Below are positions 1 through 36,571 of a DNA stretch of 36,571 nucleotides, piece by piece. Origin of the DNA: Syntrophobacteraceae bacterium. GTDB lineage: Bacteria > Desulfobacterota > Syntrophobacteria > Syntrophobacterales > Syntrophobacteraceae. The DNA is taken from contig JARLHO010000056.1 of assembly GCA_031292215.1 (NCBI GenBank), forward strand, positions 1 to 36,571, written 5' to 3'. The notes below the pieces were generated by a model. The model did no database searches and had not been told where the DNA came from. It was given only the letters and a program-made list of their open reading frames with translations. Both the position numbers and the translations under genes were made by a program. How positions within the stretch are numbered: the first letter of the stretch is position 1; the number at the start of each line of letters is the position of its first letter.

Positions 1-119
1 AATCTCGGGAGCCTGGTGGCTAAAGGAAAACGCTGACAATATGTTAGCCCTGCGAACCACAAGGGCGAACTCCGATTGGGGCAACTACTGGCGTCAGTGC
101 GGCGAAGAAGCCGCTTAGC
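1..119 (+). ncRNA. possible structured RNA of unknown family (5' end outside window)
   Basis: No open reading frame explains this stretch, but it contains a nested set of helices. Positions 19-23 pair with 115-119, 31-37 pair with 93-99 (seven pairs, one G-U), 47-51 pair with 62-66, 70-73 pair with 78-81, and about 100-103 pair with 110-113. This gives a closing stem over a three-way junction and a side hairpin, the layout expected of a folded RNA. A pyrimidine-rich run with a short T tract follows at 138-150. Short resemblances to the central part of 6S RNA (ACCACAAG, then CTCCG and a TTGG-like segment) are too weak for a family call. It does not match tmRNA, RNase P or common riboswitch cores that I can recognise. 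The strand is inferred and the element probably begins before the window. Confidence 0.3.
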
Positions 120-156
120 GTATCAGTTCGAATTACACCCTCCTCCTTTTGCACAT

Positions 157-185
157 TTGACTGAAAACCCGGAATACACTAACAT
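157..185 (+). promoter_or_regulatory. sigma-70-like promoter for the OB-fold/HD gene
   Basis: TTGACT at 157-162 and TAACAT at 180-185 are separated by 17 bp. Transcription would start near 192, leaving a leader of about 75 nt before the GTG start at 268. The match is good at the -35 box and moderate at the -10 box. It is predicted from sequence only. Confidence 0.4.
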
Positions 186-212
186 AGTAGTTTTAAATTC
201 CATTAGTTTTGT

Positions 213-231
213 GCGCGGACGCGGTCTGCGC
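213..231 (+). promoter_or_regulatory. hairpin in the leader of the OB-fold/HD gene
   Basis: GCGCGGAC (213-220) pairs with GTCTGCGC (224-231) around a 3-nt loop, with one G-U pair. TCATTTTCG follows, then an A-run at 241-252. The T stretch is too weak for a confident terminator. It could be an attenuator, a weak terminator of the upstream RNA, or a structural 5' end. Confidence 0.3.
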
Positions 232-267
232 TCATTTTCGAAAAAAAAAAAATAAGGCAGGTGGCCG

Positions 268-1263
268 GTGCCCAAGTTGTTCATCTCGGAATTAAAGCCC
301 AATATCGAAATAGCGTCCCTGTTTGTCGCCTCGGAAAAGCAACTGAAGACCGCCCGAAACGGAACGACTTACCTCGACGTAAAGCTTGCGGATAAAACGG
401 GGGAGGTCTCAGGCAAGATATGGGAAAAAGGCGGTGAGGCCTCCGCAGTTTTTAAGGCGGGAGATATCGTTTCCCTTCGCGCAAAAACCGAACTCTACCG
501 GGACAAAATCCAGTTAAACATCTTTGAAATCGTGCCCGTTCCCGCAGGCAAATACGATCCGTCCGATTTTCTGCCCGTGTGCCCGCTTGACCGGGACCTG
601 CTTTTGGAAAGACTGATAAAACTTGTGGCAGGGATGGGCGAGGGCCCCTTTCGCCGTCTTAGTGAAGCGGTTTTGGCCGACTCCTCGATCATGGCGCGGT
701 TAAAAATTGCGCCTGCGGCAAAGGCCATGCACCATGCCTACATCGGAGGCCTTCTGGAACACACCGTGTCCGTCATGACGCTTGCCTACAGGGTGTGTAA
801 CCATTATCCGGGCCTTGACCGCAATCAACTGATAGCCGGCGCTTTTTTCCATGACATTGGGAAAATTGAAGAATTCGTATATGATACGCATATCGACTAT
901 TCTGACGTGGGACGCCTCGTGGGCCACATGGTGCTCGGAACGCAGATCGTCGATGAGCTGATTCGCCGGATGGACTCCTTTCCCGCCGAGTCCGCGCTGC
1001 TTTTAAAACATCTCATCTTGAGCCATCACGGCGAGACGCAGTTTGGCGCAGTCAGGCTGCCGGCTAGCCGGGAAGCTTTTGCCCTCCATCTGGCAGACGA
1101 TTTGGATGCCAAGATGAACTCCATAGACCGGATCATCGCTAACTCAAACGACCATAACGGCGCCTGGACCGGCTACGAGACTATTTACGGCAGACATTTT
1201 TTCCGCGGTTTTCCAAGCGGCGCCGAAGAGACATCCGAGGAACAGGCGCCTGCCCGGAGCTGA
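268..1263 (+). CDS. YhaM-like OB-fold/HD-domain 3'-5' exoribonuclease family protein
   Basis: The 331-aa protein has an N-terminal OB-fold nucleic-acid-binding domain (about residues 12-90, with the family-typical segment around TYLDVKLADKTGEVSGKIW) followed by an HD phosphohydrolase domain. Metal-ligand candidates are H155/H156, H165 (LLEHT), the H195-D196 pair in FFHDIGK, and a later SHHGE segment. This architecture is that of Bacillus YhaM/CBF1, a metal-dependent 3'-5' exoribonuclease; RNA processing or decay in the cytoplasm is therefore inferred by family. The start is a GTG preceded by AAGGCAG at about 7 nt. It is the first gene of a forward series leading into holB, 85 bp downstream. 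Deltaproteobacterial members are often labelled only as HD-domain proteins, so the exact substrate is uncertain. Confidence 0.85.
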   Translation: MPKLFISELKPNIEIASLFVASEKQLKTARNGTTYLDVKLADKTGEVSGKIWEKGGEASAVFKAGDIVSLRAKTELYRDKIQLNIFEIVPVPAGKYDPSDFLPVCPLDRDLLLERLIKLVAGMGEGPFRRLSEAVLADSSIMARLKIAPAAKAMHHAYIGGLLEHTVSVMTLAYRVCNHYPGLDRNQLIAGAFFHDIGKIEEFVYDTHIDYSDVGRLVGHMVLGTQIVDELIRRMDSFPAESALLLKHLILSHHGETQFGAVRLPASREAFALHLADDLDAKMNSIDRIIANSNDHNGAWTGYETIYGRHFFRGFPSGAEETSEEQAPARS

Positions 1264-1348
1264 TCCGCATCTACCTGCCCCAACGGCTGCTGCCTGTGTG
1301 TGGGGGGGGCGGAAATCTCTTGACGGATGGGAAAGACACTAGAACAAT

Positions 1349-2413
1349 ATGGCGCTATCCAGTATTGTCGGTCAGCATAGAGCCGTTAGCTTTCTTAAGC
1401 GGGTTCTAAAAAAGGAGACCGTTCCGCACGCGTTTCTTTTTTCCGGCATGACCGGTTCGGGCAAGCTTGCCACGGCCATGGAGTTTGCCAGGGCGATCAA
1501 TTGCCTGTCGCCCCGCGATCATGATGCGTGCGGCGTTTGCGAGTCGTGCCGCAAATTGGATGAGGGGGTGCATCCCGATGTTATCCATGTCGCAAGCGAT
1601 GGAGCGTTCATAAAACTCGACCAGATACGCGAACTGGTGAAGCGTTTCCGCTTTCGACCGTTTGAGGGGAAATTTCGCGTTGTTATAATTCATGACGCGC
1701 AAAAGCTGATGGAGATCGCGGCAAACGGTTTGCTAAAGATTTTGGAGGAGCCTCCCGAGGCAAATCTATTCATCTTGCTGGCTGTCGAGTCACAGATGCT
1801 CTTGCCCACCATTGTCTCCCGGTGCTGCCAGGTGCGGTTGCAGCCGCTTGAAGACCGGATCGTGGCCGAATGGCTCATGCGTGAAGAGGGACTTTCCGCG
1901 GACAGCGCCGCGGGTATTGCCCGCCTGGCCGAAGGCAGCATCGAAAAGGCGAGATGGTTTTCCCGGCAGGAATTGATAGAGGGGTGGAAAAAGGTCGTAG
2001 AAAGACTCGAAGGCCTCGATCGAATTTCCATCCTCGATTTTTTCCCGATGGTTTCCGACTGGGCCAAGGGGCGCGAAACCGTGGAGCGAGATCTTGAGTT
2101 CGTAAAGCTTTGGGTCCGGGATCTTATTTTGTTGCGGGTCGCCGGGGCGCGAAATGACGAAAAGCGAGCAGAGGGGACCATCGCCGCTCTGACATTCGAA
2201 TTGAACGCGAGGACGAGGCAAGCTGCCGCATCGGTCCCCGTGGAGCATCTTTTCGTTCTATATCAAAGGGTGGAACTGGCGATGCAGGGGTTGAAAGTCA
2301 ATGCTAACCTGCAGATGACCCTCGAAGGGGTCTGCCTGGCCATAAAGGACTATCTCTATGGAAAAGGTAATTGGAATTCGTTTTCGAAAAGGGGGCAGGC
2401 TCTATCATTTTGA
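1349..2413 (+). CDS. holB: DNA polymerase III subunit delta'
   Basis: The 354-aa protein is the delta' subunit of the clamp loader that opens and loads the beta sliding clamp during replication. It begins with the typical VGQHRAVSFLK segment. The P-loop position reads GMTGSGKL, with Leu where a Thr or Ser would follow the Lys, consistent with the nucleotide-inactive delta' subunit. A zinc-binding cysteine group follows (C-x8-C-x2-C-x2-C around DACGVCESC), and later a LLKILEEPP segment and the SRC motif (VSRCCQVRLQP), all hallmarks of this family. No good Shine-Dalgarno lies upstream of the ATG; GGGAAAG is about 14 nt away. The 3' end overlaps ricT by 56 bp in another frame, suggesting translational coupling. 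The length is close to the usual 330-350 aa. Confidence 0.93.
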   Translation: MALSSIVGQHRAVSFLKRVLKKETVPHAFLFSGMTGSGKLATAMEFARAINCLSPRDHDACGVCESCRKLDEGVHPDVIHVASDGAFIKLDQIRELVKRFRFRPFEGKFRVVIIHDAQKLMEIAANGLLKILEEPPEANLFILLAVESQMLLPTIVSRCCQVRLQPLEDRIVAEWLMREEGLSADSAAGIARLAEGSIEKARWFSRQELIEGWKKVVERLEGLDRISILDFFPMVSDWAKGRETVERDLEFVKLWVRDLILLRVAGARNDEKRAEGTIAALTFELNARTRQAAASVPVEHLFVLYQRVELAMQGLKVNANLQMTLEGVCLAIKDYLYGKGNWNSFSKRGQALSF

Positions 2414-3176
2414 CCCCGGCGAATTCTCTCCCGCAAAAGATGATTATGTGATCGTTAAGACCGAGCAGGGGGTCGGGCTGGGACTGGTGGTGGAAGCGCC
2501 CTGCCCGAGAAATCCCACAATGCATCCCAGGGAAATAAAAAAAATCGAGCGGATGGCCTCGGAAGACGAAATCCGCCAGTTGGTCGAAAACGCGGAGATC
2601 GAGGCCGACGCAAAGGCGTTTTGCCTGGAAAAAATCGCCGTCCACGTGCTTCCCATGAACCTTGTGGACGTGGAATATTTTTTCGACGGCAGTAAGATCA
2701 TATTTTACTTTACCGCCGAGGGCAGGGTCGATTTTCGAGAACTCTTAAAGGATCTCGTACGGCGGCTACGCACCCGCGTCGAACTGCGCCAGATAGGGAT
2801 AAGAAACCAGGCTAAAATGGTGGGGGGCCTTGGAGGCTGCGGCAGACCGCTTTGCTGCGCAACATTTTTAAAAAATTTTCATGCGGTCTCCATAAAGATG
2901 GCCAAGGAGCAAAACTTAAGCCTCAATCCCGCCAAGATATCTGGGGCCTGCGGCAGGCTCATGTGCTGCCTTCAGTATGAACACGAGACCTACAAGGAAC
3001 TTCGAAAAGACATGCCCAAGATGGGCAAGAAGGTGGAACTGCCTGAAGGCAAGGGAAAAGTCGTACGGCAAAACGTCATCGGTCGCTCGTACACGGTTTT
3101 GCTGGATGACGGCAAGGAGATAGAAATCGATCTCAAGGAAAGCGAGCGAAAGACCGAAGGCCGACCTGCGGAGTAG
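2358..3176 (+). CDS. ricT: RicT-like PSP1 C-terminal domain protein (YaaT family)
   Basis: This 272-aa protein carries the PSP1 C-terminal domain. Its diagnostic feature is the cysteine-rich pair GGCGRPLCCATFL and GACGRLMCCLQYE, which in Bacillus RicT (YaaT) contributes to iron-sulfur binding in the RicA-RicF-RicT complex that affects RNase Y processing and phosphorelay signalling. The ATG at 2358 has AAAGGA about 8 nt upstream, inside the end of holB. The holB-ricT neighbourhood is conserved in many bacteria, which supports the call. RicA and RicF homologues are not seen here, so the role in this organism is open. The symbol is transferred by family resemblance. Confidence 0.85.
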   Translation: MEKVIGIRFRKGGRLYHFDPGEFSPAKDDYVIVKTEQGVGLGLVVEAPCPRNPTMHPREIKKIERMASEDEIRQLVENAEIEADAKAFCLEKIAVHVLPMNLVDVEYFFDGSKIIFYFTAEGRVDFRELLKDLVRRLRTRVELRQIGIRNQAKMVGGLGGCGRPLCCATFLKNFHAVSIKMAKEQNLSLNPAKISGACGRLMCCLQYEHETYKELRKDMPKMGKKVELPEGKGKVVRQNVIGRSYTVLLDDGKEIEIDLKESERKTEGRPAE

Positions 3177-3198
3177 TGACTCTTTGGAAAGAGGGCAA

Positions 3199-5133
3199 AT
3201 GAATCGATTCTACATAACAACGCCAATCTATTATGTTAATGCCGAACCTCACATAGGCCATGCCTACACCACTATCGTCGCAGACGTTATCAATCGTTTC
3301 CAAAAGATGATGGGATCGAAGACCTTTTTTCTAACGGGGACAGACGAGCACGGAGATAAGATCGCTCAGGCCGCAAGGGCTGAAGGGATCCCCCCCAAGG
3401 CCTACGCCGACAGGATCAGCGGACTTTTCCAAAATATTTGGCCAAAGCTCGGTATCGACTACGACAAGTTCATCCGCACAACGGACCCCGAACATATCCA
3501 GGCCGTCCAGTACGTGTTGCAAAAGGTCTTTGACGCCGGGGAAATCTATTTTTCCACCTATAAGGGGCTCTACTGCGTAGGATGTGAGCGGTTCTACATG
3601 GAGCGGGAGCTGGTCGACGGAAAATGCCCCGATCATGACACTGCGCCCGTTGAGCGCGAGGAGTCCAATTACTTTTTCCGGATGAGCAAATACCAGGATT
3701 GGCTGATCGACCACCTGGAAAAAAACCCCGAGTGCATCCGCCCCGAAAGGTACCGAAACGAGGTCCTCTCGTTTTTAAAAGAACCCCTGGAAGATCTGTG
3801 CATATCCAGGCCTGCCGAGCGGCTCGACTGGGGCATTCCTCTGCCGTTTGACTCAAAATACGTGACTTATGTCTGGTTCGACGCCCTGATCAACTATATA
3901 TCGGCCATAGGGTATCCGGAAGGAGAGCTCTACGGGCAGTTTTGGCCGGTCGCCCAGCACGTCATAGCCAAAGACATCCTAAAGCCTCACGGGATCTACT
4001 GGCCGGCGATGCTAAAGGCTGCGGGCGTTCCGATGTATCGCAACCTAAACGTCCACGGCTACTGGAAAACGGGCGAGGCCAAGATGAGCAAGTCCCACGG
4101 AACGGTGGTGCGCCCCCTGGATCTTGCGCCCGTCTACGGGCTCGATGCCTTCCGCTACTTTCTTATGCGCGAGATGGTCTTTGGCCTGGATGCCAGTTTC
4201 AGCAAGGAGGCGCTCGTAGCCCGCATAAACGCAGATCTTGCAAACGACCTGGGAAATCTTTTCAGCCGCACGCTCGCAATGACCGATCGCTATTTTGAGG
4301 GAAAAACACCCCCTTTGGCCTTGCCGCCAGACGAGGCCATGGACGGCGAGTTGCTGGGAAAAGTCGACAATGCAATCCGCCAATTCCGGGAGCAGATTCC
4401 GGCGCTCGGCTTCCATCGGGCGCTTAGCGCCATTTGGGAACTTATCGCTGCCGCCAATAGATACATCGATTATGTGGCCCCCTGGAGCCTGGCAAAGAAT
4501 CCGGACTCTTTGCCCCGGCTCCAGACCGTTATGAGGACACTTCTTGAAGTAAACAGGATCGTCGCTGTCCTGATTTACCCCTTCATGCCCGAGACCTCCT
4601 CGAAGATGCTGGAACGGCTGGGAGTTGAAAAACGGGGGACCGAGTTACGGCTTGACCAAGACGCGTCCTGGGGCGCGCTCGTTGAGGGGACACCGGTCTT
4701 TAAGGGGGAATCTCTTTTCCCGCGGGTTGAAACGGAGGGTAAAAAGCAGGAGAAACCGGCGCAGGGCGCAAATAAAGCAGCGGTTGCCCAAAGGGTTGAA
4801 CAAACCGGCTCCCCCCTGATCGATATAGACCTTTTCCGCCAGGTGGATCTGCGGATCGGCCAAATAGAGCAGGCCGAAAAGGTCCCCAAGTCCGAAAAGC
4901 TGGTAAAGCTTCTCGTCGATATCGGGGAAAAAAGACAAATAGTTGCGGGAATTGCCAAAACGCACTCGCCAGCAGACCTTGTCGGAAAGCAGGTGGTGAT
5001 CGTCGCCAACCTCAAACCGGCCAAGCTCATGGGAATCGAATCGCACGGAATGGTCCTTGCCGTGCGCGACGGAAATGACCTGAAACTGATCGTTCCGGAG
5101 GCGGAAACTGCGCCCGGGGGCAGGATTTCGTGA
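3199..5133 (+). CDS. metG: methionyl-tRNA synthetase with C-terminal tRNA-binding domain
   Basis: This cytoplasmic class I aminoacyl-tRNA synthetase attaches methionine to tRNA-Met. It has 644 aa from the ATG at 3199, which follows GAGGG at 4-5 nt; a TTG at 3184 in the same frame is less likely because homologues begin near NRFYITTPIYYVN. Visible signatures are PHIGH (residues 17-21), a CVGC...CPDH zinc-knuckle region typical of the single-zinc MetG type, a WFDALINY segment, and KMSKS at 295-299. The last 110 or so residues form a Trbp111/EMAP-like tRNA-binding domain (from VDLRIGQIEQAEKVPKSEKL), joined by a Lys/Gln-rich linker. The leuS start lies 6 nt after the stop, with its ribosome site overlapping this stop codon. 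Confidence 0.96.
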   Translation: MNRFYITTPIYYVNAEPHIGHAYTTIVADVINRFQKMMGSKTFFLTGTDEHGDKIAQAARAEGIPPKAYADRISGLFQNIWPKLGIDYDKFIRTTDPEHIQAVQYVLQKVFDAGEIYFSTYKGLYCVGCERFYMERELVDGKCPDHDTAPVEREESNYFFRMSKYQDWLIDHLEKNPECIRPERYRNEVLSFLKEPLEDLCISRPAERLDWGIPLPFDSKYVTYVWFDALINYISAIGYPEGELYGQFWPVAQHVIAKDILKPHGIYWPAMLKAAGVPMYRNLNVHGYWKTGEAKMSKSHGTVVRPLDLAPVYGLDAFRYFLMREMVFGLDASFSKEALVARINADLANDLGNLFSRTLAMTDRYFEGKTPPLALPPDEAMDGELLGKVDNAIRQFREQIPALGFHRALSAIWELIAAANRYIDYVAPWSLAKNPDSLPRLQTVMRTLLEVNRIVAVLIYPFMPETSSKMLERLGVEKRGTELRLDQDASWGALVEGTPVFKGESLFPRVETEGKKQEKPAQGANKAAVAQRVEQTGSPLIDIDLFRQVDLRIGQIEQAEKVPKSEKLVKLLVDIGEKRQIVAGIAKTHSPADLVGKQVVIVANLKPAKLMGIESHGMVLAVRDGNDLKLIVPEAETAPGGRIS

Positions 5134-5139
5134 GGAGTT

Positions 5140-7629
5140 ATGGAACAAAAATATTCGCCCAAAGCAATTGAAAATAAATGGCAGCAGTACTGGGAGAGCT
5201 CCCGCGTTTTCGAAGTTCGCGAAGAGCCGAACCGGGAAAAATACTACCTGCTCGAGATGTTCCCGTATCCTTCCGGGCGCATTCACATGGGACACGTCAG
5301 AAACTATTCGATAGGGGACGTGGTCGCCCGGTTCATGCGGATGCGGGGATATAACGTGCTTCACCCGATGGGGTGGGACGCCTTTGGAATGCCTGCAGAA
5401 AACGCGGCGATAAAGGCCGGGACCCATCCGGCGAAGTGGACCTACGAAAATATCGACTACATGAGAAATCAGTTGAAAGAGCTCGGTTTTTCCTACGACT
5501 GGTCGCGCGAAATCGCGACATGCGATCCGAGCTACTATAGGTGGGAGCAGCTGTTTTTCCTCAAGATGTTTGACCTGGGGCTGGCCTACAGGAAGAGTTC
5601 CTACGTAAACTGGTGCTCGAAGTGCCAGACAGTTCTTGCCAACGAACAGGTGGAAGCCGGAGCGTGCTGGCGCTGCGACACCGAGGTCGTGCAAAAAGAG
5701 ATGGAGCAGTGGTTCTTTAGAATTACCCACTATGTCGACGAACTGCTCGAAAATACTCTCAAGATGCCCGGATGGCCGGAGCGTGTGCTGGTCATGCAGC
5801 AAAACTGGATTGGCAAAAGCACAGGCAGCAAGCTTTTCTTTCCTCTCGAATCGGGGGAGGGAAATATCGAGGTTTTTACTACCCGGTCCGATACGCTTTT
5901 TGGCGCCACGTTTCTTAGCCTTGCCGCTGAGCACCCGCTGGTCGAGGGCCTTTGCCGAGGGAAACCCGAGGAGCCCGCCGTTCTCGATTTCGTTTACAAG
6001 GCAAAGCAGGCCAAACGAAATGAGCGCGAAGCGGGGTCGCTCGAAAAAGAGGGCGTTTTCACGGGCAGCTTCTGCATAAACCCGCTAACGGGTAAGAAGA
6101 TGCCCATCTATGTGGCAAATTTTGTCCTCATGGCCTACGGCACAGGGGCGGTCATGGCCGTCCCCGCCCACGACCAGCGCGACTTCGAGTTTGCTAAAAA
6201 ATACGACCTTCCAATCGATGTGGTAATTAAGCCCGCCGGGGCGGCCCGCGCCCCGCTGTCCGAAGAACTCACCCGGGCATTTGAAGAGGACGGGATTCTG
6301 GTTGATTCGGGCGAGTTCACTGGAGCGGAGTCCGAAGCCGCAAGGATTTCGATAACCGAGTTTCTGGAAAAAAAGGGACTTGCCAAGTTAACCGTTCAGC
6401 ACAGGCTTCGCGACTGGGGAATATCGCGGCAGCGATACTGGGGGGCCCCCATTCCGATCGTCTACTGCGAAAAGTGCGGCGCCGTGCCGGTTTCCGAAAA
6501 GGATCTTCCCGTCGTGCTCCCGCTCGATGTCGAACTTTTACAAAACGGCGGCTCCCCCCTCCCGGTCCACAAACCTTTCTATTGCGCCACATGCCCCCAG
6601 TGCGGCGGCGAGGCCAGGCGTGAGACCGACACCATGGATACCTTCGTTGAATCCTCCTGGTACTACGCCCGCTACGCCTGCCCGGACTTCGACAAGGGCG
6701 CTCTCGATAAAGACCGGGTGAAGTATTGGATGCCCGTTGACCAGTACATTGGCGGAATCGAGCATGCCGTGCTTCATCTGCTCTACTCGCGGTTTTTTGT
6801 GAAAGTCCTGCGGGACATGGGATACCTCGAAGCCGATGAGCCGTTTAAAAACCTGCTAACGCAGGGAATGGTCATAAAAGACGGCTTCAAGATGAGCAAA
6901 TCCAAGGGCAACGTCGTAGACCCCGATCGGTTGATCAAGGCTTACGGCGCGGATACCGTGCGCCTTTTCTGCCTGTTTGCCGCCCCGCCCGAAAAGGATC
7001 TCGACTGGAGCGACCAGGGCGTGGAGGGCTCTTTCCGGTTTCTTTCCAGGATCTGGAGGCTTGTCTCTGAAAACATCGAGGCGATGAAATCCTCTGCCCC
7101 CTGCTCCGATGGGGGGAGTCTTTCCGCAGACCTGGCGGGCCTTCGCCGCAAGACCCATCAGACAATAAAAAAAGTAACCGAAGATATTCGCGAGAGGTTT
7201 CATTTTAACACCGCCATTGCCGCAGTTATGGAACTGGTGAACCTGATATACCAGAGCCTGGAAAACCGTACCAAGGACCCGATGTTTTGGCCGGTCGTAA
7301 GGGAAGCCGCCGAAGCAGTAATAGTTGTCTCCTCTCCCATGGTGCCCCATATTTGCGAAGAACTCTGGCAGGTGCTTGGCCACAAAGAGCTTCTGATCGA
7401 CACCCCTTGGCCCAAATGGGACGAGCGGGCGCTAAAAGCCGAGGAAATGGTAATCGTGGTCCAGGTTAACGGGAAGCTGCGTAGCAGGATATCCGTTCCG
7501 GCGGATGCCGCCGAAAACGAAATCGAAAAACTCGCCCTCGCGGACTCAAGGGTCAGGGATTTCCTAGAGGGCAAAGAACCCCGCAAAGTGGTCGTGGTGC
7601 CGAAGAAACTTGTAAATATAGTCGTTTAG
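5140..7629 (+). CDS. leuS: leucyl-tRNA synthetase
   Basis: This 829-aa class Ia synthetase charges tRNA-Leu. Signatures are HMGH (residues 49-52), a connective-peptide editing domain with [13 protein letters not shown] and the [14 protein letters not shown] segment whose Asp helps to reject non-cognate amino acids, a zinc-knuckle pair ([12 protein letters not shown]; also CEKCGAVPV), and KMSKS at 584-588 in a [15 protein letters not shown] context. The C-terminal anticodon-binding and beta-grasp region ends in [12 protein letters not shown], as in bacterial LeuS. The ATG is preceded by TGAGGAG, so the ribosome site overlaps the metG stop codon and the two are probably co-translated. In many proteobacteria leuS is followed directly by lptE and holA; here a 547-bp repeat-rich spacer intervenes. 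Confidence 0.97.
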
Positions 7630-7670
7630 CAAATGACAAGCCCGGCCTCACCTCTTGAGGAATTAAACCA

Positions 7671-7838
7671 ATGAATGAAAACGACAGGATAAGCCAATAC
7701 CGCGAAAGTTTAAGGCCCATTTCCTTTTGCAATGACGCGCCGCTGGTAATGACGCGCATGGAGGGGCAAGGCTCAATCCCCCCCCTTTTTTTGCAAAGGG
7801 GGGCCGGGGGGATTTACTCTCCCGCCGCTCTCTTATGA
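7671..7838 (+). CDS. 55-aa ORF of unknown function, possibly a gene remnant
   Basis: The ORF begins with an ATG 9-10 nt after GAGGA and directly follows leuS. The first 20 or so codons look protein-like (MNENDRISQYRESL), but the second half runs through the C-run/G-run palindrome and ends in the TGAAACT dyad. It was therefore probably cut short or extended by repeat sequence. No family is recognised. It could be the 5' stub of a lost gene or a chance frame with a ribosome site. Confidence 0.2.
   Translation: MNENDRISQYRESLRPISFCNDAPLVMTRMEGQGSIPPLFLQRGAGGIYSPAALL
7775..7814. repeat. REP-like palindrome with C-run and G-run arms
   Basis: AATCCCCCC followed by a C/T run and TTTGCAAA faces GGGGGG, CC and GGGGGGATT, forming a near-perfect dyad centred on TTTGCAAA. 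Palindromes of this AATCCCCC...GGGGGATT kind occur as dispersed intergenic repeats in many bacterial genomes. The hairpin lacks a clean 3' T-run, although it could slow transcription after leuS. Confidence 0.6.
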
Positions 7839-7853
7839 AACTCGAAGTTTCAT
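7835..7853. repeat. short perfect dyad ATGAAACT-CGA-AGTTTCAT
   Basis: Eight-base arms (7835-7842 and 7846-7853) surround a 3-nt centre. The same TGAAACTT/AAGTTTCA motif recurs at 7897-7905 and, inverted, at 8063-8071, so it seems to be a building block of the spacer. Confidence 0.55.
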
Positions 7854-7896
7854 TCCCGTTCAAACCGCGTCCGAGGACGGGGCGGCCCCGCTTATA

Positions 7897-8071
7897 TGAA
7901 ACTTCGGCGATTACCTCACCCGGCAGGCGGTGCGGACTGCCGTCCGAGCTGCCGCCGGCGCAGCCAGTCGGGCAGGTCGGGGCTTGGCAACCCGTCTGCG
8001 GCGACACGCCGCTCCCGTCTGCTGCGACACGCCGCTCCCGTCTGCTGCGACACGCCGCTAATGAAGTTTCA
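7897..8071. mobile_element. MITE-like block with 9-bp terminal inverted repeats
   Basis: TGAAACTTC at 7897-7905 is mirrored by GAAGTTTCA at 8063-8071. Between them lies GC-rich, non-coding sequence including three tandem 23-mers. The size (175 bp), inverted ends and lack of coding content fit a miniature, non-autonomous element. No target-site duplication is evident and no transposase is nearby, so the call is tentative. Confidence 0.3.
7991..8059 (+). repeat. three tandem 23-bp repeats
   Basis: Units at 7991-8013, 8014-8036 and 8037-8059 share CCCGTCTGCNGCGACACGCC plus GCT. The second and third copies are identical, and the first differs at one base. The array has no spacers, so it is a simple tandem repeat, not CRISPR. 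Confidence 0.9.
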
Positions 8072-8114
8072 CAAGCGTAGAACTCCGGCCGCCAATGTTG
8101 CGCCCGGACAGGCT

Positions 8115-8120
8115 TATAAT
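8115..8120 (+). promoter_or_regulatory. possible -10 element for lptE-holA
   Basis: A perfect TATAAT lies about 55 nt before the lptE ATG, just after the repeat block. No good -35 box is found at the right distance (CCAATG or CAATGT at best), so the promoter is weak or activator-dependent if real. Confidence 0.25.
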
Positions 8121-8176
8121 GTCCTTAGCCAGATAGTTTCCACTATTTCAGCTCTTTAATTTCTGCGGAGATCGCA

Positions 8177-8833
8177 ATGGCTGTTCCTAATTTTGAAACT
8201 ACATCGAAAGCGGCTTTCCCTGGCCCCTCCTCGGGGCACAAAAAAGCCGTAAAAAGGTCCTGGCTGCGCCCCTTCCTGCTTCCAGCTCCCCGCTTCCAGC
8301 TTCTCCTTGCAGCAGGTGTCGCGCTGCTCATCCTTTCTTCCTGCGGCTACCAGTTTTCCGGCGAGGGCCAGGGGCCGGAACCGGGACTTACCTGCATTTC
8401 CATCCCTGTCTTTAAAAACGACTCCTCGGAGCCCGATGCCGGGGCGATATTTGCCGGAGCGCTACGACAGGAGTTCATGAAAAAAGGCGATATGAAAGTG
8501 ACCCCCGACGAGCAGGCGCAAGCCGTTTTCGAAGGGACCGTCAAGCGCATCTGGAGCATCCCGGTCGCCCATAGCCCCGTTTCCACCGTCTCCCAGAGAA
8601 TCACGGTTGAAAACAGGCTCTATATGTCGGTCAGCATCCGTTGCGTGGACAAGAAGACACACAAGGTGATCTGGCAGGACCCCAACTTCACGTACTGGAA
8701 AGTCTACGAGGTAAACGATAATCCTTTGCAGCCCCAGCCCATAGCCGGCTTTGAAAACCGGCAGAGCGCGCTTCAATATATCGCCGGGGAAACAGCCAGG
8801 CGAGTTCATGACCGATTTTTGAGCAACTTCTGA
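8177..8833 (+). CDS. lptE: LPS-assembly lipoprotein LptE
   Basis: LptE plugs the LptD barrel that inserts lipopolysaccharide into the outer membrane. The protein has a hydrophobic segment ending in a lipobox (LILSSC, Cys at residue 56) followed by GYQF, the start typical of mature LptE, then an LptE-fold region of about 160 aa (ISIPVFKNDSSEP, TVENRLYMSVSIRC). The 55 residues before the Cys are far longer than a normal lipoprotein signal of about 20. Codons 32-45 come from a GCTTCCAGCTCCCCGC-like stretch resembling the low-complexity tract near kamA. No in-frame ATG, GTG or TTG start lies closer to the lipobox. The ATG used has GGAG 6 nt upstream. The stop overlaps the holA start (TGATG), so the two are coupled. 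Confidence 0.85.
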   Translation: MAVPNFETTSKAAFPGPSSGHKKAVKRSWLRPFLLPAPRFQLLLAAGVALLILSSCGYQFSGEGQGPEPGLTCISIPVFKNDSSEPDAGAIFAGALRQEFMKKGDMKVTPDEQAQAVFEGTVKRIWSIPVAHSPVSTVSQRITVENRLYMSVSIRCVDKKTHKVIWQDPNFTYWKVYEVNDNPLQPQPIAGFENRQSALQYIAGETARRVHDRFLSNF

Positions 8834-9852
8834 TGGACACCGAAGACTTTCTCAAAACGGTGCGCTCCGGGAAAATCGACCCGGTCTATCTTTTCACCGG
8901 CCCCGGCGCCTTCCTTATGGGGGAGGCCTGGAACAAGCTGCTTTCGGCTCTTCTGCCAAAAGGGGGTGGACACTTCAACGGCGAGCGGCTACAGGCGAAG
9001 GAAACGGACCCATCGGATCTTATCGGACGGCTTGCCGTGGTTCCCATGTTTGGCGGGCGCAGGGTGATCCTGGTTGAAAACGTAGAAATATGGGGAAAAA
9101 CAGCGCTTTCGGCTATCGAAAACTTTGTGCGGCGAATCCCTTCCTCTTCCTGCCTGGTTATGACCGCTTCGAACAGGAAAAGCGTCGAAGGACTCGCCAA
9201 AGCGGTCGAATCCATTGGCAAAGTGGTCCAGTTTCGATCTCCCGGCGAAAGGGAAGCCCCGCGCTGGTTGACCGAGAGAGCAAAACAACTGGGGAAAACC
9301 CTCTCCCTCAAGGCGGCGTTTCTTTTGGTCGAAACTACAGGGGCCGATTTCCAATCCCTGGCCTCGGAACTGGAGAAGCTCTGCACGTTTGTGGGAGACA
9401 GGGAGCGGATCGAAGCCGAAGATGTCCTGGAGGTTTCAGGGTCGAACCGGACTTTTTCGGCCTTCGAGCTGCTCGATCAGATCAAGGGAGGGCAGGCCGA
9501 CAAGGCTCTTTTATCGCTTCGAAGCCTGATCCTTTCCGGCGAACTCCCCCTCAAGATTCTTTCCACTCTTGCATGGCAGATTCGTATAATTTGGCAGGTC
9601 AAAGACGGTCTGCGACAGGGCATACCCGAATCCCAACTGGCAAAACGGATCGGAGCGCACCCTTTCGTGGTCAAAAAGGCGAGCGAGCAGGCCGGCCGCT
9701 TCACGGACGCTTACCTCTACAAGGTTATAGAAGCTGTCGGCCAGACCGATATAGCGATAAAAAGCACGGGGACCTCCCCCGAGCTGTTGCTGGAAGACCT
9801 GGTGCTTACCCTGACCCGGCCCGAGGTGGCCCGGGCAGCTAAACCGCGTTGA
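8833..9852 (+). CDS. holA: DNA polymerase III subunit delta
   Basis: The 339-aa protein is the delta subunit of the clamp loader, which binds and opens the beta clamp. Family features are the N-terminal PVYLFTGPGAFLMGEAWNKL segment in place of a working P-loop, the central VILVENVEIW strand, and a C-terminal helical domain (FELLDQIKGGQADKALLSLR, then LAWQIRIIWQVKDGL). The length matches the usual 330-345 aa. It follows lptE with a 1-nt overlap, the order seen in many proteobacteria. Its last 14 bp overlap the end of rpsT on the opposite strand. Together with holB it gives two clamp-loader subunits in one 9-kb stretch. Confidence 0.92.
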   Translation: MDTEDFLKTVRSGKIDPVYLFTGPGAFLMGEAWNKLLSALLPKGGGHFNGERLQAKETDPSDLIGRLAVVPMFGGRRVILVENVEIWGKTALSAIENFVRRIPSSSCLVMTASNRKSVEGLAKAVESIGKVVQFRSPGEREAPRWLTERAKQLGKTLSLKAAFLLVETTGADFQSLASELEKLCTFVGDRERIEAEDVLEVSGSNRTFSAFELLDQIKGGQADKALLSLRSLILSGELPLKILSTLAWQIRIIWQVKDGLRQGIPESQLAKRIGAHPFVVKKASEQAGRFTDAYLYKVIEAVGQTDIAIKSTGTSPELLLEDLVLTLTRPEVARAAKPR

Positions 9853-10099
9853 CCCTGCGAGTGAGGCGCGAGATTTTGCGAGAAGCCGCATTCTTATGGA
9901 TGACCCCTCTTGACGCCGCAACGTCGATCACCGAAACGGCCTTCTTTAACTCTTCGGCGACATTTTCGGAGCCCTTGGCGGCCAAGGCTTCATCGAGACC
10001 CCGTATAACGTTTTTCATTCTCGTCTTGCAGGAGCGGTTTCTTACCCGACGCTCCTCGCTTTGCCTTGCCCTTTTGATCGCTGACTTATGGTTTGCCAA
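9839..10099 (-). CDS. rpsT: 30S ribosomal protein S20
   Basis: This 86-aa, strongly basic protein starts MANHKSAIKRARQSEERRVR and ends in the usual helical tail. S20 binds 16S rRNA early in assembly of the small subunit. The start codon is TTG, supported by an AAGGAG (10107-10112 on the opposite strand) 7 nt upstream and by the conserved N-terminus. E. coli rpsT also uses UUG, and there the weak start is part of autoregulation, so similar control is plausible here. It has its own promoter at 10170-10197. Its 3' end overlaps holA tail to tail by 14 bp, leaving no room for a separate terminator. Confidence 0.97.
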   Translation of the reverse strand: MANHKSAIKRARQSEERRVRNRSCKTRMKNVIRGLDEALAAKGSENVAEELKKAVSVIDVAASRGVIHKNAASRKISRLTRRVNAV

Positions 10100-10169
10100 C
10101 CCAAATCTCCTTGAAATTAACGGTCTGAAATAATATTCTTTTCCTACTCAATCACACAAAGAGAATATG

Positions 10170-10197
10170 TATATACCCCAGCAAGCATAGATGTCAA
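10170..10197 (-). promoter_or_regulatory. strong sigma-70 promoter for rpsT
   Basis: On the reverse strand a perfect TTGACA (10192-10197) and TATATA (10170-10175) lie 16 bp apart. The start site would be near 10163, giving a leader of about 63 nt. The -35 box overlaps the ftsH stop codon (10194-10196). Confidence 0.7.
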
Positions 10198-12152
10198 GAC
10201 GAGATTGGACGGGCGTCCTTGACCCGGGGGACACCACTCCCTGCTCCATCTTCGAATAACCTGGCCCTGACCTCGTCTTGGAATATTTTCAACTCCGCAC
10301 CGTCTATGGATTCTTTCTCAAGAAGTATCCTGGCCAGCTTTTCGAGCATCTCCCGCTGCTCGGTTAGCATCTCTACCACCGCCCGGTGGGTTTCCTCGAT
10401 CATGGCGCCCATCTCCTCATCGATCTGCTGGGCGGTCTTCTCGCTATACTCTCTTTCGCGGGAACCAAAGCCAAGGTCGAGGTGGGCCGAACGCCCCTCC
10501 CGCACGTAGGTCAAAGGCCCCAGCTTTTGGCTCATTCCGTATTCCATTATCATTCGCCGCGCGATATCGGTTGCGCGCATGAGGTCGTTTTGAGCGCCGG
10601 TGGAAATGTCTCCGAAAATGATCTCCTCGGAGACCCTTCCGCCGAGCAGCACCTTGAGCCTGGCAAGGAGTTCGGCGCGCGTCATGAGATATCTGTCTTC
10701 GGTCGGAAGCTGCTGCGTATACCCAAGGGCTGCGATGCCGCGCGGGATGATGGATATTTTACTGACCGGGTCGGTATTGGGAAGGGACATCGCAACCAGG
10801 GCGTGGCCGGATTCGTGGTAGGCCACTATTTCCTTTTCCTTGGGGTTCATCGCCCGGTTTCGCTTTTCGAGTCCTCCGATGATCCTGTCGGCCGCCTCCT
10901 GAAAGTCGGCCATCGTAACCTCTTCCCGATTTCGTCTTGCGGCAATGAGAGCCGCCTCGTTTATGAGATTGGCCAGGTCGGCCCCGACAAATCCCGGGGT
11001 CATGGCGGCGATCTTTTTTAAATCGACGTCCGGACCCAGTTTCACCTGTTGCGCATGCACGTGCAAGATGGCTTGCCTGCCTCTTATGTCCGGCTTGTCG
11101 ATGGCTACGTGCCGATCGAATCTGCCCGGGCGCAGCAGCGCGGGGTCTAAAATCTCCGGGCGGTTCGTGGCCGCCATTATGATTACTCCAGACCGTGGGT
11201 CGAAACCATCCATCTCCACCAGGAGCTGGTTTAATGTCTGCTCCCTCTCATCATGGCCGCCAATCGGGTTAAGGCCGCGGGCCTTGCCCAAAGCGTCGAG
11301 TTCGTCGATGAAAATAATGCAGGGAGCATGATCTTTGGCCTGCCCGAAAAGGTCGCGCACGCGCGCCGCGCCAACTCCTACAAACATCTCGACAAACTCC
11401 GAGCCGCTCATGCTAAAAAAAGGCACTCCCGCTTCTCCGGCGACCGCGCGGGCGAGCAGGGTCTTGCCCGTGCCCGGGGCGCCCAGGAGCAAAACCCCCT
11501 TGGGAATTTTCCCCCCGAGCTTTTCAAACTTTCCCGGGGCCTTTAGAAATTCGACGACCTCTTCGAGCTCCGCCTTTGCTTCGTCTATCCCCGCCACATC
11601 CGCGAAAGTAACGCCGATCTCTTTTTCAGCGTAAATCTTCACCTTTGCCTTGCCCACAGAGAGCACTCCCTGGGGCCCGCCACCCATTCGCCGCATCAGA
11701 AAACTCCAAAAAAAGAAAAAAATCGCCAGCGGCACCACCCAGGTAAGCAACGTTGCGATCCACCTGTCGCCCGTTGAGCCGCTGAACTTGATTCCCTGCG
11801 CTTCAAGATCCCGCACAAGGTCGGGATCGTCCACCCGAATGGCGCTGACGGTTTTGGCCGGTTGTTTGTCGTCTTTCTCTTTCAGATTAGCCGTAACCAG
11901 ATCGGGACTAATAACCACGGAGCCCACTTTCCCGCTCTTTATCAACTGTTTAAATTGCGAGTAGGTGACCCGGCTGGTTTCCTGTTGGGACAAAATGGTT
12001 TGAAACCAGAAGATCGCAAGAACGGCCAGGATGAAATACCAGATGGAAAAATGGACCTTTCGCTGGTCCGGTCCGCGATCCCTGTCGCCTGAAGGTCCCT
12101 TGAAATGATTCATAAATCTTTTGAAAGGGTCTTTATTTTCGTTTCCGGCCAT
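10194..12152 (-). CDS. ftsH: ATP-dependent zinc metalloprotease FtsH
   Basis: The 652-aa membrane AAA+ protease degrades misfolded membrane proteins and regulatory substrates. Two transmembrane helices (about 35-53 and 133-153) flank the periplasmic domain. The ATPase domain has Walker A GAPGTGKT (224-231), Walker B IIFIDELD (279-286) and a second region of homology around [17 protein letters not shown] (331-347). The zinc site is HESGH (446-450), where most FtsH proteins have HEAGH. The acidic C-terminal peptidase domain is complete and the tail ends in a short low-complexity extension. It is transcribed from a predicted promoter at 12264-12291, divergent from mlaA. rpsT follows on the same strand. 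Confidence 0.97.
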
Positions 12153-12263
12153 TTTCCCTCATTCCCCCCAACAGTCATCATTTAAGGCCGCAGCCTGCCG
12201 CAATCTCGGGATTTCCACCGTCGCCCCCCCATGGCACAAGGATGAAACAGTCGGAATCTCTAC

Positions 12264-12291
12264 AATATATTACACCCCGGCAACCGTGCAA
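12264..12291 (-). promoter_or_regulatory. sigma-70-like promoter for ftsH
   Basis: On the reverse strand TTGCAC (12286-12291) and TATATT (12264-12269) are 16 bp apart, followed by a leader of about 105 nt to the ftsH start. No heat-shock (sigma-32) type element was recognised. Confidence 0.45.
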
Positions 12292-12425
12292 TCCAGTAAG
12301 ACAAATAAAGAGCTCTTTTCGAGCGCCGAGCGGAAATACCCCGGAACATTATTTGCTTGCGCTCGCGGAACTTTATATTAGTATACACAATAGTTGCCGG
12401 GTATAAAATTGAGGAGGAAATCTCG

Positions 12426-13166
12426 ATGCGAAAGATCGCCTGTTTTGAAGTGAAGTTTACTTTTCTTTTGATTTTTGCCGTTCTTGCTTTTCCCATTCTT
12501 GCCGGGGCTCAGATCTTTACCAATCAGCAGCGGACCGAAAGCGCCTCCGAGGGTCAGGTTCGAGTCCAGGACCCTTTTGAGCGTTCGAACAGGAAGATTT
12601 TTAACTTTAACGACCGGCTCTATTCCAAATACGTAAGGCCCGTAACCAATGTCTATTCGCAGTTGCCGATAACTATTCGCAATGTGTTCCACAACGGATT
12701 CGAAAACCTCGAGGACCCCTCGCGGTTCGTAAATTTCGTGCTTCAACAAAGGCCTCGAATGGCGGGCAACACGATGACACGATTTGTCATAAATTCGACG
12801 GTAGGCGTAGGTGGCATGTTCGATGTCGCTAAAAACGCGCTTGGAGTCGAGCGCCACAACGCTGATTTCGGCCAGACGCTGGGCGTGTATGGAGTGGATT
12901 CCGGACCGTATTTGGTGGTCCCGGCTCTTGGCCCCTCGGACACAAGAGATCTGTTAGGTTTTGCCGTCGATTCCGTAATGGACCCGCTCTTCTGGGTGCC
13001 GGGGCCTTTTTGGATCACCTATCCACCTGATTTCGTAAAATATATGGGCAAAGCCGCCGACCATATCGATGACTACGAAACAATGAAAAAAGCCGCCCTC
13101 GACCCGTACGTAGCCATGCGCGACGGCTACATGCAGTATAGAAAGAACGCGGTATCGAAAAAGTAG
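12426..13166 (+). CDS. mlaA: MlaA/VacJ-family phospholipid-transport protein
   Basis: MlaA removes phospholipids from the outer leaflet of the outer membrane for retrograde transport. The 246-aa product contains the family segment DPFERSNRKIFNFNDRLY (residues 49-66) followed by YVRPVTNVYSQLP, and later the conserved LGVYGVDSGPYLVVPALGP stretch. The start is the ATG at 12426, preceded by GAGGAGGAAA, in preference to an earlier in-frame ATG at 12357. The N-terminus is a signal peptide ending AGA before Q29. Unlike E. coli MlaA it has no lipobox Cys at the cleavage site, so it is probably not a lipoprotein. No mlaBCDEF genes lie in the window. It is divergent from ftsH. Confidence 0.88.
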   Translation: MRKIACFEVKFTFLLIFAVLAFPILAGAQIFTNQQRTESASEGQVRVQDPFERSNRKIFNFNDRLYSKYVRPVTNVYSQLPITIRNVFHNGFENLEDPSRFVNFVLQQRPRMAGNTMTRFVINSTVGVGGMFDVAKNALGVERHNADFGQTLGVYGVDSGPYLVVPALGPSDTRDLLGFAVDSVMDPLFWVPGPFWITYPPDFVKYMGKAADHIDDYETMKKAALDPYVAMRDGYMQYRKNAVSKK

Positions 13167-13208
13167 CCCCGCAGCCACCTGGATACATTGAAAAACAATA
13201 GTTATCTG

Positions 13209-13237
13209 TTGATTTTCGTTTACAGGTCACGTACAAT
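13209..13237 (+). promoter_or_regulatory. sigma-70 promoter for the cold-shock gene
   Basis: TTGATT (13209-13214) and TACAAT (13232-13237) are separated by 17 bp. The start near 13244 gives a leader of about 100 nt, in line with the long 5' untranslated regions of cold-shock genes. Confidence 0.6.
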
Positions 13238-13346
13238 GCTGCGGTTTTGCGTTAAGGGCGATTTGGGTTTCCGGCCTTACGGGACCTTTGCGCAAGTTCT
13301 CCAATAGCGCGCCTGGCTGGGACGAATTACGTGAAAGGAAACGGGG

Positions 13347-13547
13347 ATGGCGGAAGGTCGTGTAAAGTGGTTCAATGAGCAAAAGGGCTATGGCTTTATA
13401 GAAGTTACCGGGGGACCGGACATTTTTGTCCATTTTAGCGCCATTGAAGAAAAAGGGTTCAAAACCCTTAGCGAAGGCCAGGAAGTGATGTTTGAGATTG
13501 AAAAGGGGCAAAAGGGTCCGCAGGCGGTAAACGTTAGAAAGCTCTAA
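13347..13547 (+). CDS. cold-shock domain protein (CspA family)
   Basis: This 66-aa single-domain protein has the two RNA-binding motifs of the cold-shock fold, KGYGFIEV (RNP1-like) and DIFVHFSAI (RNP2). It acts as an RNA chaperone or binds single-stranded nucleic acid in the cytoplasm. The start [17 protein letters not shown] is typical, with GAAAGGAAAC upstream of the ATG. It is a single-gene unit with its own promoter, long leader and a strong terminator hairpin. Which csp paralogue it is cannot be decided, and cold induction is not shown by sequence. Confidence 0.95.
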
Positions 13548-13576
13548 GGGAAGGCTCCAAATCGATTGATAAATTC

Positions 13577-13608
13577 AAGGGCCGGCATAGCCGGCCCTTT
13601 TGCTTTTT
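13577..13608 (+). terminator. Rho-independent terminator after the cold-shock gene
   Basis: AAGGGCCGGC (13577-13586) pairs perfectly with GCCGGCCCTT (13590-13599) around a 3-nt loop, followed by TTGCTTTTT. It lies between convergent genes. The T-run is clear only on the forward strand, so it mainly serves the cold-shock gene, but the hairpin may also mark the end of the reverse transcript. Confidence 0.85.
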
Positions 13609-14185
13609 ACGCCACAAATTGAGTCCCTTGCCGTCTGCACTCATCGAGGGCCGAAGGGTGGCTGCGCACAGCCCCCTTTTCGTCGAGCTCTCTAAAACAC
13701 AGTTCCCCCTCATAATCGACGTCGATGGCATCGAAGAAGTACCTGGCGGTCAAAATCGGACAATCGAAGAGTCGCTTTCCTCTCGTTGCGCCGGCACACA
13801 GGAAAAATCCCTTCCTGGGAACGGCAGGGGCGATCAGCCGGCCCTGTGACTTGTTTAGATTTTTCCGCATGAAAAGGGCCTGGCTCCGGTCCACGAAAAG
13901 CTTCGCCTGGCCGCTCACCCCATAGAAGTAAATCGGACTGGCGAAGACGATCCTCTCGGCCTTTTCCAAAAGCGGGTAGGACTTCGCCATGGCGTCTTTT
14001 TGGACGCAAACTCCATGTTTGTCGCAATAGCCGCAGGCCATACAGCCGGAGATATCGAGATCCCTTACATAAATCCTCTCCAGGTCGACATTGGCCACAG
14101 AAAGGGCACCCTCGATAAAGGCCTCGGTCATGAGATCGGTGTTGCCGTTTTTTCTTGGCGATCCGTATATTGCAAGCAAGAGCAC
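13607..14185 (-). CDS. NADPH-dependent FMN reductase / iron-sulfur flavoprotein family
   Basis: The 192-aa protein has a flavodoxin-like fold. GSPRKNGNT (residues 8-16) is the FMN phosphate-binding loop, and FASPIYFYGVSGQAK is the typical second flavin-contact region. Between them is C48-x2-C51-x2-C54-x5-C60, the compact cysteine motif that holds a 4Fe-4S cluster in archaeal Isf proteins. An electron-transfer role in the cytoplasm is inferred; the redox partner is unknown. Translation starts at a GTG with GGGAGGA 6-7 nt upstream. It follows ilvE by 18 bp on the same strand, so the two are probably co-transcribed, although no functional link is obvious. Confidence 0.85.
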   Translation of the reverse strand: MLLLAIYGSPRKNGNTDLMTEAFIEGALSVANVDLERIYVRDLDISGCMACGYCDKHGVCVQKDAMAKSYPLLEKAERIVFASPIYFYGVSGQAKLFVDRSQALFMRKNLNKSQGRLIAPAVPRKGFFLCAGATRGKRLFDCPILTARYFFDAIDVDYEGELCFRELDEKGAVRSHPSALDECRRQGTQFVA

Positions 14186-14203
14186 TGTGTTCCTCCCGGC
14201 CCC

Positions 14204-15277
14204 TTAGACGTCAAGGCGACGCATCCACCCGAAGAGATCTTCCCTCTCCCCGTACTGTATGCCGATGATTTCATCGTAGAGCTTTAGAGCCCACGACCCC
14301 ACTTTTCCATCGGATACCCGGTAGTTTCGGTCACGGTAGCAAATCTCGCCCACCGGCGAAATAACAGCTGCCGTCCCCGAGGCGAAAATCTCCTTTAGCT
14401 CGCCCGACCCTGCGGTTTCAATCACTTCCTCGATTGCGATGGGCCGCTCGGTGACCTTTATACCCCAATGTGTGGCGAGTTGCATCACCGAGTCGCGTGT
14501 AACCCCCGGCAGGACCGAGCCGGATAGCGGCGGAGTGATAAGTTCCTCGCCAATCCTGAAAAATATGTTGCTCGTACCCACCTCATCGACATAGCGCCTT
14601 TCTACGCCGTCTAGCCAAAGCACCTGAGTATAGCCTTTCTTCTTGGCAAGCTCGGCCGCGTAGAGGCTCGATGCATAGTTTGCCATCGTCTTCGCCTCGC
14701 CCACCCCGCCCCGGACCGTCCGGACGTATTCTTCGGACACATAAATCTTTACGGGATTAAACCCCTCGGCGTAGTAGGCGGCCACCGGGCCGGTGATGAT
14801 GTAGTAGAGATACTCGTGGGCCGGACGCACGCCAAGATGTGGTTCGACAGCTATCATGGTCGGCCGGATGTAGAGCGAAGAGCCCACGCTGTGAGGCACC
14901 CAGTCTTTGTCCACCCCTATCAGCTTTTCGATGGCCCGCATCTGGAGGGCGGGGTCGATTCGGGGCATGCACATCTTTTCGGCCGAACGATTGAGCCTCT
15001 CGCAGTTCTGTTCGGGCCTGAAGAGCCATATTTGACCGTTTGCCCACCGGTACCCTTTAAGCCCCTCGAATATCCCCTGTCCGTAATGGAGCACCATCGC
15101 CGCGGGGTCCATGGCCAGGGGGCCGTAAGGGACAATCCTGGCATCCCGCCAGCCGCTCTGCTCCGTAAAATCGGCCATGAACATGTGGTCGCTGAAAACC
15201 CGGCCGAAAACCAGGTGCTTTTCGTCGGGCTTTGAGCGCCTCTTTGACGGATCAAGCTGGCGAACGCAAATCTCCAT
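14204..15277 (-). CDS. ilvE: branched-chain amino acid aminotransferase
   Basis: This PLP enzyme interconverts branched-chain amino acids and their 2-keto acids with glutamate/2-oxoglutarate. The 357-aa protein has the fold-type IV signature YGQGIFEGLKGYR near the N-terminus, the PLP-binding Lys at about K196 in GVGEAKTMANYAS, and the LPGVTRDSV and FASGTAAVISPVG segments of the longer (type II) BCAT branch. The chosen start is the ATG at 15277, which follows an ideal AGGAGG at 9 nt; the ATG 21 bp upstream overlaps that ribosome site and another lies further up. It precedes the flavoprotein gene by 18 bp. No other branched-chain biosynthesis genes are nearby. Confidence 0.94.
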   Translation of the reverse strand: MEICVRQLDPSKRRSKPDEKHLVFGRVFSDHMFMADFTEQSGWRDARIVPYGPLAMDPAAMVLHYGQGIFEGLKGYRWANGQIWLFRPEQNCERLNRSAEKMCMPRIDPALQMRAIEKLIGVDKDWVPHSVGSSLYIRPTMIAVEPHLGVRPAHEYLYYIITGPVAAYYAEGFNPVKIYVSEEYVRTVRGGVGEAKTMANYASSLYAAELAKKKGYTQVLWLDGVERRYVDEVGTSNIFFRIGEELITPPLSGSVLPGVTRDSVMQLATHWGIKVTERPIAIEEVIETAGSGELKEIFASGTAAVISPVGEICYRDRNYRVSDGKVGSWALKLYDEIIGIQYGEREDLFGWMRRLDV

Positions 15278-15363
15278 CTCTATTTTCCTCCTCATTAGTC
15301 TGCCGCAGGCGCCCAACTAAAGTCCCGCCGGCTTGTAACCGCTTACCGGCGCGCCCTCGCCCC

Positions 15364-18045
15364 TCATTGCAGGGCGAAATGGGGTGAGCGCAGGAATCGG
15401 CTTATCTGTTTGCTGTAGAGCTGCAAAGAAGCACGGCTATCAGGTCCCGGGAGCAACTGTTGTTCTTTTTCCTTATCCGCGCCGGCTGTCTTTATGATTA
15501 TATTTTTTTCCACATAAAGCCTGAGAGCGTTATCGAAGGTAATCTTCGAAACGCATTCGGGTCTTTCGACAAGTCCCAATTTGAGCGCCTTCTGGCCCAG
15601 GCTAAGGATCTTTTTAATGAAATCTTTTTCCGAGAAGCTGTTTTTCTGAAGATAGCGCACGCCGCGCAACACCAGCCAATAGCCTTCGAAATAATTCCTT
15701 AGCAGCCCGTGGAAGGCATGGAGAGCCCGAAGCCCCCTGTGGGCCAGGATAAACGGCTGATCGCCTTCCCCCACCCGGTGCAGGAAGTCGAGTTCCTCAA
15801 AGATATGGAGCACTCCGTCCACGAGCTTCTCATCACTTAGCTCGTTGTCGTAGACGAACTCGAATTTAAAGAAGTTTTTCATAAAAACCACATCTTCGAG
15901 CGTCTGGCTCACACTGAAGCGGAAGGTCTGCTGGGCAAGAACCGATGTCGCCACGTAGGCCGCGGGGAGCAAGAAGTGGATTATGTTGTTCTTGTAATAC
16001 TCAAGGGCCAGTCTTTTGCTGTCGTCAATCGTGAAGACTTCTTCCTCCAGATCGTCGTCTTCGTCCTTTAGCTTGCCGATGAGCTTGTTGCGCTCCATAT
16101 TGCGAAGCGAGTCCTGAAGGCCGGGGCCAAGGTTTTGCATAGTCTTGGAAAGGCCAACATCACGGGCGGCGATGAAATCGTGAAATGTCTGCGAGATTTC
16201 CAGAAACTCGGCCTTGGAGATGCCGTGGTGGGGCAGCGCCAGCATTGCGGCCGAAGCCAGGGCGAAAGGAGTCACCACCGATTCCTGGTTTATGCAGTTT
16301 ATGATCCGGTAAGCAAAATTACGGTACATCGCATGGCGGTCCTTGGGCGCCATTTTGCCAAGGCCGTAGTTGCAGCGCTCAAGGTATTGGCGAAGAGAAA
16401 TCGGTTCGGCAAACTTGATGTAGGCCCTTCCGTATCGCTTTCGCAGGAATCGGCGAACATTTACGAGTTGGCCGAGGTTTTCCTCCTGTTTGGGACTCCC
16501 GGTAATTTCCTTGAGATAGGATTCGGCCTCCGGGATGCGGTCATAGCAGATGGAGGTGGGCACAAAAACCAGATCGCTGCAATACCCCTCCTCGACCGCC
16601 TGAATGAGGATGGCCAGGAGTCCGAGCTTGGGCAAAACGAGCTTGCCCGTCCGGCTCCGCCCACCTTCTATAAAAAACTCTATGTTGTGGCCCAGTTGCA
16701 CCATAGTTTTTACGTAGAGCGCGAAGATCTCCGCGTAGAACTTCACATTGAAGGTGCGCCGTATAAAAAAGGCGCCTCCCATTCGAAAGATCGAACCCAG
16801 CGGCCAGAAGGCAAGGTTTTTTCCCGCCGCGATGAATGGGGCGTAGAGATTGTTGGAATAGAGCAACTGGGAGAGCAGAAGGTAATCCATGTGGCTCTTA
16901 TGACTGGGGATATAGACGAGCGTGTTGTTGCGGGCAGCCTTTTTGACCTTCTGGAGGCTTTCGGAATCGAGTTCGACTCCATCAAAGAGGTTGTTCCAGA
17001 CCCAGTTGAAAATCTTTGAGGCTATCTGAATAAAAGTCACATTGTAGTTGGCGGCAATTTCTTCGAGGTAGCCGTCGGCCTCCATGCGCACCTTCCATAT
17101 TTCATGGGAACCGGACCGGGCGCGCCTCTCCATCATGGCCACGATCTTTGGATGGTGAAGGATTATCTCCTTCATCTCGAGTTTACTCTTGATAATCGGG
17201 CCGACCACGGCCCGTTTGATCTCGTCTACCGAATCGATGAGGCTGCGCCGCAGTTCAAAAATCTGCTTTCGCCTCGGCCAGAGTTCCTCGGAGAGCTCTG
17301 GCAGAATTTCGGTAACGTTTAGGGGCTCCCCGGTTTCGATCACCGCATAGGGATTTCCCCTGATAAAAGAAATCAACTTGCGCACAAATCCGAAATGTTT
17401 CCTCTGCCCCAGAAACATCTCAAAGGGCGCCCAACGATGGCGTCCCTCGGGACGCCTGTTGTAGAGCAAAACGACAGGAACGATAAAAATGGGCCTCTCG
17501 CAAGTTTTCTGGATCTCTATCAGGTGCTCGAGCGGATCGTTTCCCACGTGGACCGTACTGCGATAATAGCCCCGCTTGCCGACGAGGGAAAAAAGACCCG
17601 AGCAGCCTTCCTTTATCTTCTCGGCATAGTAGCCCCCGGTGTACGGGTCGGGGAAACAGCCCTGCCGCAGGAGGTGCACGAAGTTGCGAATAATGGTTTT
17701 TAGCGCATACCACCGAGGCTGCCAGGGATAGGGACGCTGGTCGAACATGAATACCGGCGAGGGCAGACCCAATTGATTAAGTCTCATACTGATATAGACA
17801 AAGTCGATCTGCGAGGGCTCTTTGATGGTATAGACAATGCTCCCCTTGCCGTAGAGTTGCCGCAGCGACTCCTGGCGGTCCTCGGGGATAGTCACGTGGC
17901 GCACCATCCGCTCGAACCATTTCTGCAGGGGAAACCGAGGTTTTACATTTATTGAAAACCCGTAGGAGTCCCTGCGAAACGACTCGGAACCTTTGGTTCC
18001 TCTATGTTTTAGCCATGCAATCACGATATGGTAATCTTCCTCCAT
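15364..18045 (-). CDS. plsB: glycerol-3-phosphate acyltransferase (PlsB type)
   Basis: This membrane-bound enzyme transfers an acyl chain to sn-glycerol-3-phosphate, the first step of phospholipid synthesis. The 893-aa protein has all four acyltransferase blocks: the catalytic HKSHMD (HX4D, H382 and D387), GGAFFIRR (423-430), EGGRSRTGK (460-468) and VPTSICYDRI (495-504). It is longer than E. coli PlsB (807 aa), with a basic N-terminal extension and a C-terminal region containing an acidic DEDDDLEEE run. No clear ribosome site precedes the ATG, so the exact start is uncertain. It lies 73 bp downstream of the ampG-like gene on the same strand and may be co-transcribed with it. Confidence 0.93.
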   Translation of the reverse strand: MEEDYHIVIAWLKHRGTKGSESFRRDSYGFSINVKPRFPLQKWFERMVRHVTIPEDRQESLRQLYGKGSIVYTIKEPSQIDFVYISMRLNQLGLPSPVFMFDQRPYPWQPRWYALKTIIRNFVHLLRQGCFPDPYTGGYYAEKIKEGCSGLFSLVGKRGYYRSTVHVGNDPLEHLIEIQKTCERPIFIVPVVLLYNRRPEGRHRWAPFEMFLGQRKHFGFVRKLISFIRGNPYAVIETGEPLNVTEILPELSEELWPRRKQIFELRRSLIDSVDEIKRAVVGPIIKSKLEMKEIILHHPKIVAMMERRARSGSHEIWKVRMEADGYLEEIAANYNVTFIQIASKIFNWVWNNLFDGVELDSESLQKVKKAARNNTLVYIPSHKSHMDYLLLSQLLYSNNLYAPFIAAGKNLAFWPLGSIFRMGGAFFIRRTFNVKFYAEIFALYVKTMVQLGHNIEFFIEGGRSRTGKLVLPKLGLLAILIQAVEEGYCSDLVFVPTSICYDRIPEAESYLKEITGSPKQEENLGQLVNVRRFLRKRYGRAYIKFAEPISLRQYLERCNYGLGKMAPKDRHAMYRNFAYRIINCINQESVVTPFALASAAMLALPHHGISKAEFLEISQTFHDFIAARDVGLSKTMQNLGPGLQDSLRNMERNKLIGKLKDEDDDLEEEVFTIDDSKRLALEYYKNNIIHFLLPAAYVATSVLAQQTFRFSVSQTLEDVVFMKNFFKFEFVYDNELSDEKLVDGVLHIFEELDFLHRVGEGDQPFILAHRGLRALHAFHGLLRNYFEGYWLVLRGVRYLQKNSFSEKDFIKKILSLGQKALKLGLVERPECVSKITFDNALRLYVEKNIIIKTAGADKEKEQQLLPGPDSRASLQLYSKQISRFLRSPHFALQ

Positions 18046-18118
18046 GTGGAAGGATATAAACTATGGAGAGTATCAAAAATAGGGTTTAAAAACCAAGTTA
18101 TTTCTAGCGCGGGGGTGC

Positions 18119-19369
18119 TTATACGCCGTCGGTTGCAACCGCCCTTCCGCCGCCGTTCCATGGGGCAAACCGGGTAAGGAGCACAAGGCCCGGGATGGCG
18201 GCAAAAACGGAAAGCGAGAAAAAACCGGTCCACCCCAGCGCCTGCGCGGCGGCCCCCATGGGAGCTCCCGCAACGACCCTGCCAACGGCCATAAAGCTTG
18301 TCAAAAGCGCATATTGGGTGGCCGTAAAACGCTTGTCGCAAAGACTCATAAGAAAGGCGGTAAACGCCGCATCCCCCATCCCGCCGCATATGTTTTCGAT
18401 CCCTATCGCCACCATAAGGGCCGGGAAGCTTTTCCCGATAATCGAGAGCGCAGCCAGCGAAAAATTAGACAGCCCCTGCGCGCAGCCAAATACCCAAAGC
18501 GAGCGGTTTATGCCGATTTCCGATATGATGGTTCCTCCAACCAATGTTCCGACAATCGTACTGATAAGGCCGAAGACCTTGTTCACCATGCCAACGTCTG
18601 AGCGACTGAAACCGATGTTTAATAAAAAGGGCATCGTCATGGCGCCGGCCATGACGTTTCCCAGTTTGTAAATCAGTATGAAAAAGAGCATCTCGACTGC
18701 CCCCGAGCGCTTAAAGTAGCTCAAAAGCGGCCCCCATACAGCTTCTTTTAAGCTTTTGGGGGGCTCGACCCTTACCTCGGGCTCCGGGGCCAGGAACGTA
18801 AAGCAGGTGCTCATAAGCATTACAGCGGCCATTACGCAATAAACGGAACGCCACGGCATGTGATCGGACAAAATGAGCGCAGCCGCTCCGGAAACGAGCA
18901 TGGCCAACCGGTAGCCCACAGCCCCGGCCGCAGCCCCCGGTCCCAATTCGTTTTTTCGAAGGACATCGGTTCGGTAGGCATCGATAACTATATCCTGGCT
19001 GGCGCTAAGAAAGGCCGTGACCATGGCCGCAAAAGCCACCAGGAAAGGCAGCGAAACCGGGTGGCACCGGCCGAGCAAAAAGATGGAAAGCGCGAGCAGC
19101 ACTTGAATGGAGACGATCCACCCTCGCCTCCTTCCAAGCCATGGCGGCGTGAACCTATCCAGGAAAGGCGACCAGAAAACCTTGAGCGCATAGGGCAAGC
19201 CCACCAGGGAAAACATGCCTATTACGCCCAGGTTGACTTTTTCCGTCACGAGCCAGGCCTGAAGCGTCGAAGCTGTCAGCGCCAGGGGAAGCCCGGATGA
19301 AAACCCCAGACCTACCAGGCACAAGACCCGTCTGTTGCCGTAATTTCCGATCAAGTCGCCTGTTTTCAA
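18119..19369 (-). CDS. ampG: AmpG-like MFS muropeptide permease
   Basis: The protein is a multi-pass inner-membrane MFS transporter with the AmpG opening LGFSSGLPLALTASTLQAWL followed by a VGLPYALKVFWSPFLDRF segment, and SQDIVIDAYRTDVL in the TM4-5 region, all typical of AmpG. These permeases import anhydro-muropeptides for cell-wall recycling. The frame is open as far as an ATG at 19531, but the extra 54 residues do not look like family sequence. A TTG at 19369, preceded by AAAAGG at about 8 nt, gives a 416-aa protein starting just before the first helix, and is my choice; the GTG at about 19423 is an alternative. Beta-lactamase or other recycling genes are not nearby. Substrate is inferred from family only. 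Confidence 0.82.
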   Translation of the reverse strand: MKTGDLIGNYGNRRVLCLVGLGFSSGLPLALTASTLQAWLVTEKVNLGVIGMFSLVGLPYALKVFWSPFLDRFTPPWLGRRRGWIVSIQVLLALSIFLLGRCHPVSLPFLVAFAAMVTAFLSASQDIVIDAYRTDVLRKNELGPGAAAGAVGYRLAMLVSGAAALILSDHMPWRSVYCVMAAVMLMSTCFTFLAPEPEVRVEPPKSLKEAVWGPLLSYFKRSGAVEMLFFILIYKLGNVMAGAMTMPFLLNIGFSRSDVGMVNKVFGLISTIVGTLVGGTIISEIGINRSLWVFGCAQGLSNFSLAALSIIGKSFPALMVAIGIENICGGMGDAAFTAFLMSLCDKRFTATQYALLTSFMAVGRVVAGAPMGAAAQALGWTGFFSLSVFAAIPGLVLLTRFAPWNGGGRAVATDGV

Positions 19370-19530
19370 TTCCGTGGCCTTTTTCGATTCCGAATCTTGG
19401 CAATTTATCTGATATGAGCGCACGGAACAATCAAAATCGAGGAAGAAGCCGGGAGCAGGGAGTGTGAAGCAAAAAGAGGTTTTATCCCGAGGTCCTTTAG
19501 GAGGAAATGCAGAGGGAAGGGGGCAGGACA

Positions 19531-19651
19531 TGCTCCCCGCTCCTGCTCCCGCTCCCGCTCCCGCTCCTGCTCCCGCTCCCTGCTCCCGCTCCCCGCTCCC
19601 TGCTTCCCGCTTCCCGCTTCCCGCTTCCCGCTTCCCGCTCCCCGCTCCCTC
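19531..19651. repeat. low-complexity CTCCCG / TTCCCGC tract with G-quadruplex potential
   Basis: The first half is built of CTCCCG/CTCCTG hexamers and the second contains at least five tandem TTCCCGC heptamers. On the reverse strand this becomes a long series of GGG runs with 3-4 nt spacers, which can form G-quadruplexes. It lies between the divergent ampG-like and kamA genes. A similar but decayed stretch occurs at 8271-8305 in the lptE N-terminal codons, and fragments (GGGAGCAGGGAG) at about 19450-19465. Confidence 0.85.
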
Positions 19652-19725
19652 CTAAATATCGGTTTACCTCGGCGAGAAGTCATGTTTAATGTAGCTCTTC
19701 GACGCCTTTTTCTACTGGAGAATGC

Positions 19726-20775
19726 ATGCTTTCGCTAGACGAGTTCGCAAAAAAATGGAAAATCGACCCCGCTCCTCTTAAGACCGTTGCCGGCCGCTAC
19801 CCGTTCAAGCTAAATCCCTACTTCGAAGGGCTTATTCGGAATAAAGACGATGCCCTATGGAAACAGGCGATCCCCGATGCCCGGGAGATATCCGATCTTT
19901 CGGGCTTTGAGGACCCGCTTTCCGAAGAAGGCCTCTCGCCCGTACCCGACCTTGTCCACAGGTACCCCAACCGCGTCTTGTGGCTTGTGAGCAACCGGTG
20001 CGCCCTGCATTGCAGGTTTTGCACCCGCAAAAGAAGATGGGCCGGGGACGGGTCGCCCGAAAATCCTGTGGACCTAAAACCGGCCCTGGACTACATCGCC
20101 CGGCATGAGCAAATCGTGGATGTGCTCCTTTCGGGCGGCGACCCTCTTCTACTCCCCGAGGAGCGTCTCCATGAAATCTTAAGAAAGCTCCGGGAAATAG
20201 AACATGTGCAAATAATAAGGATCGGAAGCCGTGTTCCATGCGCCCTGCCCGGCGCAATTACTCCTCGCCTGGCGACGATGCTCGCAAAGTTTCACCCGCT
20301 CTTCATAAATATTCATTTCAACCATCCCGCCGAGGTTACCGCCCAATCCGCACAGGCCTGTTCGATCCTCGCAAACGCAGGCATACCCCTCGGGAGCCAG
20401 ACCGTTCTCCTGCGCGGCGTAAACGATTCGGAAACCCTCCTTGCGCAACTCTTTCACAAGCTGCTCTCTATCCGCGTACGGCCCTATTACCTGATGCAAA
20501 TGGACCTTACGGCAGGCACCGCCCACTTTCGCACCCCTGTTAGCACCGGGCTAAAGCTCCTTCGCATGCTTCGAAATCGGATTTCCGGGCCCGCGATGCC
20601 CCATTTCGTGATCGATCTGCCCGGAGGGCGGGGAAAAGTGCCCCTCCTGCCCAACACGGTCCGGGAGATAAACGACAAGGAGATGATTGTCCAAAACTAT
20701 ACGGGGGAGTCCTGTGTCTACCCGCTGCTGGACGGAGAGGATGAGGCGCTTAGAGTCGAATTGGCCAACCGGTGA
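19726..20775 (+). CDS. KamA-family radical SAM aminomutase (lysine 2,3-aminomutase-like, short form)
   Basis: The 349-aa protein has the radical SAM motif C92-x3-C96-x2-C99 (CALHCRFCTRKR), DVLLSGGDPLLL, and the PLP-lysine motif DLPGGRGK with K304. Asp260 in MDLTAGTAHFRTPVSTG and Asp297 match the two aspartates that hold substrate lysine in clostridial lysine 2,3-aminomutase, so a lysine-to-beta-lysine reaction is plausible. EpmB-type enzymes lack the HFRTPVS and DxPGG segments, which argues against that assignment. The protein is shorter than the 416-aa clostridial enzyme and lacks its C-terminal Cys-rich zinc tail. The start is an ATG with GGAGA about 5 nt upstream. No beta-lysine acetyltransferase or efp is adjacent. 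A decayed second copy of its 3' end lies at 23331-23721. Confidence 0.85.
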   Translation: MLSLDEFAKKWKIDPAPLKTVAGRYPFKLNPYFEGLIRNKDDALWKQAIPDAREISDLSGFEDPLSEEGLSPVPDLVHRYPNRVLWLVSNRCALHCRFCTRKRRWAGDGSPENPVDLKPALDYIARHEQIVDVLLSGGDPLLLPEERLHEILRKLREIEHVQIIRIGSRVPCALPGAITPRLATMLAKFHPLFINIHFNHPAEVTAQSAQACSILANAGIPLGSQTVLLRGVNDSETLLAQLFHKLLSIRVRPYYLMQMDLTAGTAHFRTPVSTGLKLLRMLRNRISGPAMPHFVIDLPGGRGKVPLLPNTVREINDKEMIVQNYTGESCVYPLLDGEDEALRVELANR

Positions 20776-20798
20776 GGGGCAAGGGGAGCGAGCCTGGC

Positions 20799-20840
20799 GC
20801 TACGGATGGGCGAAAGCAGAAGCCTTCGCCCATCCGTAGC
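20799..20840. terminator. 16-bp perfect hairpin between the convergent kamA and chemoreceptor genes
   Basis: GCTACGGATGGGCGAA (20799-20814) pairs without mismatch with 20825-20840 around a 10-nt loop. It lies 24 bp after the kamA stop and 32 bp after the reverse-strand chemoreceptor stop. Neither side has a T-run, so it may be a bidirectional structural terminator or an RNA end-stabilising hairpin. Confidence 0.6.
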
Positions 20841-20872
20841 TAACGATAACCTCACGCGTAACCCTTACGGAT

Positions 20873-22834
20873 TTAAAAATTCTGGAGTTCATCGGCATCT
20901 AGCGCCATCACCTTCTCCCGGCGCTTTTCCGCGTCCGTCCCACCTACGTTTCTGCCGTTTCCGGTAAGCTTTGGGCTAACGCCTTTTTGCACGTGGCGCG
21001 TTGGCCGACAAACGGCAGCTTTTTTTTGTGGCGTGTCCGTATCGTTATTGCTTTTTTCTGTTCCGGAATTGCCCGAAGCGCCCACCAGGGCTCTTAGAGC
21101 GTCCACAATTCCCACCACCCGGGCGGCCTGGACGTCCATTTCCGCCGAGGCCGATGCAGTTTCTTCGGCGCCCGCCGAATTATGCTGCACAACCTCGTCC
21201 ATTTCGCTCACAGCCTGGCTGATCTGCTCTATGCCCTGCGCCTGCTCAAGGGAGGCCGCCGAGATCTCGCCTATCAGTTCGCCGGTTTTCCCCACCCCTT
21301 CGGTAACCTCGTGGAATTCCCTTCCGACTTGTTCCACCAGGCCCGATCCCTTCCTGATTTTATGAACGGCGCCTTCGATAAGCGAGGCTGTATTTTTCGA
21401 CGCCTCCGCCGCCCGCATCGCGAGGGTTCTGACTTCATCGGCAACCACGGCAAAGCCGGCGCCGACTTCTCCTGCGCGCGCCGCCTCGACCGCTGCGTTC
21501 AATGCCAGCAGATTGGTCTGAAACGCTATTTCATCAATGGTCTTTATGATTTTGGAAGTCTTTTCGCTAGCCGAAGATATCTCTTTCATCGAGAGGGTAA
21601 GCTCATCCATGGACTGACCGGAGCGAGCAACCGTCTCTTTGGTCTTTTTCATCAACTGATTGGCCTCACCGGCATTATTGGCGTTCTGTTTGATCATCGA
21701 AGATATCTGCTCAAGGGATGCGGAGGTCTCTTCAATGGCGGCCGCCTGCTCGGATGCGCCCTCCGCCAAGAGCCGACTAGAGGATGCCAGTTCCAAAGCG
21801 ACGCAAGATACGCCCTCCGAAGCATTGGAGAGTTTTTTTGTCAAACGGGTCACAGGCCTCGAAATACTTCGCCCTATTGCTATCGACACCCCGGTTATAC
21901 CCAGGGTGAGGATCAACAGCAGCACGAATTCCGTCGATATTTGGCGCACGACGCCGGATTTGATACGCGCGGTAGCCCCGTTTATGATTGCAAGTTCCTT
22001 TTGCTTCAGCGCCCGCACTACGTCGATTTGCTCCGTGCCATTGCGGAAGAAGACCTTGGGATCGATCCCGTAGCTGCCTTTGGCCGAATTTTTCAGGACA
22101 ATGTCAAGAGCGTTGAAAACAGCAACACATCCTGGACTTTTCGGAAAAGAGCGGATTTTTTCCTTCATGTCCCGGCCAACACTAAGGGCCGGAGATTCGA
22201 TACTTGAGCAGGCGCGCGATTTGAAATCCAAAACGCTTTGCACCTCCCGAAAGGAGATGGGACCGTTGGTTGCGAGAATACCGCTCAACGTGCCTCTTAG
22301 TTTAGCCAAATTTTCGCAAACGTTTTCAAAAAGGGCCACGTCCGCCATTAATTTGCCTATTCCCCCCGTGGTTTTCGCATTTACGCCCGCAGTTTCGGTG
22401 GCCAGAACAGCCCCGATAAGATGGGTATAGTCCTGGAAGCATTGCGCCGGGACAACCTTGCCGTCGACACCCTCACGCAGCCGGTCCAGTCGGGACAACG
22501 CCCGACGCGCCCCCTCGCTTGACTTGGCCGATATTTTCGCCCGGTCAAGACTTTTTAGAAAGGTTGCCCGAGCGGAGTCGGTTTTACTCCGTTGTTGGGT
22601 CATTTTCGACTGATCGCCGACTCCTGTGAGAAACAAAGAAGAATTTCCGCGCTCTTCCTGAAGAGCCGAAACAAGGGCTGAAGCGGAGTTGATTAGCCCC
22701 ACATTCGACGCCATCCTGTTGGTTGCCTGCAAAACCCTCCATTCCTTTACAATCATAAAGGATGCAGAGACGATAAAAACGGCGATGGGAATAAAAGCCA
22801 ACGTTGCGATTTTTCGATTTATAGTAAGATTCAC
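20873..22834 (-). CDS. methyl-accepting chemotaxis protein with NIT sensor domain
   Basis: The 653-aa chemoreceptor has TM1 at about 10-29, a periplasmic NIT (nitrate/nitrite-sensing type) domain starting at [20 protein letters not shown] (residues 52-71), TM2 at about 303-321, a short HAMP-like linker and a complete cytoplasmic signalling domain with the hairpin tip [21 protein letters not shown] (about 440-460). After the coiled coil comes a basic, disordered tail of some 70 residues ending DELQNF. NIT domains sense small anions in some proteins, but the ligand is not known here. The start is a GTG with GAGGG about 10 nt upstream, next to a TTGAG-CTCAA mini-hairpin. No che genes are nearby, so it is an orphan receptor. 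kamA-derived sequence lies on both sides. Confidence 0.9.
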
Positions 22835-23770
22835 TTGAGTTTTCCCTCAATTCCCCAAGCCGGGGGACCCGGGCAGGGCGATGATACTGGGGCACACAGC
22901 CGTTTTTTTTCGCACCGGGGTCCAGGATCTTGCCCATAAGAGCGTAGAAAATCAGTGCATTGCGCTAAGGATTAAACCTCTGCGCCCCGTTCAAGGCTTC
23001 CGGATCGACCTTGAACTTTGTACCTTTTAAGCAACTTGGCTTTGCCTCGATTTGTCAGGCCTGGAGGGACAGGTGAAAAGAACTTGAATACTACCGGGAG
23101 CCTGGTCTGCAAATCGTATCCGGACGATTATTTTGAATTATCGGCATTTACTGGTTACTACTTGAGCATAAATTGCATATTCTGCCGGATGGTTAGCCCG
23201 GGCAAGACCCGGCACAGGCTGGGGGGGGGGCCATTTACAAGCTGCATACTTACCCAATCCGGCCCTGCGCTTTAGAGTCGTCTCACGCCTGCCTGCCTTA
23301 GACCTGGCCGCCCAAACGCCAAATACCGGGGGGAAAACGCCCCTCTCCCCAACACGATCCGGAAGATAAAAGACAAGCAGGCGCAACGAGTCATTCATAG
23401 TCACACTAGACTCTGTAGCACCTCTTCCGATGGAGATTCACAATGTGATGTTGGGAATTGATCGCAAATTTTGGGCAGGAGCATGATCCGGATGATCCGG
23501 ACCGATTCAAATTGAACGATGCCGAAAAACGAGCCTTGGATCTATGTTCGCTCGCACTACTCTTCAAATCCTCCATAGGACTGAGCTCGATCTCTGGTGA
23601 GAACGGAATCCGGGTGAGGCAAGATCAGGACAATCCGAGGCTGGAGGCTGGCGTCGGGAAGTCTCTACCCGTTTCTCGACCGAGAGGATGAAGCGCTTAG
23701 AGCCGCGAAGTGGATAAGCGGTAAAAAGCGGCAGGGGGCTAATTTCACAGGCAAGCGGGGCCGCCCCGGA
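22835..23770. other. 936-bp gene-poor interval with kamA relic
   Basis: Between the chemoreceptor and hybrid-kinase genes there is no convincing intact gene. The forward frame at 23018-23275 contains a lone INCIFC motif after a YPDDYFEL segment, loosely like the radical SAM region of kamA. The frame at 23458-23691 has no recognisable family. The right part (23331-23721) contains two blocks closely matching the kamA 3' end. The left part carries the upstream region of the chemoreceptor gene, where no clear sigma-70 or sigma-28 promoter was seen. Confidence 0.6.
23331..23721 (+). pseudogene. decayed kamA 3'-end duplicate, interrupted
   Basis: Block A (23331-23380) aligns with kamA 20631-20682, the PLP-lysine region, with about 43 of 51 positions identical but two single-base deletions that break the frame. 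Block B (23656-23721) aligns with kamA 20705-20775, the last codons; within its core 38 of 45 bases match, including GAGAGGATGA and GCGCTTAGAG. About 275 bp separate the blocks where kamA has about 22, so there is an insertion or rearrangement. The copy cannot encode a working protein. A weaker trace of the Cys motif may lie near 23155-23185. It points to a former second kamA or a segmental duplication around the chemoreceptor gene. Confidence 0.8.
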
Positions 23771-25843
23771 TCACTTTTGGTCCAGCGCCTTGCGAACGGC
23801 TTTTGCAAGCGCGGCGATCGAATATGGTTTTGTGATGACCTGGCAATTGACCTTCTCGCCGTCCCTCTTTGCGACCATATTTTCGCTAAATCCGGTGCAC
23901 ACGATGATCGGAATGTCGGGCCGAACGTCGAGGATTTTGCCGGCGAGCTCCATCCCGGTGATATGGGGCATGGTAATGTCGGTGATAATCAGGTCGAAGG
24001 CCAGGGGCTCCCTGTTGAAAGTCCGGAGGGCGTCGGGACTGCTCAGCTCGGTTCTCACCGTATAGCCAAGCGATTCGAGGATCGCCTTGCCCAATTCGGT
24101 TAAGGGCTTCTCATCGTCTACAAAGAGAATCCTCTCCTTGCCCGTGGGGAGCGTGTCGATCCCTTCGAGCGCCGGCGCCCGGGCTTCCTTGAGCCGTGGG
24201 AACCAGATGTGGAACAGGGTTCCCTGACCGGGCCCGCTTTCGACCTCGATCGCCCCGCCACCGGCCTCGACGATATTTCGGGCCACGGAGAGGCCAAGCC
24301 CCGTACCTTCCCCGACTTTTTTCGTAGTAAAGTAGGGATCGAATATCCGCTCCAGCGTCTCGGGCGCCATGCCGCAGCCGGTATCTCTTACGTCAAGGCA
24401 AATATAGGGCCCCTCCCTCACGGGCCGGCCGGCAACAGCCTTTGGCGCCACCTCCACTTTGCGCAACCCGATGGTCAGAACCCCGCCTTTGTCCCCCATC
24501 GCGTGAGCGGCGTTTATAACAAGATTCATCACCAGTTGGTGAATTTGCGTAGGGTCGGAGAGAATCACGCAATGGGCGGCGTCCCCGGCGATATCCTGGC
24601 GGATCTCGATTGTCGAGGGCAGCGTGGCGCGCAGCAGCTTCATGGCCTCTTTTACAATCAGCGCGAGTTGCACAGGCCTCTGCTCCTGTTCCCTCTGTCG
24701 GCTGAAAGTGAGGATCTGGCGCACCAACTCCTTCGCCCGCAGGCCTGCGGCAAGAATTTGCCCCAGACTTTTCTTCAGCTCCCGATTCTCACGGGCATGG
24801 GCCAGCGAGATCTCGGCATAGCCGGTGATGGCCATGAGAATGTTGTTGAAATCATGAGCGATGCCCCCTGCCAGCGTGCCAATGCACTCCATCTTTTCTG
24901 CCTGCCGCAGGCTCTTTTCGAGGTTCACCTCGTGGGTGACGTCCCGTATCACGCTCACATAGTTAACGATTGTACCCGATGCGTCCCGAACGGGAGAAAT
25001 CGTGACCTCGGCATGAAACGGCGCCCCGCTTTTGCTCCTGTTCAACACGCGCCCCGACCACGCTCCGTCGCGGCCGATAGTTTGCATGACTGTCTCGCCC
25101 GGGGAATCGACCAAGTCCTCCCTGTGGCTGCCGAGTATTTCGCTCCTGTCATAACCGGTTATGCGCTCGAAACCGGCGTTCACATATTGAACAATCCAGT
25201 TCGCATCGTCTATGACGATCCCTTCGGCAACCTGCTCGATGGCCGTAGAAAGGCGCGCGCGCTCCGCCTCGACGCGCTCTCGCGCCGCAATGTCTTGCTC
25301 CAACGCGGACCGGGCCTGCTCCAGTTGCTCCATCTTGGCTTCGAGCTTGCGGATGAGCACTTCGTTGTATTGTTTCAGGCAACCGACCTCTTGCTCTTCC
25401 TGCCCGCCTGCGGAAGGCAGCGATAAATCCCCCGACCGGGCTACGGTAGGGGAGGTCGGCGCGCTCCTGGCCTCTTCGAGCGTCTCTCGAACAATCGCAA
25501 GGAGGGCGGCGGGCGGTTGCGGCTTTACGAGAAACCTCGCTGCGCCAAGGCCCATGGCGAACTCCCTGTCCCGTTGGTCGGTGTAGGTCGCCGTATAGAA
25601 AATGAACGGAATCGGCCGCAACCGCTCGTCCTTTTTCCATTCGCGACACAGGGTGAAGCCGTCCATCACCGGCATCAGGATGTCGGAGACTATCAGGTCC
25701 GGAGGGGATTTTCGCGCCAGCTCGATCGCCTCGACCCCGTTGGTCGCCGTTGCGACCTCGTAGCCAAATCCTCGAAACAGGGTCAAAAGAAGGTAGCGCG
25801 CCTCCTCCTTATCGTCTACAACCAGGATTTTCTCGGTTTTCAT
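23771..25843 (-). CDS. hybrid sensor histidine kinase (REC-PAS-HisKA-HATPase-REC)
   Basis: The 690-aa soluble protein has an N-terminal receiver domain (phospho-acceptor D54 in IVSDILMP, K107), a coiled-coil linker (about 150-195), a PAS domain (from AIEQVAEGIVIDDANWIVQY), a kinase core with the H-box GIAHDFNN (H330), an ATP-binding domain with NLVINAAHAM, DTGCGM and GTGLGLSV boxes, and a C-terminal receiver (IITDITMP). It has no membrane segment, so it works in the cytoplasm as part of a phosphorelay. Its ATG overlaps the stop of the preceding response regulator (ATGA), so the two are coupled. It is the last gene of the reverse sensor series. The REC at each end suggests that it both receives and passes on phosphoryl groups. 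The output partner is unknown. Confidence 0.92.
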   Translation of the reverse strand: MKTEKILVVDDKEEARYLLLTLFRGFGYEVATATNGVEAIELARKSPPDLIVSDILMPVMDGFTLCREWKKDERLRPIPFIFYTATYTDQRDREFAMGLGAARFLVKPQPPAALLAIVRETLEEARSAPTSPTVARSGDLSLPSAGGQEEQEVGCLKQYNEVLIRKLEAKMEQLEQARSALEQDIAARERVEAERARLSTAIEQVAEGIVIDDANWIVQYVNAGFERITGYDRSEILGSHREDLVDSPGETVMQTIGRDGAWSGRVLNRSKSGAPFHAEVTISPVRDASGTIVNYVSVIRDVTHEVNLEKSLRQAEKMECIGTLAGGIAHDFNNILMAITGYAEISLAHARENRELKKSLGQILAAGLRAKELVRQILTFSRQREQEQRPVQLALIVKEAMKLLRATLPSTIEIRQDIAGDAAHCVILSDPTQIHQLVMNLVINAAHAMGDKGGVLTIGLRKVEVAPKAVAGRPVREGPYICLDVRDTGCGMAPETLERIFDPYFTTKKVGEGTGLGLSVARNIVEAGGGAIEVESGPGQGTLFHIWFPRLKEARAPALEGIDTLPTGKERILFVDDEKPLTELGKAILESLGYTVRTELSSPDALRTFNREPLAFDLIITDITMPHITGMELAGKILDVRPDIPIIVCTGFSENMVAKRDGEKVNCQVITKPYSIAALAKAVRKALDQK

Positions 25844-26229
25844 GGACGGCGCTCCCTCGGGGCGTTATCTACATATTGTTCGATCTGGTCAATGAAAGTC
25901 GCAGGCTTTATCGGTTTTTCTATGTAGCCGGTGCATCCCGCCTCCAGCGCTTTCTCCCGGTCTCCGGCCATGGCGTAGGAGGTAACGGCGACGATCGGGA
26001 CATGGTCGAGCGCCGGATTTTTGCGGAGTTCCCGGGCCACGGCGTACCCATCCATGGTGGGGAGCTGGATATCGAGCAGGATCAACCGGGGAAGCTCGTC
26101 TGCGGCAAGCTTTACGCCCTGCGGGCCATCGAATGCCTCAATGACCAAGTATCCGTGTTTTTCGAGCAGAAAGTTCATGAGGTAGCGGTTTTGCTCGTTG
26201 TCCTCGATGAGAAGGACTTTTCCCTTCAT
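25840..26229 (-). CDS. single-domain response regulator
   Basis: The 129-aa protein is a lone receiver domain: acidic pair E9-D10, phospho-acceptor D53 in LLDIQLPTMDGY, T83 in AVTSYAMAGD, and K105 in YIEKPIKP. It resembles DivK/Cph2-like phosphotransfer intermediates and has no DNA-binding or enzymatic output. The start is the ATG at 26229 with AGGGGAAA upstream; an earlier in-frame ATG (26337) would place the start inside the preceding kinase gene. It lies 14 bp after that kinase and overlaps the next hybrid kinase by 4 bp. It is probably a shuttle between the two kinases. Confidence 0.92.
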   Translation of the reverse strand: MKGKVLLIEDNEQNRYLMNFLLEKHGYLVIEAFDGPQGVKLAADELPRLILLDIQLPTMDGYAVARELRKNPALDHVPIVAVTSYAMAGDREKALEAGCTGYIEKPIKPATFIDQIEQYVDNAPRERRP

Positions 26230-26243
26230 GATTTCCCCTTTTC

Positions 26244-29102
26244 TCAGGCCGGCAGGGAAAACGTGAAAACGCTTCCCTCTCCCCATTTGCTCTCGGCCTC
26301 GATTGTACCGCCGAGCAGTTCGGCGATCCTGCGGCAAATCGCCAGCCCCAGGCCGGTGCCTTCGTGCTGACGCGACAGCCCCGTGTCGATTTGCCGGAAG
26401 GGCAGAAACAAGGCATCGAAATCCTCGGGTCTTATGCCGATGCCGGTGTCGGCTATCGCTATGCGGATTTCCGGGCGTGAACTACCCGGCGGGGCGTGAT
26501 CGAGCCGCGCATCGAGCCTTACCCCGCCCCGGTCGGTGAATTTGACGGCGTTGTTTAGCAGGTTCAGCAGCACCTGTTCGAACCGGCGCGAATCGCTCGA
26601 AAGCATGTCGACTTCGGGGGAGATTTGCGCGCGCAGGCTCAGCCCCTTCTTTTCCGCAAGGGGCCGGGCGATCCCAAGGACGTTTTCGATGGAGGTCCGC
26701 ACAGCGAACGGCTTGATGCCGACCTCCAACTGTCCGGCTTCAATCTTGGAAATATCGAGCACGTCGTTAATCAAGCTGAGCAGATGGCTGGAACTTTTCT
26801 CCACCATTTCCAACTGCTTGCGCTGCTCTTCGCTCAATGGGCCCGCCAGCCCCATGAGAATGACGCCGGTAAAACCAATGATGGAATTAAGGGGGGTACG
26901 CAACTCGTGCGACATCGTTGCCAGAAAGGCGGACTTGAGGCGGTCGGCAGCCTCCGCGCGGTCCCTTGCAACAGCCAACTGGGCAGTGCGCTCGGCCACC
27001 CTCCGCTCCAGTCCGGCGTTTAGCTCCCGGATGGCCAGCTCCGACCTTTTGCGGTCGCTGATATCCTCGATAACGACAAGCATCCGCTTGAATCCATCCA
27101 GGGGTATGAGCTTGCTGCAAAGATTTACTGCAATGGATGCGCCGTCCTTGCCCCGGAGCATCACCTCGCCGCAATATTGCCCCTTCTCGCGAAGAGCCTC
27201 GATCATCTGGTCTCGCTCTTCATAGTTGCACCAAAGACCCAGGCCCGGGGAGGTTTGACCGACCATCTCCTCGCTCACGTAACCGAGGACCGCGCCAAAC
27301 GAGTGATTGACATGGAGTAAGGCGCCGTCTTCGGGCCTGCTGATGCACACGCCCAGGGGGAGCATGTCGAAGATGGCCTCGAATCGCTCGCTCGATTCGC
27401 GCAACTCGGCTTCGGCAAGTTTTCGCTCCGTAACATCGCGCACGACAACCTGGACAAGAGTTTCCTCTCCCAGTTCGAGCCGGTTAAGGCTCACCTCGGC
27501 CAGAAACCGCCCCCCGTCGGCCTTGGTGTGCTCCCATTCGAAAAACTGCGGCCCCTCGGACAGGGCCTGCGCGATCTTTTCCCTCGCCTTCTGCTCCGAA
27601 TTCTGTCCGTCGGGCTGGACAAGCGGCGAGAATCGATGGAGCGGAGCGCCAACCACCCGGTCGCGGTCACGGCCAAACATGGTCAACGCCCGGGCGTTGC
27701 AGTCGATGAAGCGTTCCCCGCTAATAAGAAGTATTCCATCGTTGGCTGTCTCGAAGAGTATACGGTGCCTCAGCTCGCTTTTGCGCAGAGCCTTCTCGAT
27801 AAGCTTTTGCTCACTTTCCAACCGCTTCCTGTCGGTTACGTCCGTTAGGACGGCTATGCGGGCCGCGGTGCTCCAAAAGGTTATGTCGTCCGATTGCGCC
27901 ACGATGGTTATCATTGTCCCGTCGGCTTTGCGGTGGCGCCACTCCCCTACGTAGGCGCGCCCCTTGAGGCCGCTTGCCACCTTCGCGATCCGCTCTTTAT
28001 CCTCTTCCGGGTAGAGATCCATTAAAACCAGAGCCAGGGCCTCTTCACGACTGTAGCCGTAGTGGTGGACGAAAGCCTCGTTTACCGCCAGCATCTTGAA
28101 GGTCTCGCGCTGGTAGATCAGCATCGGGACAGGATTGTGCTCGAAGAGCAGGCGGTACCTGCGCTCCTCTTCCCGCAAACTTTCATTGATTCGATCCAAC
28201 TCCCCCGTGCGTTGTCTCACCCTGCGGCTAAAGACCGCGACCGCCCCCAGGCTGGCCAGCAGCGAAAAGCTCATCAAAAGCCCCGTCAGCTTAAGCCATT
28301 CGGGAATGTCGAACCGAACCTTTTCCGAGGTCCAACGCCGCAAGCTCGCATAATAGGCAGATTGCGGATCGGCCTTCATCCCGGCCAGGTGGCGATCGAT
28401 TGCGTCCAGGACGTCGCGGGGCGCATTCCGAGGGGCAGCGAAAAAAAAGGGGGCGGGGTCGAAGATGACGGGGGTGCCAACAAGCCCGTACGCGCGAGCT
28501 TTCATCAACCCATAGAACCGGTTTGTGACTCCGGCGTCGGCACGGCCGTCAGCGACCATCTCGAATTCGGTTTGGTAGTCGGCGACCGGAATCAGGGTGA
28601 GATGCATATCGAAGCCGCCGGCGAGGGTTTTTAAGGTTTGGAGCTGGATGGACTGGGCGAGAACGGCTACCCGTTTCCCCTTAAGATCGAGGATTGTGCG
28701 GATGTGACTCCCTTTGCGTGCGTAGACCTGGGACCAGACAGAGAGCACCGGGACCTTGTTAAAGGAGTAGAGCGCCTCCCGTTGGGCAGTGTAGGCGACA
28801 TCGGGCATGAGATCGATTCGGCCCCGCGCCAGCCGATCGAGCCCCTGCTGCCATGTCCCCTTCACATAGGCGATCTTCCACCCCTCGGCCTTTGCGATTT
28901 GCTCGATGATATCGATGAAGATGCCCGCAGGCCGACCCGATTTTTCCGAAAAGACCTTCGGCGGATTTTCGTAGACCCCTACTTTTATTGTCCGCGAATC
29001 GGCGGAGGCCCAGGATGCGGGGAGGACGGCAACCATCCAGAGGGCGGCAAGAAATATGGCGCAAATCTTGTGGACCCACGCCGTGTCCTTAACTTTCTGC
29101 AT
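26244..29102 (-). CDS. sensor histidine kinase with periplasmic solute-binding domain and three PAS domains
   Basis: The 952-aa protein has a signal peptide or anchor (ending about WASADS), a periplasmic amino-acid-type solute-binding domain (SBP_bac_3; from TIKVGVYENPPKVFSEKSG to the DPQSAYYASLRRW region), one TM helix (LTGLLMSFSLLASLGAVAVF), three PAS domains in series, a coiled coil, and a kinase core with MSHELRTPLN (H732) and N, G1 (DTGIGI) and G2 (GTGLGLAI) boxes. This is the BvgS/EvgS-like architecture in which a Venus-flytrap domain senses a solute. It has no REC or HPt domain of its own; these are supplied by the next two genes. The ATG at 29102 has GAGGAG 8 nt upstream; an ATG at 29126 is less likely. 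An MFS transporter gene lies upstream. Confidence 0.92.
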   Translation of the reverse strand: MQKVKDTAWVHKICAIFLAALWMVAVLPASWASADSRTIKVGVYENPPKVFSEKSGRPAGIFIDIIEQIAKAEGWKIAYVKGTWQQGLDRLARGRIDLMPDVAYTAQREALYSFNKVPVLSVWSQVYARKGSHIRTILDLKGKRVAVLAQSIQLQTLKTLAGGFDMHLTLIPVADYQTEFEMVADGRADAGVTNRFYGLMKARAYGLVGTPVIFDPAPFFFAAPRNAPRDVLDAIDRHLAGMKADPQSAYYASLRRWTSEKVRFDIPEWLKLTGLLMSFSLLASLGAVAVFSRRVRQRTGELDRINESLREEERRYRLLFEHNPVPMLIYQRETFKMLAVNEAFVHHYGYSREEALALVLMDLYPEEDKERIAKVASGLKGRAYVGEWRHRKADGTMITIVAQSDDITFWSTAARIAVLTDVTDRKRLESEQKLIEKALRKSELRHRILFETANDGILLISGERFIDCNARALTMFGRDRDRVVGAPLHRFSPLVQPDGQNSEQKAREKIAQALSEGPQFFEWEHTKADGGRFLAEVSLNRLELGEETLVQVVVRDVTERKLAEAELRESSERFEAIFDMLPLGVCISRPEDGALLHVNHSFGAVLGYVSEEMVGQTSPGLGLWCNYEERDQMIEALREKGQYCGEVMLRGKDGASIAVNLCSKLIPLDGFKRMLVVIEDISDRKRSELAIRELNAGLERRVAERTAQLAVARDRAEAADRLKSAFLATMSHELRTPLNSIIGFTGVILMGLAGPLSEEQRKQLEMVEKSSSHLLSLINDVLDISKIEAGQLEVGIKPFAVRTSIENVLGIARPLAEKKGLSLRAQISPEVDMLSSDSRRFEQVLLNLLNNAVKFTDRGGVRLDARLDHAPPGSSRPEIRIAIADTGIGIRPEDFDALFLPFRQIDTGLSRQHEGTGLGLAICRRIAELLGGTIEAESKWGEGSVFTFSLPA

Positions 29103-29126
29103 CCTGGATTCTCCTCGGCCCCACAA

Positions 29127-29414
29127 CCTCCGCCGAAACGTGGGAGAACCCTCCCGCCTCTCGGTCAGGAGACTGGGAAAGGTCCAGAGTCCCGGGCGTT
29201 ATTATAAGGGGTATGGTCACGGAAAAAAACAGCACGCAAAGATTGAATCCTACCGATGCATGGATTGAGACGCAAGGGAAAAAGAGAGGCAAGGCGATTG
29301 GAACTTGCGCCGGGGAGCGCAGAGGCGGGAGATACAAAAAGGATGTGCTGCGCCCCGGCGCAGGGCGCGTAAGCGCGTTGCGCCGGAGAGTTTATACATT
29401 GGGAAAGCCCATGC
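29127..29414. other. spacer between transporter gene and sensor-kinase gene
   Basis: The 288-bp stretch contains no gene. It holds the hairpin at 29355-29386 and, on the reverse strand, a TATAAT at about 29202-29207 that could be a -10 box for the kinase gene, without a convincing -35 box. Confidence 0.4.
29355..29386 (-). terminator. GC-rich nested hairpin after the MFS transporter gene
   Basis: CCGGCGCA (29355-29362) pairs with TGCGCCGG (29379-29386), and inside it CGCG (29366-29369) pairs with CGCG (29374-29377) around a 4-nt loop. On the reverse strand it follows the transporter stop by about 30 bp. A T-run (CCTTTTTG) comes some 13 nt later, so it is not a classic terminator; it may reduce read-through into the sensor genes. 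Confidence 0.4.
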
Positions 29415-30797
29415 TCACCTGCTGATGGCCACTTCAACCACAGGGGAGCCTTCTGTGGCTACTCCCACGGAGGAGAGCTCAATTTTTCGGGTCTCGGGAC
29501 TAAACAACAGACTGGCGAAAGTAATCGCTGCCCCTATTGTCAGGACAACCGCAGGGGAGAGCCACATGTCCTGTTTTTCAATAGCTGCGATCGCGGGTAT
29601 TCGGTGAGCCCACCACACGTAAACGCTAAACCAGGCGCCCAGAAGCGCCCCCGAAGAGTAGCCAAAACCTACTCCCACCGCTCGCCTCCTGGTTGGAAAC
29701 CGCTCTGCAAGGTAGGCCGGCACTACCCCCCAGGCAAGCTTTAGCATTGCGGCCATTATCGCTCCAACAACCGCAAGCCCGACATTGCGGCTGATAGCCG
29801 CATGGTAGAGAACATAAAAGGAGGGAACGCCGAAAAGAACCAAAAAGACGCAGTAGTTCATGGTGAGACGTTTTCTGCCCCAAAAATCCGAAAGCCACCC
29901 GTAGAAGATATATCCCAGGAAAGCCATAAAGAGGGCGAAGCCGTAAATGAGGCTGTAGGTCGTAGTATCAAACCCACGTCCCCCAAGGGTCAGGATATTG
30001 GGAAGAAATCCATACACGGAATAATCGGTTAGGAAAAGCCCGGTCATAAAGGCGAAGACCTGCAGAAAATCCCAGAGCGCAGGAGGTTTGAACATGCTAA
30101 AAAACGGGGCTTTTTCGATTTTTCCCATCGCTTTATTTTTTTTGTATTCAGGCGACTCAGGCAAAGACTTTCTGATATAGAGCGCAAGGATAACCGGCAT
30201 GATACCGCTCATAAACGCCAACCGCCAACCGTATTGGACCATTGCCCCGTTGCTCACGAAGTGCGAAATCAACGCGAACACCACGGAGGCAAACACATAC
30301 CCCAGGGGAAAGCCCGATTGAATGAAGCCTCCCACCAGGCCGCGACGTTTCGAAGGAGAATGTTCGATGGCAAATGTATGGCCAACCGCGTATTCTCCAC
30401 CGAAAAAAACTCCCATGACAAATCGGAGCACGCAAAAGATCACATAAGCCCAAACCCCGCACATTGCCTGCGTCGGCATAAAAGCCGAGAGCAGCGAGAT
30501 AAGGCCGACGCCTCCTATGGTGAACACCAGCAAAGCCCGACGGCCGATCTTATCGGCGTAATGGCCGAAGATGGCCGAGCCTACGGGCCGTGCCGCCATC
30601 GTTATGGAATAGGTAAAGATGATCGTAATATACTGCCAGGCCGCGGAACCGTGCGGCGATGTGAAAACTTTTACCAGAATCGGGGCCATGATAAGCACAA
30701 GGGCCATATCATAGGCGTCGAGCATGAAGCCCAAAAACTGTGACATCATCGCCATCCTGGTATCTTTTCCTAGTTTCGTCTCGATTTGCGCCGACAT
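29415..30797 (-). CDS. MFS transporter, carboxylate/sialate-type (MHS/SHS-like)
   Basis: The 460-aa, 12-helix inner-membrane carrier starts with a short cytosolic tail, then LGFMLDAYDMALVLIMAPIL. The MFS loop signature GHYADKIGRRALLV follows TM2, and FFGGEYAVGHTFAIEHSPSKRRG in the TM4-5 region, with a second-half YGWLSDFWGRKRL, matches the proton-coupled carboxylate (sialate/lactate/metabolite:H+) symporter branches. Import of a small organic acid is likely; the substrate is not predictable. The ATG has GAGGAG about 9 nt upstream. It is divergent from the Cache-domain kinase gene and precedes the SBP sensor kinase, so its solute may be what these sensors detect, but this is inference. Confidence 0.85.
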   Translation of the reverse strand: MSAQIETKLGKDTRMAMMSQFLGFMLDAYDMALVLIMAPILVKVFTSPHGSAAWQYITIIFTYSITMAARPVGSAIFGHYADKIGRRALLVFTIGGVGLISLLSAFMPTQAMCGVWAYVIFCVLRFVMGVFFGGEYAVGHTFAIEHSPSKRRGLVGGFIQSGFPLGYVFASVVFALISHFVSNGAMVQYGWRLAFMSGIMPVILALYIRKSLPESPEYKKNKAMGKIEKAPFFSMFKPPALWDFLQVFAFMTGLFLTDYSVYGFLPNILTLGGRGFDTTTYSLIYGFALFMAFLGYIFYGWLSDFWGRKRLTMNYCVFLVLFGVPSFYVLYHAAISRNVGLAVVGAIMAAMLKLAWGVVPAYLAERFPTRRRAVGVGFGYSSGALLGAWFSVYVWWAHRIPAIAAIEKQDMWLSPAVVLTIGAAITFASLLFSPETRKIELSSVGVATEGSPVVEVAISR

Positions 30798-31293
30798 GAC
30801 AATAGCTCTCCTCTGTTAGTGGCCGTTTTGGAATTTTCCTAATGAGGGCAAAAAGTTATTTTAGGATAATACGTTCTCTTTGCCCCTTGATCGGGGCCCG
30901 GACGGCAGGCATAATGAGCAAGGAAAATGCCAGGAAAGCGCGCGCGGCGCCCGCGGCAGGTTTGCCGCACCTCCGATGACCGTTCCAATTAAGTTTTGGG
31001 CTCTTCCGGCCACCAGGCAAACATCGATTCGCCGGGATTGCCGGCCACCAACGGGCGGCGAATTTTCGTCTTCGCTAAAGACCCCGAAGAGGTTGTGAAT
31101 TACTTTGAAACTCTTGCGTGGCGCCAATGTGTCGGAAATGGCGAAAAGCCGACACCGTCTGGCGAAAATCCGCCACATTTTGAGGGGGTTTTCTATTTAG
31201 TGGTTTTCAAAAATCGGCCTCCTGAACCAGGGGGCCGATCGCCGCAGCTGCGCCAGTCCGCGGCCTACGTTTTCGCCCCTTGAGAGGCTTGCC
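30798..31293. other. divergent control region, MFS transporter / Cache kinase
   Basis: The 496-bp intergenic region has no credible gene. It contains three TGGCG motifs at 31119, 31139 and 31160 plus an inverted copy at 31171-31175, and a dyad at 31129-31155. No clear TGGCAC-N5-TTGC sigma-54 element was seen by eye on either strand. Confidence 0.5.
31119..31175 (+). promoter_or_regulatory. phased TGGCG repeats and GTGTCGG dyad, candidate operators
   Basis: TGGCG starts at 31119, 31139 and 31160, 20 and 21 bp apart, close to two helical turns; the last two extend to TGGCGAAAA. An inverted CGCCA is at 31171-31175. GTGTCGG (31129-31135) and CCGACAC (31149-31155) form a 7-bp dyad within the array. 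The spacing suggests cooperative binding of a regulator on one face of the DNA. Confidence 0.4.
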
Positions 31294-34200
31294 ATGAATT
31301 TGCGGTTCTCCATCGCCAAAAAATTCGTATTCGCGTTTCTCCTGTTAGCCTTGGCGCCCATGGTGGTGCTTGGCTTCTGGACTTTGCGAAGTATGAGGCA
31401 GGTGGGGCAAGGCGCAATAGAGAGCTCCACAGCTCTTCTGGAGAGCCGGGCCGGCCAAGCCCTGGAACTGCGCGCCGTAGATCTTGCCAACCGAGTCAGT
31501 CAACTTCTCCAGTCGTGCGAAGCCGATCTGCTGACACTCAAGATGCTGCCGCAAAACCCCGAGGTTTATCGCAGGTTCTCTTTCAACCACCAAAGAGACA
31601 TTTGGGTCCGCGATCTGGCAAGCGGCAATCCGACGGGAATTCACAAGATAATCCCGCTCTATAAGGAAATCGCCTTTATTGATGCCGGCGGCATGGAACG
31701 GGTGCTCATCGCGGACGGGCAAATCGTTGACTCATCCAAACTGCGAAATGTCGGCAAACCCGAAAACACCACCTACAAGTCGGAGAGGTATTTCGGGGAG
31801 GCTTCAAAGCTTGCATCGGGCGAGATATGGATTTCCCACCTGCGCGGGTGGTATGTCAGCCGTGAGCAAGCCCTGCGCGGCAGGCGATATGAAGGGGTCA
31901 TCCGTTTTGCAACCCCTTGCAGGGACAGCCGGGGACGCCTGGAAGGGGTACTGGTGCTTTCCCTGGACTCACGGCATTTAATGGAGCTCACCTCGCATGT
32001 GCTGCCCTCCGCGAAAAAGTCGGGATTCCCAACGTATTCGAGCGGTAACTACGTCTTTCTCTTTGATGATGAAGGCTGGATCATTTCACACCCCAAGCCC
32101 TCGGACATTCGAGGCGTTCTTCCGGATGGAAAGAGTTTTAGCACATCGCCTGAGTCCTACACCCGAGACAAGCTTCTTGCGGGCCTGGAGCCTTTCAATC
32201 TCGACCACGTAAAGTTTATAAACCCCAATTATCAGTTGATTGCCAAAGAGGTGCGCGCGCTGCGCTCGGGAGTAACGAGCACCTTCAACGTGGCGGGGAC
32301 TCCGAGGATAATGGCCTATGCGCCGATACTCTGCGACCGCCCCCCTTACAACCGCCATGGCATATTCGGAGGAATCACTGTCGGGCTCGAAACGGAGAAG
32401 TTCAAGGAGCCGGCGCTGCTGGCCAGCCTGAAGATAGACGAGATGGTCGCCAAAACCAAGCGCAACAGCATTTTTGTCCTCGCCGGCTCAACGCTTCTTG
32501 CCATCGGTCTTGCCCTCGTCCTTTCGAGGACATTTACCCGGCCGATCCTCTATCTTGCCGCCAAGGCCAGGGAAATTGCGTCGGGACGCATTGTGGGCGA
32601 GGTGGCCGTTCGAACGGGGGACGAGTTGGAGGTGCTCGCCGTTAATTTCGCCCACATGGCAAGCCAGATCCTCGATCACCGCAAAAGCCTGGAGGAGTCG
32701 CTCCGCGAGCTGGCCCAGTCCAAAATGGCCGTCGAGCGCCACACGGAGCAACTCGAAAAGCAACTGCGGGTCCTAAATAACATTCATTACCTCAGCCAAT
32801 ATCTTAGCACAGTCTATGACCACGATCAGGTGCTGCGCACAGTCCTAAAGAGCTGCGTGGAAGGCCTGGGCTTTGACCGGGCAATTCTCTATCTGTTCGA
32901 CAACCGGTCTAACCGATTGGTCTGTCACAATACGTACGGGTTTTTGGCCGAGGAGGAAAAACTTGCCGTAGAGGCCTCCTACGATATCGATCTTCACGAT
33001 TGCATCCCTACCAGGGCGTTTCGCGACTCGAAGACAATTTTCGTAAGGGACATCCGTTCGGAAAAGCAAGCCACGCCGCTCGATCTACAGATCTTCAGCA
33101 AGGGAGGGAGCGACTTTTTTGTTTTTACGCCCATAAAAAGCCAAGGGTCGGTCAAAGGGGTTCTCGGCGCAGACACCAAGCTCTGCCGGCGCGAGATTAA
33201 ACAAATCGATGTCGAATCCCTTGAGATTCTAGCAAATGATGCCGCCCGTGCGATGGAACACTCCGAACTCTACAGCCGCCTGGTCTCGGAGCGCAATTTC
33301 ATTGAATCCATCGTTACCCATATAACCAATGGGATTATAACCCTCGACGCCGGGGGAAAAATCAGCTGGTTTAATCCCTACAGCGAAAGGGTATTTGGCT
33401 GCAGGCGCGAGGAAGTCCTGGCGCTGCATTACAGCGAGGCTTTCGCCTTGCTGCCGTCCTGGGTCGATACTATTGACAAGAATTTTGCCTCCCCGGATGG
33501 AAATCCCATCGAAGTGCGGACCGTTTTCCCGGACGGCAAAGAAAAGGTCCTGGACGTCCATTTTTCGACCATCCGGGAAGATGCTTTTCTTTTAATTATC
33601 CAGGATATCACTCAGCGAAAGCTCATGGAAGAGCACCTTCGCAGATCGGATCGGCTGATCAGCCTCGGGGTGGTGGCCGCCGGGATTGCCCACGAAATAC
33701 GCAATCCTTTGACCGGAATTTCGCTGTTATTAGACGACCTGCACGACCACCTCCATGAGATGCCCGAAGAACGGGAACTCATCTGGAGATCGCTCCAGCA
33801 AATCGACAGGCTCGAAAACCTTGTAAACGGCCTGGTGGATTTCGCCGTCCCCTCGAGCCGGATGAAGTTCGAGTTGCGTCCCCTGGGCGGGGTATTGGAA
33901 AATACCCTGTTTCTTACGAAAAAATTGTGCAAAGACAATAATATTTCACTCTCGGTAAAGACCGAGGAATCTCTTCCCCGGCTGCGCCTGGATTCCGAGA
34001 AAATGCAACAGGCCCTTTTAAATCTTTTGATGAACGCCATTCAGGCCATGGACAAGGGCGGCGCACTGAGGATCGAGGTAAAAACCATTTCGCCGGAAGA
34101 GCTCGGCGAGTCCCGTTCTTCGGTGCGAATAACGGTGGAGGACACCGGACGGGGCATTGCCGCCGAGGATATCCCGTATGTATTCGATCCTTTCTTTACT

Positions 34201-34347
34201 CGCGGCAAATCGGGTTGCGGCCTGGGGCTGGCTATCGTATACGGTATCATAAGAGAACATGGGGGGCGGATTAGCCTCTCCAGTAAGCCCGGCAGCGGAA
34301 CCACTGTCCGGGTCGATCTGCCCGTAGTGGAATCGGCCGGCGCTTAG
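31294..34347 (+). CDS. membrane sensor histidine kinase (Cache-HAMP-GAF-PAS-HisKA-HATPase)
   Basis: The 1017-aa protein has TM1 (about 9-28), a large periplasmic double-Cache-like domain (about 35-380, with FVFLFDDEG-type and MAYAPIL segments), TM2 (about 391-411), HAMP (from LSRTFTRPILYLAAKAREIA), a coiled coil, a GAF domain (about 500-655), a PAS domain (from IVTHITNGIITLDAGGK), and a kinase core with GIAHEIRNPLTG (H800) and N, G1 (DTGRGI) and G2 (GCGLGLAIVYG) boxes. The HEIRNPLTG box is of the NtrB/AtoS type, matching the NtrC-family regulator encoded next. It is translated from an ATG with GAGAGG about 6 nt upstream. Periplasmic Cache domains usually bind small carboxylates or amino acids; the ligand here is unknown. 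Confidence 0.92.
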   Translation: MNLRFSIAKKFVFAFLLLALAPMVVLGFWTLRSMRQVGQGAIESSTALLESRAGQALELRAVDLANRVSQLLQSCEADLLTLKMLPQNPEVYRRFSFNHQRDIWVRDLASGNPTGIHKIIPLYKEIAFIDAGGMERVLIADGQIVDSSKLRNVGKPENTTYKSERYFGEASKLASGEIWISHLRGWYVSREQALRGRRYEGVIRFATPCRDSRGRLEGVLVLSLDSRHLMELTSHVLPSAKKSGFPTYSSGNYVFLFDDEGWIISHPKPSDIRGVLPDGKSFSTSPESYTRDKLLAGLEPFNLDHVKFINPNYQLIAKEVRALRSGVTSTFNVAGTPRIMAYAPILCDRPPYNRHGIFGGITVGLETEKFKEPALLASLKIDEMVAKTKRNSIFVLAGSTLLAIGLALVLSRTFTRPILYLAAKAREIASGRIVGEVAVRTGDELEVLAVNFAHMASQILDHRKSLEESLRELAQSKMAVERHTEQLEKQLRVLNNIHYLSQYLSTVYDHDQVLRTVLKSCVEGLGFDRAILYLFDNRSNRLVCHNTYGFLAEEEKLAVEASYDIDLHDCIPTRAFRDSKTIFVRDIRSEKQATPLDLQIFSKGGSDFFVFTPIKSQGSVKGVLGADTKLCRREIKQIDVESLEILANDAARAMEHSELYSRLVSERNFIESIVTHITNGIITLDAGGKISWFNPYSERVFGCRREEVLALHYSEAFALLPSWVDTIDKNFASPDGNPIEVRTVFPDGKEKVLDVHFSTIREDAFLLIIQDITQRKLMEEHLRRSDRLISLGVVAAGIAHEIRNPLTGISLLLDDLHDHLHEMPEERELIWRSLQQIDRLENLVNGLVDFAVPSSRMKFELRPLGGVLENTLFLTKKLCKDNNISLSVKTEESLPRLRLDSEKMQQALLNLLMNAIQAMDKGGALRIEVKTISPEELGESRSSVRITVEDTGRGIAAEDIPYVFDPFFTRGKSGCGLGLAIVYGIIREHGGRISLSSKPGSGTTVRVDLPVVESAGA

Positions 34348-34378
34348 CTGCCCGAATGAGCCCTTCCAAATCGTGCCA

Positions 34379-34404
34379 ACCGGCGGCGCAGTTATGCCGC
34401 CGGT
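34379..34404. promoter_or_regulatory. 9-bp hairpin between kinase and NtrC-type regulator genes
   Basis: ACCGGCGGC (34379-34387) pairs perfectly with GCCGCCGGT (34396-34404) around an 8-nt loop. No T-run follows. It lies just upstream of the regulator's likely start and may tune the ratio of kinase to regulator or protect an mRNA end. Confidence 0.5.
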
Positions 34405-34432
34405 ATTGCGCGCGCAAGAGATGGCAAAGATT

Positions 34433-35854
34433 ATGGAAAAGATACTTATTGTAGACGATGAAGACTTCATCCGAGAAAACCTGGAGAGGATCCTCAAGGA
34501 AGAGCGCTACCGCACCGCAATCGCCAAAAACGGGGAAGAAGCCCTTTCGTTTCTCAAAGAAGCCTCCTTCGACCTGGTATTTCTCGATTTGAGGCTGCCG
34601 GACATCTCCGGCATCGAGATCCTAAAAAAAATCAAGGAATCCGATCCCGATCTGCTGGTGATCGTTATGACCGGATACGCTTCGGTGGAATCCGCTGTCG
34701 AGGCATTGAAGTCGGGGGCCTACGACTACATAAAGAAGCCCTTCAAAGCCGATGTGATAAAGCTTATTGTAAGGCTTGCCCTGGAGGCGCAGAGCCTCAA
34801 ACGGGAAATCCTCTCGCTCAAAAAACAGCGAGAAGGTGCTCGGGGCAACCGGCCCGTCATCATTTCGAAAAGTCTTGCGATGAAGGAGGTTTTGATCCAG
34901 GTCCGCGAGGTTGCCAAGCATGCCGAGACCACCGTTTTGATTACCGGAGAGACGGGAACGGGAAAAGATCTTGCCGCGCGCGCCATTCACGATCTTAGCT
35001 CCAGGGCCAACCGGCCGTTTATCGAGGTCAATTGCGCAACCCTTCCGGCAAACCTGCTCGAAAGCGAGCTGTTCGGTCATGAGACCGGAGCGTTTACCGG
35101 CGCCAGGGGCAGGAAGATCGGACTCTTCGAAGCCGCGAGCACCGGGACTATTTTTCTCGATGAAATCGGGGAAATGGAATTGGGGCTGCAGGCAAAACTG
35201 CTTCGAGTGCTCGAAGACAAAAAGATCCGAAGACTTGGAGGAACGCAACTGCATGAAATCGATGTACGCATCATTGCCGCCTCAAACCAGGATCTGCGCG
35301 AGGCCATAAAGGCCGGCCGTTTTCGTGAAGATCTCTTCTACAGGCTCCATATCGTGCCGATACATATGCCGCCCCTAAGAGCTAGACCGCAAGACATCCT
35401 CGCCCTCTCGAACCATTTCCTCTCCGAGTACGCAAAGAAATTTTCCCGAAACTTCGAAGGCCTCTCCAGGGAGGCGGAAGTTCTTTTGCAGTCTTACTGC
35501 TGGCCGGGCAATGTCCGCGAGTTGCGCCACGTGGTGGAAAGAATCTGCATTATGCACGACGCCAAAGTCCTGGGTCCCGAACATCTGCCCAAGGAACTCA
35601 CTCCGCAGGTGTGTGACACAACCCTTGCCGCCGACCCCATGCATTTCCCTCTCCCGCCGGGAGGATTCAAACTCGATGAGATGATCGAGCGCTTTACTCT
35701 TCATCTGGTAGTCGAGGTCATGCAGAGAGCCGAGGGAAATATTTCAAAGGCCGCAAAACTTCTGGGAATCCCAAGGGGGACGCTTAGATATAAACTGGAT
35801 AAATTTTCACTCGAAGGATATCCGGGAGAAAAGAAGCCGATTTCTTCGCTATAA
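34433..35854 (+). CDS. sigma-54-dependent NtrC-family response regulator
   Basis: From the ATG at 34433 the 473-aa protein has a receiver domain (D52 in VFLDLRLPDISG; IKKPFKAD lysine), an AAA+ sigma-54 interaction domain with Walker A GETGTGKD, the GAFTGA loop that contacts sigma-54, Walker B TIFLDEIGEM and the FREDLFYRL segment, and a C-terminal Fis-type helix-turn-helix (ISKAAKLLGIPRGTLRYKL). It activates sigma-54 promoters when phosphorylated. Upstream in-frame starts exist (ATG 34421, GTG 34373); the longest would place the 34379-34404 hairpin inside the gene and lacks family sequence, so a start at 34433 or 34421 is preferred. It is paired with the kinase gene before it; target genes are not identified. 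Confidence 0.94.
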   Translation: MEKILIVDDEDFIRENLERILKEERYRTAIAKNGEEALSFLKEASFDLVFLDLRLPDISGIEILKKIKESDPDLLVIVMTGYASVESAVEALKSGAYDYIKKPFKADVIKLIVRLALEAQSLKREILSLKKQREGARGNRPVIISKSLAMKEVLIQVREVAKHAETTVLITGETGTGKDLAARAIHDLSSRANRPFIEVNCATLPANLLESELFGHETGAFTGARGRKIGLFEAASTGTIFLDEIGEMELGLQAKLLRVLEDKKIRRLGGTQLHEIDVRIIAASNQDLREAIKAGRFREDLFYRLHIVPIHMPPLRARPQDILALSNHFLSEYAKKFSRNFEGLSREAEVLLQSYCWPGNVRELRHVVERICIMHDAKVLGPEHLPKELTPQVCDTTLAADPMHFPLPPGGFKLDEMIERFTLHLVVEVMQRAEGNISKAAKLLGIPRGTLRYKLDKFSLEGYPGEKKPISSL

Positions 35855-35870
35855 ATCCGTTGCGTGATCC

Positions 35871-36326
35871 TCAGAGTCGAATAAGGACTACGCCTGCTAT
35901 GAGCAGCACGGCCCCGGCAAGACGCGGCAGGCTGACGGGATGAGGGACAAGCCCCAGGCCTCCCCACTGGTCGAAGGCAAGAGAAGCCAGCATTTGTCCG
36001 GCGACGATAAGCGCAATCACTGTCGCCGCGCCAAGTCTTGGCAAGAGCACTATGGCCGTCACAATATAGACGGCTCCGAAAAATCCCCCGGTCCACATCC
36101 ACCAGGAGCTTTTGGCCATGGAAAAAGCGCTCATCCACGGCGCCCTCATTACCAGCAGGACGGCCGCCATGGTGATAAGTCCGCCAAAATAGCTGATACA
36201 TGCCGCCCATGGCGCCGATCCAAGACAGCGAGACAGGTCGGAGTTTAGCGCCTGCTGTGTTACGAAACTCACTCCGGCCCCGATTCCCAGCAAACAGAAT
36301 CCGAGCAACTCGATAAGTTCCAGCAT
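35871..36326 (-). CDS. DMT-superfamily small membrane protein (YdcZ/DUF606-like)
   Basis: The 151-aa protein is hydrophobic, with about five transmembrane helices (LLGFCLLGIGAGVSFVTQQA; ACISYFGGLITMAAVLLVM; MWTGGFFGAVYIVTAIVLL; AATVIALIVAGQMLASLAFDQ; RLAGAVLLIAGVVLI). The N-terminal QQALNSDL segment, the YFGG helix and the DQWG turn followed by a short loop are typical of YdcZ/DUF606 proteins, half-size relatives of drug/metabolite transporters. The substrate is unknown. The ATG has GGGGAGGGG directly upstream. It converges on the NtrC-type gene with only 16 bp between the stops, and no terminator is visible there. Confidence 0.8.
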   Translation of the reverse strand: MLELIELLGFCLLGIGAGVSFVTQQALNSDLSRCLGSAPWAACISYFGGLITMAAVLLVMRAPWMSAFSMAKSSWWMWTGGFFGAVYIVTAIVLLPRLGAATVIALIVAGQMLASLAFDQWGGLGLVPHPVSLPRLAGAVLLIAGVVLIRL

Positions 36327-36468
36327 ACCCCTCCCCTATCCACAGAGCGCATTTGCACCCTATCCGAGATTTGTCCATGGTTAACATTCTTTCCCGAGGA
36401 GTTGGCGCGCGTCATTGCCCCAGTCCCGGACAGTCTCCAATATGACTTTTGGCTATAATGCCATGTCT

Positions 36469-36571
36469 TTATGATTCTGACGGCGACAGGCCGGTCCTTA
36501 CCTTATCGTAGGTTTTGCGACCGTAGAGAAGGATCAAAAGGGCGACACCCATGCGGTGATGGAGAAGCCGC
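36469..36571 (-). CDS. 3' end of an unidentified gene running off the window
   Basis: On the reverse strand the last 33 codons before a TAA (36469-36471) read as a hydrophobic helix followed by a charged tail (GVALLILLYGRKTYD, then KVRTGLSPSES). This could be the C-terminus of a membrane protein. The frame enters from outside the window and no family is recognised, so it may also be a chance frame. Confidence 0.35.
   Translation of the reverse strand, partial: RLLHHRMGVALLILLYGRKTYDKVRTGLSPSES

Follow-up and report, generated by a model that had tools for sequence, protein, structure and literature searches.

A sensor kinase, a DivK-like lone receiver and a REC1 protein from a Syntrophobacteraceae bacterium: a probable copy of a widespread dual-receiver cassette

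Lone receivers encoded beside histidine kinases are often given no function or are labelled phosphate sinks. DivK is described as promoting, in vitro, the phosphorylation of PleD by PleC, and its D90G form as failing to stimulate PleC (PMC10790692, PMC3772055). In Methanosaeta harundinacea, the kinase FilI phosphorylates the cotranscribed lone receiver FilR2 as well as FilR1, and preliminary ChIP-PCR tied FilR2 to promoters (PMC3991700); filR1 is divergently transcribed and its product is a DNA binder of wHTH-DUF1724-REC architecture, with a C-terminal receiver (PMC3991700, PMC5847659).

Here we analyse a stretch of 36,571 nucleotides (hereafter, the window) from a Syntrophobacteraceae bacterium. 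Sequence comparison makes it rather probable that three adjacent genes are a copy of a dual-receiver two-component cassette of wide distribution, in which a kinase would phosphorylate both a lone receiver and the N-terminal receiver (REC1) of a third protein, and in which the lone receiver would modulate or buffer the kinase. A literature search, in which coverage of subscription journals was thin, found no earlier description of a kinase–lone receiver–REC1 cassette.

Layout of the locus

The four minus-strand ORFs of the original prediction are all present, with the domains attributed to them, as assessed by ORF calls, translations and Pfam matches, the latter all above the curated cut-offs (Table 1). 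The predicted 14-bp gap between the stop of the sensor kinase and the start of the lone receiver (26230-26243), and the 4-bp overlap (ATGA, 25840-25843) between the lone receiver and the third protein, were likewise found. The stop of the MFS carrier gene is separated from the start of the kinase gene by 312 bp, so that the kinase, although it follows the carrier, need not share an operon with it; scans for sigma-70 promoters and terminators between the two genes returned nothing usable. The start codon of the NtrC-type regulator is uncertain (34373, 34421 or 34433).

Table 1. Features of the locus, in window coordinates
Feature	Position	Strand	Length, basis or remark
MFS carrier	29415-30797	minus	460 aa; ORF call, Pfam
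SBP-3xPAS-HisKA-HATPase sensor kinase	26244-29102	minus	952 aa from ATG 29102; ORF call, Pfam
SBP_bac_3 domain of sensor kinase	residues 39-247, about 28362-28988	minus	Pfam
Lone receiver, DivK-like	25840-26229	minus	129 aa; Pfam, PDB comparison
Third protein, REC1-PAS-HisKA-HATPase-REC	23771-25843	minus	690 aa; Pfam, NCBIfam
REC1 of third protein	about 25490-25828	minus	Pfam
Sigma-54-like -24/-12 site	30917-30932	minus	about 120 bp upstream of MFS start
Divergent dCache-HAMP-GAF-PAS histidine kinase	31294-34347	plus	Pfam; nearest curated model AtoS, below cut-off
NtrC-type sigma-54 response regulator	34433-35854	plus	nearest curated model AtoC, below cut-off

The sensor kinase carries a periplasmic binding-protein-like sensor (SBP_bac_3, 59.7 bits against a cut-off of 26.4), its phospho-acceptor is, by sequence position, His732 in the HisKA domain, and Pfam detects no receiver within it; its core scores 127 bits with the EvgS model of NCBIfam (cut-off 1995). 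Relatives with the same sensor were found, and SBP is the commonest periplasmic sensor among the kinases of the cassette (30 of 65 scanned). The kinase of the third protein has an HDFNN-type DHp box and a C-terminal receiver, and scores 329 and 279 bits with two CckA models of NCBIfam, neither reaching the cut-off of 1000, and higher with PRK13557 (373 bits; cut-off 631). Judged by its domains, the third protein thus combines a response regulator with, as its output here, a hybrid kinase of CckA-like type; a search of the surroundings brought up no candidate that its C-terminal receiver might finally act on.

Recurrence of the trio and exchange of its output

Other phyla of bacteria, and methanogens too, have the same order of genes. 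Of 65 third-protein receivers in a phylum sample of 395 genomes, 47 were preceded, at no more than 1000 nt, by a lone receiver of the matching family. A lone receiver lay immediately 5′ of REC1 at 21/29 named sites, at 45/61 phylum sites and at 10/12 sites in relatives, eight of these 12 being seeds of the profile; among control receivers, the corresponding figure was 4/51 (a recount of 5/51, one hit being the same ORF), or 4/36 for those forming the first domain of their protein. The lone receiver was, in turn, immediately preceded by a kinase in 20/21 named, 41/44 phylum and 9/9 relative cases. Thus, the order is by no means unique to this genome and, on this recurrence, the sensor kinase, lone receiver and third protein are a real unit. 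The window has all three in cassette order on one strand, its REC1 and lone receiver scoring 229.5 and 242.8 bits on the family profiles, to which both belong by construction, being among the seeds. REC1 sites devoid of an adjacent lone receiver also occur (8/29 named, 16/61 phylum, 2/12 relatives), as do lone-receiver matches with no neighbouring REC1 match (24/71 in the phylum sample), so that the cassette is common and not obligatory.

In 71 trios compared, the phospho-acceptor His of the kinase is kept in 70 (the other has a gap), and Asp53 of the lone receiver and Asp54 of REC1 are kept in all. The part fused to REC1 varies: 38 third proteins end in kinase-REC, 11 in HD-GYP, five in a sigma-54/Fis-type output and three in a plain kinase, with seven HisKA_2-type or other kinases and seven that are cut or unclassified. 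GGDEF (diguanylate cyclase) domains were found neither in the window third protein, by Pfam, nor among the output classes of the surveyed third proteins. With kinase and lone receiver combined, a quick tree, 23 of whose 68 inner branches are unsupported, requires 15 output changes, 3 of them involving sigma-54. Comparison of the trios thus shows REC1 as a constant input with a changing fused output.

The lone receiver and its likely role

The lone receiver of the window has D10, D53, T83 and K105, as well as the equivalent of DivK D90, which is kept in 70 of the 71 lone receivers; Asp is frequent at this position in other receivers too, and its presence is therefore not diagnostic. In comparisons with the PDB, DivK was the top single-domain match (101 bits, the next at 79), PleD reaching 104 bits when summed over two receivers, the better of which gave 78. 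NCBIfam does not single out DivK, the hybrid-kinase receivers of BarA (85 bits) and HrmK (84) being on a par with PleD (84), all below cut-off; the label DivK-like therefore rests on the PDB match and on a tree of moderate support, in which lone receivers (18 of the 71 sampled) group with DivK and the C-terminal receivers of hybrid kinases (SH-aLRT 85).

Pairwise distances among the three components were correlated most strongly for kinase and lone receiver (0.82; partial 0.72, half-sample range 0.61-0.79), followed by kinase and REC1 (0.63; partial 0.31, 0.20-0.42) and by lone receiver and REC1 (0.59; partial 0.17, 0.00-0.33), values which shared ancestry inflates and which partial correlation corrects only in part. 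The closer tracking of the kinase by the lone receiver than by REC1, and DivK rather than CheY as its top single-domain match, speak against reading the lone receiver as an independent second output of the CheY kind, phosphorylated by the SBP kinase and directed at an unlinked target, such as a motor or an enzyme, with REC1 in charge of the other branch. Nor was a common gene seen by eye 3′ of the trios, when, for 62 of 71 trios, the longest ORF in the following 1500 nt was considered, except for one gene common to three close relatives (L268, L273 and L278). We regard such an independent output as unlikely, even with the catalytic residues of the lone receiver intact, an MCP gene lying 936 bp downstream in the window, and a precedent in the dual phosphorylation by FilI (PMC3991700).

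Position 16, in helix 1, is a Tyr in both receivers in 58 of the 71 trios, as seen in a position-by-position analysis of co-variation; in the nine trios with neither Tyr nor Phe at this position of the lone receiver, REC1 also has no Tyr. This pattern is compatible with a single kinase recognising both receivers; however, co-variation is equally strong at positions of the kinase beyond the phosphotransfer domain, so that shared ancestry may explain the pattern, and no weight is placed on it.

The original prediction was of a split phosphorelay: phosphate from the SBP kinase would reach the second hybrid kinase, in the cytoplasm, by way of the lone receiver as a shuttle. The step from Spo0F to Spo0B is a chemical precedent for such reverse transfer, from receiver to DHp-type histidine. 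The lone receiver is nevertheless kept beside third proteins that have no kinase (the 11 HD-GYP and five sigma-54 cases), which led us to demote the shuttle, and the invariant acceptor Asp of REC1 means that a direct route from the kinase to REC1 exists. Moreover, no HPt domain was found by Pfam in the seven proteins of the locus scanned, and a search of the genome (assembly about 97% complete) with PF01627, the one model used, gave six matches, none free-standing: each lies in an ORF of 593 aa or more. The notion of a split hybrid fared somewhat better: three relatives, two of them nearly identical and from one genus, have a hybrid kinase ending in a lone-receiver-like domain, followed by a REC-kinase-REC gene. 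The N-terminal receiver encoded by that gene, though, falls outside the REC1 family (93-96 bits) and groups with PleD, so that these cousins lend limited support to that notion. Overall, we consider a shuttle improbable; most likely, the lone receiver modulates the first kinase, in the manner of DivK, or serves it as a phosphate buffer.

In the dual-receiver mechanism that we favour, the periplasmic SBP domain, to go by the domain content, would bind a solute and set autophosphorylation of the kinase on His732. The kinase would phosphorylate Asp53 of the lone receiver and Asp54 of REC1, and phosphorylated REC1 would switch its fused output, here the CckA-like kinase and the receiver at its C-terminus. 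The lone receiver would bear on the first kinase, either as an allosteric modulator resembling DivK or as a phosphate buffer, and so set the strength of REC1 phosphorylation, with no phosphate carried to the second kinase.

More tentatively, DivK-type receivers may be the constant core of a cassette spanning bacterial phyla and methanogens, and not an oddity of the alphaproteobacterial cell cycle; kinase and DivK-like allosteric receiver would then form a portable sensing engine, plugged via the conserved REC1 into exchangeable outputs, be it another kinase, transcription through sigma-54 or the hydrolysis of c-di-GMP. One family of lone receivers accompanies its kinase from phylum to phylum while effectors are exchanged, so that the function of lone receivers could be tested directly in many genomes together. 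The cassette would also provide a rule for reading a large number of kinase loci that are as yet uncharacterised, and naturally occurring exchanges of output for use in two-component engineering.

The MFS carrier and the divergent kinase/NtrC pair

The best NCBIfam model for the carrier is the metabolite/H+ symporter 2A0106 (205 bits; cut-off 443), so that its own sequence does not bear out the description carboxylate-type; the genes beside it in relatives do indicate an organic-acid carrier. It adjoins a Cache kinase and an NtrC regulator in three relatives (L040, L041 and L044), in which a malic enzyme gene also follows the carrier. In this genome, malic enzyme is not next to the carrier, and one weaker match is found elsewhere (86 bits, contig C93). 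Another genome, G003, has two close homologues of the carrier, L042 (on a 4.4-kb contig) and L043, with no pair beside them. The divergent pair scores 269 bits with AtoS (cut-off 646) and 481 bits with AtoC (cut-off 714) in NCBIfam. Sigma-54-like sites precede the carrier also in L040 and L041, whereas L044 has no more than a weaker candidate; the scan of the window alone gave two matches against 5.07 expected, which is not significant, and the site in the window counts only through those of L040 and L041.

The carrier thus probably lies outside the unit formed by the trio and belongs with the divergent Cache-kinase/NtrC pair, as a separate unit under its putative sigma-54 control; its predicted substrate is, probably, malate or a related organic acid. 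Its proposed membership of the signalling system is not supported, in view of its association in relatives with the pair and malic enzyme and of the sigma-54-like site, and, on the gene neighbourhoods in relatives, we rejected it as a member of the phosphorelay. The divergent NtrC-type regulator, suggested earlier as the missing output, has its own kinase beside it, and occurs with that kinase in genomes (G009 and G010) where neither receiver family of the trio reaches a family-level score, so that this role is not supported.

That carrier, trio and pair form a single solute-response island, the carrier transporting the ligand of the SBP domain, is very improbable, for all their adjacency in this genome and the sensing of solutes by such domains in BvgS/EvgS-type kinases: the trio is not beside the carrier in three relatives with carrier and pair, one of which (G005) has it on another contig, G009 and G010 combine carrier and pair with no family-level score for either trio receiver, in G004 and G007, where the trio occurs, the only homologues of the carrier are distant ones (29% identity), and the neighbours of the carrier in relatives are malic enzyme and a sigma-54-like site.

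Comparison with known systems

Kinase/NtrC pairs controlling the use of organic acids, such as AtoS/AtoC, are the nearest curated models of the divergent pair, which differs in falling below both cut-offs, in the MFS type of the carrier and in the malic enzyme following it in relatives. As in hybrid kinases of the BvgS/EvgS type, the histidine kinase that does the sensing in the trio bears a periplasmic domain of the binding-protein kind; here, though, the receivers belong to separate proteins and Pfam finds no HPt in the locus. The second kinase resembles those of the CckA type in its HDFNN-type DHp and C-terminal receiver, whereas it adds an N-terminal REC1, sits in a three-gene cassette and remains far below the CckA cut-offs.

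The FilI/FilR1/FilR2 system also combines a kinase and lone receiver with an adjacent second regulator. However, the third protein of the window does not have the wHTH-DUF1724-REC architecture, by Pfam, and FilR1, with its receiver at the C-terminus, is not of the type REC1-PAS-X; on domain order, the Fil system was rejected as a true relative of the cassette.

The DivJ/PleC-DivK-PleD system of Caulobacter crescentus differs in its output, a PleD-type diguanylate cyclase in place of the kinase-receiver found here and the HD-GYP or sigma-54 outputs found elsewhere, and the window kinase is far below the DivJ model of NCBIfam (172 bits; cut-off 1000). Like the trio, as predicted here, it has a single kinase with two targets, a lone receiver and a multidomain regulator whose receiver is N-terminal. 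The lone receiver of the window has DivK as its top single-domain match in the PDB and groups with it in the tree (SH-aLRT 85), with the catalytic residues and the D90 equivalent kept.

Gene order of the trio and its distribution

The original prediction had four minus-strand genes in a row, with a 14-bp gap between the SBP kinase and the lone receiver and a 4-bp overlap between the lone receiver and the third protein, and ORF calls and Pfam searches bore this out. The carrier gene ends 312 bp before the start of the SBP kinase gene, and divergent genes for a Cache-HAMP-GAF-PAS kinase and an NtrC-type regulator (Pfam; the divergent pair) lie on the plus strand. On the trio's strand, 936 bp past the third gene, 20873-22834 encodes a methyl-accepting chemotaxis protein (MCP) with a NIT (nitrate/nitrite-sensing) domain. 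The window is contig C158 of the source genome, which is of 4.89 Mb.

The carrier gene and the three genes of the trio
Feature	Position	Strand	Source
MFS carrier	29415-30797	minus	ORF calls and Pfam
SBP-3xPAS kinase	26244-29102	minus	ORF calls and Pfam
Lone receiver	25840-26229	minus	ORF calls and Pfam
REC-PAS-kinase-REC (third protein)	23771-25843	minus	ORF calls and Pfam

Profiles were built for REC1, the N-terminal receiver of the third protein, and for the lone receiver. Among 40 relatives, the REC1 profile gave 12 matches of at least 177 bits (next, 102) and the lone-receiver profile 11 of at least 180 bits (next, 139); because 8 of the 12 REC1 matches were profile seeds, the relatives are hardly independent evidence. 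Orthologous trios were found in three relatives (G004, G005 and G007) and, at the order level, in G030. In variants seen in G008 and G003, the kinase is homologous but has a different sensor, a lone receiver comes next, and the third protein combines a sigma-54 output with an N-terminal receiver of the same kind as REC1; the third gene of a second G003 trio lacks that output. At locus L021 (contig C110 of G003, 14017-14994), the second of two tandem trios has REC1 and its linker fused in frame to a putative membrane segment and a putative rhodanese-like domain (named by reading the sequence, not by Pfam), as would fit loss and replacement of the output. Two loci are incomplete (L018, contig C12 of G020; L192, contig C37 of G008): an SBP kinase and lone receiver without an adjoining third gene, and a kinase and REC1 without a lone receiver.

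In a phylum sample of 395 genomes, at least 65 REC1 matches in 57 genomes and at least 71 lone-receiver matches in 65 genomes were detected, counting the window's own matches (E ≤ 1e-38; lower bounds, as 10 candidates per genome were scored). A lone-receiver match lay upstream of 47 of the 65 REC1 matches, on the same strand and within 1000 nt, 43 of these at 6-49 nt. The best 80 of 571 confirmed stretches from named genomes split into 29 loci with REC1 scores of at least 131 bits and 51 of at most 106 bits; the high-scoring group includes Geobacter, Anaerolineae, Melioribacter, Hydrogenedentota, Chthoniobacter and Cloacimonetes, and also the methanogens Methanolinea, Methanocalculus and Methanoregula. 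At sites with at least 450 bp upstream, and with two duplicate rows dropped, a lone receiver directly preceded REC1 in 21/29 named (from the best 80 of 571), 45/61 phylum and 10/12 relatives' loci. The low-scoring receivers of the same best 80 served as control: 5/51, on recount 4/51, had a lone receiver directly upstream, and 4/36 when limited to receivers opening their protein. Where there was room to see, a kinase preceded the lone receiver in 20/21 named (best 80 of 571), 41/44 phylum and 9/9 relatives' loci. The original prediction was checked against a gene order unique to the source genome; the order recurs in relatives, phylum and named genomes, and by this comparison the trio is a cassette of widespread gene order.

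Sensors and outputs of the cassette

The cassette often has a periplasmic-binding-protein sensor: of the 65 trio kinases scanned (from 71), 30 carry SBP_bac_3 and 12 Phosphonate-bd; dCache was found in 10 and MASE1 in three. For the window's sensor, the nearest solved chain is 3h7m, a bacterial sensor protein (53 bits); next come an ancestral amino-acid binder, a protein with an EAL domain and the binding domains of glutamine transporters.

Our main argument rests on gene order together with output swapping. Third proteins end in HisKA-HATPase-REC, HisKA-HATPase, HisKA_2-type kinases, HD-GYP, sigma-54/Fis or PAS (Pfam). Comparison of 71 complete trios (20 named, from the best 80 of 571; 42 phylum; 9 relatives) showed 38 kinase-REC outputs, 11 HD-GYP, seven HisKA_2-type or other kinases, five sigma-54 and three plain kinases, with seven cut or unclassified. 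On a kinase-core plus lone-receiver tree (built quickly, and lacking support at 23 of its 68 inner branches), the output has to change 15 times without the unclassified rows and 22 times with them; sigma-54 calls for three changes and HD-GYP for seven, at least four of which are forced by well-supported branches. Given this swapping, the most fitting reading of the third protein is a response regulator whose input is REC1. The window's output is a CckA-like kinase-receiver (NCBIfam CckA model, 329 bits, cut-off 1000; PRK13557, 373, cut-off 631).

An extra REC-HD-GYP or REC1-type gene follows the third gene in loci L064, L267 and L301, and likewise in L059, where no kinase was seen directly before the receivers; this suggests several outputs on one kinase.

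The carrier and the divergent pair

The grouping of the carrier with the trio was not supported. Among the 40 relatives, close carrier homologues (77-89% identity) occur in G009, G010, G003 (two copies) and G005. In G009, G010 and G005 (loci L040, L041 and L044) the carrier adjoins an equivalent divergent pair (Cache kinase 69-76% and NtrC 72-79% identical to the window's), and malic enzyme is the next gene after the carrier in all three; the pair was not seen beside either G003 copy (L042, a 4.4-kb contig, and L043). With the REC1 and lone-receiver profiles, G009 and G010 gave no family-level match to either trio receiver, and their best SBP-kinase matches (6.5e-54 and 1.2e-59) are confined to the kinase and PAS regions. 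The trio is present in G004 and G007, where the carrier has no more than distant homologues (29% identity), and in G005 trio and carrier lie on separate contigs (C96 and C80). The carrier thus looks like a unit separate from the trio.

Upstream of the carrier lies a sigma-54-like site, TGGCATTTTCCTTGCT (30932-30917); L040 and L041 have similar sites, and L044 has a weaker one. Taken by itself, the window holds no more matches of this kind than chance would give (2 against an expected 5.07). Because the carrier adjoins the pair in relatives and is preceded by these sites, the divergent pair, whose nearest curated NCBIfam models are AtoS and AtoC (both below cut-off), likely controls it. The substrate may reasonably be taken to be malate or a related acid, and carrier, site and pair, with malic enzyme in three relatives, look like a malate-type uptake and utilization unit.

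Role of the lone receiver

For the lone receiver, a role on the kinase side is most likely, because it stays with its kinase through output changes and its like is fused to a kinase in cousins. Across the 71 trios, the kinase and the lone receiver give the strongest distance correlation (r 0.82, partial 0.72), ahead of kinase and REC1 (0.63, partial 0.31) and lone receiver and REC1 (0.59, partial 0.17), all three inflated by shared ancestry; shuffled maxima were 0.39, 0.28 and 0.28. Half-sample partials for kinase and lone receiver (0.61-0.79) did not overlap those of the other pairs (0.20-0.42 and 0.00-0.33, respectively). In the cousins (G020, and G036 and G024, nearly identical members of one genus), the last receiver of a multi-receiver hybrid kinase is lone-receiver-like (101-117 bits), and a REC-kinase-REC gene follows after 10 to 438 bp; its first receiver (93-96 bits, under family level) groups with PleD. 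G026 has the hybrid kinase without the following gene. At the cousin loci L315, L316 and L317 the hybrid kinase carries three or four receivers.

The lone receiver's phosphorylation site is intact: Asp53 is kept in 71/71 trios, as are REC1 Asp54 (71/71) and the kinase His (70/71, one gap). A phosphate sink or a separate output is a possible role. The original prediction had the lone receiver shuttle phosphate to a second kinase, a reading we consider unlikely, since the lone receiver is kept in 16/71 trios whose third protein has no kinase (11 HD-GYP, five sigma-54) and the six HPt domains found in the source genome with PF01627, the phosphotransferase family searched, all lie inside large ORFs. 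Receivers are not known to pass phosphate to one another without a histidine intermediate. Phosphate would instead pass directly from SBP kinase to REC1, for which no shuttle is needed.

Among solved structures, the best single-domain match of the lone receiver is DivK (101 bits; next, 79); PleD's 104 bits sum over two receivers, the better one giving 78. The NCBIfam models BarA (85) and HrmK (84), both hybrid-kinase receivers, and PleD (84) all fall below cut-off. In a 60-receiver tree with 18 of the 71 lone receivers, these cluster with DivK and C-terminal receivers of hybrid kinases, with moderate support (SH-aLRT 85). The lone receiver may therefore play a DivK-like role; the Asp equivalent to DivK D90, not in itself diagnostic, is kept in 70/71 lone receivers. 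In Caulobacter, DivK is reported to promote phosphorylation of PleD by PleC in vitro, and stimulation of PleC is reported to be lost in the D90G variant of DivK (PMC10790692, PMC3772055).
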